Source: Mesodorylaimus sp. YZB2_4
Lineage: Eukaryota; Nematoda; Enoplea; Dorylaimida; Dorylaimidae
Assembly (NCBI GenBank): GCA_030248295.1
Contig: JASANH010000246.1
Location: forward strand, 35,848 to 99,847
DNA: 64,000 nt
Direction of reading: 5' to 3'
This document shows, in pieces, positions 1-64,000 of this stretch (positions are counted from its first letter, which is position 1; every line of letters begins with the position of its first letter). The notes below the pieces were generated by a model that was not told the origin of the DNA, did no database searches, and saw nothing but the letters and a program-made list of their open reading frames with translations. The position numbers were made by a program, and so were the translations under genes.

Positions 1-31
1 CGGCCAGTGCTTTTGATCTTGTGTTTTCGGA

Positions 32-631
32 ATGGATACGAACTTGAGGTGCGAGAAATGTCTATGCTATTTTTGTTCCCGCGATGCCTTGGTCAACCAT
101 GGAGCCTTCCACAAGCAGCAAGAAAAGAAACGTCCCCTGTTGGAGAAGGAAGGACAACAACCAAAGCGTCCAAAGAGCTTGGATCCAGTTCAATCAAGCT
201 TATCAGACTTTCCGAATGGACCAGCCTCAGCTAGGGCATCGCTAGACCTCGAAAGTCTATCTTGGCAAGATGAAGTTTCGAATAAGATGGAAGAATCAAA
301 AGTCAATTCTCAAAGCGAACCAACGCCAGCGGAAAATCAAATAAGCGTCGATGAACCAAAAGATCCGAAGCCAGTGGATAGTCGACAAGACGACGAAGTC
401 AACACGAGTGTCAGCATTCAAGCTCCATTGCCATTCGCTTTGACGGCCAATCGGATGAGAGTATTTTTGTCACCGTTATCACTGTGGCTATGTCCAATGT
501 GTATCGCCGCCTCGACTAAGAAGGATGCCTGGATATTCAAGAATTCGGGTCGTACTTATGTGACACTGTCCATGTGTAAGCAGTGCGTTGAAACCAATAC
601 GGAAATGCAAGACGTCGTTAACAAGAAGTAA
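32..631 (+). CDS. C2H2 zinc-finger / zinc-ribbon protein of Polinton 1
   Basis: This is an uninterrupted 199-residue reading frame from an ATG at 32. Near the N-terminus it has an exact C-x2-C-x12-H-x3-H zinc-finger pattern (residues about 7-26). The middle is polar and low-complexity. The C-terminus has two CxxC pairs, CPMC and CKQC, about 30 residues apart, like a zinc ribbon. The stop TAA (629-631) abuts the ATG of the next gene. No known Polinton core gene has this layout; a nucleic-acid-binding or regulatory accessory protein is an inference. A similar CxxC-x(~30)-CxxC pattern is read on the minus strand near 47.5 kb. Confidence 0.6.
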   Translation: MDTNLRCEKCLCYFCSRDALVNHGAFHKQQEKKRPLLEKEGQQPKRPKSLDPVQSSLSDFPNGPASARASLDLESLSWQDEVSNKMEESKVNSQSEPTPAENQISVDEPKDPKPVDSRQDDEVNTSVSIQAPLPFALTANRMRVFLSPLSLWLCPMCIAASTKKDAWIFKNSGRTYVTLSMCKQCVETNTEMQDVVNKK

Positions 632-1168
632 ATGGGTTATTTTCAGCGAAGGCAACAAGAAGAAGCAAAACGTAAGCTCTCCCTAACTTGAAACTGAAAT
701 GTGACATGCAAGGTTTATTTTGGGTCTTAATAATTTTTAGCCCTGTCAACAGCGCATGTTTTTATTTTCGAAATATTGCGTCAAAATGGTTTTAACTATC
801 CTTATGAAAAACGCTTCAATTCCCGTGAGCAGTTATTTATATTCAGCCAGTGTAATGCCTTCTATTCCACATGCAGCAAGAATTTCTCAGAGAAGGACTT
901 TGATGCATCTCCGACTGCTAAATCAAGCATGCATAAAATTTTTGGCAGTTTGTTTGCTACTGGTGTCACTTTGGGACGCCTGACTGCCATGTACGTGTAT
1001 GCTGCCATGTTAGCACTCCATTGCTTGAAATCGGGTGCCTCGAGTGATTTCATTTTGATGATTCCTGTCTGGGTTGACGAGTACATGCGTGAGCATATGA
1101 AGCATACGTGCGTCATGCTCGCCAGAAATCGTTGGGATGCCTATGAAAAATTAGTTCATGTGGTGTAA
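632..1168 (+). CDS. Spliced Bcl-2-like (apoptosis regulator) protein of Polinton 1
   Basis: Exon 1 is 632-671 and exon 2 is 741-1168. A 69-nt intron (GTAAGC...TTTTTAG) joins them in frame to give about 155 residues. Exon 2 contains a BH1-like stretch (SLFATGVTLGRLTAMYVYAA) with the family's LF-x2-G-V-x2-GR-(I/L) pattern. About 40 residues later is a BH2-like WDAY segment with conserved spacing. The downstream frame is intact, unlike neighbouring capsid genes. Cellular and viral Bcl-2 proteins block or trigger mitochondrial apoptosis; a death-blocking role in a virus-derived element is inference. The N-terminal region is not recognisable and no C-terminal membrane anchor is obvious. Confidence 0.62.
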
Positions 1169-1244
1169 TTGCTGTTATGCGCTAATTCGCCCTTCGAAGT
1201 ATACAATAAAGCGTGTACATAAGCTGTATCTCAGTCTTGCAAAA

Positions 1245-1941
1245 ATGGAGTTTGAAGCTAGGTGGCGTCATCCTTTTTTCGTTGTTATCGCTGGTCCTAG
1301 TCAGTCAGGTATTGTGGTAGTGCTTCAACTGGATGCAAATCAGAAAACTAGTACTTGCATGCAAAAGTACGTTCGTCAAACGCTTCATCGAAAACCGAGG
1401 TCACATGATGCATCCACAACCTGATGGTGTGGTGTGGCGCTATACACAAGAGCAGCCACTGTACGCATCCCTGTGTCACGATCCCGAAATCAGGATCACT
1501 CGAGGCATACCCGACTTGGCTGCCCTGAAGAATAAGCTGGTTATTTTTGACGATATGATGCAGGAGCTAAAAAGCGATGAAGACCTAATTATGCTAGCAG
1601 CCCGTGGCTGCCATCATTTGAATATTAGCTGCATGCATATTGTGCAGAATGCTTTCTTCGAGGACAGGACGGCCAGAATCAACAGCCAATACACTGTACT
1701 TCTGAAGAATTCAGCCGACCAATTGCAAGTCAGCATTTTAGCTCGTCAAATGTTTCCGGAAAATGTAAAATACTTTCATGAGGCTTACGAAGACGCGTGT
1801 GCCAAACCTCATGGGTACCTGCTGATCGACAGTCATCAGGCGACACTTGATGCCTTGCGTCTGAGAACTCACATATTTCCTGGTGAATCGACAATTGTAT
1901 ACACCCCTATAAATAAGGGGAGCTGGAAATGTACCAGCTAG
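1245..1941 (+). pseudogene. Polinton packaging ATPase (FtsK/HerA, A32-like), broken
   Basis: The start of the protein contains a P-loop beginning GPSQSG. The frame is then disturbed for about 40-60 nt before the continuing reading frame (about 1333-1941). That frame carries a Walker B-like stretch (KLVIFDDMM) and the sensor-type segment RGCHHLNISCMHIVQN, then LLKNSADQLQVSILARQMFP. These are hallmark blocks of Polinton/adintovirus genome-packaging ATPases. The break may be a very short intron (GT at about 1308, AG at about 1350) or a real frameshift. Function if intact: ATP-driven loading of the genome into capsids. Confidence 0.85.
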
Positions 1942-1965
1942 TTTTGATTGTTGCTATTGTGCACG

Positions 1966-2328
1966 ATGGTTGCTGCAAGTCGACTGCGGCGTAATTTGAA
2001 ACATTTGGAGGACTTGAAAACGGCAAAGTCAGTGAAACGACGCAAATTACTGGAGTCGGCTGATAAGGACCTGATACTGTGCTTGTGCGACTGTGCGAAC
2101 AATATTTTGAAAAGCAACGTTCACTTGAAGCCAAAAGAGAAAAAGAGACTCCGTCGACAAAAAACGATTTTGCGGGCATTAGCTGCTGGTGCAGAGAAAG
2201 GGAATCTGCAAAAGAAACGGAAGCTGCTTATACAGAAAGGGAGTTTCCTGCCTATGTTATTGGGACCTGTGCTGAGTGGCTTGGCTGGCGGATTTCTTGG
2301 CAATCTGTTTGGTCGGAAATCGGAATGA
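1966..2328 (+). CDS. pX-like basic core protein of Polinton 1
   Basis: The 120-residue frame starts at an ATG at 1966. It is strongly basic and has repeated KR clusters. It ends with a glycine-rich hydrophobic segment (LLGPVLSGLAGGFLGNLF). This combination of a basic body with a hydrophobic Gly-rich tail is typical of the small protein that follows the ATPase in many Polintons and adintoviruses and resembles adenovirus core peptide X. It probably binds DNA in the particle. It lies directly after the ATPase and overlaps the next frame by a base or two. The frame is intact. Confidence 0.7.
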   Translation: MVAASRLRRNLKHLEDLKTAKSVKRRKLLESADKDLILCLCDCANNILKSNVHLKPKEKKRLRRQKTILRALAAGAEKGNLQKKRKLLIQKGSFLPMLLGPVLSGLAGGFLGNLFGRKSE

Positions 2329-2758
2329 TGCATGCAAAGAAAATGTTGCTGGTACCTGCTACATCCGATGCCTTCTCCCAACATATGGTGCCGCCCTCAA
2401 TCCCTCAAATGATCAACTTGAATGGCGAGATTAGACAGATTTTAGACACTCCTAACTTGCCGGCTGATTTGAAATTCAGAAATTATAATCAAGTGCTGCG
2501 TCGATATATATGAAAATGCACCAGGAATTTATGAATTCTCAATATCCACAACAAGGCAGGACAAGTGCCCTTGAAACTCCGCCGCCGCCGCCAGGAACTC
2601 ATCAGCAGAGAAGACCAGAAACAGTCGAAAAAGACAGCGAAACTCCTGCATTACCATTCTCAGACAATTTCATCTTGAGAGGAGTGCCTGCAAAGGCGCG
2701 AAACACAGCTTCGTTGCTGGTTGATTTCCTGAAGCGGACCACGGAGACTATCGGATAG
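2327..2758 (+). pseudogene. Conserved small Polinton protein (virion-associated, unknown), split by frameshift
   Basis: The first frame (2327-2513) begins with MMHAKKMLLVP. It continues with the pattern P-x-INLNGEIRQIL-x(8)-DLK-x2-NY-x-VLRRYI, which recurs in Polintons immediately after the pX-like gene. The second frame (2510-2758) carries a proline-rich stretch and a C-terminus reading LRGVPAKARNTASLLVDFL, also typical of that family. A one-base shift at about 2510 separates them. The function is unknown in the family. Confidence 0.55.
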
Positions 2759-2773
2759 ACTTCGAAAGGCGAG

Positions 2774-3832
2774 ATGATCGCTAATGGTAAAACCATACCC
2801 AAGAACCCTTATACCATAAGAATGGATGACGTGCTGTCGAATATTTACTTCAACCTAAATAATTCTGCTGCATTTTCTAATGTGAGGGCTTTGTATAAAG
2901 AAGCTAAACAGCAGTTGCCCGATCTGCGAAAACGTGATGTCGAGGAGTGGTTCAGTGAACAAGAAACCTAAACTTTGCATAAGCCGGCACGGAAAAGATT
3001 TATCCGTAATCCCACTGTTGTGGGTGGCATCGACGATATGGCAGCTGGACCTGGCAGATTTATCCATGCTAAAGAAACACAACGACGGCTATGCGTACCT
3101 TTTGCAGTGCATAGACGTATTCTCTCGCTTCGCCTGGTCAGTTCCCATGCAGCGAAAAACGTGTGCTGAGACTGCAGACGCATTCAAACAGATTTTGCGA
3201 ACAAGCAATGGTCGGAAGCCTGTTGTTGTCTCGAGTGATACTGGAAAAAATTTTTTGGGAAGGAATTCCAGGATCTACTCAAACGCAACGGAATTTATTA
3301 TTTTACGTCTACCAGTGACAACAAGTGCCCCTATGTGGAGCGTTATAACCGCACTCTCAAGTCCAGAATGTGGAGTTACTTTACGCATAACAACACCTTT
3401 CGCTATGTTGGAGATCCCCTCACCAAATTAGTCGAAGCCTACAACCATTCTCTCCACCGAATTATAAAATATAGGCCAGTTGATGTCACAGAAGAAACTG
3501 AGCCACCCATTCAAATGCGTTTGCGGCAGTGGCAAGCCAGAAACTTTGCTCCATTCAAGTTTAACATTGGTAAGAGAGTCCGTTTAAGCAAATCTAAAGG
3601 CACTTTTGAGAAGGGATACTTGTCAAATTATACCTGTGATATTTTCGAAATTTCTCATCGAGCTGCAAGACCTTTGCCAGTCTACAAAGTCAAAGATGGG
3701 GCGGGTGAAGAAGTGAAAGGTAATAAAAGCTACTCGCTTTTTGTGCTAGCGTTTTCTCGAGAACTCCCTGTTAAGGTGTGTTTTATGAACACCAGTTGCA
3801 AAAGGCGCAAGAACCTGAAGTGTACAAAATAG
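2774..3832 (+). pseudogene. Polinton retroviral-type (rve) integrase, frameshifted
   Basis: The first block (2774-2971) matches the N-terminal helical region of Polinton integrases (ALYKEAKQQLPDLRKRDVEE). The catalytic core follows in other frames: KHNDGYAYLLQCIDVFSRFA contains the second core block with its aspartate, then a VVVSSDTGKNF block, then VERYNRTLKSRMW with the catalytic glutamate just before it. The last frame (3335-3832) has the C-terminal SH3/chromodomain-like region (FNIGKRVRLSKSKGTFEKGY). At least two frame changes occur, near 2970 and 3330, so the gene is dead as it stands. The product would insert element DNA into the host genome. Confidence 0.85.
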
Positions 3833-3979
3833 ACACGATTCTGCGCAGGAGGAAACTGCGTGACGGCAGGAAGCAAGCTCTGGTTCGATTGTTAGGCTAT
3901 GGTCCAAAGTTTGATCAGTAGGTCGGAGAGTCAGAGCTAGTCAATGTATAAAAAGGCTTGAAATTCTAATTTTAATTTA

Positions 3980-4246
3980 GTGCTAAAGATGGATGCTCCG
4001 GAGACTGGTAGCACGAGTGACAGAGCTTCATGGTATATTTGGGGGGAAATCGATACCCAAACAGGAAGTTGTCTATATTTGTCAGGTTGTCCTGATTTAC
4101 ATAGTGGTCATTACATGTATCGTCAATTTGACACTGCAGCGTTACGAAGGAAAAGTGTGGACTGCATTGCTCAGTTCGTGTTTGGGTTATCTGCTTCCGA
4201 ATCCATCCAGAAAACCATCCTTGAAATGAGCGACGACTTTTACTAA
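3980..4246 (+). CDS. Small hypothetical protein of Polinton 1
   Basis: This 88-residue frame lies between the integrase and the penton-like gene, starting MLKMDAPETG. I see no signal peptide, membrane segment or known motif. It ends 3 bases before the penton-like reading frame. It may be the degraded N-terminal part of that gene or a separate small gene. Confidence 0.3.
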   Translation: MLKMDAPETGSTSDRASWYIWGEIDTQTGSCLYLSGCPDLHSGHYMYRQFDTAALRRKSVDCIAQFVFGLSASESIQKTILEMSDDFY

Positions 4247-4249
4247 ACT

Positions 4250-4477
4250 TTGCCCAGTAACACTGGCAACAATAGTCACGCCGCGAGTTTTCGTGTTACA
4301 CTGCCAAAGCGAATTCAGCTGACTGGTGAATGGGAAGTGGCCCTGACACAACTTATCTACCCACATTCATGGTTCAACATCCGAGCCCCGGACAATATAT
4401 TTTATGTTCTATTCAAAAGCGAAAACGATGGAGTAGCTCCAATCTCGCAGCCTCATATCACTTTGCGGTGCACAATT
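4250..4477 (+). pseudogene. Penton-like / minor capsid protein, 5' part
   Basis: The frame contains FRVTLPKRIQLTGEWEVALT followed by LIYPHSWFNI. This GEWEVAL-x-(E/Q)-(I/L)-x-YP-x-SW motif is characteristic of the Polinton protein encoded between integrase and major capsid gene (penton-like or minor capsid). The reading frame stops at 4477 where the inserted element begins; the rest of the gene resumes after 10275. The insertion alone inactivates it. Confidence 0.82.
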
Positions 4478-5146
4478 GAAGGGCTGAGGCCAAAAACTGG
4501 ACAAGTCACATTTTTGACATTTTGAACTAAGCGCGGTTTTTTTTTCCATCTCTTCCGCCCAAAAACTAGACAAGTCCGAAAAATTTTCATCTGTGCGGCT
4601 GCCTATGACAAAATAACATCAAATGTCTGCATTACAATGTACTAGTATATATTGCATGACATGAATGATGTGGCCTTCTTGATTCGTTTAGTCAAGGCTC
4701 CTTCATACTCCATCCGGCTGGAGCCGTCCGGCCCGGATCGTCCAGTTTGCGCCGGAAGCGCACCCTTTATACTCTATACGGCACGTCTTTCCAGGCGCAA
4801 GCCGTCCAGCATTTCTGGAGAAGACGTCTGTTGTCCGTGAAATTGGTCGTACTGTAGGTCTTCGATGTGTGTTTTTCGGATAAGTTTCTTGGGGTATGTT
4901 ATCCAATAAAATTTGCCAAACTTGATTTTGATTCGTTTCTGTTTTTTAATTTAGCTGCTTCGTTTTGTTTGTTTCGACAATTTTGCAACGCTTATAGTAG
5001 CATATTTTTGGTTCGATCAATTTACGAAAAGGCAAGGCTAGTTTTCGTTTTGAGTTTGTGATGCGTTGTGAACTCCTCTTACGATTAGCACCTGATCTAT
5101 GCTGTTTTGTTATTGCATTTGTTTTTAGGGCACGGACATAGACTAA

Positions 5147-6662
5147 ATGGTTCTTCCGGAAAGAGTAGTGGTTGCTGTTGCTGCATGGCTATTTTTGAAA
5201 TTAAGAAATCGTCGTCGAAAGCAGCGTTCGTATGTCAAGGGAATTAATCTACTACGGTCGATGGAAGGGGAGTTTTACACTCTCGTTTTACCAATGAGAA
5301 GACAATTCCCAGAAGATCACTTCAATTATTTTCGCATGTCGGTTTCAAGGTTCGACGATCTTCTAAGACGACTCGGGACAAGGCTCGAACACGATCGTAC
5401 TCACCGAAGTCCTATTTCGGCGATGGAAAGACTGGCAGTAACGCTCAGGTAGTTGCATCTAACTATTAACCTTGCAGTTTATAAATTTTGTGCTAGAATA
5501 AAGTGTGAAACCGTTCTTGTTGCAGATATTTGGCCGATGGGGGATCTTTGAGCAATTTGGCTTTCAGTTATCGATTGGGATTGTCCACGGTGTCAAAAAT
5601 AAATCGTGAAACCACAGTAGCTGTTTGGGAATCGCTGAAAGATGAATTTCTTGCCCCTCCAACCCGCCTGCAATGGCAGTCGATAGCGGACGAGTTTTGG
5701 CAGCGTTGGAACTTTCCCATGTGCGTTGGCGCGATAGATGGGAAGCATATATCGATAAAAGTGAGCCCTCAGTCCTATGCGGTGCTAATATTCTGATCCG
5801 ATATCAGTTTTAGTTTCGGATTTGAGCTTTGAGCTTTATGCTTTTTTATGGCAACTTCCCACTTTGCCCTCAGAGTATCTTTGACTTGGCTTTAACACTT
5901 TGTTTTTTTTAGTGCCCGCCAGACTCTGGATCAACATATTACAACTGCAAGCACTTCTTCTCCATCGTACTGCTGGCCATCGTCGATGCGAACTATAAGT
6001 TTATATATGTTGATATCGGTGGTTTTGGAAGAGAAGGGGATGCTGGCTTATTTCATGCGTCCTCATTCGGCAAGCGATTGGAGAAAGCGACAAATTCGTA
6101 TGAAAATGGCGGGTTGAACTTACCGTTTAGCAACTTCATTTCTGGAACTGGAATCTCAGTGCCTCATGTCTTCATTGGGGACTCAGCCTTTCCATTGCAA
6201 CGTCATATGATGAAGCCATATCGGTATGAATCTGCAACTGGGGCTGAAACCGCTTTTAACTATCAATTGTCAAGAGCAAGACGCGTTGTGGAGAACGCGT
6301 TTGGAATTATGGCCACTCGATGGAGAGTGTTGGGGACAAGGCTAGACCTTGATGTTAAAGCGGCTGAAGATGTGGTCAAAGCTTGTATCGTCCTTCATAA
6401 TTACCTGAAATCCACGGATGCTGCTGATTTTCAACAACCACGTTATGTGCCAGATACTTTCGTCGATTATGAAACTGACAATGGAGAAGTGGTTTTGGGA
6501 GAGTGGAGGTCTAACGAACATAGCTACGCCTTGTTTCCCTTGGATGCCGATAATAGACCAGCGAGGGCGCACTACGATGTCAGAGAAAAACTGAAAAACT
6601 ACTTTTCGACAAACGGCAAACTACCGTGGCAAGACGAATTTGTGAATCGTGGAGAGTATTAG
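5147..6662 (+). CDS. PIF/Harbinger transposase (DDE_Tnp_4), three exons
   Basis: The exons are 5147-5448, 5526-5760 and 5913-6662. Introns of 77 and 152 nt have GT...AG ends and keep the frame, giving 428 residues with no internal stop. The catalytic core is visible: the first aspartate in CVGAIDGKHI, the second in HVFIGDSAFPL, and the glutamate in RARRVVENAFGI; the VDANYKF block lies between. The N-terminal half has the helix-turn-helix-like SLSNLAFSYRLGLSTVSKI. The protein cuts and pastes the element together with the MADF partner encoded 3' of it. The start is the first ATG of the open frame. Confidence 0.9.
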
Positions 6663-7372
6663 TCGAATGCTTCGTGGTAAAAAGTGGCATTAGGAGAATT
6701 TGCCCATATTATATGTCCGAGTGTACCTACTGGACGAATAGTACAGCATTGTTGCAGCAATCGGCCTTGTGGGGTTGGGGTTCAGAAGTGCAGGCATGAA
6801 CAGCAGAATTTCACCAGGTCAAGATAGCCAGAGTAAGAGTTTGGGAACAGAAACAACCAAAGTTTTCAAAAGCTGGCAAGCCAGCGAGGAGGATCCAGGG
6901 CCTAACCACCTGTATGTGATGCTGGTAACCAGGGGTGCAGGCGCGACATATTAGTATAAGGAGAGGATAAGGAGTATAAGGAGTTGGAGAAGGAGTATAA
7001 GGAAAGTATACGCATATGCACCTACTGTAAATCGAACCGAAAAAAAATGAATACGATTCACAAACGTCAAGTAGTAGCAGCAAACGAATGATAATGGGTA
7101 CATTGGCAAGTGTGCTACAATCAACAAGCAACCAGTATCATTCAAACTCCATTCACAATCACTAAATTTTAAAATGGAAGTAAAATTTAACTTTCTTCTA
7201 GACACAAAAACAACAGTTCTGACACTTTTTTCTCATCTCTCACGAACGCAAAAATTCCTTCTCGAATGAAAAATTGGCGAACATTTCAAATCTTGCTAAG
7301 CTTATTTTACCAAAGATTCGACTTTGTTCTACGCTGAGTATCGTAGCATGCAATATAACTTACAACAGACTT
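6663..7372. other. Interval between the two convergent Harbinger genes
   Basis: This interval lies between the convergent 3' ends of the transposase and MADF genes. It is AT-rich and includes a short (GGAGTATAA)-type purine-rich repeat at about 6955-7015. I see no further gene. Confidence 0.5.
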
Positions 7373-8409
7373 TCAAGCATCAAAGCTCGACGACGCATTC
7401 TCAGGTGCATCTTCAACGAACTCAAATCGTTCGACCCATTCGTTCAGAGCCCGAATAGCAGTTTTGACAACGTTGTCGTTCGGCAGCGCCTCCAGTACAT
7501 CGACGACGACATTTCCTGAAGGGGAGGAAAAAACTGACGACGGGCGAATCAGTATTACTGGCATACGTTACCATATTTTTGAAAACGCCTCTTCGATTGA
7601 GGAGCGTCATTGTGTCGCCTCAATATTTCCAAGACTTCGTGTGTCGCTTCGTCGACTTCAGAAGTCTTCTTTCCGCATCGAGCTCGTTTTTTGGCAGGAC
7701 CGATCAAGGATTTCTCAGCATCTTCACGACGATCTTCTACAATGTTGCTCTGCGCCTCGTCCGTTGAGTCATTACCTTAAAATAGAGTTTACCCAAACGG
7801 AAAGTTAAACGACTTGGACTCATATCTACCTTCATCTTCCGACAGGTGCGCCAAATAGTTACTTTCATCGATCGCATTACTTGGGCCACCGTTGGAATAT
7901 TCAGTAGAGGATGGCGATTGTGGTGCAGGAATATTCGTCGTAGTTCTAAGAAAGAAACAAAACTACTGCGGTGTAACACGAAGCTCAAAGTAAAGTAGAG
8001 GGACTTACTTGCGGCGTTGTATTACGGTATCCAAAAAGGCCAAGGCGTCGGCATATTTTGACTTTCGAGCGACACCAGCTGATCCCGTGGGTGGCTGTTT
8101 TCTCTTTTGACGAGTATAACTATTGCGTACGTCCTGAAATTTTTCTTTCAATTCCTTTCCTAAATGGTATAAACAGCTCTCCAAAAACATATATTACAAT
8201 GTACAATACACAACGATACCTGACTTTCTTACTCCTGAAATCGCCAAGACTTCATCCGCAATCATATCCCAACAACGACTTCTCATACTTTTATTTTTGT
8301 AATCGCTGTGCCTCCAATCCCACAGAATGCGATTATTTTGCACCAACTCAATCAGAGGAAACACCCAATGATCGTCATTGGCAGAAGGCACCACTTGAGC
8401 GTCGGTCAT
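7373..8409 (-). CDS. Harbinger accessory DNA-binding protein (MADF / Myb-SANT-like), five exons
   Basis: The exons read 8409-8220, 8159-8009, 7945-7830, 7775-7572 and 7515-7373. All introns are GT-AG and 54-63 nt. Phases agree throughout, giving 267 residues without a stop. Residues about 18-100 form a MADF-like domain: LIELVQNNRILWDWRHSDYK, then a tryptophan-containing SRCWDMIADE helix, then KFQDVRNSYTRQ. The central part is acidic and Ser/Thr-rich; PAKKRARCGKK looks like a nuclear localisation signal. The C-terminal part resembles a BESS-like helix. In this superfamily the second protein brings the transposase into the nucleus and to the termini. An upstream 5' non-coding exon is possible, since TTCTAG precedes the ATG. 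Confidence 0.85.
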
Positions 8410-8949
8410 TCTTTTACGAAATTCAAGCCTAGAACAATAATAATAAGCTCAGTCAACATTCATGTCCAACTTTCTAAAAAAAAACAGAAAAAATTCAGTA
8501 GAATCGCCTTGATTCGAGCGCCATTCCGGCACGCCGCGCGCGAAAAGGGGGCTCCGAAAAATGGCTAAAAACTCAAAATCCATCTAATGAAACAGAATTT
8601 TTGATAAGAAATTTAGAATCTGCGGTACAAACCGAACGTGATTACACCAAATAAAATATTTTGTCAGTCATCCTCGATTTTTCCTAACTCGATTCTTGGC
8701 GTCCGACATTTCTGCACTAAAAGTGCGAACTTGTGCAGAAATGCCGGAACAGAAAGAGCCGGAAGCCCCGACCAGCAAACGTCATTTCGCCTTCTTATAT
8801 CCCTTTATAGTGCCATCCGGCATCTAGGATCAGGCTCGAGCCCGGGCCCCTTACAGTACGCTGCCTGCCTGAGCATCATGGACCATTCCAAGCAGTGCGT
8901 TCATGCCGGACGGCTCGAGCCGGATGAAGTATGTAGGAGCCTTCAGAAA

Positions 8950-9815
8950 TCAGTCGAGGATCATCTGACAAGCATTGCTTTACACTATCCAAAGTTTATT
9001 GAAGTTTTCCCACTGAGCTTATTTTGTCTGAAACAATCTTGTTGTCTGCTTGAAATGGAAAGTGGGACCGAAGCTTATGGTCTGAAAGATGATGAGCAGT
9101 CCATGGTCTCGGCGAATGATTCAGTAGACTCGATGATTTCGGTGAATAGTCGCAGTCGCTTGCGTCGTCGAAATCCAGACAATTGGGTAGAAAATAAAAT
9201 GAAAAGAGCGAGAACTGAAGGTAAGAGTGGGAAGCAGCTAATTTTTGAGAATTATGCCATGCGTTTGCAGTATTTTGTCAGAGTTTCATCAGAGTGCATT
9301 GGGAATATATTTTGTGATATTTTTAGGTACAGTAACAAAATCGTACAAAACTAAAAAGGATCCAAATCAGGTCGATATCTCTGCCCGCGTTCAAACCAAA
9401 GAATTCGAATGTCGCTGCCAATGTTCGAAAAAATTCACTGAAGCTAAGAAAGATAAAATCTGCAATGATTACGGCCAGCATGAATCTTATTCTGAGCAAA
9501 CACAGTTGTTGTTCTCCCGCGTTACCCCAAAGCCGTAAGCACGAGAAAGAAAACGGATTAATAATGGGGGTAAAGAGCGTTTGGCGGTATTCGAGTATTC
9601 ATTCGAAGTCAAAAAGGGAAGAACATCTGAAAAGATTATCGTTTGCAAAGCAGCATTTTGTAATCTACTTGGTATCCGCGCTTAGTTTGGAAAGTGACGG
9701 GGGATCGATCTACACCTGTCGATGGCCGTGGTCGCCATTCTAATGGCCCCAATCGTACGCCAGAAGAGGCTTTAAATATGGTTCGAGATTTTAGAATTTT
9801 AATTTAGATTATCAG
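8950..9815 (+). pseudogene. Uncharacterised NPDNW-type protein of the outer inverted-repeat element, decayed
   Basis: Three blocks on the + strand follow in order. The first is an acidic stretch leading into NPDNWVENKMKRARTEGK. The second has a C-x-C-x-C cluster (FECRCQCSKKFTEAKKDKI). The third is a basic part (EKIIVCKAAFCNLLGI) and, after a frame change, DGRGRHSNGPNRTPEEAL. This order (NP-x-W-K/R, then CRFKC-like, then V-C-x2-FF/AFC-x-LLGI, then GRGKH..PN.TPE) is a protein family I recall as widely repeated in invertebrate genomes without a firm function. Stops and frame changes occur after 9700. As the only gene of the outer element it could be its transposase or a passenger. Confidence 0.5.
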
Positions 9816-10275
9816 TGCCTTTTGTGGAATGTTGGATCAAAGGTCTGATGATGATAGAGGAAAAATCATAAGAACATTCAGGATTTCAAAGTTTCTTGGA
9901 GCCCCTGATAAGTTGATAAAAGGCTGATAAGACGCAGTGCTGGATACAGGGCCTTATAACTTTGATATCAAACCCTGTCGCTGGCAAGAATGATGAATTC
10001 GCCTGCATTACAGACAGTAGGTACACACACTCCGCCCAAAATCTGGACAAGTCCATCCCTAAAATCGATTTATCGATAAGTAGCGGGCAAATCAGAGGTG
10101 CCATCGCAAAGCTACAACACCCTGACATGCCTCATGTATATGCGGACAACATATATTCACCTGGTTGAGATACCATAATTTCCCAGATTTCAGAGTCATA
10201 TCAAAACTTTCAGAAGGCCGTAACTTAAAACTGCAAAAATAAACCTGTCCAGTTTTCGGGCTCAGCCCTTCAATT

Positions 10276-10830
10276 CCCGATGCTGGTATAACAAAGTGAC
10301 CGACTTGTTTGAGACCATGGAAAAACAAATGAAAAAGCAGCACCCTTGGCTACCCGATTAGCTGCCTGTAAAATTCCAGTTTGACGGAATACTGAACCGA
10401 GTCACAATTTCTCTGACACATCCCGCTGATGATATTCAGTTATCCAAGGCAATGGCCTACATGTTTGGTTATGACGTGGACAGCTTTGAGGACATTTCGG
10501 ATGACCCCGGCCTGGCACCTCACCCACCCGACATGAGAGCTGGTGTTGTCAGTCTTTACGTTTACTCAGACTTGGTCGAGCATACTATTGTGGGTGACAC
10601 AGTGGCACCCCTCTTACGCACAGTGGCAGTGCAAAGCAACTTTGGCGATATCGTGGACAAAGTGTTCCAGGCTCGTCATTATGTGCCTGTTCTGAAAAAG
10701 GACTTTGACACGACAGAAATTGAAATAAAGACGGATCAAAATCGTGTTTAGGACATTCAATTCGGCAAGACTATTGTCAAGCTACACTTCCGTCGCCGCA
10801 GAGCAGGAATTTTTGTATAAATTATGTGGT
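10276..10830 (+). pseudogene. Penton-like / minor capsid protein, 3' part
   Basis: Coding sequence resumes immediately after the right AATT. The open frame at 10452-10751 contains GVVSLYVYSDLVEHTIVGDT followed by VAPLLRTV and HYVPVLKKDFDT. These match the C-terminal half of the Polinton penton-like protein (YVYCDLVE-x-QIVGD-x2-APLLR and (R/H)YVPL-x3-FDTIEIDI). A frame change lies near 10290, a stop at 10749, and the terminal part IVKLHFRRRR is in frame after that stop. The gene was therefore already decaying in addition to the insertion. Confidence 0.83.
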
Positions 10831-10886
10831 TTACTGGTGTTTTATTATTGTTGCTCATTGTTGTCGCAGAAAGCAGCTGGAAATCA

Positions 10887-11347
10887 TGAATTACGACAAT
10901 CCTGACTTTTGGTTGGCTTCTTATCGTCAGCAAGCTGTGCAAAGCGGTCACGGGTTGGATGGATTTCGTGGATCACCGTACCAACGTGGTGCTGGTCTGG
11001 GCAGCTGGTTCAAATCCCTCTTTAGCATGGCTGTACCAGTGCCGAAACAAGCAGCGAAAACTACAGCGAGACGCGTGGGCAAGCAGGCGCTTGCAGCTAT
11101 TGGACAAGTAGCTGCTGATGTATCGAGTGGAAAGGACTTCAAGGAATCATTGCTCAGTCGAGGCAAAGAAGCGGCATTAGATGTTCTGAATAAAACAGCT
11201 GCAAACGGATTCCAAAACAGCAGTGGATTAGGTGTTAGACAACTCAGAATAACTATTAGATTGCCTTTAAAAAGGAAAGCTAAATCAAGAAAGAACAGTG
11301 CAGTGAAAAGGCGTCGCCTAGTGAAGTCGGATATCTTCAGTCAATAA
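10887..11347 (+). CDS. Core-like / membrane-lytic type protein of Polinton 1
   Basis: The frame begins around MNYDNPDFWLASYRQQ and contains FRGSPYQRGAGLGSWFKSLF. An alanine- and lysine-rich helix follows, then the segment GKDFKESLLSRGKEAA and a very basic C-terminus. The PYQRG-x-GLGS-x-F-x2-LF-x-MA-x-P motif is standard in the Polinton protein encoded just before the major capsid gene and resembles adenovirus minor core or lytic proteins. It is about 153 residues and open to its stop at 11345. Confidence 0.75.
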
Positions 11348-11353
11348 AACAGA

Positions 11354-12684
11354 ATGAAGCGTTTTATCGATTCCCATTCTATAGCAAGCACCAGGAGTGA
11401 ATTGGATTTATTTTCTATTCTGGCAACTCAGGTGGCTATTTAACGTTCATTTTGTGATGTTATCCACACGAGCAATCCAGTCACCAATGAGGGACCTTTT
11501 GAATTTCGTTTTCCCGCTGATTCGAATTTTGTGCATTTGTGTAAGCGCTATGTTTATTTCCAGCTGCGAATTGTCAGAGCTGACGGTGCTGCTGTTGGGG
11601 CGAATGATCCGAGGGTGGCACTCATAAACGTTATTGGTAAAACATTTTCAAACAGGCCAAACTTTATTTGAACTCCAAGCTGATTTACGACAGCGGCGAT
11701 ATTTATCACTTGCGCGCCTACTTGGAAACTGAATTGAATTATGGTTCTGACGCGAAATCATCCTTTCTAAGCTCTGCTTTGTACGCGAAAGAAGCTGGTG
11801 CCAATGCTATTGTGAATTCTGAAAATAACCCTGGTTTTGACGAAAGGGCTAATCGGTTCGCAAACAGTCAGTGGGTCGAAGCTATGGCCCCACTGCACGT
11901 GGACCTCATGAATCAGGACCGCCTGCTATTGCCTCACACGGACGTCCGAATTGAGCTGCACAGAAACATTGACTCATTGCTCTTGATGTGCTTTCAAGCT
12001 AACTCTCCCGCCTATAAACTGGAAGTACGAGAAATGAAGATGATTGTTCAAAAAGTGGAGGTGTTGGAAAGCGTGCATCTAGCTTTAAAATCCACTTTTT
12101 CTCAATACACTGCCAAGTACCCATTGCGACGAGCCGTTGTCACCAGCTTACACGTTACTCAGCAAAGGCGTGTCACACCTACTAACAGCATTCTTCAAGG
12201 CCAGATACCCCGCCGAATGATCATTTGCTGCTGCGATCAGGATGCTTATCATGGCACTATTAATAAAAGTCCATTTGTGTTTCAACCATAAGCCATTCAG
12301 TCGATAAAAGTTACAGCTGGCGGACAGACATTTCCTGCTCATCCATTCCGCTGAATTTTGGATTGGATTGGATTTTAACAATCATCATTTTCTGCAAGCA
12401 TACACTTCACTGTTTCAAGCATTGGGCATAGCTTATGACAATCGTGGAAATGGCATAACACGCGGGGACTTTGAAACTTCGCACTGCTTTTTTGCATTCG
12501 ATTTATCCTCTGACTCGGATGACAGTGGACACTGGGATACCATAAAAAAGGCACCACCTCAGTCGAGATTCAGTTTGGTCAGAACTTGCCTGCTGGCGGT
12601 GTTCAAGTTATAGTGTATGCCGAGTTTGATAATTTATTGTCAATCGACCGAAATCGCGTGGCCCATTTTGATTACACGGCTTGA
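11354..12684 (+). pseudogene. Polinton major capsid protein (double jelly-roll), frameshifted
   Basis: The N-terminal block starts at 11354 with MKRFIDSHS and SELDLFSIL. The next block, EGPFEFRFPADSNFVHL, is in another frame. The best conserved part is the open frame 11668-12291, with DSGDIYHLRAYLETELNYG, TAKYPLRRAVVTSLHV and PRRMIICCCDQDAYHG. The C-terminal block, NLPAGGVQVIVYAEFDNLL, ends at 12684. At least three frame changes occur (near 11430, 11650 and 12560), so no full product is possible. The protein builds the capsid shell in Mavericks and adintoviruses. Confidence 0.88.
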
Positions 12685-12686
12685 AC

Positions 12687-13130
12687 ATGGATACTGTGGA
12701 GCTGACATACATTCTGGGCAAGGACCCTTTCACGAAACTGAACTTTGTCGGCGTTTTCCCTGCTGATCACCTGAAGTCTCCCACTGTAAAGACACGCCCC
12801 GCCTGTTTGGTCGTCAATTCTGACCCTAGTTGGAAACCGGGCGCACATTGGCTGGCAATTTTTATTACGCACAACGGCCAATTGGAATTTTCCGATTCTT
12901 ATGGACAGTATCCACGCAATTACCCAAATGGTATACGAATTTTTGAAGCAACAGGATGAATTTTGCAAACTGAACAACAGTCAATGGCAAGGCCCATCGT
13001 TAAGCACTTGCGGACAATTTTGCTTGTATTTCTTGTTGTGGAGATGTTGAGGCGTCAGTTTTGAGAAAATCATGCATAAGTTCAGTAATAACCAAGAAAC
13101 AAATGATTTTCTGGTTACCTTTTGTAAATG
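12687..13130 (+). pseudogene. Adenain-type cysteine protease of Polinton 1, broken
   Basis: The frame 12687-12959 contains CLVVNSDPSWKPGAHWLAIF followed by EFSDSYGQYP. The DPSWKPG-x-HWL and EF-x-DSYG motifs supply the His and acidic residues of adenovirus-type maturation proteases. The Cys block (LSTCGQFCLYFLLWRC) is read in a different frame near 13010, and an in-frame TGA follows it. Two lesions therefore separate the catalytic residues from each other and from the tail. Such proteases trim capsid and core proteins during maturation. The gene starts 3 bases after the capsid gene stop. Confidence 0.85.
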
Positions 13131-13510
13131 GATTGTTTGATAAGAGTACTTGTGTGCATGATGTCGATTATGTTGTCAACCAGTGCTGCAAGGCTAGACT
13201 TTGTTTGCATGGTCATCAACCCTAATAAACATGAATAACTTGTACATTCATCCTGTGAATAAAGTGTACCTAGTACACATTTCATATGATCGAATTTAAG
13301 AACGAAAGCACAGGCACGAAATTGCGGGATCACATTATGCAAAGTCGTGCTGAGCAAAACTAAAATCAAATCAAGGAAGCTCCAAAAATTTAATCGAGCG
13401 AATGCATGCCATAAAACAAACGTAGAAATAAAGCGATGAAAATAAGGCGCATTTCGAGCCAAAAATCAGAGTACAAGGCGAACAAAGCCGAAAAAAGAAG
13501 CTTATTTAAT
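13131..13510. other. Gap between Polinton 1 and the F-box gene
   Basis: The right edge of the Polinton should fall here. I could not identify a terminal repeat or target duplication. The sequence is AT-rich with no convincing gene. Confidence 0.4.
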
Positions 13511-13514
13511 AAGC

Positions 13515-14504
13515 TTACTCGTTTTCTTCTTCACCCCCACCATCGGCTACGGCATCCTCAATCGCCATGATAAAATACTCATCCGCATCGAGCGGTTTAT
13601 TGAAGTCGTCGTCGTTGTCCAACTCGGACTCGCTTAAATCATCCTCAGCTTCCAACACGACCACAAGACCGTGGTGAAATTTCACCATCATGCAGATGTT
13701 AGCAGGATGGTGATGGAGTTGAAATTCCATGTTCGATAGGTCAGGGTAGACACTGCCGAACGTATTGATTTTGAGAACTAGTCCCCGGCCAGCTTGTTGG
13801 GCGTTGCTTTGGGTGATCAACTGGCCCGTGATACCATAGCAGTTGATCAGTTGCAGAATTCGAATGTTCGGATTGTCGGCGATAAAGCTGGCGATAGCGA
13901 CGTTGCCGAGCATGGTACAGCTGAGGGTAACATCCGTAATCGTTGATGGTAAAAAATGAACCAGACCAGAGGCAGTTCGATTGAGGACGAGTGTCGAGCA
14001 CTGCGAAAAGTGTTGAAGCAGTGGCATAACGTCAAAATTAGTCAGTAGTTGACCACCAATGGCGAGTCTTGTGGTGCTCGGATTGGTTCGGGTCAGAAGG
14101 ACTTCTTGAATGGCAGGCGGCGGCTCATTGTGGATGGCAATACCTTTAGTCGACATCCTCGCCAACAACTGTCGAAGAGCGTGACTGGCTACCTCCGCTG
14201 CCGCCGGCCTATAGTTGAAAACGATACAGGTGATGGGTATCGGTTGATTCCAAAAATTAATAGCCTGGATTCGCCCCCCGTCGCTTGTAGATTTCGAATT
14301 CAACTGGAACACCCCCATAGCGCAAACCAGACAAGCTGGAAATGCACAGATTCCACGATTTCAGTTGACCAAATAAGTTGGGGGGGGGGAGCCAATTGCA
14401 AAGCATCGCTGATACGTTCTGACGCACTTTCCAGACGAAGGCGAATTAACAGACAAGTACTGCATAATCAGCAGTATCAATTCGACGGGGAGTTGGTCGA
14501 TCAT
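13515..14504 (-). CDS. F-box protein with C-terminal acidic tail (frame broken once)
   Basis: The putative start is the ATG at 14504, and the first residues (MIDQLPVELILLIMQYLSV) are a clear F-box. A 267-residue open frame (14318-13515) follows. It has hydrophobic repeats resembling irregular leucine-rich repeats (ITDVTLSCTMLGNVAI, NPNIRILQLINCYGI) and ends in an Asp/Glu-rich tail. The F-box frame and the long frame do not join directly. A run of nine G on the + strand at about 14383 lies between them, so a homopolymer error or a frameshift is likely. F-box proteins recruit substrates to SCF ubiquitin ligases. It could be a host gene or cargo of the adjoining element. Confidence 0.62.
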
Positions 14505-14539
14505 TTTTTAAGAAAATCACCGAGTCTACCGAAATGAGG

Positions 14540-15170
14540 AAGAGAGAGAGAGAGCTCCTTGAGTAGGGTCTTCGCTCGGCTACCTCTAGATGTTTTCCCA
14601 TCTAAGTCTCATCTTCCCATAACGGTCCTTAGCCGATAAGTTGGCGCCTGTTAGATATTTTGGACTGTCTCCTATTTCAAATTCTGCGCTGTTTGTTAGC
14701 TGGATTGTTTCCCATTACGCCAAATATGTGCAATCAACATGTCCTTAAGTCTGCTCCCAGACTCTTTTTACTGTGCTGGCTATCTGGGGGGTAAGCATGA
14801 GCTGATGCTCTAAACGATAAATACCCAACTTTCTTAGTCCAGTATTCCTATTGCTGGTCCGACCGTACAGTTTTGGTTTCCATTATGGTCACCTATGTAT
14901 GTACGGTTCTCTGAATCATGGTGTTTTCCCAAGACGGCTGGGTAGCACGTACCAGCTACCGCCAACCACCTTCTCGCTTGTACATCTAGGTCATGTTTTC
15001 AGCCAGCTTCTGTATAGATGCCACACAAGCTGGCTTCATTACGTATGCGTGGTGTGGTTTACCTGGCTTGGGAAAATGAGGGAGGAAAAAAGTAGGCGGA
15101 GTCGACTGTCTGGAAAACGGGGGCAGTCTGGGTATACATTACATTGGCCTACCTATTTCCCATGCAAGAA
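14540..15170. other. Intergenic, nothing recognised
   Basis: No gene, RNA or element was recognised. A (GA)n run occurs at about 14540-14552. Confidence 0.4.
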
Positions 15171-15238
15171 TATGTTTTGTACAGGGGTATGTTTCGTACA
15201 GGGGTATGTTTTGTTCAGGGGTATGCTTTGCATAGGGG
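15171..15238 (+). repeat. Tandem repeat, 4 x 17 bp
   Basis: Four copies of a 17-bp unit close to TATGTTTTGTACAGGGG lie head to tail with a few substitutions. Its role is unknown. Confidence 0.85.
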
Positions 15239-15338
15239 TATCTTATATCAATGCCTATACTTATTTCACTGCACCCCAAAGAGACCTGGATGACTACTCG
15301 CAAACCCGTAAATAATCAGTTATCGACGCACGTAAATT

Positions 15339-16905
15339 TCAAATCGATAAAGGAAAAATTTTAGACTTGGGCGCCGAATTAGGCCAACCTGACTGCACAT
15401 ATCGAATGATTCCAGTCAACTGCTTGTTCTTCAGGGTCACCTTACGAACTTGCTGGATAGTAATTAGAAGGTTAGAACTCTTTTTCAAAACCGCAATCAA
15501 CTGTGGAGTGCCGTCCACTGGCAAGCATGGATCAGAAATCGATAGAAGAGGATTTCTTGTCAGAAAATAATCAGCATTCGCGTGATCCTTTCTTGGGCGA
15601 TATTTTAGGTGGAATTCATAAGTCATTAGAATGATAGCCCAACGATGAAATCGGGAAGCTTAAACGGACTCAATGTGTCGCTTTGGTCCTAGCATCACCA
15701 ATAATGGCTTATGGTCAGTTACTAAATCGAACTGACGACCATATAAATAGCGACGAAATTCCTTGACCCAAAAAATTGATGCAAGTGCCTCTCGCCTAAT
15801 CTTTGAATACTTGCAATCCGCTGGCGACAATTTCTTGGATGCGAAGGCGATAGGACGCTGTGAACCGTCAGGCATATAATGAAACAGAACAGCACCGATG
15901 TTAACACTGGACGCATCACAATCCAAACCAGGAGGCATTTTGAAGTCATAGTGAACCAGGACAGAATTTGAAGTAATCGAATAACGCAAAGTCACAAATG
16001 CCTTTTCACTCTTATTGACCCATTCCCAGAGAACGTCCTTCTTTAATTTTTCATGCAAAGCAGCAGAAATAATAGAAAAATTGGGAATGGATTTGCTGTA
16101 GTACGCCATTAAACCAAGAAAGCTGTGCAATCGTCCTGGACTGTCCGGAATCAGCACATTTTTTAAGGCTTCAATCTTATCAGGCAATAAGGGCAATCCA
16201 GTCGAATTAATAAGGTGACCCAAGTATTCCAAAGATCGGACCCTAACAATGCACTTGCTCTTTTTTAAACGAGAACCTTTATCTTGTAATTGAAGTAATA
16301 CCTTACGCAAACGGACATCGTGCTCCTCTCGCGTTGCACCACCGACGAGAATGTCATCGAGATACGAATGTGCACCTTCTAAACCTGAAATCGCGCGTTC
16401 AATGACGTGCTCGAATAAGCCAGGTGCGAAACTGACTCCGAACGGCAGACGATTATATCGAAATAAACCCTTGTGCGTTATGATTACCACTGCCTTCTTT
16501 GCCTCCTCCTCCAGTTCCACTTGAAGGTACGCATCAGCCTAATATAATTTCGAAAATACCTTGCACCCAGCCAAGGAAGCGAACAATTCCTCACTGGTCG
16601 GCAATGGGTACCAATCAGCTGGATAGCACAAGGATAGGTACAAATAGCTGGATTCAAAGTGAGGCGAAAATCAACGCGAATACGGATGGAACCATCTGGT
16701 TTCTGAACTGGGACAATCGGAGCAGCTTAATCAGAACGAAGAGTCGGCTCAATAACACCTATGCGCTGCAGTCTGTCCAAGTTCTCCTCAATTTCAGCTT
16801 TCAAGGCGAATGGGACTGGACGGGGTTTATAGAATCGTGGAACAGCATCAGGGCGAAACTCAATATGGGCGCGGACATCCTTGACGTGGCCCAACTCTGG
16901 CAAGA
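15339..16905 (-). pseudogene. gypsy reverse transcriptase and RNase H
   Basis: The RT N-terminal fingers are at 16905-16727. The main open frame (16520-15660) contains FRYNRLPFGVSFAPGLFEHV, the catalytic SYLDDILVGG and the RNase H start PGLDCDASSVNIGAVL, ending in the DHKPLL block. A nonsense codon sits just before the ADAYLQVEL block at about 16540, and the 15660-15620 junction is also broken. Integrase is absent. Confidence 0.88.
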
Positions 16906-16923
16906 ACAATTAGGAGCCCTCAA

Positions 16924-17226
16924 TTAGCAGAAGATCTTTTTCCAGTCCAACTTGAAAATGGCAAGCAAATCTCGACTGAAAATGTTGCAGCCGTAATTAC
17001 TGACAACGTAAACGTCGACGGGTTTGCACGTCCCTTCGACAGTTAATGGAATACGAGCTGTGCCCAAAACCGAAAGTTGAACGCCACCATCACTACGCAA
17101 CTGCATCGTGGCCGAACTTAATTTTGGTGAGCCAATAAGACGCCATGTGGTCACATTCAAAAGACTCACTTTTGCTCCAGTATCCAACAGCATTTTAATC
17201 GAACGTGAAGAAGTCGAAGCAAACAT
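16924..17226 (-). pseudogene. gypsy retropepsin domain
   Basis: The active-site motif MLLDTGAKVSLLN and the flap/IFSRDLL region of a retroviral-type aspartic protease are visible. It lies between the zinc knuckle and the reverse transcriptase, as expected. Confidence 0.8.
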
Positions 17227-17658
17227 GAAAATTTCATCAGAATCCGATGAAATATTATCAACTGCAGCTATAGTGCCGACATCTGAAATTTGTGAAATGC
17301 CGTTACCACCACTTTAACAGGAAGGAACTTCTCTACAGACTTTGGCTGAGTGGCCTTTTTTCCCACACGATCGGCAAATATCGTTTAAATGCGGGCATTT
17401 GGGAGCCTAGTGCTCCTTAGAGCCACACCCATGACACGTGCCCTTTTGTGGCGTGCCGTAATCAGGCAACAGCGGTCTACCTTTCTGTCCGCTATTCCAT
17501 GTGTGCCCTTTAAAAGAACTGCCGTGACGCGAAATACCAAAATCGGCTTTGCGCTACGCTGAATTTGACGAAGGATGCGAATACGTTTTTTTCTTGCCTT
17601 TCGAGATACCGATCGCAGAAACAGGTGCGCTAGCCGAATTAAAAACTGGCAGGTCCCT

Positions 17659-18081
17659 TTAGACAGCTTCTATTTGCTGTGCCAAAGCTAAAGCATTGGA
17701 CCAAGACAATGTGGGCTGGGTTACCAATTTCTCCTTGATCTTAGAATTTCGCAACCCTGCAATGAACTGGCCGCGCAAAGCCCGGTTTAAGTGCTCCTCG
17801 AAATTGCAGGTCAAGGCCAATCGTTTTAGATCAGACATGGAATCAGCTACAGACTCGGTCTCATTCTGCCTGCGCTGAATAGATTTCTGCGTCTCCGCCA
17901 CCTCTAACGTTTTGGGCTTGAAATGCTCCTGTAAGGCGTGAATAAGCTTTTCCAGCTGTTTTGCGCTAAGGCTATCAGGCGCTAAGAGATTGGTGAGCAA
18001 TTGGAAATGCTCATCGCCGATAGCCGTAATGAGTGCAGGAACAGTGTCGGTACAACTCACACTGCTGACGAAACCGCTCAA
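17659..18081 (-). pseudogene. gypsy gag fragment
   Basis: The 140-residue open frame reads as a retrotransposon gag capsid. It contains QLEKLIHALQEHFKPKTLEV and FEEHLNRALRGQFIAGLRNS, typical of gypsy gag C-terminal domains. It is followed (about 17430-17320) by a CCHC zinc knuckle, CRSCGKKGHSAKVC, which is separated by at least one stop. Confidence 0.75.
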
Positions 18082-18339
18082 AGTAAACTAAAAATTTGCA
18101 GAGAAGGATTGAACAGTGTTAACGTAGGAGGAGCGTGAATCGGATCTTTTTCCAGAGGCATAGCGAGAATGACTGACTGAAAAACCTCTCAACAAGGACT
18201 TTGAAAATGGCAAGTTTGAAGTGGAATTAGCCGAAAGTCACCAAAATGTTATGTCTGAGTGGAATGTAACTATGACTGAGTTCGATGATTAGTAGCCAGA
18301 ATTACTATTGCGCAAACCTCAGACAACATTCGTACAATA

Positions 18340-19278
18340 CTAATACAAACAAGTATAGGAGCATTGTAAGGCGCCAGTCAGTCGGAAAGCACTCTGCTCA
18401 ATCATGGAAAAAACATGATATGAGAAAATTACGTGTAAGCTTGTAATCGGGATCTCAACATGCAGATTCCAGTGTTGGCGCTTACATTCTCGATTTGCTA
18501 AACTATGTAATTGCGCCATGCCATTTCCGTAAAAGGCGTCCTATTGACACTTTGAAGTTTACTGCAATGATGCATGTTGCAAATGTGCCTCAAAGCGTGT
18601 ATAATGATGAAATGCGGGTGAACGAAACCACCAATACAGCTTGGCTAACCTTTGAAAAGTGAAATGTGGCTAGCAGATACAGAATGTATTTCCATCCAGA
18701 TAAGATGTCTCAGCAGTTGATGACTGCAATGTCTCACATGTCATTGCAGTTGTAGTTGCATTTGATGTCTAGTGTGAATATGGGTGAATATTTGGGTATA
18801 TCACCAAACAAGTTCCGATTACTTGCCTGGAATATCAGCATACTTTTGGCGAGTTTTCTCTTCAGGTTTTGCCCTAAGACATCGCCAAATGGTTCCGCAA
18901 ACGAGACTCGAATGGGTCCCCACATGAATCGTTGTGCCGCCATGTCGAAAGGTGGGCGCCACATACTCGTCAACGATCCTTATAACATCTAGCAGCATTG
19001 GTGCTAGATGGAGGTGAGCAGTGTCCTGGAAGGTGTCCAAGAATTCGTTATCAGATGAGAGTCCATTTCCTTTCTTATGCTATGCATAGAAGCAAAGCTG
19101 AAGTGAGAGAAATAATAAAATCGAAGCGAAGCCGGGAAAAGCAAAAAAATCAAATTCAAAAAAATACTTTCGTTGAAACAAATGCCATAGTCACCAAGGC
19201 CACTACAATTATTTACAATTTTACTTCGAATTTTATAAAAGCAGGAGCTCACTTCTCCCATCCTCACGATATATACGT
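18340..19278. other. Interval between gypsy element and polymerase gene
   Basis: Overlapping minus-strand frames at 18734-19040 look partly protein-like but match nothing I recognise. No RNA gene was seen. Confidence 0.35.
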
Positions 19279-20415
19279 TTAAAAGGAGCAGCGAGTGAGC
19301 CCTACCTTTTCCTTAATCGCAGTTACCACACCTACATTTGGTAAAAAAGGTTTCGTTACATTATGTACATTCGTAAAAGCTAGTGGATCAGCAGCCAATA
19401 CTTTTTTATAATTTCCGAATGTTAAAGCTGCTGCATTGACTGTGGTTAGCTGAACTCCCTTTGTCTATGGATGTTCCTCGCCTGGACTAGACATAGCACT
19501 GAAACAGGTAATAGTTAGTTTGGGGGAGTTTGTACAGCACAGTACAGCAATCACTTACCTTGGGATTCAGACCAGCAAAGTTGGATCCTTGCTTTTTCAA
19601 CTTAAAGCGACCAGGCTCGCGTTCGTGTAATGGATTTGTCTTGTCCACAAGCCATTTGACCTTCAGGCGTTGCCATTCGTCTCGTTTTCCAGGCAGCACA
19701 ATGTCATCGAGGAAAGGTGCTGCAATTGCCATTCGAAACTGAAAAAATTTCAAGTAAACAATGATGTCTACGCAATACAACATTACAATTACCGAGTCTG
19801 TATCACCTTCTGACAATGTCCATCGTTTTCGGTTTGAATATGGAATGAGTACAGTGTACATAAAGTCCAGCATTGTCTTTTCAGCGTTACCATATATGGA
19901 CAAATCTGAAATTAAAACCTAAATTATTCTTGAAATTTAGTTGGCATAAAACTTACCAATTACAGTTGGTAGCTAGAAGATATGCTTCTCCGGTTTTCTA
20001 TGGAGTTTGAAACTGTTGTTGGAGATGGCTACTTTACATACATGGAATGGGTCATTGGCCGCCTTCATTGCCTTTTTCTTATCAGCCTAGATAATAAATC
20101 GCCTAGAGCGGTACCTTCACCAATCGTTATGTTTCGGGTCTGGACAACTGTCCTCTTTTTGCAAAGAAACTTGAACCTGATTACCAGGCAGACGCATGAA
20201 CCAGAGCTGAGCATCATTGCTGCTATTAAGAGCATCGTGATGATGCTAAAAATATCTTAAACGTTGGCTTATAGATCGGAACTTGTGAGTTGGTTTTACC
20301 TTTTTTCATTTCCTGATTCGTGGCTACTATATGGTTTCTGGTTGTAGCTATGGTCTTCCGATTTGTCCTTATGGGATCCAGCGTTAATGTCATCGAATTC
20401 TTCATCCGCGTTCCT
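19279..20415 (-). CDS. Family B DNA polymerase, C-terminal exons (multi-intron)
   Basis: Splice signals and phases agree for exons 19905-19793, 19738-19559 and 19464-19279. A 16-nt microexon (19972-19957) and an exon ending near 20023 precede them. The 19905-19793 exon ends in the polymerase motif C (GDTDS). The next exon has the conserved REPGRFKLKKQG block seen in Polinton-type and related polymerases. The stop is at 19279. Introns are 54-94 nt. Further coding-like exons continue upstream to about 20415, including an acidic stretch, but their joins are unclear. The exonuclease and palm motif A were not found. It replicates element DNA if complete. Confidence 0.65.
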
Positions 20416-20639
20416 AAACAGGTGAGCGATCATTTGTCTCAATTTCTAGTGTGCGGAAATTAACTCTCACCTACATGTTTTTTTTTCGCTGTATGCGTAG
20501 GGATGTACGATTTTCTCAAAGAATCTATGTAAAACCCTTTTTTGAAAAAAAGTTTTTAGTCTTTCTGGTCTTACCTTTCCCACAATTTTATAAAATATGT
20601 CACATTACAGCATAATTGCGGACCCTTTTCATTGGTCAT

Positions 20640-20825
20640 CAGGGGCGGTGGTAAGCTCGGAGGCTTTGGAGAGAAAAATGTCGATATTTGATGTGGTGTG
20701 GGTTACGATCGTGAGGTTAGAGGCTCTGGAAAGAAAAATGTCGATGTCTGAGGTGGTGTGGGAGACGTTCGTGAGCTTAGAGGCTTTGGAGAGAAAAATG
20801 TCGATGTCTGAGGTGGTGTGAGAGA
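20640..20825 (-). repeat. 60-bp tandem repeats encoding a Pro/Ser/Thr stalk
   Basis: Three 60-bp units are present. On the minus strand they encode repeats of the type TPPQTSTFFSPKPLSSRTS. They lie within exon 3 of gene A. The pattern is typical of extended, possibly O-glycosylated stalks. Confidence 0.75.
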
Positions 20826-21357
20826 CGACGGTGAGGATTCGGGTGTTGGCAATTTTAAGGCTGTGGCGTGTGTAGGAGGGATTTTGGCTGGCTCTGATGT
20901 TGAGGACTCTTTTGTCGCAGGCATAGGCACGGTAGAAAATATTACTGCCCTGGAAGTTCAGATCGAAAGTTTTCCTATTTAGTATTGTCGCGACGGAGCG
21001 CGATGAATTCAACGCTCACATTACAGCCCAAGAGGAGCATCGTCGATCCGTGACTTTCGATTTGACTCTTTTCCTCTTTTATGCCTAGTTCGCTCTCCTG
21101 TGGCTCATTCTTCGTTCTGTCTCCAACCAGAGTGGTCGCCTGCTTATCTTTGTCTGTAAAAGACAGTGTAACGAAGCTGTGATATATTAAGTCTCTCTCC
21201 TCTAGCCGACCTGAGCAGTCGGTCCTCTCGTCGCTCTCTTCAACTACGCTTCCACAACGCTCCTCTCGCTACAAGTGGTAGCATCGAACGTGGTTTCCAT
21301 CTACGATCTTCGCCCCGCCCTTCGTCGACTGGTACGTCCGGAAGGCGGCGGTGCAGT

Positions 21358-22554
21358 GTGAAGATGGCGTCAAAGTCTTGGCAACTACTCAGTCCCATTC
21401 GCGAACGCCTCAGAAAGGCGCTACGATCCGTTCAAATCGACAAGGACGCACCAGCGGAATGTCCACTCGACAAGATCTCAGATGCCAAATCAGAAATCGA
21501 ACTGGCCAAATCGAAACTTCAGAAATTGTTCGTCGTTTACGAAACTCGGTACAACGCGTTCGTCGATGCGTCCGAAGATAAACGAGTCAAAGGCTTCCAG
21601 GAAGAAATCGCCCAATTCGACGAACCGTCCTCCCAGTACTACGATTTTGACGCCGAATTCGCGAACGTCCTAAAGATCCTCGACAGTCGAGTCGAAATGG
21701 AAAAACGTCGCGTCGAGATGGAAGAACGTCGCGTCGAAATGGGAGAACGTCGCGAAGATCGGGATCGGCGCTTGGCTGCTGAAGAAGAAGAAACGCGACG
21801 TCGCCGCGAACTTCACAAAATTCAGATGGAAAACGAACGGCGACGTCTGGCTATTCCTGAAGCTCCCGCCGCGCCTCCAGTGGTCCAAAGGGGAGACAAG
21901 GTACAATTGCCTTCTTTTGAGCCCCCTATGTTTGACGGGACCCCCTCCAAGTACCAGGAGTTCATGGACGCCTTTAAGGCTTGTGTGCATAGTCAGAAGG
22001 ATCTCTCGGATGTCTTAAAACTTCACTATCTGAAGTCCCGCCTGGAAGAGGGAAGTCCGGCCGCTAGGGCTATCGAAGGCTTATCCGCGACGAGTGAGAA
22101 CTACGCCGTCGCTTTGAAAACGATTGAAGATCGTTTTGGGAAGAAAGATCTCATAGTCACGAAACATCTGCAGAATATTCACGCACTCAAGGCACCTAAG
22201 AACGAGGCACGCGCGCTGCGTAATTTCTTTGACGAGTTGAATGCAAGCTATAATTCGCTCAATGCTCTTGGCGTTTCCATTCAAAACGATCCTAGCCTCG
22301 CAATCATGCTCAAAGACCTGCTCCCATCGAGTCTCGCAATGAAGTTGTTCAAGGAAAACGGAAAGAAGCCGTTCACCGTCGAGTCCCTGATCGTCCTACT
22401 CAAAGATCATATTGAAACCTCAGAATACATGGAACATAGCTCTCGTAATGTTGCGTCGCCCCCCAAAGTTGAAAGGTCTGAACGCGTAAGGAACCAGTCC
22501 CTGCTCGGAAGCCAGCTAGCCATCAGAGTCATGGTCGCGTCTTCACAACCATGA
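21358..22554 (+). CDS. BEL/Pao gag
   Basis: The 398-residue open frame starts shortly after the primer-binding site. It has an N-terminal coiled-coil-like Glu/Arg repeat region (residues about 115-165). The capsid domain (DUF1759 type) includes LPSFEPPMFDGTPSKYQEF and LHYLKSRLEEGSPAARAIEG. The frame ends soon after and the zinc-knuckle part continues in a different frame, so one shift separates them. The protein assembles virus-like particles for reverse transcription. Confidence 0.9.
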   Translation: MKMASKSWQLLSPIRERLRKALRSVQIDKDAPAECPLDKISDAKSEIELAKSKLQKLFVVYETRYNAFVDASEDKRVKGFQEEIAQFDEPSSQYYDFDAEFANVLKILDSRVEMEKRRVEMEERRVEMGERREDRDRRLAAEEEETRRRRELHKIQMENERRRLAIPEAPAAPPVVQRGDKVQLPSFEPPMFDGTPSKYQEFMDAFKACVHSQKDLSDVLKLHYLKSRLEEGSPAARAIEGLSATSENYAVALKTIEDRFGKKDLIVTKHLQNIHALKAPKNEARALRNFFDELNASYNSLNALGVSIQNDPSLAIMLKDLLPSSLAMKLFKENGKKPFTVESLIVLLKDHIETSEYMEHSSRNVASPPKVERSERVRNQSLLGSQLAIRVMVASSQP

Positions 22555-22622
22555 ACCTCGCTTCAAGTAACCCCGCTACGAATAGCCACCGTGGCTCTTG
22601 ATCCTCTCAAACGAAACCGCCG

Positions 22623-23657
22623 ATGTGCCAGCTCTGCAACGGTAGCCACTGGCCCAGCCAAAGCCCCAAGTATCCTACGCCCAACGATCGCAAGAAACAA
22701 TGTTCAGAAAAGAAACTCTGCTTTAACTGTCTCTCTAGCAGTCATCGCATCAGTGATTGTAAAAGTACTAAGAACTGCCCATCTTGCCATGGAAGGCATC
22801 ATCGTTCGCTCTGCGGTTCTTCCTCGTCCTCTGCTACATCTCACTTCACGACCGGCCCCTCATCTGGGCAATCAACATCCTGCATAGCTCCAAGTCCTCT
22901 CCGCTCCTCTTTCATGCTGTCCGCCAAGATCACCGCTAGTTCTGGTCCATCAAAGCCGTTCTTTGATGGCCACGCTGTACTTGATTCTGCAAGTCAACGA
23001 TCCTACGTTTCTTCAGAATTCGCTAGGCAAATTGGTGCTCCTGTTATTCAAACAGAGCAGATTCGCGTCTCTTCTTTCGGTGGCATCATGAATTCCTTTA
23101 GTTCCCGCTTGGTAGCTTTCTCCATTCGCACTCGCGATGGCTTCGATCTCAGCATCAAAGCTTATGTCATTCCGAAGATAACCGGCCCAACGGTTCGCCC
23201 GTTGGCAACCCTATCTCCAGAAGCTGAGACATTCCTGCAGTCCTACGATCTAGCTGATACTATTCCGTATGCTTCGGAGTCCCGTATTGTCGACATTCTA
23301 ATTGACGCAGAATACTGGGATCAAATCTTCGCTGACTCCAGTGTCTCAGTGCCGGGAAGCACTCCGCTATCTCTCATTCCTCCTCGTCTGGGGTGGATCC
23401 TTACTGGGAAAGGAGAATCACCAACTCCATCTGCTACGAATGAATCTGCAAACATCATCTCGCATACGACACTTCTTCTCACGAACACTCATTCTGGAAT
23501 CGATTCGCCTTGTCTGAACTCTTTCGACTCGCTTGCCATAAACATAGCCGATCCCTTGACAAATTTGAAGCCTGAACAAATCGGAATTCGTGATTGTTCA
23601 TCTGATGCTAACGATGAACCCGCCTCCTGGTCAAGACGAAACTCGACTCGGAAATGA
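22623..23657 (+). CDS. BEL/Pao zinc knuckles and aspartic protease (DUF1758)
   Basis: The open frame begins MCQLCNGSHW and has two or three Cys/His knuckles (CFNCLSSSHRISDC, CPSCHGRHHRSLC). The protease domain has the AVLDSASQRSYVS active-site region, in which the usual DSGS/DTGS is DSAS. The segment LIPPRLGWILTGK follows. After about 23660 the expected reverse transcriptase does not appear. Confidence 0.88.
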   Translation: MCQLCNGSHWPSQSPKYPTPNDRKKQCSEKKLCFNCLSSSHRISDCKSTKNCPSCHGRHHRSLCGSSSSSATSHFTTGPSSGQSTSCIAPSPLRSSFMLSAKITASSGPSKPFFDGHAVLDSASQRSYVSSEFARQIGAPVIQTEQIRVSSFGGIMNSFSSRLVAFSIRTRDGFDLSIKAYVIPKITGPTVRPLATLSPEAETFLQSYDLADTIPYASESRIVDILIDAEYWDQIFADSSVSVPGSTPLSLIPPRLGWILTGKGESPTPSATNESANIISHTTLLLTNTHSGIDSPCLNSFDSLAINIADPLTNLKPEQIGIRDCSSDANDEPASWSRRNSTRK

Positions 23658-25081
23658 ACTTGAAGTGCATCGTGTCCTATCCCACGATTTGTGCATCGAG
23701 CATTATCCCGTCGTCCCTAATGAAGAAACTTCGTTGGCCGCATCGCAAATCTCAGATCAAGTCCTTCTGTACTCCGCATCTTGGAGAAATCGTTCCGAAA
23801 TCGCCCTCTCGAATGCGCAGCCTCGCATGCACATCAGTCAGATGTATAGAGCATACAAATACGTCTGAGATCTATCTATGTCTTATCTAAAGGTCGTTCG
23901 TCGAGTTTATCTAAATACGTATCTGAAGTTTGATCGGAAAGTTTGGTTTTCGCATGAATGACTCTTCTGTAGTATCTAAACGCTCCCTTTTCTCTTTTTG
24001 GTAGACTAATCCCACTATAATATACAATACCTTTCTGATAGAACCCCCTCGTGAGCAAATCCCTTCAGGAATCCATGAACTCTGGTCCCAACTTCTCCCT
24101 TCCCTGGGCGTCTCTCGCCCGCCGGAGTGTCGCGACGGAGCGCGATGGATTCAACGCTCACATCACAGCCCAGGAGAAGCATCGTCGATCCGTGACTTTA
24201 CGATTTGACTCTTTTCCTCTTTTATGCCTAGTTCGCTCTCCTGTGGCTCATTCTTCATTCTGTCTCCGACCAGAGTGGTCGCCTGCTTATCTTTGTCCGT
24301 AAAAGACAGTGTAACGAAGCTGTGATATATTCAGTCTCTCTCCTCTAGCCGACCTCAGCAGTCAGTCCTCTCGTCGCTCTCTTCAACTACGCTTCCACAA
24401 CGCTCCTCTCGCTACAAGTATTTAGGTTTTCCCATTGTATAGGTACGTTTTACTTACTTGTCCAGACCGCAGTCGCAGTAACAGTATGGGCGGCATGTAA
24501 CTATCGGTGCTTTACAGAAGCATTGGCATCCTCCGGCCGACGTTTCCACTTTTTTATTCGCGGCATGATCTCGCGAATGTCACCATTACAGTGAATATTA
24601 CTGACGGCGTGCGTGATCAATTTTTTCGCCTTTTTCGCGCACTCGACCAGCTTGATAGAAGAAATTACCAGTCGCGGGCAATCGCAGGTGACGGCGGTTT
24701 TATCAGCGGAGCAATAGCACTAAAGGAATGGGGATAATAAGACGAGCTGGTACGTCAGGATCTTCCTATGTTACCTGCCCATTTGCAGCGACCGCCAGGT
24801 ACGTAATGATCAAGCTAATGATCAAGTGATCTTGAATACGGATCTGAATCAGCAGAAATCCTTGACGGCGCGGGCGCATGATAACTACCATCACGACGAT
24901 AATGCAGGCGGCAACGCCGATTCCGGCTTAATTCTGCTTGAAAATTTCTATCCCAAATTCTACGATTTGTTGGCAGCGCGTGAAAAGTTCATAATTACTC
25001 GATTTATGGGCCCGAGCTTGTCCCGCGAGCATATTGGCGAAATAATTCAGCCAATAGGCGAAAGTAGGCAGAGTCATTTTT

Positions 25082-25670
25082 AGATCTTACGTCTTAGATA
25101 CTATATCGGTTTCTCACCCTCTTTCCTGTCTGATCAGGCGTGTTAAAATGCGGGGTTTCGGGAAAGTTCTCTATTCAGCTGAGTCATCTCCACTGATTTG
25201 AATGCTGATCCATTTCAGCTAGCGGACGGTTTCAGATTTTTATATTTGATAATGAAAAAGGCTGGTCTCGACGCGAAAATATTTTGCCTTTGGTCTTTCG
25301 GCCTGTACTGTACGCAGGGAGACCCGGCATGGGAGGGACTGTTCGGTGCTTTAGAGTGTGACGGGAGGGAGTTAGCTAGCCTGCCAGAATGTAATGTCTG
25401 GTGTGATCGCTGGGTGGTTAACCTCGGCAACACGAAGCGAATAATTATGCTTGGCCGGTTCAGAAGTGCTTACTGTGCTGGTCATTTAGGTATCCCATCA
25501 TAGAACAGAGCTTGTCCTTGCTTTCTGACTGGGCTCTGATGATTTAATTTTGGGACTCTAGCCTCCTCTCTTAGACCATTTCGCATGTATGAACTGATTT
25601 AGCGAATCTTCAGATAAGCTATTTTTTCAATTGGTTGTGAGTTAGCCATCAAGAGAGAGAGCCGTAAAAG
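25082..25670. other. Intergenic between divergent genes A and B
   Basis: Genes A (minus, starts 24879) and B (plus, starts 25866) diverge from here. Overlapping frames at 25198-25503 were not recognised as coding. Confidence 0.4.
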
Positions 25671-25671
25671 T

Positions 25672-25773
25672 GTTTTTATCAAAGACGGTTGTGATTCAGC
25701 GTCGCGTTTTTATCAAAGACGATTGTGATTCAGCGTCGCGTTTTTATAAAAGACGGTTGTGATTCATCAGATA
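25672..25773 (+). promoter_or_regulatory. Three 34-bp direct repeats with a TATA-like element upstream of gene B
   Basis: Units start at 25672, 25706 and 25740 and read close to GTTTTTATCAAAGACGGTTG. The third copy differs so that it contains TTTTTATAAAAG, a good TATA box. It lies about 120 bases before the gene B start codon. The position suggests a repeated promoter or enhancer motif for gene B (inference). Confidence 0.6.
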
Positions 25774-25865
25774 GTAGCGCGTTGCTGGTGATTAACTTAT
25801 CAGGGCTCTTTAAAACCCCATCGTCAGTCTTTCCGATTCTCAATCGTCTATTCTACCTCGGCATC

Positions 25866-27015
25866 ATGACGTTCTTTATGGTCCTCCTTTTTCTTCTCAG
25901 CCTGGTCTCTTCTATGCATGCCGCGTGCTTTTGCGATGACGATCTCACAGTCAGATGCTCATCTTTCGACGAAGCATCTACTATCCGTCTGCTGGACTGC
26001 GCCAACTTGAGTGTGAGGATTAACATCGTCGGCTCACATTTCGACTGTAATATGCCCATTAAGCTGGTCATGCTGAATGTATACATCGCCACCATGTCTG
26101 ACACGGCCTATTGCCCCTGTTTTTGCGCTCTGGACAATATCGAGTGCACAGGCAGTCTGTGTGAGTGTGACGATTGCGGATGCGTCTGTCGACAAAGCAG
26201 CAGCACGGCGTAAAACCCCTGCTGTAGGAGAACTCTCGCGCAGGGGCTTAACTCGCTCTCTCCTTTTAGTGCTCCCAATAAGACAACGAGCTCATCTACC
26301 GTGACGACAACGAGGACGAGAACAAGCATTTCTTCTTCGGTTTCAACGAGCACTGATCCTTCGACGAAGCCGGGGTATTCGAAAGTACTGCTCACTCGCG
26401 TGCGATTTTTATGGTCAAAACTCCAAATTAATAGTTGACGAGCGCATCTATTTTCAGTAACTTGGCCGTGGCAGTATCAGTTGCGGTCGCCATCGTTGTT
26501 TCCTTGGCGCTCATCACCGGGCTCGTGTTTTGCCGTATTCGGCATCGGCGATATGAGCTGGAACAACAACGACGAGAGAACGATTTTATGTAAGCGCACA
26601 CCCCAAACCGCATTATAACTCAGTCAGGCCAGAGTTCTGTTTCCTATCCCGTCCTTAAATTCTCAGCCGCCGCCGTATTGGCTCTCCACTCAAATCAGCA
26701 CCAATTTTTGAAGTCCAAAACGATGATCCAGCGCCGGTGTATCAGGATACAACAGAGCCAATATATTCTGAGCCAGATTTTGGCAGTTTTGAAAGCGTTT
26801 ATGAGACACCCGCACATCATAGGTACCTGTCCTATACTCTGGAAAGAAAACAGACGCCCGCATTTGACCAATTTCTTTTCAGAGAAATGAACGAGGTTTT
26901 GGCCAGACGTGAACGAGCCGGCAACGATTACGACGGTCCTAGCACATCGAACAGTTCGCCGGCGCCTATCGAAACACGATCGAGAAACGAGGCGAAATGT
27001 AGCAGGTTAGCCTAA
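25866..27015 (+). CDS. Type I membrane protein B: cysteine-rich ectodomain, Ser/Thr stalk, TM, tyrosine-motif tail
   Basis: The exons are 25866-26209, 26270-26374, 26458-26589 and 26667-27015; phases agree and give 309 residues. Order: signal peptide (FFMVLLFLLSLVSSMHA), about 95 residues with many cysteines (CPCFCALDNIECTG, CECDDCGCVC), a Thr/Ser stalk, one membrane segment (VAVSVAVAIVVSLALITGLV), a basic stop-transfer (RIRHRRYELEQQRR) and a tail of about 130 residues. The tail has repeated tyrosine motifs (PVYQDT, PIYSEPD, SVYETP, RYLSYTL) like SH2 or endocytic adaptor sites. It has the same ectodomain plan as gene A. A viral surface glycoprotein or a captured receptor are both possible. 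Confidence 0.75.
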
Positions 27016-27071
27016 CGCTTGCTTTATCCTTATTTGACGCTGTGCCGTAGTCCAGAGCGATGATTAGTAGT

Positions 27072-27077
27072 TTTATT
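27072..27077 (-). terminator. Polyadenylation signal AATAAA overlapping the stop of the 27073-27444 gene
   Basis: AATAAA is read on the minus strand; its TAA is the stop codon of the gene. This is a sign of extreme compaction and could end a transcript covering the whole minus-strand gene set. Confidence 0.5.
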
Positions 27078-27444
27078 GCTTCTGCACGTACATACGTACA
27101 TGATCGGTCAGTGGGGACTCGATAGCGTTCAATAAAGGCGTAAGCAAATTGACTGGTCTAGCCGTATCAGGAACTAGGAGCCACGTTAGCCAGGAGGCGA
27201 ACAAGGTGTCGGTTGATCGCCACTCGTTCTCGTCAGCATCCGATTTCAAGCTAACAAATCCGTCTTCATCAATTTTAAATAAGTTTCCTTCGAAGGGCGC
27301 CAGCTCTAGTAGAAAGCTGACTGCACTCTGCTTCAGTTCGGGCGAGTTGAAAATCGAAGCAAAATTCAGCAGCAGTCCAGATTCAGCCGTAGGAATGAGA
27401 CTGTACTTTACGATTTGTCTAGTCGGCGTCGCCTTCTTCCTCAT
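27073..27444 (-). CDS. Unknown 123-residue protein of element 2
   Basis: The frame starts with an ATG that overlaps the end of the ATPase frame by about 26 bases and is open to its stop at 27073. It begins with a basic patch and has hydrophobic segments (LLLNFASIFN, ASWLTWLLV) but no clear membrane span. Not recognised. Its stop codon overlaps an AATAAA signal. It converges on gene B, whose stop is 57 bases away. Confidence 0.6.
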   Translation of the reverse strand: MRKKATPTRQIVKYSLIPTAESGLLLNFASIFNSPELKQSAVSFLLELAPFEGNLFKIDEDGFVSLKSDADENEWRSTDTLFASWLTWLLVPDTARPVNLLTPLLNAIESPLTDHVRMYVQKQ

Positions 27445-28099
27445 TGTCCTCCACTACGTAGGCTACGATGGCTTTATCGTCTTGGTGGGGGCTAAATTGG
27501 CGTACTCTGAGGTACGGAGGGCACTCTTGCCTGGCGTCGATAATGAAATAGGAATGGGGCGGTGCTCGGGCTGTGATCTCCGACAATAGGGGCGGGTACT
27601 CAGGGAACCAAATTCGACTGAGCCAGCGTATGCCCACGGCTAAAGGGAGGCTAGGAAATAGAAATACGTAAGACGAGTTTTGTACGGCGTGTCTGAAGGC
27701 CACGGACTTGAAGTTGGTGGACTGAGCGCATACTACAATGTCGCACCTGTGCGACGATAGGTTGCAAGCCAGCTGCGTCAGGATCGACCGGTTTGTGTCC
27801 AGTTTATCGAACATGTCATCTAGCCATAGCAGACCCGGTTCTCGCGCCCATTCGGGGCTGGAACAGAAGTCGATTATGGATTTCTCGTCGTAGGGGCTTA
27901 TCGTGAATAGGATATTATTGGCCTTGCAGAATTTTCTTATATCTTCGTAAATTTCTTGATTTTCGTGAGCCACAATCAGGCTAATCCTCGTGTATCGTTT
28001 CGTGAATGCGTTATGAGAACAGCGAAGTTGTGCAATGGCGTGGCTTTTCCCAGTTCTCGCCACTCCTACAAGGTGATTTCTAGTTTGGGATTATTCCAC
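27419..28099 (-). CDS. Packaging ATPase of element 2 (FtsK/A32-like)
   Basis: The open frame has an intact Walker A (VGVARTGKSHAIAQL), a Walker B-like GLLWLDDMFDKL, and the block CNLSSHRCDIVVCAQSTNF corresponding to the GSHHRN-x-SVIF-x2-QN sensor region of Polinton ATPases. YVFLFPS follows in the place of the usual IVLFKNP. No ATG lies in the frame upstream of Walker A before an in-frame TAA, so the N-terminus is probably supplied by splicing; an AG acceptor (CAAACTAG) sits just upstream. The C-terminus is acidic and overlaps the next gene. It pumps genome DNA into capsids. A relative is found at 42.9 kb. Confidence 0.82.
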
Positions 28100-28472
28100 T
28101 TGCTCAGAAGGCACGTGGCGGCAGTTACCTATGCAGGTGCAAAAAAAGTTTGGCCCTAGGAGTAGATCAGTCGCGTTCACCACCTCGCCAGCATGCATCC
28201 TTGACGGCCCTAGGGAGAAAATACCAAAGACTTTATGAAAGCAGGTTTTACTAGGAGGCAAAAGAGCTCGCAGGTTTTTAAAATTGTTCAAAAGTATTAG
28301 TAGGAGCGACCATCAGCGAGGCCGGCTTGCCGGGCGCTACAGTTAGAATCTTATTAATTTGCGGGATGACTAGCATTATCGTGGCCTCGGGCAGCGGCCG
28401 ACTGAATGAGACGTTGACTGTGGGGACCGACCCAGCCGGCGTGGCCGAGAGAACATTTTCGCATTCGGCCAT
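28091..28472 (-). CDS. Small proteins between capsid and ATPase of element 2
   Basis: An ATG at 28472, 4 bases after the capsid stop, opens a 64-residue frame (to 28278) rich in hydrophobic beta-like stretches (VNVSFSRPLPEATIMLVIPQ). A second, overlapping frame (about 28291-28091) runs toward the ATPase and ends near a GTAAC donor-like site. They could be one frameshifted or spliced minor capsid gene or the spliced N-terminus of the ATPase. The identity is not established. Confidence 0.4.
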
Positions 28473-28476
28473 ATGA

Positions 28477-29708
28477 TTAGGGGGACGTGTCCAGGGCCAG
28501 AATATAGAAGCAGCCTAGCGTGTTGGGAAATTTCTTCGACGTCCCTCCTCTGCAAATTCTACTTCCGCCCGTCGTGGTCTCGTCGAATCCCAAACCCCTG
28601 TACAGCCAATAGAGGTACATGCTGTCGAATTCCGAGTTGGGGTCCAGACGTAGGTTCCATTCCGTGCTATTGATACGGACATTGTACTCTTGCACGGCGC
28701 AAGATTTAAAATTGTGCATGGAGCGAGCCCAGTCGCCTGTATAATTCACTTTCAGAAGAAAGGCCACCAGGAAGCGTCGAGGGTAGGCGCTGGGATTGTA
28801 TTGGGGCGTCGAGGCCTCGCGGATTCCTTGTCTGAAGTTGAGCATAAACAATGCGGGTTCCAAAAAGTGAAAGCACGACTCGTCGCCCTGATTAAAAAAG
28901 GTCAGCTGACGCTGCAAAAATTGGTCCCTGCACTCGAAACTTAGAGCGTGCAATTCGAGGTGAGTAATTTGTATCATCAGCTCTTTAGTCGGCGGGTTTA
29001 TTTGGATGATCTGCTTAGGGGCGTAAGTGTACAGATCGAATTGTAGTTTTGTTAGGAAGGGAAAGTAGGTTTTGGCCGCCAACGGATGAAGTCTCAACTT
29101 GTCGTACAAGTCGACGACCGTGCTCCCCTCGTAAAAGGAGCACCTGTCCTTTTTGGCCTGATCCTCGAAACTGTCTGGGTCGCCTGATTCTAGGTACCAG
29201 AGCGCCGTATCGTTACCCCTGAGATGCGCCTCGGTCGATAGGAATGCGGCGGTTGTGATATAATTTAAAAGACCGAAATTGATGGACGTATAGCATTCGC
29301 GATCATTGATCGACATAATGACCTTATTGAACATGCTATTGACGGGATTCGAGCAAAGGCAGGCGGTGTCGTCGGGACTGAGATTCGATCCGTCAGTGTT
29401 TGTGATTTTTAGTCGCACGCTCAAAAACACCTCGTTCGATGGGTGGCAATTGTTGCTGGTGGTATAGACGAAGCTGAGTTTTGTATCGGCCTAAAGGGCA
29501 TGGGGGGATCTCCTACTGTCTAAGTAGTCCATCAAGAGGCATAGGAACTTACGGCGTTTATTGAGAAGGGGGGATTCCGATTCGAGTTTCCACGTATCAG
29601 GCGAGTTTCGCGGACGGCCGTGTCTGGACGGCTGTGGACGAGGGGTAGGGTACCGCCTTTGAACGGGCTCAGAAAACATCTGGCGAGCTTCGTTGGGGGT
29701 TCGGCCAT
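28477..29708 (-). CDS. Probable major capsid protein of element 2, spliced near the N-terminus
   Basis: Exon 1 is 29708-29553 (ATG 8 bases after the core gene frame ends) and exon 2 is 29490-28477. The 62-nt intron has GTAAGT and TTTAG ends and keeps phase, giving about 389 residues with no stop. Exon 2 begins with the pattern VRLKITNTDGSNLSPDD, then NSMFNKVIMSINDRE and a Tyr-containing LLNYI segment. This matches the order in Polinton major capsid proteins (V-x-I-x3-DGT-x-L, then LHS-F-x-V-x-LN, then Y-x-Y-x-YLE), though diverged. Position between core and ATPase genes supports the call. A different beta-rich virion protein is the alternative. Confidence 0.65.
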
Positions 29709-29713
29709 ATAGT

Positions 29714-30043
29714 TTAATGTTTTCTCGATGAGGCGGCCTTCTTTTTACTAGCCCTGGCTTTTTTCTCATTAGCCGGTTTTCTTCCAGCCCTCCTCACTGC
29801 CTGCTTCGGCGGTGCTGACTTGTTCTTCTGACTCTTCTTCTTTCTACGCCTAACAACGTTCTTCGGAATGGGGAGAGGAACAAGGCCGACTTCTTGCTTC
29901 TGGTTCGCCGTTGCTTCTGACGTCTGGGTCGCGGCGATTGTAGGTGCGCTTTTGATGGAGGGGACTGGTCCAATTAGAATAGGGGTGATGCGGCGAGGTG
30001 TGCGCGATGAAACAATCGGGTATTCAGTTGACGCCGAGGACAT
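29714..30043 (-). CDS. Basic core-like protein of element 2
   Basis: The frame begins MSSASTEYPIVSSRTPRRIT and is open for about 109 residues. The N-terminal two thirds is Pro/Ala/Thr-rich. The C-terminus is very basic (NVVRRRKKKSQKNKS, then KKARASKKKAASSRKH), like viral histone- or protamine-like core proteins. The stop TAA is followed after 5 bases by the capsid gene ATG. Confidence 0.6.
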   Translation of the reverse strand: MSSASTEYPIVSSRTPRRITPILIGPVPSIKSAPTIAATQTSEATANQKQEVGLVPLPIPKNVVRRRKKKSQKNKSAPPKQAVRRAGRKPANEKKARASKKKAASSRKH

Positions 30044-30046
30044 CAA

Positions 30047-30285
30047 AAAATACCAAGCACACAGTCAAAGATGCGCAATTCACTGGCCGGCCGCTGGTTC
30101 TGATAATATCCAAGACAATATTCTGATGAATGCCTGGCCAGGTAGAATACGAAGTTACGAGCGGATGAGTCCTGGGCGATATCTGCCTGTCCGGAGCACT
30201 GACCACTGGCGCAGAAACCGTGACACACCCGATAATTGGGGCAAAGCCGGCACAAGTTGCCTCCCCAATTCACAGGACGCCCCCC
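30047..30285 (-). other. Possible cysteine-rich coding segment upstream of element 2
   Basis: A minus-strand frame contains NLCRLCPNYRVCHGFCASGQ, with closely spaced cysteines. Its N-terminal side runs into the poly-C block, so it cannot be followed. It may be part of a zinc-binding protein of element 2. Confidence 0.3.
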
Positions 30286-30297
30286 CCCCTTTTGCCC

Positions 30298-30331
<34 letters not shown>

Positions 30332-30555
30332 CCCCCATCTCTCCCCCCCATTCCCCCCTCCGCCCCCCTCCCCCCCACTTCCCCCCCCCCCCCCCCCCCC
30401 CCCCCTCAAACCAAAAACACCCCCCCCCCCCCTTTCCCAATTTCCCCCCCCCCCCCCCCCCCCCCCCCCAGGAAAAAACACAAAAAACAAAATTTTCTGC
30501 CCCCCCCCCCCCCTCTTTCCCCTCCCCAATATTTTCCTCTCCCCCCCCTTATCAT
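30281..30555 (+). repeat. Poly-C / low-complexity block
   Basis: Long runs of C are broken by a few other bases. On the other strand these are G-runs that can form G-quadruplexes. Such a block is as likely a sequencing or assembly artefact as real DNA. Apparent proline- or glycine-rich frames here are not genes. Confidence 0.8.
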
Positions 30556-30569
30556 AACCCATCTTCGAG

Positions 30570-31330
30570 ATTAAAGGACCCAGTGAGAAAGCAGGGTGTC
30601 CCCTTTACATTCGATGCCACCAAGGACTGTTTCATGGGAGCGTGTTGGAGTGGACATACTTGGGCCCTTGCCACCGACACCCAGTGGAAATCAATATATC
30701 ATAATTTTCCCTGAATGTTTTACTTGTTGGGTCGAAGCCGCATATACCATTGCCTGACCACACAGCAAAGACAGTGGCGCAGGCGTTTGTTTGCGAGGTC
30801 ATTTGTCGCTGTGGTAGCTGTAAAGAACTCTTTTTAGACTGTGGAGCAGAACTTCTTTCAAATATGATGGAGGAAGTGTGCAAAAAATGTGTGACATCCA
30901 CAAAAAAAACACAACTGCGTACCACACAGCTTGCAATGTCCTTAGAGAACGTTTCAACAAGGTATCCGGAACTATGTTTGGTGTTCACATGAAACAGTAT
31001 ACGCAATCATGGGCTGCTTCGCTGCCTTTCATTTTGTTCGTATGCCGCTCTTCGATCTAGTCCACTATGAAATTCTCACCTTATCGCGTCTTGTTCGGTC
31101 GAGAGCCATGCATGCATTCCAGAATAGAACCATTTCTCACCCTAGAATTTACGCGGAGGAAAAGACAGTAGGTCTTCAATTCATGAAAGCAATTTAAAGG
31201 CAGAATTTGCTTGAAGAGCTAGAACGACAGAAGTGCGATCGAACTACGACTACGATCGAAGTGTGAGAGATGATGACTTTGCGGCGAATAGTCGCTTGCG
31301 AGTGGTGCCAAAGGGTTTGGGGGCTAAGAT
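30570..31330 (+). pseudogene. Ty3/gypsy integrase core, decayed
   Basis: Blocks in shifting frames read as a gypsy integrase: LPDHTAKTVAQAFV followed by DCGAELLSNMMEEVCK, HKKNTTAYHTACNV and SWAASLPFILFVCRSS. Several stops and shifts occur. Gag, protease and reverse transcriptase are not in the neighbourhood. Confidence 0.8.
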
Positions 31331-31593
31331 ATAGCTGAAGTAAGATGCCCCTTATGTCATTGTTGCTAAGCTTTCCACAGTGGACAGTGTCGTTTGTTTG
31401 CGGACATGTCCAACAGCGGAACGGAAATTAGTGTACAATGACCGCTTGAAGCCCTGCAACGCCCCTCAGCATCTGCCATTGAATATGGAAGCTACGACCT
31501 AACACCGCCTGGATCTCGAACGACTGAGCCGGGTCGCTTACCACAGCCGCAGGGTACGAGTGCATTGACACCAAACTTGCAGCAGCCGCATGC

Positions 31594-31740
31594 CTGGCCT
31601 TGTGGCCTGGTGGGTTAGACCTTTGCCTCTCACACCAGTTGCGCAGTTACAGGCAAGTGTTCGACTCGCGGACCTGTAAATCATTTCGTGTAAAATGTGC
31701 CCTTCCACCCTCGAGTGCGCATAAGCGTTTGGTAATATGG
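31594..31740 (+). repeat. tRNA-derived SINE head
   Basis: An A-box-like TGGCCTGGTGGGTTAG (about 31603) and a B-box-like GTGTTCGACTCGCG (31657) are spaced as in a tRNA gene, followed by unrelated sequence. No cloverleaf with a clear anticodon arm was verified, so a SINE rather than a working tRNA gene is preferred. Confidence 0.5.
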
Positions 31741-32778
31741 TAAAACATGAACATGAACATGAGGCAAAACCACACAGTCCCACCTGCCGTACAGCCGGTA
31801 TCATCAGCTCCTGAAAATGCCCCTCCCCCTTTTGGATGCCTCGCTCTCTGTAGTGCCTCTTCTGACGCCGACCACCACGACACCATTGCCTACTGCATCA
31901 TCAGCGGCAGCTCTCGGAACGCCGCCTTCGAAATCCACACTTTCGCCCCCTGGCCCAGTTTCCACGGCTCTGTCGGTGACCACAAGCTCAGCGACCCTGA
32001 ATCAAGCACCAACACTGAGTCAAAAGGGAGATCAAGCAATTGCTCGGCCGACGCAAACCCATGGAGCTGTTTGCATATCACTTTTTCAGCCAGTGATTCG
32101 TATTAGCATGGTCACGTAATACCTGCTGACTATTTTGCATGATGTTTTATTTTCTACTCTACCTTGACCCAGGCTTTGGTGACGATAGTGTATATTTTCT
32201 GGCAGGCTCTCTAGAATTTTTGCTATATTTTTACAAATGCTAGAGGCCAGTGCTGTAGGACAGGTATATAAGGGTCGTATCTTGCAGTGTGAGAGCGCGT
32301 GTGTGTGTTGAGCTCCCTCCCATCGACGACCAATAAACACTTCGTTCAGCTCGATTATGGCTCACCGGTTCGATGGATCCCATCGTAGATTTCGACCGTA
32401 CTCGTGCACTATCGGTAAGCACTAACTCGATGCGGTGTGATTGGTTTCCTGGTGGCCTCTTACATCCTCTAGACACAGCCCGTGCTACCAGGAACCCTCA
32501 TCATATTCATATTTGTTTATGTATTATCCGCTGCTGTGTTTTGAACTTTTTTAAATTCGACCCGGTACATTTTCTTTGTATTATGGTCCCAGGGGTTATG
32601 GTCCAGACGCGCAGTTGGACAAGCATGGTAAATAAAGCGTAAAAGTCAGGGAAATTTAAAAATTTTACTGACGTTTTGTTTCCTCCCCAGGTATGACTTT
32701 AACATGTATAGTGAAGAAGATGTATTATCGAAAAATAAATGAATAAAATCTCACTATACTCTGATTAGTTTCATACAA
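31741..32778. other. Interval with possible retroelement 3' region
   Basis: A Pro/Thr/Ser-rich stretch in several frames (31750-32100) may be the end of the gypsy polyprotein. A TATA-like TATATAAGG (about 32262) and AATAAACACTTCG (32331) suggest an LTR-like promoter and polyadenylation pair. No second copy was found. Confidence 0.35.
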
Positions 32779-33501
32779 AATATATCGATACCTATGTGCC
32801 AAAAGGCACCAAGTGTCAAAAAATCAGTTTTGAGAAAACATCGTTCAAAGTTTTTGCTTCCGAGTGTGTGGACATGCAAGGCACTAGCTCGAACCGAAGT
32901 GCTGATTATTGTGGATGTGAGTCCGGCCATCTTTAATTTTTGTGTTCCGCTAATTTCATGCAGCACAGTCGCCCTCTAGCTTCATTTAGCAAACCTCGAA
33001 GATAATGAAATTTGTCAGATTTTGTGACAAAAAGTGCCAGGTGCGTATTTTTCATGCTCCAATTCGTTCAAACATATTAGGGCGTGAATAAACAAGACCA
33101 CTCGCATAACCAAAACTGAAATTTTCTCCCAAAGTTCACCTCCAGAATCAGTATCGACCAGTTCGATTTGGGTTTAGCGAGTACAGCCAATTGGCACCAA
33201 CTGCATCATGTTTCCTTCCCTGCACTCGAGCATTTCTTTTTTGAATCAGCCAAAACGCACTAACTGCGGAAAAAAGATGCAGTTGGTGCCTTTTGGCCTG
33301 CGATTTTCGGCAGATGGTGCGCTTTGGCAGATGAGAATCAGAAAAGTGAATATTTTTGGGGCTCAGTAACTCATGTCATACGGTAGATACGGTTGTGTCG
33401 TTTTGGCAGATGAAACTTCTGAGTGCTCGGAGTATGTCTCGGCACTTAATGCATTTTTTGACAGTTTGACAGTTGGTGCCTTTTGGCATATAAGTATCGA
33501 T
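32779..33501. repeat. MITE-like element with about 45-bp inverted ends
   Basis: The left end, ATATCGATACCTATGTGCCA, recurs reversed at the right end (TGGCATATAAGTATCGATAT). The repeat continues inward through AAAGGCACCAA and GTCAAAAAAT. It has no coding capacity. A related internal copy of the TTGGTGCCTTTTGGC motif lies at about 33280. Confidence 0.65.
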
Positions 33502-34680
33502 ATGTATGTTAAAGACGACAGAACGATTTTTTCTACTGTAGAAGGACATATTTTATATTAAAAAAAAAAATAAAACCAAAAAAAAAAAATTTCAATCATT
33601 TATATTCGTTCACAAATTCTCAATTTATCACCAGCAAATTTATTGGTTATATACACCAAAGAATTTGCTGGTAATAAATTACAAGATGGTTTTTATATAC
33701 ACCAAACCCATCTTCGTGAAAGCGCGCTAAGTGAGCCTAGCCAATCAATAGCGCTGCACCTCAACCCGTTCAGTTATGTTTCTAAGCTGCGCGCGAAAAT
33801 GAAAAAAACAGAAACACCAGAGCCAGCTACTTTCGGTAGTCAATAACTCAAGAATAAGTACACCAAAAAAGTTTATTTTTCGCACGCTTTGCAAGATAGG
33901 TCAGATCCGCTGCCACGTTAATTTATATCAAAATCTGTTGAGTACTCGACAAGCGTCGGGTTGAAAAAGCCAAAAAAGTATTATTTTCTGGAATAACCTT
34001 TTCGAAACTAAAGCGTTCAAAAAACGAATGCCAAAAGGCAATTCTAAGATGCAAGCTTTCAGAAAAACTAATATTCCCTTACGACCTCTTGTTGTTCTCT
34101 ACTATTTTATCCTCCTCCTCCTCCTCCTCCTCCTCTCTTCTCCCCCTAACAAAAATCGCCTATCCTGAATTCACAATAGCCACATTTTATAAAAATTGGC
34201 AATTTAGATTCGGCCATTCTCTATGTTGCAAAAAATCAAAATTCTCTCAAATCGTTCTCATTATTATCAAAATTCCTTCAGCATTAGCTCTTTCCTAACA
34301 CACTACCCTATTTTGCTTGGGTCTAAATGCTCCAAAAAATCTCAGACTGTTACTGAAATTCACTTAAGTAGAAACTTTATTGTCTTAAAACAGCTTCAAA
34401 AAATTGTTTAAATTTTTGGGGAAGCTGTATGCAGCGCTGTAATTGACCTGCAAGCACATGATGATCATTGTTTTCATTTAGGCGTCCATATTATACGTAT
34501 GTTATGAAAACAGTATAACGTTAGATGTACATATTTATGTGCCCTGTGCACCACATACAAGAAAAAGGATGTGACATAGGATGAATTAAAAAAGAGCAAA
34601 TTTGTGAAGAAGAATGAAATTTTTCATGTGTGTGCCGTGAATAGATAGAAAAGCTTTGAAGTGAGATTTCAAACACACTC
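33502..34680. other. AT-rich intergenic with microsatellite
   Basis: It contains poly-A tracts at about 33560-33590, a short inverted repeat CACCAGCAAATTTATTGG/CCAAAGAATTTGCTGGT (about 33630-33675) and a (CTC)n run at 34109-34133. No gene was seen. Confidence 0.5.
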
Positions 34681-34685
34681 TCTAG

Positions 34686-35087
34686 TTAACGTCGTTGAGT
34701 CAGGGGGGAAGAATCATGCTCATTTTTATCTTTTCCTTCGTCCCTTCCTCGCGTCTTATCGATATTGACACTGGGCTGTGTAGTGCTGGTGGTGTTATTC
34801 GGGTCCATTTTTTCCACCCGAATCAGCTGTTGCTGTTGGTGATCTCGCGACCCACGACCACAATTATTGCACGAAAGTTCATCTTCTTCCCATTCCGGTT
34901 GACCTCCAATATATTCAAAATGAGGACAGACTGGTGATACTGGTGCTTGTAGTAAAATCGAGTGTGGTGACCCAACAGATAACGGCGAAAATGACGATGG
35001 AGCGGTTGGATGTGGAGAAGGAGATGGAGCAGGCGAAACTTCTTTTTCTCCGTGGTCATCTTTGTCGTCAACGCGTTTCGAATCCAT
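34686..35087 (-). CDS. Hypothetical Ser/Pro-rich protein with a CxxC motif
   Basis: The 133-residue open frame starts MDSKRVDDKDDHGEKE, then a Ser/Pro/His-rich stretch. A segment with HFEYIGGQPEWEEDELSC and a following NNC motif and a polar tail complete it. It could be a first exon or whole small gene. The upstream 150 bases are GC-richer (GGCGGGGTCTCG), compatible with a promoter. I do not recognise the family. Confidence 0.4.
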   Translation of the reverse strand: MDSKRVDDKDDHGEKEVSPAPSPSPHPTAPSSFSPLSVGSPHSILLQAPVSPVCPHFEYIGGQPEWEEDELSCNNCGRGSRDHQQQQLIRVEKMDPNNTTSTTQPSVNIDKTRGRDEGKDKNEHDSSPLTQRR

Positions 35088-35099
35088 TTTTGTGTTCTT

Positions 35100-36027
35100 G
35101 ACAAAAATAAGCTAATCGACGGAACACGACTGTTTGAATACGACGTGAACTAGACAGTGAGCAAAGGAACACCAGCCGGAATCAGCTGGCCGGCAGTCAG
35201 GGCGGGGTCTCGCTTGTCGGTATATCATTCCCTATATGTATGTGCGTATGCACAGTATGTAGGCGATAAAAGCTGCGTGGCGGGCGCCCAACGCGGGCGT
35301 GGTGTCAGGCGCTATAACACGTAAATCATCGTCTCTATTTCGAACAATAACAGCAGCTGCTAACAAGAGGCTAATTTTTTAAACATTAAAAATTTAAATT
35401 ACCCACGCCGGCGTCGTTTCTAATTTATTCTCTCGGATCTGCTAATCCCTTTCATCTAAGAAAAGCAAACTGTCTTATAGACCCTTTTACAGCATATTCG
35501 TGTCTATTCGAATACAGTACGCCTTTAGCTCGCCAGTGAGAAGCCTCATTGATTCATTTAGTGATTCTATTTGAAACCCAAAGTCAATTCCTGATCAGTT
35601 ACAGGATCACCGCAAAAACACGAAACAGTTTTTGGATTCTTTCTCAGTTAAAAAAAGCAAACAAACAACCATTTTACAAAAACTTTCCAGATGCAAACTG
35701 AATTGCCAGCCAGTTGAAATTAGTTGATTAATTTATTTACAAAAAATTTTCCAGTCATTTTTTGTCGTCGTCATCACCACCCACAAACCTAAAAAGCGCA
35801 TAGACCCAGCACGTACATATATAGTGTAGATGATACAGTAAACACATCGATATATAACGTTGTATTAATGTTGTACAATAATGCATCTACAGGTTTATAG
35901 TAGCCAATACATAAAGCGAGGAACACAGCGAATCATATAAACCGAATTTATAAAACGCAAAAGCCCTTTCACCATTTCATCATTCGCCAAAATTCTGCGC
36001 GTCGAGAAATTTGCAGAAAATTGCAAC
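35100..36027. other. Intergenic
   Basis: It is AT-rich and nothing was recognised beyond a GC-rich patch at 35200-35300. Confidence 0.4.
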
Positions 36028-37110
36028 TTAGAATTTGTTGCGCGAACTGCGATAAGAAGAGTTGTACAGTTTTCCCGTCTGAGCATTATTTTGAATCCAC
36101 TCATTGATTGTGTGATTCGATTGATTGACATTCGAGCCAGTGATTGTATCGGGTTTCTTCCACGAAAGCTCGACCCCGCTCCTCTGCGTTGACTCGGCGC
36201 CAGGTTGAACCCAGGATTGGTTCACGATTTCCATAATGTCCTACAGTGAGAAAAATATCAAATAAGTACTTCAACTGTTTTGACTAAAGTTCTTATTTCC
36301 AAAAAACTATCATACCAGCAGCTGTTTCAGCGAAGATTCGGACAGTATCAATCGCGCATTCGCGATACATTGATTGATAGCAGGACGAGATATTTTAATC
36401 TCCAGTACGCGATCTTACAATCCTACATTGTGTCCCTTCCAAATCTTTTTCACCCAGTCTAAATTGGCTTCCTTGCGCACAAATATCACTCTACATGAAA
36501 AACAAAACGAAGCAAAGTCAAGTCGAGTCATTTAGTATTAGGTAACTCGCTGGGAATATCTCCATCGGAGAGGCATGGTGGTTGTTCGAGGGGGACAGTA
36601 AGATGGGTGAGGACGCACGAAAAGACAGACTCCACTTACGATTAGCCGAGGTTATCTGGGGCGACAGATACCATATAACTCCGCCACCTGTTTAGAACAC
36701 AGAAGGAAACGCGTAGAAACTTGGCAACGTTTTTAGATTAGAGCGCAGAGAGGACAGAAACAAAACGAACCCCAAAATTTGTGGTGAAGGCACTGCCAAC
36801 TCCCCACATCGATGTAATGAAAAGATTGAGTTGGTACAGCCAGACAAAAATTCGATATCTCTTCTGCGGAAATAGGATACACATAAGAGAACAAGGGTGG
36901 CTTAGAAAATCATCAACTCACTGATCGAACCGTGTGTCCAAATTTTGTTTCAACGGTCCTTTCGCAACGTCTCCACCAGCAAACCACTCCATGAGCGCAT
37001 TCGATATCGGCATCGTCGCTGATTGTCGATACCCATCAGCTAAGATGACATTCTCTTCATCCTGTTCCTCTGGTTCACGATATTGTTGATGTTGCCACTG
37101 TCATGAGCCG
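36028..37110 (-). CDS. Unknown host gene, last exons
   Basis: The most convincing exon is 36245-36028: an AG acceptor (CTGTAG) is followed by MEIVNQSWVQPGAEST and an open frame to a stop, with NQSNHTINEWIQNNAQ in the middle. Upstream coding-like segments occur at about 36485-36325 and 37100-36925 (ADGYRQSATMPISNALMEWF). The joins are uncertain and a stop interrupts one of them. The family is not recognised. Confidence 0.35.
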
Positions 37111-37202
37111 TGTAAATAAAAATTTTTAGGGCCAGCCAAGTGCTATGATGTACGTATAATAGTCTGAAGACTCAAACTTCGAACATATACGGCTGATTGC
37201 AG

Positions 37203-37977
37203 GAACGATCAGTCAAAGCGTTCTATGTGCCTGTGGCCGCGATAAAAATGCGAGAAGGATTCCAAGCCATGCTACAGTTGTCAGGACTCGGCAAGCTGCG
37301 TCCAAACATCGTCATGCTAGGATTCAAAAACAACTGGAAGCAATGCTCGGCAGACGAAATCGATGATGACTTCCAGCTCATACAGTAGCTAGAACCTAGC
37401 CTTTCCAACTGCATTGCCATCACCCTCTGTATTTTAGCGAGGCCTTCGACTGTCAAATGGCCGTGGGTGTGCTGCGAGTCCGCGACGGGCTTGATTACAT
37501 GAACGTCATGCGAGAGCAGAAGGTTTGCGATGCCTAGCGTTACAGTACACCACCCGAAATCACATCCAAAACTTTCAAAGCAGAGTCCATCGAACGAAAC
37601 CCTAGTATCACCTCAGACGGTGATAATGGGGTCAATGGTTTGAAGCCGAGGAAAAGCAAGCGCAAGTCGTCCTCGATTTATACCTTGGGCACGGAAACAA
37701 TAAAAGCACTGGCTGCCACTGTGGAAAATTTTGATTTGTCCCTACTGAATATGTCACAGTCGCAACGAGAAGTTCTGGCATCAGTAAACCAGTTTCAGAC
37801 TAAAGTCAAAAAGGGCGTTGTTGACGTTTGATGGCTGGCTGACGATAGAGGTTAGTTTTTGGAAATTGGCGTGGTGTCATGGCGAGTTTGTCAGTTCTTG
37901 TATCTTTGAACTGTCGTTTCAGGTCTGACATTGTTGATTCCATACATTCTTACCCACCATCGTATATTTGCACTGTA
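37203..37977 (+). pseudogene. SLC12-type Na-K-2Cl cotransporter, C-terminal domain exons, with nonsense codons
   Basis: Exons at 37203-37384, 37438-37850 and 37923-37977 have GT-AG borders and matching phases. The first reads KAFYVPVAAIKMREGFQAML and LGKLRPNIVMLGFKNNW, the hallmark cytosolic domain of SLC12 cotransporters. The second begins EAFDCQMAVGVLRVRDGL. The third contains GLTLLIPYILT. A TAG at 37535-37537 interrupts exon 2, and a TGA at 37829-37831 replaces the first Trp of the DVWWL-type motif. The membrane domain is not in the window. It is probably a duplicated, dead copy, as introns are retained. Confidence 0.85.
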
Positions 37978-37984
37978 GGTTAGC

Positions 37985-38950
37985 GAATTTTGAAAACTGG
38001 CACCAATTATGTTATTCTATCGAGGATTTTGCGTTTTGTAAACCATGCGTAACTAATATGTGACACACACACACACGCTTCCTATGTATTCAACCAACAA
38101 GCATTCCACATTTTTCATTTAAAATACCGCGAAAAGCGCTCCTGCGCATCGCGACTGCGTATGACAAGATTGCTCGAGTATTGTGCGCAGTCGCTTCGTT
38201 TTTTACAGATAAAACGAAGAATTTAGTCTTCGCATCTCGAGATAAGGATTGCCGGTGTCGCGACCGAAAAATTACCCCGTGTATCTAGTCCCCCAGGGGA
38301 TAGAACTCTTTATACGAAAGTGTCACCAGACAGTCACGGATAAGCGAAGCTGTCTGTGCGCTGAATTTTCTTGTCGCCTCGTGTTAAAGCTGGCGTTGTT
38401 TTTTAGAGAAATGCAATCGTATCGGTGGAGGGACAATATTGAATCTAAATTGTTATCACATTATCGTTCGATATTTCGACGGCAAATAACCCGAGGGCTT
38501 ACGAAAAACCAGGAAAATTTGCTGAAAAATTCTTTGAAATGGAATTAGGAGAAGTGAAATATGCATTTCTGCGAGAATCATCTTCTCGAAGGTGAGATTT
38601 ACCTTTCCTGCGAAGTGCATGTTCCTGACATTTTAGGTCGGTGTGCTTCATCAAGTTATTGCTATTCTATGCCCTCTTCAGCTCAATATAGCAATTTGGA
38701 AGACACAAAAGATTGCTCCGTCGTGCTCTTTGGCGGCATAGTGCATATACCACCTTCGACATTATTTTATCGAATACGTAGGCCTAGTTCTTTAAAGTAA
38801 GATTATTAACTGGCCTTTTGATGCGAATCTTTATAAACCATGCTTTTTCAGCGTATGAAAACGCCGATGATATGGGTTTTTGGCCTTACTGAAGTGACTT
38901 ACTTTAGTTTTAAAATATCGGGGCTAATTCAATTTTGGTCACTTTTGCAG
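37985..38950. other. Interval downstream of the cotransporter fragment
   Basis: An (AC)n run lies at about 38067-38082. Frames at 38249-38548 and 38561-38800 are open but not recognised. Confidence 0.35.
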
Positions 38951-39340
38951 GAACACGTTGGCCACGATTCTGACATCATCGAATTAGAGCCAGGCTCCAG
39001 CCAGCTGGCCGAGCAAGGTAAGCGCTGCCGTAACTGCTGTTTATGATAAAGTCAAGTGGGCATATATTAGCTTGTGTTGTGCTGCAGGATCTGAAATGGA
39101 AATCAAAAACGCCGAACTCATTGTCGAACACAGATACAAGGACTACTCTCGCCAGCTCCCTCCTCTCGGCGAGGATTACTAGCGACTGTACGACTGCAAG
39201 GGTCGTGAGCGGTTGCAAAGCTCCTGCAAAGAATACTCGTAAATCCGAAGTGTGGCCCTGACCAGTTTGTAAAGTAATGTGGGCGGAGGATGAGCTCGAA
39301 ATGGTATATTGTGACAATTGCAAGGGAATGGTTTCATTGG
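38951..39340 (+). other. Possible spliced small gene with a zinc-ribbon-like end
   Basis: An exon bounded by TTTTGCAG and GTAAGCGC (38951-39016) reads EHVGHDSDIIELEPGSSQLA. It is followed after GTGCTGCAG by another coding-like exon and then by ELEMVYCDNCKGMVSL. A stop occurs within the second exon in the joined frame. The CxxC end resembles the zinc-ribbon pattern near 47.5 kb. The evidence is weak. Confidence 0.3.
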
Positions 39341-40570
39341 TAAGCTTTTTGGAATTTCGGCTCTTTCGATATCTTTAGCATAATGTCGCAGTATCCTTTT
39401 AGGAAATGTGTTGACGTGAAAACAACGCCATGTTCGCCCAAATTGTTCTGTTGAGAATGCAAGGAGAAACACAAACGTAGGCAGAAGTGATTTGACTCGT
39501 TTTTTTGCCTTTATGTCATGAGCTTTACTAGTGAGCCAAAGCATTTCAAATTGTAGCCTTGCTGGACGTTTGAAAATGCTGTACACAACGCGCTTTAATT
39601 TCCTTGAGAATTTTGGCACCTGGAGCCGTATGCAACCGAAGCGAGTTTATTATTAGTTAAAATCTCAAGGCAACGTTAATTTGTCTTGATTTTCTTCAAT
39701 TTTAATGTTGTAACCTTCGCATTGGCTTTATTGGTTGATCAGTTAAGGATATCTACAGTACAGTCAGATGAGATAGAGGGTGCGCTCAGGAAGTTTTCCT
39801 GATTGAAATTTATTGTGGTCTGTGCTTGTGGATATCTAAACGACGTTTGCTCTAAAGCTGTTGCGTATAGTGAACTCGAAAAGAACAAAAGCTGTGTTTT
39901 ATTTCCTCTCAAATTCAAATTTAGCGCCAACTCAATTGTATCTGCATCCCCTGTGTGCGCCCACTCCTCTGTGCGCCAAGTTTTGGGGAGACATGACAAT
40001 TCGCGTCGCGGACAGGATGGTCTAACTGTAGGTGTCGGAGGGACAACACCCACTAGCGGACATAATAACTCGTGACACTGGATCTTTTCAATGGTTTCAG
40101 CTAAAAGCCGATTTATTTTACAATATTGTATTTTACTTTTTACATCCCCTATCGGTGTTATCAGAGAAAATATCATAAATCGGATGGATACGGGTTGAAA
40201 GATTTTCTGCGGTCGCCGTGTGCAAAATGTGCTCTGTGTTGTCGACCGATTTTTCAACGACCGCGAATTCGGAGGATCGGAAATCAGAAATAATAATACA
40301 GGTGATACTTGCGTTTGCTTAATCTATTTTCTAGTATATTTTTCAGTCGTTGTTATCATTAAAATGCAATCAATTAGTGTGTTTTGTACCCAAATAATTG
40401 AGCTTTAGAAAGAGGGGGACTTCTGAACTCAGTCTAATTGGACTCGACCATCGTGCGAGGATAGAATGGGATAGGATAGATCATTAGTAACAGGATAGGA
40501 AATGGTCATATTCAAAGCACCACCGTTTGTATTGAAATCTAGGCGAACCCATGCATTCGATTCGACAGTT
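39341..40570. other. Intergenic
   Basis: No convincing gene was seen. Open frames on both strands look like shadows or decayed sequence. Confidence 0.35.
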
Positions 40571-40573
40571 TTC

Positions 40574-40981
40574 TTAAACCTCTATCGGCTTCATCAATGT
40601 AGGACGCATCGACGTCATCCTTCCTCGTAGAAAGTAACCAACCAACGCAATAAACACCGCAATCACTGAAGCGAAAAAGAGGGAAATTATGAGGATGTCC
40701 TTGAGGGAAAATCTGCCGCCATCCGACTCATCTAGACTCTTGACTGTACTCGAAAAGTTGGCAATAAAAACGGTACGACCGACATTTTCCTTTGAGCCAT
40801 GTTGTATCTTTGACGATTGTTCCACGCACGGGTACTCGGAGCGAATAATGTGTTGCTTGGCCAGTGTTGCGGGTGCTGCTAAGGGGAATCGTGCCATCGT
40901 ATTCGCTCCTCGTCCCGTTGAAAAATTAGCCGAGGTTAGGCGTGCGATGAGAAAGATTAGGAGCAACCTTATCCGACTCAT
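40574..40981 (-). CDS. Small type I membrane protein
   Basis: An ATG at 40981 opens a frame of 135 residues. It has an N-terminal signal peptide (MSRIRLLLIFLIARLTSANF), an extracellular part of about 70 residues with one isolated cysteine, then a membrane segment (ILIISLFFASVIAVFIALVG) and a short basic tail (YFLRGRMTSM). It has no introns. I do not recognise a family. It lies in the region related to element 2, so a viral surface protein is conceivable. Confidence 0.55.
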   Translation of the reverse strand: MSRIRLLLIFLIARLTSANFSTGRGANTMARFPLAAPATLAKQHIIRSEYPCVEQSSKIQHGSKENVGRTVFIANFSSTVKSLDESDGGRFSLKDILIISLFFASVIAVFIALVGYFLRGRMTSMRPTLMKPIEV

Positions 40982-41210
40982 TTCTTCGAGTAGGTCAGCT
41001 TCAATTCTCGGCTTCACATAAAGTGCTCCTATAAGGAAAAATCTATCGCGTACGAATCTTAAAACTTGTGACTAAGACAGAGCCCCTCGCTTTTATGAGA
41101 TAGTATTTCTTACCCCTTACCAAAACTAGCTAATTTTCTTAAATTTTGTTACATAATTTCAACTTTAAAGCATTTGTCGGTTTAAAATATTTAATTTCAA
41201 AACTAGAGGC

Positions 41211-41350
41211 GTCGGCAGTAGCCATGCGTTATATCCGGTTGCTAGGAAACGACTCCTCCCCGCCCGCGCCCGCCTAATTAATTACGTCGGCAGTAGCCAT
41301 GCGTTATATCCGGTTGCTAGGAAACGACTCCTCCCGGCCCGCCCCGCCTT
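41211..41350 (+). repeat. Two 75-bp direct repeats with RFX/X-box-like sites
   Basis: Units start at 41211 and 41286 with GTCGGCAGTAGCCATGCG. Each contains GGTTGCTAGGAAAC (41237-41250 and 41312-41325), close to the X-box half-sites bound by RFX factors (GTTGCC-ATGGCAAC type). The copies are nearly identical. Confidence 0.75.
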
Positions 41351-41412
41351 ATTAACTTTTTTTAATTGACCAATTAATTAGCCCCCGCTAAGACAATGGC
41401 CGGCAAGACGGC

Positions 41413-41535
41413 GTGGGGGGGGGGGGGGCTAGCTTAATGACGTCACGCGAGCCCGCGCGCGGCCGGCCAATCAGAGCGAGGGGCGTGGCTTAGCGGTCAC
41501 GTGACTCCGTCCATCAGCCAATCAGATGTAATAGA
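41413..41535 (+). promoter_or_regulatory. GC-rich promoter-like module, copy 1
   Basis: After a G-run come, in order, a perfect CRE (TGACGTCA, 41438-41445), a CCAAT box (41467), a GC box GGGGCGTGGC (about 41480), a palindromic E-box TCACGTGA (41497-41504) and a second CCAAT box (41518). The whole module recurs inverted at 59361-59485. It may be the terminal region of a larger element or a mobile promoter-bearing repeat. Confidence 0.6.
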
Positions 41536-41539
41536 GGGC

Positions 41540-42120
41540 TTACATGATGAAATGGGGTAGTATTTTTTATATGTTCTCACTACTTATGCTCCATGGCAAT
41601 TACCTCCAGGGGAGGATGATGTTAAAGACTACATAATGCCACCAGAAGAACAAACGCTTGAAAAAGGAGCAGCAGCACAACGGGAAGTGACAGATCCAGA
41701 CGTGGGGCCACAGCAGGGAGTACGTCGATGGCAGGAACTAAAAAGTGACCATGAATCGAAACAAAGGGAGGGGCTATCGGACATGATAGGACGACGATCC
41801 CCAGAGTTTAGAACACCGCCGTCGTCTCCGGCCCCGACTACATCTTTCCAGGAGGCGACAAGAGCACCGGTGGTCGGGGCAAGCAAACAAGTCTAAAATG
41901 AGGGATCATGCAAGCGGGATTCAAAGACAAAATCAGCATTTGAACATGACGAGGTGAGTGCACGCAGCATAAGGAAGCAGTTTCAGAAGAACAACCGCCC
42001 GTGTGGACTCGAGATCAACGACTCCGCCAAAAACCGACCAAGTCAACACGGAACACATCCAACGATTGGAGGAAGTGATCAGAGCCGATCAGAGACGATT
42101 CGGCTCTAAGCCCCGGCATG
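41540..42120. other. Interval with retroelement-like open frame
   Basis: The frame 41636-41896 (Pro/Glu/Arg-rich) just before an LTR-like repeat could be the end of a retroelement polyprotein. Not recognised. Confidence 0.3.
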
Positions 42121-42455
42121 TGTGATGAGGTTCTTAGGACGCATGATTATGCAAATGAACGCACTCTGAACTTGTTTTCTGGCACAGGTCAGCCCAGCAT
42201 TTTATATTGTGGATCAAATTGATCTTCGTGTTTTGCACCAGATGTCCTACCTGTTTTGTTCCGGACACCAGGGCCTGCTTGATGCATTCGTACCTGTTTT
42301 TCTTGACATTCTGTTTTGCATATGCTGACCGGCTGGGTATATACAGGCCCGCCAGTGCCTTGTGTTCAGACGACTATCTGTCTATTCTTATTGGCGGACG
42401 TTCGGTGATTAATAAAGATGGCTCGCTGGCCCACACGTCGTGTCACTCCACGTTA
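42121..42455 (+). repeat. LTR-like dispersed repeat, copy 1
   Basis: It starts TGTGATGAGG, has TATATAC-type and AATAAAGATGG signals near its 3' part, and is similar over about 250 bp to the reverse complement of 48975-49253. It is probably a solo LTR or an LTR of a degraded element. Confidence 0.6.
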
Positions 42456-42914
42456 TCAACCATATGGTCGAACCTTCGGTAAGCTTTCGTAATATCTTGG
42501 TGTAGCGTAGTTGCAGTGGTTCAACTTCGTCACAATATGGATGGCTTCTTTGATCTTTAGAAGTATGTCGGAATTTGCACGATCGATGATAGAAAAATCA
42601 TCACAGCCAGCGTCATGTCCCGCTTGAAGCATGTGATCCAAGATAGCCGAATCCGCTGTGGCTCGAACATGTTTCCCTGTTCGGAAAGAAGTGCTTGTGT
42701 GCTCGCCAATTCTCACGCCCAAGTGTCGGATCGTCTTTCCAACATACGTTGCATTACAGCAAAGACAAGTGAACGAATAGACCGCGTGGGAGGCGAATAA
42801 ACGGGGCAGGCGATCTTTGATGTAGAAACGATCAGCAATTCTTTCGCGCGTGGCAAGAAGCCATCCACCATGTTTTCGGGTGAAGCGGTTAATAGCCGTA
42901 AAGTGTCTTCGCAA
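42456..42914 (-). pseudogene. Penelope-like element GIY-YIG endonuclease fragment
   Basis: The open frame contains AVYSFTCLCCNATYVGKTIR, a GIY-YIG variant with the CxxC signature of Penelope endonucleases. Then come GVRIGEHTSTSFRTGKH, ILDHMLQAGHDAGCDDF and LLKIKEAIHI. The reverse transcriptase domain that should precede it is absent; only an N-terminal remnant is seen in the other frame up to 43015. The fragment abuts the ATPase-like sequence. Confidence 0.8.
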
Positions 42915-43240
42915 AGCCCATTTTTTCCTTTGTGTTTTGGTGCGTCAAGAAGTGGAAAAACCAGCACCATTATTCGCCCATTATGCTCGAGAATAGGAGT
43001 TGAGACAAATTTCACACGAATAGGGGTTGTGGCTGCTCACCCTGATCAACGGCCAATTGAAGAACTGAAAATATGTTGCCACGATCGTCACATTGCCCTC
43101 ACCATCGCCTCAGGCTATGATGAGAATTTTTTTGGAAATTTTGTTTGTCACCAGAACAAAAGGACGAAAAATTGGTGGTAATATGCGACGAAACCAGAAA
43201 CCCGCTCCCAACTGCCTCGTCAGGTACACTGCCCATAACA
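42888..43240 (+). pseudogene. ATPase related to element 2, decayed copy
   Basis: The open frame contains a Walker A (FGASRSGKTSTIIRPL). FTRIGVVAAHPDQRPIEEL and LTIASGYDENF follow. They align with YTRISLIVAHENQEIYEDI and FTISPYDEKS of the element 2 ATPase. A frame change near 43140 leads to SPEQKDEKLVVICDE, matching the Walker B area (SPEWAREPGLLWLDD). The rest is lost. It shows that a second, older member of the element 2 lineage once occupied this region. Confidence 0.7.
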
Positions 43241-43249
43241 TATTTAACA

Positions 43250-44015
43250 TTTTTTCTGTTTGTTACAGTTTTTGCGTTGGAAAAATTCAAATGTCAAAAA
43301 ACCGAACGATTTTTTTGTTTAGGGTCAACTGTTTTGCATTGTGAAATTGAAGTGATGTGTGCAAATTCAATGCTACATGAATTTCATGGTAATGAAATAT
43401 TTTACTGTTTTAGAATTGAAGTTTCAATTTTTCAAAGGGCTGTGAAAATCCTGTGGTGGTGCTCATCTCAATGCTACTGGGAACTCGGGGTGTATGTATG
43501 GTCCCTCAGCGCCATCGAAACCTACATTGAACAAAGACATGCGACAAGACTTTAGTAGTAGATAGAAAGGGCTATTTCGAGGGGTCCCCCACATATGTAT
43601 TCATTCGGTTTCCCTTAACCACAAGACCATCAGGGTATCCCTCCTAGCTTTTTCAGTCAACTAAAACCCTTTACCGGTTTCTTTATGCATCAGTTTCGTT
43701 GCTGTTAGACGGCCAGCTCAAGTAAGAAGGATGCCCTCTGTTTTTAATTGCTCTAGTCTTATCACTGACGCACAATGCGATCTCGCCTCGACAGATAAAC
43801 CAAACCCCGTTCGTCTGTTACCAACTAAAGTATAGTTACTTCGCGAAGGACGGCACGACTGAGACGAGTCAGCAATCTTCTGAGACATCATTAGAGTCAT
43901 CACCGTACATGAACAATAAAATAAAAAAAGCATAGCATTTTATTAAAAGTTTTTTAAAATTTTAGAACTTACTCCCCAGTTGTTTCTGCATCTAATAAGT
44001 GATTCATCATTGCAG
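43250..44015. other. Interval in the element 2-related region
   Basis: The frame 43145-43555 continues downstream of the ATPase fragment but is not recognised. No ectodomain for the membrane exon at 44016 could be identified. Confidence 0.35.
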
Positions 44016-44382
44016 GCTCAAGTGCCACAGTCGTCGCTGTACTGATCTCATTTGGTGTTGGAATTTGGTATTTATTGAAACGGAGGAGAATGCGACGAGC
44101 TGAACGTAAAGAGATGTGTAAGTGAAACTTATGCATCTTCGTGCATCAAAACAAGTTGTACTTTAGTATGAGTTCAACCCATTTTATAATCATACCTCAT
44201 ATTTCAAACCCGATTTTTGCACATCGATCTGAAGACAATGAAATGCCTTGTCAAAATGATAACCCCCATCCAGTATATAATGACACAGTGAAGAACATAC
44301 AGTATATCATATGCCAGAGGGTGCAGAGCAATATGACATACCGTCGAGCGACGAACATATTCATAAAATACCAAAGAAGTGA
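44016..44382 (+). pseudogene. Transmembrane and tyrosine-tail exons related to protein B
   Basis: An exon at 44016-44117 (AG before, GTAAGT after) encodes ATVVAVLISFGVGIWYLLKR plus a basic stop-transfer. Downstream, with one frame change, are PVYNDT, TVYHMPEG and QYDIPSSD, ending at a stop at 44380-44382. The order TM, basic patch and PVY(N/Q)DT-type tyrosine motifs parallels protein B (VVSLALITGLV, RIRHRRYELEQQ, PVYQDT). The ectodomain is missing or too diverged. Confidence 0.55.
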
Positions 44383-44636
44383 ATCACTAAGCTGCCAATG
44401 TCACATTTTCACTTGTTTTGTAGCGAAATGACCTCTGGTATACTCAGTGTAGAGATTCCACATAGCAGATGTCGTTCGCGAACCCGTCACACGACCCAAG
44501 CATGTAATTAGACGTGATTTATTCGATTAGCTTATTAGCGTATGTGGTTTGTGAATCATTGGTGCAGTATAAAAACGAGCTATTGAAAGCGTTAGTTGTT
44601 GTCAAAACTGTTTGAGCTATGGAGAAATTTGTGTAC

Positions 44637-45125
44637 AGGGTGCGGCATAAGTTCTGTCCCAACCCATTTAAATGCCACCAAAACTTTTGTGTGCGTGTGT
44701 ACTTGAAGATAATAAGTCTACCGTATGACCTGAAATGTCTGCTATCAAAACAGGTTCAATTTTTTTTCTAACATGTGCTGAGAGGAGAATGGAGTCCCTC
44801 GAATTCAAGCGCACTTTCATTAAAAATCTGCATTGCCAAGGTCTGTCGCCAGCACAGATCATTCATCAAGGAAAATCTCACAATATTGGGCGGAAACTGA
44901 TTTATCGAACAATTAGCCGAATCAACGAGACAGGTGACGTGAATGACTGCAAAAGAACAGGTCGTCCGCGATCAATTCGAACTGCAAATCGAGTGAAAAG
45001 GGTGCGGGAGAAAATCAGAAGAAATCCACGACGATCAGCCAGAAAATTGGCTATGGAAGAAGGAATCAGTGATCGATCGATGAGGCGATTATTAAATGAT
45101 GCTCTCGGACTTGAAACTTGAACTC
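44637..45125 (+). mobile_element. mariner-type transposon, 5' half
   Basis: The terminal sequence CAGGGTGCGGCATAAGTTCTG is followed by an open frame encoding the N-terminal DNA-binding half of a mariner-like transposase: IGRKLIYRTISRINETGDVN, then the GRPRS linker, then REKIRRNPRRSARKLA. The DDE catalytic half is missing. Confidence 0.85.
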
Positions 45126-45368
45126 TTAAACTTGAACCGTATCTCAACAACCAACTGCTGGTTCAACATGAAAGGCTGTTAACTTCAGATGGACAAGATC
45201 TGTCGACAAAACAGTACTGAGGTGCAAAGCGCTGCGGGCTGGTTACGTGTCAACACAACCATGCGATCTTCTGATCGATATCTGTCAGATTATGGAAGTA
45301 CTGCCAACCTCCCTATGGGCGCAGGAATATCAATCAATATACCGGAAGGTCAGCACATTTAGTGGTTA

Positions 45369-45554
45369 TTGATGAAATATGCTCATGTAAATCAGCCTCA
45401 GAGTGGCATTATTACGGTGCCTCGTGTGCCTGTAGGGATTGTGGAATCTTTAACGATCAAGTACCAATTGAATCTTCAGCCTAGCTCTGGTATACTCAGT
45501 GTACCAGGTGTCAGCGGGGCTCGCATTATACCGACAAAAGCTAGCTTTGAGTGA
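45369..45554 (+). other. Short repeat-bearing open frame
   Basis: The frame has internally similar segments: NQPQSGIITVPRVP, LQPSSGILSVPGV. A minus-strand frame at 45912-45706 contains the similar NQPGNRIIPIPRLAGG. CTCTGGTATACTCAGTGTA at 45485 is repeated exactly at about 44433. The meaning is unknown; they may be duplicated pieces of one gene separated by the mariner insertion. Confidence 0.35.
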
Positions 45555-45705
45555 AGTCCTCTTTATTTCTTTTTCTGACATGTAAATTAAAAACTTTATT
45601 CATTTTTTTCACAGTGGTGTACTCGATTTGTGCTATTGGAATTCCGGGCAGGTCAAGTTGATATGGCTGTTTCTGACGAACAAACCCTCTGTAAACCACA
45701 CACAG

Positions 45706-46213
45706 CTATTCAGCATTTCCTCCCGCGAGCCTTGGTATTGGAATGATTCTGTTCCCAGGTTGGTTTACAAACTTGTACTTGACCTTTGCATACTCGACCA
45801 GCTTATTCGATGCCACATGTTTCAACGGCATCTTGTCCAATAGGGTAACGTTATAAGCCAAGCTGTGTCTCAGTATTTTCAGGATCACGACATGAACAAC
45901 TTGCTTCCTCATCCATTATGATTGTTGCATTCGTTTTTGCGACATATGGAATTCATCCTATGGTAGACAGCGCGCTTCTACTGTCTTTTTCACATAGTTT
46001 AGTCGACAATAAATTGCAGCGTTTGACATTGAACCAACATCCAGGGTTTATCTGAATATACCTTAACGCTAGTGAACCATCCAAATCGGAATATTTCATA
46101 TCATTCATGGTTCGTTCTATTCGTAAGCCACGGGTCAGGTTATAACGCACCTGCTCTGGTGTGCATAAACTTGCATCAATGTTATTAGAAAGGCAATAAA
46201 TACCAAAGAACAA
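45706..46213 (-). other. Coding-like remnant on the minus strand
   Basis: Two open frames read RIERTMNDMKYSDLDGSLAL and LVEYAKVKYKFVNQPGNRI. They look like true protein sequence and could be exons of one gene, perhaps a virion protein of the older element. Not recognised. Confidence 0.35.
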
Positions 46214-46217
46214 TTAC

Positions 46218-46560
46218 AGGGTACGGCATAAGTTCTGTCCCAACTTCGACTGCGCACAAGAAATTGAAGAATCGCTAGAAACACCCACATATGCAGAATT
46301 GAATTCTGAATCGAATAAAAAAAAATTCACTCGAATCTATCACCTCGGTGTTTCACAACCAGCGATAGTCGCCTTCTCCAGCAATCGATCGCAGCACGCA
46401 CCGAATCCATCGATAAATCGTTCCATTCTTTGATCAGTTTGCGCTTTAGAGAATCGATACTGCGATGAGGCTTCACGTTAACCTTCGCCTCCAACGTTCC
46501 CCACACGAAATAATCAGTCAAATGACTACGGTGTCGCCTAAAATCGAATCAATCATCCCC
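46218..46560 (-). mobile_element. mariner-type transposon, 3' half, inverted relative to the 5' half
   Basis: The terminal sequence CAGGGTACGGCATAAGTTCTG at 46218 is followed on the minus strand by the C-terminal transposase part (DYFVWGTLEAKVNVK, LIKEWNDLSMDSVRAAI). The N-terminal half is absent. Together with the 44637 fragment it makes a split mariner. Confidence 0.85.
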
Positions 46561-46589
46561 GAAGATTGAGATGGATCGTTCAATAAGCG

Positions 46590-46940
46590 GCGGAGTGTCG
46601 CGAACGCGAGCTAAGATCAAGGGCGTCACAGCCCAGGCATGTTGGGAATGTGATGTGATAATGTAACGATGGTGATAGAAGATTAGAGAGATCATAGTGT
46701 AGGGTCGTTTTATTTGAAGCGAGTGTACGGTCGTTTATCGAGTACTCTATTAAAATATAACCTATATTAATCAAATCAACGTGTGATTCTGTCGCCGCAA
46801 CATCAATTTCCACTGCGCGATCAATCCACGACGGGCAGCGGTTTGACGGTTACCTTGAAAATTGAGCAAAGCCCGAAATCGAGCATTCAACGCAAGACGT
46901 TTTACAAAATTTAAAATACCTTTCATTCAACATTTGTACA
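46590..46940. other. Possible BEL-type LTR remnant and intergenic
   Basis: TGTCGCGAACGCGAG at 46598 resembles the start of the BEL LTR (TGTCGCGACGGAGCG), and GTCACAGCCCAGG also recurs. The remainder diverges. It is a weak solo-LTR candidate. Confidence 0.3.
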
Positions 46941-46943
46941 TTC

Positions 46944-47646
46944 TTAATCCAGAAGCATAAAACGTATGTATTGGTGAAGCATGTACAGGATAAACACGTA
47001 GATAATTATAAAAGAGAAGCCCTCAAGCTTTCTTATTACAACAGCTGGAACATCCGTGACAGCGGCTGCTGCACAACAAATTAGCTGACTTGCATTTAAA
47101 CCTGTTTTTGCTACCTTCCTCGCAATTGCATTTAAAAATCCTTGCGGTCTTCCATCAATCGATGCAGCAGCTTCCCGCAAAGATATTTCTTAATCAACAA
47201 CGTCGTCGAGTAAAAAAGTTCTTTTTGCAGATTCCAAACTCGTTTTGTACGAAGAAGAGCAAGCCGCTTTTCGTTCTGAGCTTTTAGAACCTATGAGTGT
47301 GATCGATGACGACGACCATCAGATTCTGAGCCTCAGTTCAGCCTCTACTGACCTCGGGAATGCGAATGTCCACGCTCTGCCCAGCAGCAGCAGGTTCGTA
47401 GCGTTGACAGTACATATGATAGTTGCGTTGCAACATTTGGTTTGCCTAAACTTCCAGCTTTCGCTTAGCTCCCGATTTTTGCACTCGAATTTCAACGAGA
47501 TCGAAACAGTGAGTGCAAAGGATTCTGGTTCCTTCATTCGTATCCGTCAGGGCTTTGCTGCAAGGCGCGAATCCATGGACGAAATCGTCGCAATGAGCGC
47601 ATATGTAGAGGCCACTGCATCGGCCTAACCTTGACACGATACGCAA
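46944..47646 (-). other. Coding-like minus-strand exons with zinc-ribbon and hydrophobic C-terminus
   Basis: The frame 47646-47446 contains GLYICAHCDDFVHGFAPC and RILCTHCFDLVEI, a CxxC...CxxC layout. The frame 47180-46944 contains GFLNAIARKVAKTGLNASQL and ends in a hydrophobic stretch. Splice joins are not certain. They may belong to the older element 2 relative. Confidence 0.35.
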
Positions 47647-47697
47647 TGTGGGAGCTCCGCTGGGTGAAGGGGCTGGTGTTGGCTGAATAAGCTGTTG

Positions 47698-48240
47698 TTA
47701 TCCAGGAATTACAAGAAAATATATTTTAACTTCATACCATAAAAACAGGATATACCTCATCGCAGCTGGGGCTGGCAATACAAGAAACCTGTGAGCCCCA
47801 CAGCAAGCCTGGAATAGTCCACATCGGACGATGCGTCCGTCGTTGCAGCTATTCCGCCCATGCAAAGAATTTAAAGCTTCTTCCAGCTGCTCCTCGGTTT
47901 GAATAGTAGCGAGCACTCCTTGTGGCAGATCCGATGAAGATATTTTAACTCTTCTCTTGCACTCAAACATTGCTTCGTAAGAAGAGCGGCCTATGCCTTC
48001 GTGCGAAGATCGGTTTTTAGAACAGATTGCAATCCTTCGGATCATTTTGTGGAACTGCTCGTTTTCATCCACGAAATCAGCATGGTGCGAAAGTCTTGGT
48101 TAGCTTGCCCGACACTGCCTTGCATTTGAGTGCATCTTGGTTTTCCAAGGACGATACGACACTCACTCCACTCACTGATCAGTGCCTTGATCACTTTGTC
48201 ATAAATTCGCGACCGCTGTCGCTAAAACGGCCGATCATCA
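47698..48240 (-). pseudogene. Ginger/KRBA2-like integrase fragment
   Basis: The frame near 48072-47870 has KNRSSHEGIGRSSYEAMFEC and SSDLPQGVLATIQTEEQLEE, the block after the catalytic glutamate in integrases of the KRAB-A-domain-2-like / Ginger family. Upstream, in other frames, VLGKPRCTQMQGSVGQANQD matches the HGKPRH-x-QSQG-SVE-x-AN core with the glutamate changed. It is clearly dead. A 30-bp piece of the same sequence recurs at 49713-49745. Confidence 0.7.
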
Positions 48241-48970
48241 ACCAGCTGTCACCCAAATTACTCTTACATAACTTTTATATATTTTCGGCAGAATTGCATT
48301 TTCGACCTCTTTTGAGTGAACATGATGATGACAGGAGGGAGACCAGCATCTTTTGGTTCCAGGAACAGGGCTTACACAGTATGATTTCAGTGCACTGGTG
48401 AAAACGGTCCCTCGCCTGTGGTCATGTTATTCGAAACTCGCAGCTAGAAAAGGGAATGGTCGTTGAGATATGAGCAGGATACTGTACTTCTCAGGCTGAC
48501 CTTCTGTTATTGAATGATTTCAAAAACTTAATTTGAATGTGCGATCAGATCAGATCATCCCAGTTTTAATCTCTTGCGGGATAAGTTGCTTCTGATATCT
48601 CTGCAGATTCTTCTGAATGTAGATAAAAGATGCGGGTGGGGCACGAATCCTCAACTGCTCAAAAATGTATTCATCGAAGGTCAGGTTTTAGAGTTATGTG
48701 CATTGTCAAAATGTGCCAACCCAGAGCCCTGGGGACGCCAGGGGAAGTCTTCCACAAGCTTCCAACTTCTCTCTAAGGGAAGAATTTTTAAGTCAAGCAA
48801 CTATGCTAACGATAACATTGCTTTTCCTGTGGTCGTTCAGTAAAAACTGACAGAATTTTTATGAGAATGTGCGTCATACTGATAATGTACTTCAATGAAC
48901 AAAAGTTGGTTTTTCTCGTTTAAAAAAAATATGGGTTTGGGTTCACTATCGAATGAGTTAAGTTAGGTTC
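48241..48970. other. Intergenic
   Basis: The frame 48574-48843 is open but not recognised. Confidence 0.3.
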
Positions 48971-48974
48971 CACT

Positions 48975-49253
48975 TTAAAATTTTTGGGTCGAAATGTGAA
49001 CACATTGTTGTTGCTGGGGCATGCCTGCCTGCGGGGGGGGGGGGGGGGGGTACCCAGCCAATCAGCAATTGCAAAACGGAATGTCCAGAAAAACAGGAAT
49101 AAATGCATTGTGCAAGCCGGATGTCCAGAACAGAAAAGGTACACAAAAAATAAATCGGTCAACAAAATCGAATGCTGGATCGACGTGTACCAAACAACCT
49201 GGCCCAGTGTGCGCTTCATTTGCAGAATCCTGTGCAATTAGACCCTTATCACA
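48975..49253 (-). repeat. LTR-like dispersed repeat, copy 2
   Basis: It is the inverted relative of 42121-42455, beginning (minus strand) TGTGATAAGGGTCTAATTGC. A run of about 19 G on the + strand (about 49025-49050) sits inside it. Confidence 0.6.
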
Positions 49254-51885
49254 TATAAATATCAACAGCACCTTCGCAAATGTGCTTTTTCTGCGGACAT
49301 CCGCGGGTACTGATAGGTGCACATGTGAGAAGCATTCTGTCAAAGGGACGAGCAAAGCAAGATCAGATACATTCCTAGCCACTGCGAGCCAGATTCATTA
49401 AATGGTCTGAAAGTTTCCAGTTGTGATTGCTTTGAAAACCGAGAGTTTATTCCATGATTAAAATTTGGCAAGATTGTGTCTAAGCTTGGTAAAAAATACT
49501 AGCTGGATTTGAATTCGTATGCGCGAAGCCTCTCCAATGTGTTTTACGTATTGCGTTATACGAAAATTGCATGCAGTACGTAGTCCCATACTGCAACTAA
49601 TAGTATGTCACTGTAATGTCAGCCCCACAACAGCACAGACAGCTAATATTGCAGAACTTGTCGCTGCCGCTTACGATCAGCTTACAAACGTCTGCGAGGA
49701 GAAATTTCTGTAAGGAGAGCGGCCTATGCCTTTGTGCGAAGATCGTTGAAAGTTTTTTTTGGTTTGGGCACTGACTAAATACCAGGCTTTCCAGCCGGGT
49801 GTACCCAAGAACTTATTCGTCATATTCAGGAATCGAATGTGATTGTATGTAGATACTCCTACGGCCTGTAAAAAATTATAAATTCCTAGTCAAACTATGG
49901 CTACCCCCACCCATTCATATCAGAGTTGCTAAGAATGCTTTGAACTCTCAGAAATAAACCATTTCTTATGTTGTGGCCGTCGCCGTTTGGGGGGGCGCCT
50001 GAGATTCCTGGGGGTGTGGCTTGGGCAGTTGGCTCGGTGAGGAGGAGCCAGGGCGGTATAAGAGCAGGCCGCCGGGAGAGATCAGCTCTCCCTTGCTTGT
50101 TTTTCGCTCGATTCGGTTCCATCTGTTTTGTTGTGAATTTGCGGGGAGCCACCCCTTTCGTGTTGTCCACCCCCATTGGCCGAATCGTGGGGCAGGCCAG
50201 GCGCCCGCAAGGGACTTCGATTAGCATACTCTCAAAGGGCCTCTGCGGTCGTCGTTTCCTTTAGTTCATACTGGAAGAGTCCAGGAGTTGACTCCAGGGC
50301 AGGTACTTGGTTTGTCTGCGGATTGGTCTGGGGGTAAGATCTAGGACGGCTGAGACATCGTCGTGCTCTGTTGTGCTTCGTAAAGGATCCTCTGGTGTTG
50401 ACAGAAGTCTTTACTGCGCCACCGACTGTGGAACTGTTCGTCAGCGTAGGCATCTTAGGACCGGGTGCATTCGACCAGCAGCCAGGCTAGTGTATCATTG
50501 CACAGAGCAGTTGCAGGCACCATTGGGAGGCGCGGCAAACACGCCTGAGGGGTTGTTGAGGAATCGGGAACCTAGTGATCGACACTCTGCAGGATTAAGC
50601 CTTTCTACCAGGCTTGGGCTATTGAAGACCTTGGACCGCTTGCTTGTAAGATCAGCCCGAACCCACTGGTACGAGAGCGAAGAAGAGCAGCCGCTCGCCC
50701 AACACTAAACCATAACACTTATGCAGAAATTACTCAGAAAATTGGCTCATCGTCACTGCATACAATTTGTCTGACATTCTTGGAAGTTACGCAGAATGAA
50801 CACGTGGTATGCAAGACTTTATGCGTGCACATAAAGAGAATTCTGCAAATCCTGTAATTGAACAGTTAGAAAAGGTTTCTGTATTTGCTAATAGTAGTTG
50901 CTGTAAATTCCTGTATTTTTGACGCGTTCGACCTGATAATTCAAAAAAGTGACCTGACCCGATTTTGACGCGGCCAGACCCGAAAATTAGCTGACCCGAC
51001 CCGGCTCGATCCGGGGTCTACTGGACTCGTATTCCTGAGCACGAATATGCGCAGTACATACTGTATGTACTGTAAATGAAAAATAGAACATATTATATTC
51101 TATGAACGAAGATGAAATGATCACGAAGTTGACAAAATTTGGAACTTCGCCTGAAAATGAGCATTATGAAGATATTGTTCTTATTTTGTCTGGGTATACT
51201 CTAAATGCATATGGTTCAAGCTTACACGCTGTTCTTGTAGAGTACACACCATACGTTTCTCTCACCTCATTGAGGCAATGCCTTGTGGCGGCTGAGTTTC
51301 TTGCGCTTTTTCATAGGGAGGAAATGTCAAGGCAGAGCAGGTATGCAACTAGCGATTAGCTCGTTAGAGCTCACGGCTTGTCAAATAAGGTTCTGAATTG
51401 CATTGATCGAAAATCCCGAGCAAAGAAATGCACATATGAAATACGTTTGCTCATTTGAATCATTTCGCGTTGGTATATCCTGAATCGGGTGCTGCATGGT
51501 CTAGTTTCGACAAGGAACTTGTTTTTGCTGAATCACACTTATCTTTACGCGAAGTTACGATCCTTGTTCATCCTTGGGTCGAGAATGTTTCTTTAGGTGA
51601 TCATGAAGACACTTCGAAGTTTCGAGCAGACAGCTGTCGACTGGGGCAGTTTCTGTCAGGAAGTTGGCTCGTAGTACATTATGGTCTTGCCAAGTAAAAT
51701 GATTGGTGCTTTTCTACATCCGCTTGCGTTGCGATGATTTGTGGATCCAAACTAGTCCTTATGTCACTCATCCTGGCTATCATATCACTCCGCCAAATAT
51801 CACACATGTTATCATGCAACGTTTTTTTTAAGTGATCGGCGGTTCTTTTCTAGGCTTGTAAAGCAACTTCAATAAAATATCCAAT
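49254..51885. other. Repeat-rich interval without recognised genes
   Basis: A GC-rich stretch at 49970-50460 with TATAAGAG at about 50057 and CCATTGGCC looks like a retroelement LTR/leader or promoter, but no partner copy was found. A GACCTGACCCGA-type simple repeat lies at 50925-51015. Frames at 51102-51359 and 51455-51697 are open but unrecognised. Confidence 0.35.
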
Positions 51886-52035
51886 GAGAAACCATAGCTC
51901 CGATTTGGAATGCGTTGAAGGATGAATTTCTTCGACCGCCAACTCGACAAGAATGGCAATCGATCGTATAAAAATTCGCGAAGATTTGAAACTTTCCAAT
52001 GTGCGTCGGAGAGTTGCATGGAAAACATGTGGGCA
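51886..52035 (+). pseudogene. Harbinger transposase fragment
   Basis: The sequence is recognisably related to exon 2 of the 5.1-6.7 kb transposase (the LKDEFL-x-PPTR-x-(Q/E)WQSI and NFPMCVG-x-(I/L)-x-GKH parts), with stops and changes. It is a small relic of the same family. Confidence 0.7.
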
Positions 52036-52225
52036 ATCAGGGTGAGCATCAAAGTGGTTTGAGCATCTCCAGTCTCATAATTGCAGGTGTCTTGGGCTGA
52101 AAAATGCCTTCTTGACGCTTCTTGGTTCCTTTTTCCTAATTTTATCCTTGTGTCATCTAATTGCTATCAGAAACATAAGTGCCTTCGTAGGGTCAGCGTG
52201 CATACCAGCCTAAAAATGGTACCAC

Positions 52226-54190
52226 AACTCGCCCCCGAGCAACTCGCCCCCATGCAACTCGCCCCCCCCCCACCACGACTCGCCCCCGCACAACTCGCCC
52301 CTGACTCATTTTATATTACTGTACATTTATGTTGTCATGAAACAATCAAGAAGCAAAAGTTTGAACTATGAAACAAACATTACGCAATCATTGTCGCCAA
52401 AAACGCAAAAGAACCAAAAGAACCCGGCATGTACGAGAATTAATTAGAACTCAAAATTATATGCGATACCTCGCAAATAATCAACCAAATTGCGATTGCC
52501 GTAGTCTTGAACAATATTCTTGACACGGACTGAAATCGAAGCATACTTCTTGTTTCGCAGATTTCCAGGATTTCCAGCAATCAACTGCGTGATTTCGTAA
52601 TTGTGGATCCCTTGTTGCTGCTTGAGACATTCGATGAACCGATAGATATTTGGGAAAAGGCTGGCACTAGTTCCTTGAAATGCACGATGCCATCCCTCGA
52701 CATCGTTGTTGGTGCGTTGGTGGCCTTCAAGCGTACGCTAGTACACGTTCCACAATTCGATTGGAAAAGCTGGGGCCTGACGACCTCGGCGTTGCCTCCG
52801 GCCAATGTACACGTCTTCGAAATAATTTGCGATCGGTAAAGCATCTTCAGGAAACTCTTCATTTTCGACAAGCTCCTCGAATGCGTTGACAACATCGGCA
52901 GGAGGAACAAATGCCAGAGCTGGTATCATTCGGATCCAACGGGCGAAATCGTGATCGTTCGAGTACCTCTCTTTCAGGCCTTCGCTTTGAACCTTCCTCC
53001 AGACGCATTGAGCCAAATGGAAAAAACACCCAGTCTTGGTGATGCCTTGAAATTCCTGGTCAAAAGCTTGCAAAGCGGCTTGCTCAAAGTCAGTCATAAG
53101 CCTAGCAGGATGCAATCCAGGTTGTAAATTTTTCAGCTCCTGCAAGAGCTTCACGTATGTCGCCCGAGTCTTGTTTGGCAGCAGAGCATAAACGACAGGA
53201 ATCACCGCATTGTACTTAACGACGTGAATAGTGTAAAGTTGATGAAACAAGCTGGGGGCGGTACTGAACGTGCCATCGGCGAACCAATCCAAGCTTTCGG
53301 CTAATAATTGCAGATTAGCCCGCGCTGAAAAAATAAGCATCCGGCCAGGAAGCAGTTCGTCACCAGAATCATACATCAAAAAACGTTGATTCGCGCCGTT
53401 GATCGTAATTTCCTGATACGCTTCAGGAATAACAAGATCGGCGACGGTCTGTGGCAAGGCAGGCGTTTCACCAACGTTTCGGGTATTTCTAATCGTGCGT
53501 TTCAACGAATCTTTCCTGGGAAGCAACGCGGCGACGTTTTCATGAGCGCCAGCAACGACAGCAGCAACGATTTGCTGCGGCAATTCATGAATGGTCGATG
53601 CTCGCTCCTTGACTTCTTCCATAATTCGCAGCGCCTCTGGACGCGCAGCTTGAGCGGCATGATTGTGGCCGGTGACAATCTTGACCACTTCTCCATCGAC
53701 TCCGTTCGTCCAAACACGACCCTTGCAGCTGGATCGCTTTTCGCAAACCCATATTCCGTTGAGTTCGTTTTTCGTCTTCTTTGAGAACACGTAAATATGA
53801 TTTTCATGTACCAGCTTTCGTTTTCCCCTTTGAGATTGGACGCTGTCGGCCATTTTCGAAATAATCCGGCTCCCAATAACAGTATTTTGAGAAAGGGGTT
53901 TTTAGAGAGACAGCCAACTGATTCGAAGCAAAATGGGCAATTGGCAAGATCTCCCATATAGCCCGCTTTTATACTTGACACAACTGCTGACCCCAGGTCA
54001 TTTGTTTGGTCCAAAATGATTTGGGTCAGGGGGCGAGTTGTGCGGGGGCGAGTTGCAGCGGGGGCGAGTTGCATGGGGGCGAGTTGTGAGGGGCGAGTTG
54101 TGCGGGGGCGAGTTGCGGCGGGGGCGAGTTGCATGGGGGCGAGTTGTGAGGGGCGAGTTGTGCGGGGGCGAGTTGTGGGGGGGGCGACTT
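52226..54190. mobile_element. MULE DNA transposon with iterated subterminal repeats
   Basis: A transposase gene (minus) is bracketed by arrays of the unit GGGGCGAGTTG(T/C): about five in reverse orientation at 52226-52308 and about a dozen in forward orientation at 54024-54190. The arrays form long inverted ends. GGTACC occurs just outside each array (about 52217 and 54199). No certain 8-10 bp target duplication was found. Confidence 0.8.
52444..53853 (-). pseudogene. MULE transposase with N-terminal FLYWCH finger (one nonsense codon)
   Basis: The open frame from ATG 53853 to a TAG at 52738-52740 covers 371 residues, and the same frame then continues to 52444 (470 codons in all). The N-terminus is a FLYWCH-type finger (NGIWVCEKRSSCKGRVWTN, then the GHNHAA histidines). 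The MULE core has WFADGTFSTAPSLFHQLYTI with the first aspartate, MTDFEQAALQAF with the second, and GCFFHLAQCVWRKVQ. The tail block RTNNDVEGWHRAFQ lies after the stop. It is otherwise well preserved, so the inactivating change is recent or an error. Confidence 0.88.
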
Positions 54191-54640
54191 TTCCTCATGC
54201 CGGTACCTTTAACGCAGGTGCTCGAGTCACATATTCTTCTTTCCTTCTCGTCCAGCTCAGCGCCTTTAAACTTTTTTATGCCTCTTGTAGGCTTCGCGAA
54301 CGCTAGCTTTTCCCTTCCCAGTAAATTGATAAGCGAGCATTCATTTTCTTCTAGTTAGTATCCACAGCAACGACGAAATCAAATCAGTTATCGATTTTCT
54401 TTCTGCCCGAATAGTCTCAACAGTGCAGGGCTTGTGTGATGTTGAAGAGACTGAAACCCTTAAAAAAAGTGCTTTAACTGTAGCAAATATAACTCTTACC
54501 GAGAAGACAGCTAACTTTCAATATTATGTACCCTGTGTATCATCCGCGCGAGATTCCCCCATCCCTTAAAAAACATTGGCCTTGATCACCTGAGAGAAAG
54601 TAAGAGAAAATTATGCCTTGGATGCAACAGAACTGAACAT
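54191..54640. other. Intergenic
   Basis: Nothing was recognised. Confidence 0.4.
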
Positions 54641-55048
54641 GGGAGCCGCGATGGCCAGTTGGTTAAGCCGTTGGCCCCGCATTGCTTGGGCCAGCAACCC
54701 TGACCGGGAGGCCACAGTTCTGTTTCGACTGAGGACGGCAGTAACTAGTAGTAACGGGACGGCAGTAGTAACCCCGTTCTCAGATTGGGAACTGATCGTC
54801 GACGGCAGTTTAGTAAGTCCGTCGCTGGCCCTGCTCACCTGGCTCTGGGCGACTCACCCAGTACCGTCACGTGGCGGACGCCTAACGAGTAGAGAATCAG
54901 GAAACCGGTTCCCAAACACCAGTCGGGAAGATCTCGCCCTTCTCGCCCAGTGTCATCCTGGAACGCAGGTGCTGGCACAGGATGCCCTCGTGCGGAGTTG
55001 CTCCCAGGGGAGACACTCACTATCAGAGGGAAGCTGCTGGTCACCTCA
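54641..55048 (+). repeat. tRNA-derived SINE, copy 1
   Basis: It begins GGGAGCCGCGATGGCCAGTT with an A-box-like TGGCCAGTTGGTTAAG. It has a long relative in inverse orientation at 59759-60089, with matching blocks across about 330 bp. The B-box is poorly preserved. Confidence 0.6.
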
Positions 55049-55621
55049 TAGCCTCGCTTATCATAATATAACTGCTGGCCGGCTATGGGCAAAAACAAGT
55101 TGGATGTCTTGTGCGGGAAATGGGATGGCAGGGGCCCGATCCACAAAAATAATGAAAAATAGAACTGAACATGGACGTGCATTTCCGCTCAATTAGAGAT
55201 GCATCTGCTTCATAGGCATCATGATCTGTCGCGTTGCATCATGGTAATCGTAAGAGTGCGACCCCTTGTACCTTGCGCATATCCGCGTGAAGCGCTAGTG
55301 TAGCCATTCATTGAGCCATCGAATATCAGAGCAAAAAAAAGAACTGAACCTCCTGGCAAAATATCTACCCCAGACAACAAAAATTTCAGTCCTGCATTTT
55401 GTGATTTTCAGGTTTTGGCACTCCATTTTCTTCAAGTTACGGCAAGTTTTCAAGAATTTTTAAAGACATTTTAATTTTTATTCTTATAACATTTATAGCC
55501 AATGGTATGAAGAGGCTGATCCACGTCAAGTAATGAACAGAAGTTATCTTGAAGAGAAATGTTAGGACCTCTGGACTCGGAAGGCTTATTTCAACTTTTG
55601 CTTCAACTTTCTTTCACATAG
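55049..55621. other. Intergenic
   Basis: Nothing was recognised; TTTCTTTCACATAG at its right edge is a good splice acceptor for the receptor exon. Confidence 0.4.
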
Positions 55622-56808
55622 AGTAACAGTTGGAGATGTAACGAGCGAGTGCGTCTGGAGTTGCGAGGACACTAAAACATTTTGCCAAACAAAGAAGCAA
55701 TACTCGACAACCATAATTTTCGAAATTGCGAATTTCATCACCCAGAATGAACTCGTGCTGGGACTTCTCGCTCCAATTAGAATAATTGGTGATTCTTTGC
55801 TGTTTCTAACCATCTTCTCGCCCAAACTGACGGGCACAATGTTCACATATCTTCGTTTTATTTCTTTTGCATTGGTTTTCCTCGCTGTTCTCACCTTTTT
55901 GAATGAATTCATTGGAAACCATATCAGAACTAACAAAACTTTTGTCACTCACGTAAAGTATTGCACAATATCAATTTGGCAAGGCGCTATCAGACTGGAT
56001 GTCAGCGTGTTGACATTTTTCATGATACTCGATCGATATCCAGCAGTTTGCTGGGTCACGCAGCACAGCATTCAAAACATCAAAAAATATTATGCTCTTC
56101 TCTTCATCTTATCTTTTTTTGCTCGGCTGCGTAGAATTAGAGCGACACGCGAGATACTCATGGCGTACAGCCCCGGACAAAACAAAGATAGTCCATCAGT
56201 GCTGATTATCATGAATACAAGCATTGGGGAAAAACGTATTCATAAATTGAATATCCAATATTGTTTTGGAATAATTAGAGCTATTATGATCGTGGCCCTG
56301 ATATATTTCGCGCTGCAATCGTTAACCGCCTTCGTCGTCGATCCAGCAAAATTGCGGACATGATTGACGCCGAGGCGGCTGCTGTTGAGCACAGAAATGC
56401 AGTTTCCCCGTGTAAATTTCAAATAATCGACAGCATTGTCGTAATTATTGATCTGCTCATATCAAGCTATCAAGCGTTTTTTGATGTAATTTTATCGTCA
56501 GCTGTGGCGGTAAAAATTGCGATTTTCACTGTCAACTTTGGTGCATTAAAATCGTGCATTACGCTGTTAGATATGGGATGATAGCCAAGATATGTGCTAT
56601 GCTTTCACAGGGCGAATTATTTGTGGTTTACTCTATTTTTTTCCGGAGGTTTCGATCTGCGTTTGTTGATGCAATAAAAAGAGGCAGAAAGTGCGAAGGT
56701 TTTAGAAAAATCAGAAACAATGAATTGGAAATTTTTAACAGTATTCTGTGTGTACTTTATTTCATTCAAGTGTTAGTACTCAAATGTGGTATTCATTCTT
56801 GTAATTAG
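55622..56808 (+). pseudogene. Rhodopsin-like 7TM receptor (GPCR), frame broken
   Basis: After a splice acceptor (CACATAG), the frame encodes a short Cys-containing N-terminus. Hydrophobic spans follow (LGLLAPIRIIGDSLLFLTIF, YLRFISFALVFLAVLTFLN). The segment VLTFFMILDRYPAV carries the DRY motif at the end of TM3. More spans follow. A TGA at about 56363 ends this frame; an ATG overlapping it opens a second, then a third frame, which contains ELFVVYSIFFRRFRSAFVDAI, the TM7-to-helix-8 region. At least two frame changes make it a probable pseudogene. It resembles peptide or chemosensory receptors of invertebrates; the ligand is unknown. Confidence 0.65.
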
Positions 56809-56809
56809 G

Positions 56810-57895
56810 TGAAAATGCATGTGCACATAGCACGGCTTATTATAAGTAAAGTCGTGAATACAGTAAATGAGGCTTAGCCAGGCTTATCCCGCAAAGTATT
56901 CCGTTTCTTCTTTTGAGGGAGTGCTCTGCGGAAATAGTTCAGGCCACTTCGAGAAAGGGCTAATTCTCCTAGGGCCGCTTAGGCTTAAAAAAGCTAGGAC
57001 TGATGGCTCCATTTATTCCTTGCGCCTGCTCGCCATCTGCAAAATCAGTATCCTTGGCAGAGAAAAGCATCTTGCGGCAAAGTGGCTTTTGGTTGCGGTT
57101 AGCGCATTTTTTTTGCGACCACGACGCTCGCGTCTCGACTTGTTCACAGATTAGAATTTTAGGTTTCCGTTTCTTTTTTTTCTGCAGGGCAGAGGCACGC
57201 TTTTGTGAACAAAGCGAGACGTGAATAGCCTACCATTTCCAAAAACTTGCGGATTCTAAGTATTCCGTTCGGAAAAAAATCAGATCATCAAAATTTTTCA
57301 AATCAGCTGGCCAAGAAAGCGAAATCATGACGTGAGTGTGAACCTGTTGAAAATTTACTAGATAGCGCTGCAAAAGTAGAAATAATTAGGGAAGAATCAA
57401 TATTGTGTCTGCAAAACCAGGAAAAATCAGGGAAAATCCTTTTCCGCTCCCTGCACATAAACCATGGTTCAGTGTTCCAGAAGGTGTATGGTCACCCAAC
57501 TTTTTCAGTTGATCTATAAATTGTTCGTGTGTGCGGTGTTTAGGTAAGAACAAGTTGGTAAAAAAACACGGAAAATGGCCCTATTATTCCCAAAAACGTC
57601 TGTTGTGACGGCCTCAAAACTTTTAGACCTGTCAATGCACACAATGGAACCAAGGAATGATGACTGGTCTACCCGGCTATACTGAGAGAGGACCTTACAC
57701 ACTGCACACAGTGTATAATCTCACACACAGATGCATTCCGACGTCAGCATCAAAGTATCAATGTGTGTGCGTGTGGTGTAGCGCGGCTGCTTGGACAGGC
57801 TCCACAAAGGATCAGCTGCTGTGTTTCACGCGGTAGCAACCATAAGACATACTGTATGCTGGCTCTAGATTATCCAAGTGTTCTAGACTAGTGAC
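56810..57895. other. Intergenic
   Basis: Nothing was recognised with confidence. Confidence 0.35.
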
Positions 57896-58708
57896 CTAAA
57901 GCTGCGAGTTAAGTGCAATGGCTCATTGCTACTTTCGATATATCCTGACTTCGCACGACTATTTATTCTTCAAACTGATGCCTCGACAGTTGGTATCGGT
58001 GGTGTTTTGTATCAGGACTATGGTGATCGTAAGCATGTGATCACCTATGCGTCCCCGTAAGCTGACAAAAATCTGAGCGTAAGTACTCTGCCCTCGAGCT
58101 AGAGGCACTCGCTATCGTCGAGTTCGTCAAGCATTTCCGCCCATATCTGTATGGGGTGAATTTCTACTGCGTACTGACCACCAGCCTCTGAATTATATTT
58201 TCACTCAGAAAGAGCCTACTGGTCGACTAGCTCGCTGGTTCATATTCTAGCTGAATAATCGTTTGACATCGAACATGTGACAGGTAAATTATATACCATG
58301 GCTGATGCTTTATCGCGCCATCCTGTTTGCCATGTATGCCAGCCGCATACCCTCGTTGGACACGTGCAGCAGGACACCATGCTCTCACCAGACTCGTTAA
58401 AAGCTGTTCAGCGCGCAGATCCTTTTCGGCAACCTTTCGTCGCGTACCCGGAGCTCGGTCGCAAGGCATTATCTGTGCCAGCTGCTGACGTGCGCAAGTT
58501 TCGACTCATGTCTGATCGTTACGAGTTGTCTGACCATGGTGTGCTCCTGCATCTGCCACGGGGCAAGTCGAAACGTCGTGAGTGCTCGACTCAACTCGTC
58601 ATTCCTTCAACGTTTACTCGACTGGTCTTGGATGCTTGTCATTCTGATGCATTGGCTGGTCATCTTGGTTCTTGGTCATCTGTGCTTGCGCGCAAACGTA
58701 CTGATTGA
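57896..58708 (+). pseudogene. Ty3/gypsy RNase H and integrase zinc-finger fragment
   Basis: Broken frames carry ARLFILQTDASTVGIGGVL and YASP (RNase H), then ALELEALAIVEFVKHFRPYL. The open frame 58277-58708 starts MTGKLYTMADALSRHPV and includes VIPSTFTRLVLDACHSDALA, the HHCC part of the integrase. The integrase core is missing. Confidence 0.85.
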
Positions 58709-59360
58709 TCAGAATTCATATGCTTATCTAGCGTAAAATGTGGCTTGCTTCAATTATCTATGATGGCGATTTTCTATGTAGCATGCTTTGTGGAGGTAAA
58801 ATATCAGAGATTATGATCTAATTTAGGCTAGATTGCACAGAAAAACCCAGTGCTCTCTAGCTGAAAAATTGAACTGAACCGAAAGGTTTAAGAGCCGAAA
58901 CTGGAAGAACCGAGAACCGAATCGAACTGATTGACTGAAACCGAAACCGAAACCGAACCCGAATCAAAACATATAGAGCCGATCCCGCCCTGAAGCCAGA
59001 CGAATCTAATAATTTGCAGACCTTTCTTTCACACCTAGAAACAATCAACAAAGTACAACTTTTGGTTTTGTGAGGTTTAAGTTAATGGCTGGCGGTAATG
59101 TTACCTAATGATTCATTCATTCTTCTCTCGCGTCAAATAATAATAACGAAAAGATGACTTGTACCTCTAATTATGAGTAGAAAAACTGAAGCAGCAACGC
59201 AGAATATTGATTTCATCTCATGATCATCACACTTGAATGAACGGAGAAAAATTGCGCAACAGTTAGCTGTTTGCCAGCGGTCATTGCAAACACCATCAGC
59301 TTAGAATACCAAAGTAGTGTATTCGTATCAAAGAGACTACCTTATTTTTGCACGTTAGCG
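58709..59360. repeat. Intergenic with ACCGAA-type simple repeat
   Basis: At 58865-58975 the sequence is a degenerate array of ACCGAA(A/C). The rest is unrecognised. Confidence 0.5.
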
Positions 59361-59485
59361 CTCTATTACATCTGATTGGCTGATGGGCGGAGTCACGTGA
59401 CCGCTAAGCCACGCCCCTCGACTCTGATTGGTCGGCCGCGCGCAGGCTCGCGTGACGTCATTAAGCGGGCTAGCCCCCCCCCCCC
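59361..59485 (-). promoter_or_regulatory. GC-rich promoter-like module, copy 2 (inverted)
   Basis: This is the reverse complement of 41413-41535, with the same order of CCAAT box, E-box TCACGTGA, GC box, CCAAT box, CRE TGACGTCA and a C-run. A few differences lie around the second CCAAT box. Confidence 0.7.
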
Positions 59486-59758
59486 GGCGTCTAGACAGCT
59501 GGCCGACTATTTTCGAGAGGAGGGGGGAATTTCGAGGGGAGAATTTCGAGGAAATACGGTACTAATCAATTACAGCTTATTTATAATGACTGAAACTCGA
59601 CCTGATAAAAAACCTGGATGACTAAAGTGTGCTTTAGTCTGGAAAATAGACTAATCTCCTTCATGCGTGCAAACTGTTTGGCCTAAAACCAAAAATCCCA
59701 ATCCCGATCGGGCTTGCCCTAATCTCGATCCTGGAAAAAAGTGATACCGACCTATCCC

Positions 59759-60089
59759 TTGAGGTGACCAGCTCTCATGGCAGGTTCCCTGTGTCTTCAC
59801 TAGGAGCACCTCAACACGAGGGCATACTGGGTGAGAAGGGGCTTGGGCTTATCATTAGCTCAGGAACCATTTCGACTGGTGTTTGAAGACAGTTTCCCAA
59901 TTCTCTGCTTCTTGGGTTGGCGTCCGCCGTTTGACAGTAACGTGGTGTCGCCCGAAGCCAGGTGTCCAAAGCCAACGACAAGCTACTAAACTGCCGTCCT
60001 CCGTCGGAAAAGAACCTCGGCCTCGCAGTCAGGGTTGCGGCCCAGAAAGGCGGATCAACGCCTTAATCAGCATAGCCATCGCCTCCCAA
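59759..60089 (-). repeat. tRNA-derived SINE, copy 2
   Basis: It is the inverted relative of 54641-55048; the tRNA-like head is at its right end. Shared blocks include GTCAGGGTTGC and TGGCGTCCGCC. Confidence 0.6.
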
Positions 60090-60359
60090 TTCTTCCCTTT
60101 CGGATCAGATGCCATTCCAGTCGGGAATAAGAGTCTTGATAAAGTCGGAATTGCATTTTTGAGAATGAACGACCAAGGAGAAGGGAAGACAAAAAGTTTT
60201 GAGGGTTTGAACGCGCACTACTGGTGAAGAAAAAAAGGTGTTTTTTGTCATCACGAGTCTAAAAATTTGCTGCGGTCGACCATTGGCCGTTACCTCTCCC
60301 CCTCCCCCCGATGCAGCTGACCACTTTTTGCCAGCCCCCTCCCCCTCCCTAGGCTGCAG

Positions 60360-60515
60360 TTAGCGTTGTTACAATTAACTGAAACTGAAACTGAATCTAT
60401 CAGTTAACTGAATCTTTTTAATGCAGTTAACTGAAACTGGAACTGAATCTCCTCGCCAAAACTGCATTAAAATGTAACTGAATCTTTTTAGAATCAGTTA
60501 AATTCAGTTTTCGAG
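60360..60515 (+). repeat. AACTGAA(T/A)C-type simple repeat
   Basis: It is a degenerate array of GTTAACTGAAACTGAATC-like units. Confidence 0.7.
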
Positions 60516-60526
60516 TTACTACGCTT

Positions 60527-61590
60527 TTGAAAATTAGTAATCTGCTTGCGGATGTTCGCGCAGATCTCAAAGAGAAACGAAACGCAGCTAGACGAATTGC
60601 TGGTTCGAATCATCTTGATCGCGAGTTGGAGGTGTATTTTGTTATCCTTAAAACGCTAGTTATCGTGAAAGAAATCGATCTATCCGAATTTGGGTCCAAA
60701 TGTGAAGAGATGTTGCAAAATCTTCACGAATATTGTAGTGCTTCATCATTTCCTGCAGGCTAGCGCCGAGTGACACACGGATACTCAATCAGTGGATGCT
60801 TCTGCAGTTGCTGGCCACGAGGGTCAAATGCTTTCGGGCTCGGTATTGATAACAAAGCCTTGTTGGAACTGTGACAAGTATAAAAAAGCGTAATGCACTA
60901 AAGGCGCTATCTATGCCTTTGTTTTGTAGTTAATAGAATTTTTTTTGTTATCTGGGAATCGGCACCGAGAGAATAGTTGGTTAGTCATTAGATGATGTTT
61001 CCGTAGGTCTAGTTTTTTGTGGAGCGGTAATGCTAGTGGCGAGTGAATGCTGTGCGATGTAGATTACGCATGGGTTTTTTAGATTTTGGCAAGTTATCGA
61101 AGTTAGGCTTGTGGGTAGGTTAGCTGGCCGCATTTAATAAAGATGCCGGTTGCATAGAGGCCATTGTCGAGCAAGCGTGTGGAGGAACGGTGTTGCAGAA
61201 CTCGGAAAGGCAACCGTAACATAATGGAGGTTCCACTGTCTCGCCGTGTCATCCCTCGCTCATCACTGCTTGGCTCTTTCCTCTGGCAGTGACTCTGGCC
61301 CAGCGGTGTGGACACGCCACTATTTGACAAACGCCTGCCGCTTGATCGATTCAATTAATCCCGACCAGCTTCAAGAACTGCTTGATGGTGTGTTACAACG
61401 AACGAGCGATGCCACCGCAGCCGCCACGTCTCGCCATAGCAGCTGCTGCTGGCGAACCATCAACGAAAGGTTCATCGCTGGTTCTAAGACTGCGCAGGTT
61501 CACAGACTGTGATGACAATGAAACTTTCGACTTCCGGTTGAACAAGTTTTCCTGTCTGGCGAAGTTTAAGAATTGAAACAATGATAGGCA
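60527..61590. other. Interval before the 61.6-kb retroelement
   Basis: The frame 60527-60763 (MKISNLLADVRADLKEKRN...) may be a small gene or gag fragment. The 61230-61580 region is probably the broken N-terminus of gag. Confidence 0.35.
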
Positions 61591-61599
61591 GAAAGATGC

Positions 61600-62256
61600 G
61601 CTGGCACTTTTTCGGATGATTTGGGGTTGCTGGAATTTGAGTCATTAACGGAAGAGGAAATAGAGTCAATTGAGACAGTGGTCGAGGCATTGCAAGAGCG
61701 TCTTACGCCGGCTCGCCACAAAGATATTGCAGCTTTGAAATTACATTCAAGGGAGCAGGGGCGCAACGAAGCATTGGCGGTGTATGCCGCTGACATCAGC
61801 AAGCTTGCAGCAATCGTTCACGCCTGTCTGGAAGCCCAGGAACGCGACAAAATTATGTTACAGATTTTCTTGAATGGTCTGCGTCCAGCATTGCATCGAT
61901 TTACGGTGGTGTCCGAGCCAGGCAGTTTCCAAGAGGCGGTCCAGGAGGCGAAGACACAAGAAGCTTACGATCGTGCTTTAAGAGAAGAACTCACCGCCAC
62001 ATTGACACAATCATTTCAGTCGAAAACCGAGTCACGCGATTGGCCCACACCACCCTCATTTGGTTCTCGTCAAAGGCAGTTCCAGCCCAGGCAGGTTGGA
62101 AAAAATTGCGGCTGGCGGGCGATGGGCAGCGCACGCAAAATCTACAATAGACAACGGATGGTCGTCCAATGTATCGCTGTGCAACAAAACAGGCCATATC
62201 CGACGAAACTGCCGTCAGCCGGGCACTGCATCAAGTCACTCAGGCGCCAGCCGTGA
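61600..62256 (+). pseudogene. gypsy-type gag
   Basis: The open frame contains LEFESLTEEEIESIETVVEA, LKLHSREQGRNEALAVYAAD and MLQIFLNGLRPALHRF, a gag capsid domain. A zinc knuckle remnant (LCNKTGHIRRNC) is read in another frame at about 62175. A frame change separates them. Confidence 0.75.
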
Positions 62257-62407
62257 CCAAAGAAACCTGGACGCTGGAAGGAACCGTCACCAGCAACCGC
62301 GCTTAGCAGCAACGACGATGGAGCAAGGACAAGAGCTAAGTACTGGGATGCACGAGTCGAGTCCAGGACATGAGTCACTTGAAGTTCGTTAGGGGGACAA
62401 TAGGTTT

Positions 62408-62780
62408 GTGCTTTTCATTTCAGCAATGATTGCCTGCATGTTCTTTTTGGGCTTAGCAGATGCACAGACATCTCCGCCGCGATTGCCGCCGCAGACCCCT
62501 GATGCGCGTTACAGTTTTTGTCAGAAAACTTCGGGCGGCACGTATTGGTCTTTTACAAAGGAATTTATTTGTGACCCCCCCCCCCCCCCCCAGGAGGAAA
62601 CGTTACCCTAATCACAGTGGAGATGTGGGTTCCTAAGATGGCCGCGGTTCAGGTAGAGGCACACAGGTGCACGATACGCCAACGGGAAGTTTGCACGCAT
62701 ATGAGGTTTTATGGGGAAAGGGATTACTGTCAGATAGGGCGTACGCGCGGGCGGTTTCGCCGCGAGAGTGCGAGCTAGCG
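62408..62780 (+). pseudogene. Possible retroelement envelope-like fragment
   Basis: The frame begins with a signal-peptide-like stretch (MLFISAMIACMFFLGLADA) and reaches a C-run at about 62577. Beyond it, in another frame, is a segment with EMWVPKMAAVQVEAHRCTI and further cysteines. The position after gag and the secretory start suggest an env-like surface protein of an invertebrate retroelement. No fusion or membrane segment is visible. Decayed. Confidence 0.35.
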
Positions 62781-62982
62781 AAAGCTCAGAGGATCTAGGG
62801 CACAGAAAGACTTGTCCAGAGTAATGGAATTTTCACGTCGAGTAGGTCCTTGACGGTAGGACACTGATATTGCTGTTACGATTTTTGTCCAGGCGGTCGA
62901 AAATTTTTCGTGGAGACAGGAAGTGTCTTCACTACGGGAGACCATTTGTTGCATTCTGATTTGATGAACTTGGCAGGTTGCC

Positions 62983-63351
62983 ATGCGGCGACGAGCTTTT
63001 GCAACAATGAGAAAAGAGACGCTGGTATGGAATGCATCAGCATTGTTGCATGCGTGTCAGTTTAGACGACTTGGATGGTTTAATGCTTCGCGCGTATGGA
63101 ACCACATCCTGATCGGAGAAATACAGACTGCTCTGACAGTCAAAGAGGGTCCGCCCAGACAGGCTGGAAATGAATGTTTCCCAAATGATAGTTACGAAAC
63201 TAACCATGGTGCTCTTCTCCGTTTCAAGCATGGCCAGTGGTCCTTTACGAGTGGTACCTTACATGCGGCACGAAGGGCTGGAGGTCAGTCAGACCCAGCT
63301 GACGCAAAACTGCAATTTTCGGAACTCCAAATCCATCAGTTGATGTACTGA
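62983..63351 (+). other. Unrecognised open frame in the retroelement
   Basis: The 122-residue frame beginning MRRRAFATMRKETLVW has no recognised domain. It lies between the envelope-like and integrase fragments. Confidence 0.25.
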
Positions 63352-63359
63352 GGTTTTCA

Positions 63360-63880
63360 TACTATATCGCTGCAGCTATGTAAAGCGGCTCAACGACAAC
63401 TCGACACGGTGTGGCAATTGTTGGCCTATCGATGCTCAGTGCAGGGAAGTACCAAGAGCTCACCGTTTGAACTGTTGTATGGGCGGTGCCACGCCTCCCC
63501 ATCAATCAGGCTCTTAGTACGCCTGCTAGTCGCTATGTTGATGATCTGGGATATATGGCTCAGCTGACCAACCGGCTGACCTCCGCTTGAGACTTGGCGC
63601 GAACGCAGCCAGGCGGCTCACCGCCGTCACATACGCGCTCACTGTAAATTGGGGCACTTGCCCGTGATCAATATCGGGGATTGGGTCATGGTTTATGTCC
63701 CACAAACCAAGACGCGACTCAGCCTGAAGCTCAGTCACCCCTTCAAGGGTCCGTTTGAAGTCTTCGAGGTCAAGGGATTATTGCTACTGGTAAACTTCAG
63801 GACCAGTCGTAGCTCTGCACCTTCGTGGGTGAATGTGGAGCGCGTTGGAGAATGTTATCGGGGCGTTGACCACGCTTAAA
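63360..63880 (+). pseudogene. gypsy integrase C-terminal region
   Basis: Blocks typical of the end of gypsy pol are present: RQLDTVWQLLAYRCSVQGS, SPFELLYGR and then INIGDWVMVYVPQTKTRLSL with LKLSHPFKGPFEVFEV. Frames are broken at several points. Finding the integrase end after an env-like piece shows that the copy is rearranged or two elements are joined. Confidence 0.8.
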
Positions 63881-64000
63881 GCCCCAACGTTTTTGACCCC
63901 CAGCGTCCCCAAAAAGGGGGGAGGGGACCCTAGCAAGGAACAGACCAATAAGTACGTTTCCACCAAGATATATAATTCGTAGCCGCGCGCGAATGCAAGC

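Follow-up and report, generated by a model that had tools for sequence, protein, structure and literature searches.

The window, the 64,000-nucleotide stretch of DNA analysed here (C311:35848-99847), belongs to a 145-Mb assembly of 1067 contigs, and relatives of its genes were sought on the contigs of the same genome (C followed by a number). The host is probably a nematode, as read from its TTAGGC repeats, a nematode telomere repeat: four tandem units occur 972 + 921 times in the genome (overlapping occurrences counted), whereas the reversed control gives 0 + 1. The genome contains no match to an SL1 pattern. The region is rich in transposons, including a BEL/Pao element with LTRs, a DDE_Tnp_4 transposase (5913-6659) and gypsy-like pieces. 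A virus-like gene block lies among them, with the following features:

30027-30248, minus strand: C-terminal part of a gene of about 150 residues (tblastn), candidate penton by position alone
29717-30064, minus strand: basic, Lys/Arg-rich core-protein ORF, open frame of 116 residues (C849:7143-7493, 37.5%, E 7e-7)
28477-29708, minus strand: major capsid gene, modelled as a double jelly roll (exons 29708-29553 and 29490-28477; intron 29552-29491)
28281-28466, minus strand: capsid 3' codons in a different frame (tblastn matches of the C849 and C325 capsid C-termini)
27419-28198, minus strand: packaging ATPase (exons 28198-28129 and 28065-27419; intron 28128-28066)
27073-27444, minus strand: conserved gene of about 125 residues, 3' of the ATPase (C436 85%, C749 84%, C325 49%)
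25866-27012, plus strand: surface gene 1 (exons deduced from conservation blocks)
24504-24719, minus strand: Cys-rich part of surface gene 2 (C325:29979-30143, 35.7%, E 2.7e-7)
20986-24416, plus strand: BEL/Pao retrotransposon, non-viral, inserted in the element (LTRs 20986-21276 and 24128-24416)
20574-20702, minus strand: candidate tail of surface gene 2 beyond the BEL insertion (C849:14525-14584)
16679-20092, strand not assigned: chimeric gypsy/PolB repeat outside the element, holding the polymerase piece 19918-19282 (minus strand)

An earlier note on this DNA had described a compact, intact-looking viral block that included a polymerase. The compactness holds for the core, capsid, ATPase and 125-residue genes, which share the minus strand and are adjoined by two surface genes; it does not extend to the polymerase. 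The ATPase looks intact, with no frame break seen apart from the intron and with Walker A and Walker B motifs identified by eye, and so does the 125-residue gene. The capsid frame is broken: it stops at 28477, earlier than in relatives, and the homologous codons run on to 28281 in a different frame. Surface gene 1 has a signal-like hydrophobic start, a Cys-rich part, a membrane-like stretch at about 26460-26540 and a tail with repeated Tyr motifs. It matches the second surface gene of C325 (25.5%, E 3.8e-6), which bears out the suggestion that the two surface-type genes are paralogous. The BEL/Pao element next to surface gene 2 has a 5-bp target duplication and a DUF1759 gag (E 2.8e-24); on its far side, the candidate tail aligns with its C849 counterpart over 20 residues (55%, E 4.6e-6, low-complexity filter off). 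Surface gene 2 may thus once have spanned the BEL site and now be split by the BEL element.

At the other end of the block, the 150-residue gene matches C849:6719-7180 (41%) and C325:23797-24243 (49%) by tblastn. In relatives this gene is placed between the integrase and core genes, a position that is right for a single jelly-roll penton; a search for penton identity by sequence failed, and there was no sequence match between this gene and the candidate penton of the other, dead Polinton of the window. Homology to C557, C301 and C681 stops at 30248, 30253 and 30250, respectively, while all three carry an integrase beyond that point. The homology ends where these relatives continue to the integrase, and the window copy is cut at about 30250, with loss of its integrase/PolB side. 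A long C-rich run (30280-30472) lies directly past the cut point. In tblastn searches with the lineage frames, no integrase or PolB of this lineage (lineage A hereafter) was found elsewhere in the window; the sole window match of the lineage-A integrase frame is the integrase region of the dead Polinton (2822-3013, 35%). Having lost the integrase/PolB side and received the BEL insertion, the window copy cannot act alone.

The polymerase piece at 19918-19282, which had been counted among the genes of the block, was rejected as a gene of the element; it sits in a separate repeated unit common to C490 and C817 and is unmatched by the PolB of lineage A or of its more distant sister, lineage B. This chimeric repeat is 92-96% identical in nucleotides to C490 (18130-20092) and C817 (16679-17775 and 19129-20092), and both alignments stop at 20092. 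The piece has 52 matches in the genome (88-89% for C490, C817 and C357), none of which falls within the PolB stretches of lineage A or B. In the forward direction, frames of lineages A and B of at least 60 residues, a length that leaves shorter PolB exons outside, gave no match to the piece at E <= 1e-4; the search of the piece against the genome was the reverse test. Assignment of the piece to the dead Polinton of the window was also rejected as unproven. On C357 the polymerase piece lies 9 kb from part of a dead-Polinton capsid, yet C126, C268, C682, C785 and C1059, which have near-identical dead-Polinton capsids, are absent among the 52 matches.

The capsid candidate was assessed by profile comparison with shuffle controls and by its modelled fold; it is related to ordinary Polinton capsid profiles. 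As the earlier note had anticipated, the product of 29708-28477 is predicted to fold as a double jelly roll in an alignment-based model, the alignment itself already assuming homology. A single-sequence model gave no usable fold (pLDDT 32), and the Foldseek TM-scores of the capsid model are low (0.25-0.41). The ATPase profile matches the ATPase frame of the dead Polinton (probability 95.9, E 6.1e-9, 124 columns), in agreement with a packaging ATPase of FtsK/A32 type; that frame itself matches Pox_A32 weakly (E 0.0067). Standard searches recovered little. In Pfam the capsid exons had no match and the ATPase exons one stray sub-threshold match (GSCFA, E 0.043); in PHROGs neither set of exons matched, and in the PDB the capsid had no sequence match, the best profile matches being at E 0.38 or worse. 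Against 636 and 90 candidates drawn from a set of 5.8 billion proteins, capsid and ATPase gave none at E <= 10. In IMG/VR, neither the capsid nor the ATPase nor the integrase had a relative, an absence that is uninformative because ordinary Polinton capsids were likewise unmatched there.

Within the genome itself, relatives are plentiful. The capsid exon has 47 matches and is present on 23 contigs at an identity of at least 50%; the ATPase has 67 matches. Nine contigs carry both genes at 50% identity or more, and on eight of them, the window included (C311, C436, C849, C325, C575, C557, C301 and C996), the ATPase lies downstream on the capsid's strand at a distance of no more than about 0.4 kb; the remaining contig, C622, is rearranged. 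The pair recurs at five more distant loci, where the gaps are 0.4-0.65 kb (C544, C470, C284, C433, which is intermediate, and C325 at 52-54 kb). Since the same order recurs on eight of nine contigs and at these five loci, the capsid-ATPase linkage exceeds chance. In C849, C325 and largely C436, the full order is PolB (opposite strand), an acidic gene, a conserved gene, the integrase, the 150-residue gene, the basic gene, the capsid, the ATPase, another gene of about 150 residues and the surface genes. Of the 23 capsid contigs, 12 have integrase matches, on the capsid's strand in ten and on the opposite one in two (C711, C407), so that the reported absence of an integrase is true of the window copy but not of its relatives. 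The lineage-A PolB piece is found on seven of the 23 (C325, C493, C607, C849, C436, C711 and C575). The RVE integrase of lineage A is recognised weakly by PF00665, at E 2.3e-5, under the cut-off. Lineage B PolB matches PF03175 (protein-primed PolB) above the cut-off and is in turn matched by lineage A frames, Pfam support for PolB in lineage A itself being weak (E 0.005-0.011).

Several side observations concern these relatives. The PolB piece is 99-100% identical at four places (C325, C493, C607 and C714): over 1756 bases, C607 is 99.9% identical to C325 (2 mismatches) and C493 99.6%, and in the next stretches C607 is 97-99% and C493 98-91% identical to C325, both C607 and C493 lying at contig ends. 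These near-identical copies are either recent insertions or uncollapsed haplotypes. A dUTPase lies near lineage-A elements at C849:18080-18568 (PF00692, E 3e-36) and C325:34907-35338, and is also matched on C996, C925 and C466, all with other lineage-A pieces; it may be a gene of the lineage-A element. Polintons carry terminal inverted repeats and a target duplication. No terminal repeats were found in the stretches of C325, C849, C436, C470 and C544, which may stop short of the element ends.

We interpret the block as very probably the truncated and decayed remains of a provirus from a divergent lineage of Polintons (Mavericks), A, with the more distant lineage B in the same genome. The earlier note was right about a second, divergent set of dsDNA-virus genes next to a dead Polinton; what does not stand is a gene combination without an integrase, as the relatives have an RVE integrase and a protein-primed PolB. 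The preprint PMC11071308 characterises Polintons by a PolB, an RVE integrase, a Ulp1 protease, an ATPase and two capsid proteins, and states that PolB and RVE integrase are mostly missing from Polinton-like viruses (PLVs). Since the relatives show four of six Polinton features and link both PolB and the RVE integrase to the capsid, gene content argues for a divergent Polinton and not a PLV. A Polinton-like virus truly without these two genes would account for a window copy with neither integrase nor its own polymerase; such a virus is nevertheless extremely improbable, given the integrase and PolB on the capsid contigs counted above and given that the window copy stops where three relatives run on towards the integrase. 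Nor does the block look like a decayed member of an ordinary Polinton clade of this genome, as its gene kinds and related capsid profiles could suggest. A capsid tree of 24 rows comprised lineages A and B, 14 database capsids (among 120 of 337 database relatives, of which 32 and 83 served in two other analyses) and the four further clades of this genome, S1-S4. The tree, whose rooting is arbitrary and whose bootstrap had not settled, sets A (support 100/99) and A+B (100/100, branch length 3.85 changes per column) apart from S1-S4 and the database capsids, and a genome search with the window capsid recovered no S1-S4 copy at E <= 1e-3, which together make membership of an ordinary clade highly improbable. 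The S3/S4 branch is equally long (3.8), so that A+B is one of two deep capsid branches, S3/S4 being the other.

The introns and substitution patterns bear on whether the capsid and ATPase have been kept for a host function. The capsid intron is common to the window and C436 and absent from C849 and from the open frame of C325; the ATPase intron, which the window shares with both C436 and C849, is missing in C325. By a Nei-Gojobori script, dN/dS between the window and C436 is 0.093 for the capsid (337 codons) and 0.122 for the ATPase (221 codons); for the ATPase, window against C749 is higher, at 0.221 (170 codons), and C436 against C749 is 0.114, while dS is saturated between the window or C436 and C849 or C325. 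Host domestication would explain the readable ATPase, the low dN/dS and the introns. However, low dN/dS between copies is equally given by separate insertions of a living virus, the capsid here is broken, only 4 of the 47 capsid matches span the whole query without stops among many decaying copies, and capsid and ATPase are linked with integrase and PolB; we consider domestication very unlikely. Divergence between the copies was mostly under selection, as expected of separate insertions of a working lineage.

A protease had also been reported missing, and this agrees with the searches as far as PF00770 goes: its nine genome matches all lie beside capsids of clades S1 (seven) and S2 (two), with none at lineage A or B loci. 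Since S3/S4, two other Polinton-like clades, are also without a PF00770 match, lineages A and B may have a diverged protease. For comparison, Krupovic et al. 2014 (PMC4028283) report a protease in 74% and an ATPase in 83% of Polintons. A+B might, as a tentative reading on our part, be a family-level Polinton branch of nematode-type hosts that lost the adenovirus-type protease, carries paired Cys-rich membrane surface proteins, gained or lost introns while functional and was recently active.

Beside the observed gene set, linkage, capsid homology, modelled fold, low dN/dS and many copies, we infer a course of particle formation, entry, replication and integration. The capsid would build the shell and the ATPase package the DNA; the Cys-rich surface proteins would contact the host cell; the protein-primed PolB would copy the linear genome, presumably in the nucleus since the capsid and ATPase genes of some copies have introns; and the integrase would insert the element into germ-line DNA.

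Nematode Polintons reportedly include a second group that has a PolB of its own but is otherwise close to the major family; that group would differ from lineage A. Adintoviruses are elements of animal genomes, typically with an adenain-type protease. Lineage A resembles nematode Polintons (Jeong et al. 2023) in its probably nematode host, and adintoviruses (Starrett et al. 2021) in being an animal-genome element with related gene kinds, but an adenain-type protease was not detected in A or B. With Polintons/Mavericks (Polintoviricetes) at large, the lineage shares, through its relatives, the protein-primed PolB, RVE integrase, packaging ATPase and predicted double jelly-roll capsid; it differs in a capsid missed by single-sequence search, in a protease and terminal repeats not found, and in its own Cys-rich surface pair. 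PLVs share the double jelly-roll capsid and packaging ATPase, whereas the RVE integrase and protein-primed PolB of lineage A are, according to PMC11071308, mostly absent from them. A literature search, with key nematode Polinton and adintovirus papers outside the comparison, found no description of lineage A. Several deep lineages of Polinton capsids, some of which single-sequence and Pfam searches miss, appear to coexist in one animal genome, and the diversity of animal Polintons is therefore likely to be underestimated. With this lineage it also becomes possible to test whether a Polinton can manage without a maturation protease and what role the paired surface proteins play.

Other features of the window and genome are recorded here. 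The ordinary dead Polinton (clade S1) occupies window 1-4477 and 10271-13797, with integrase (PF00665), capsid and protease regions; its C126 copy is continuous across a 5.8-kb insertion (4478-10270) that carries the DDE_Tnp_4 transposase. Directly upstream of its ATPase frame lies a Bcl-2-like ORF (734-1165; PF00452, E 9.8e-8, above the cut-off). A fragment at 42939-43142, about 35-38% identical to lineage A, represents a further packaging-ATPase lineage, with similar pieces in C544, C301, C353 and C874. An inverted repeat pair (41399-41585 and 59312-59499) is 84-85% complementary at a spacing of 17.7 kb, with a related piece in C681, and 54030-54209 is a G-rich minisatellite whose unit, about 60 bp long, is built of shorter repeats. 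Elsewhere, a dUTPase-like domain occurs within open frames of more than 1000 residues about 1.8 kb from the contig start in C128, C174, C192, C538, C78 and others, these frames lying at near-equal distance from many contig ends.
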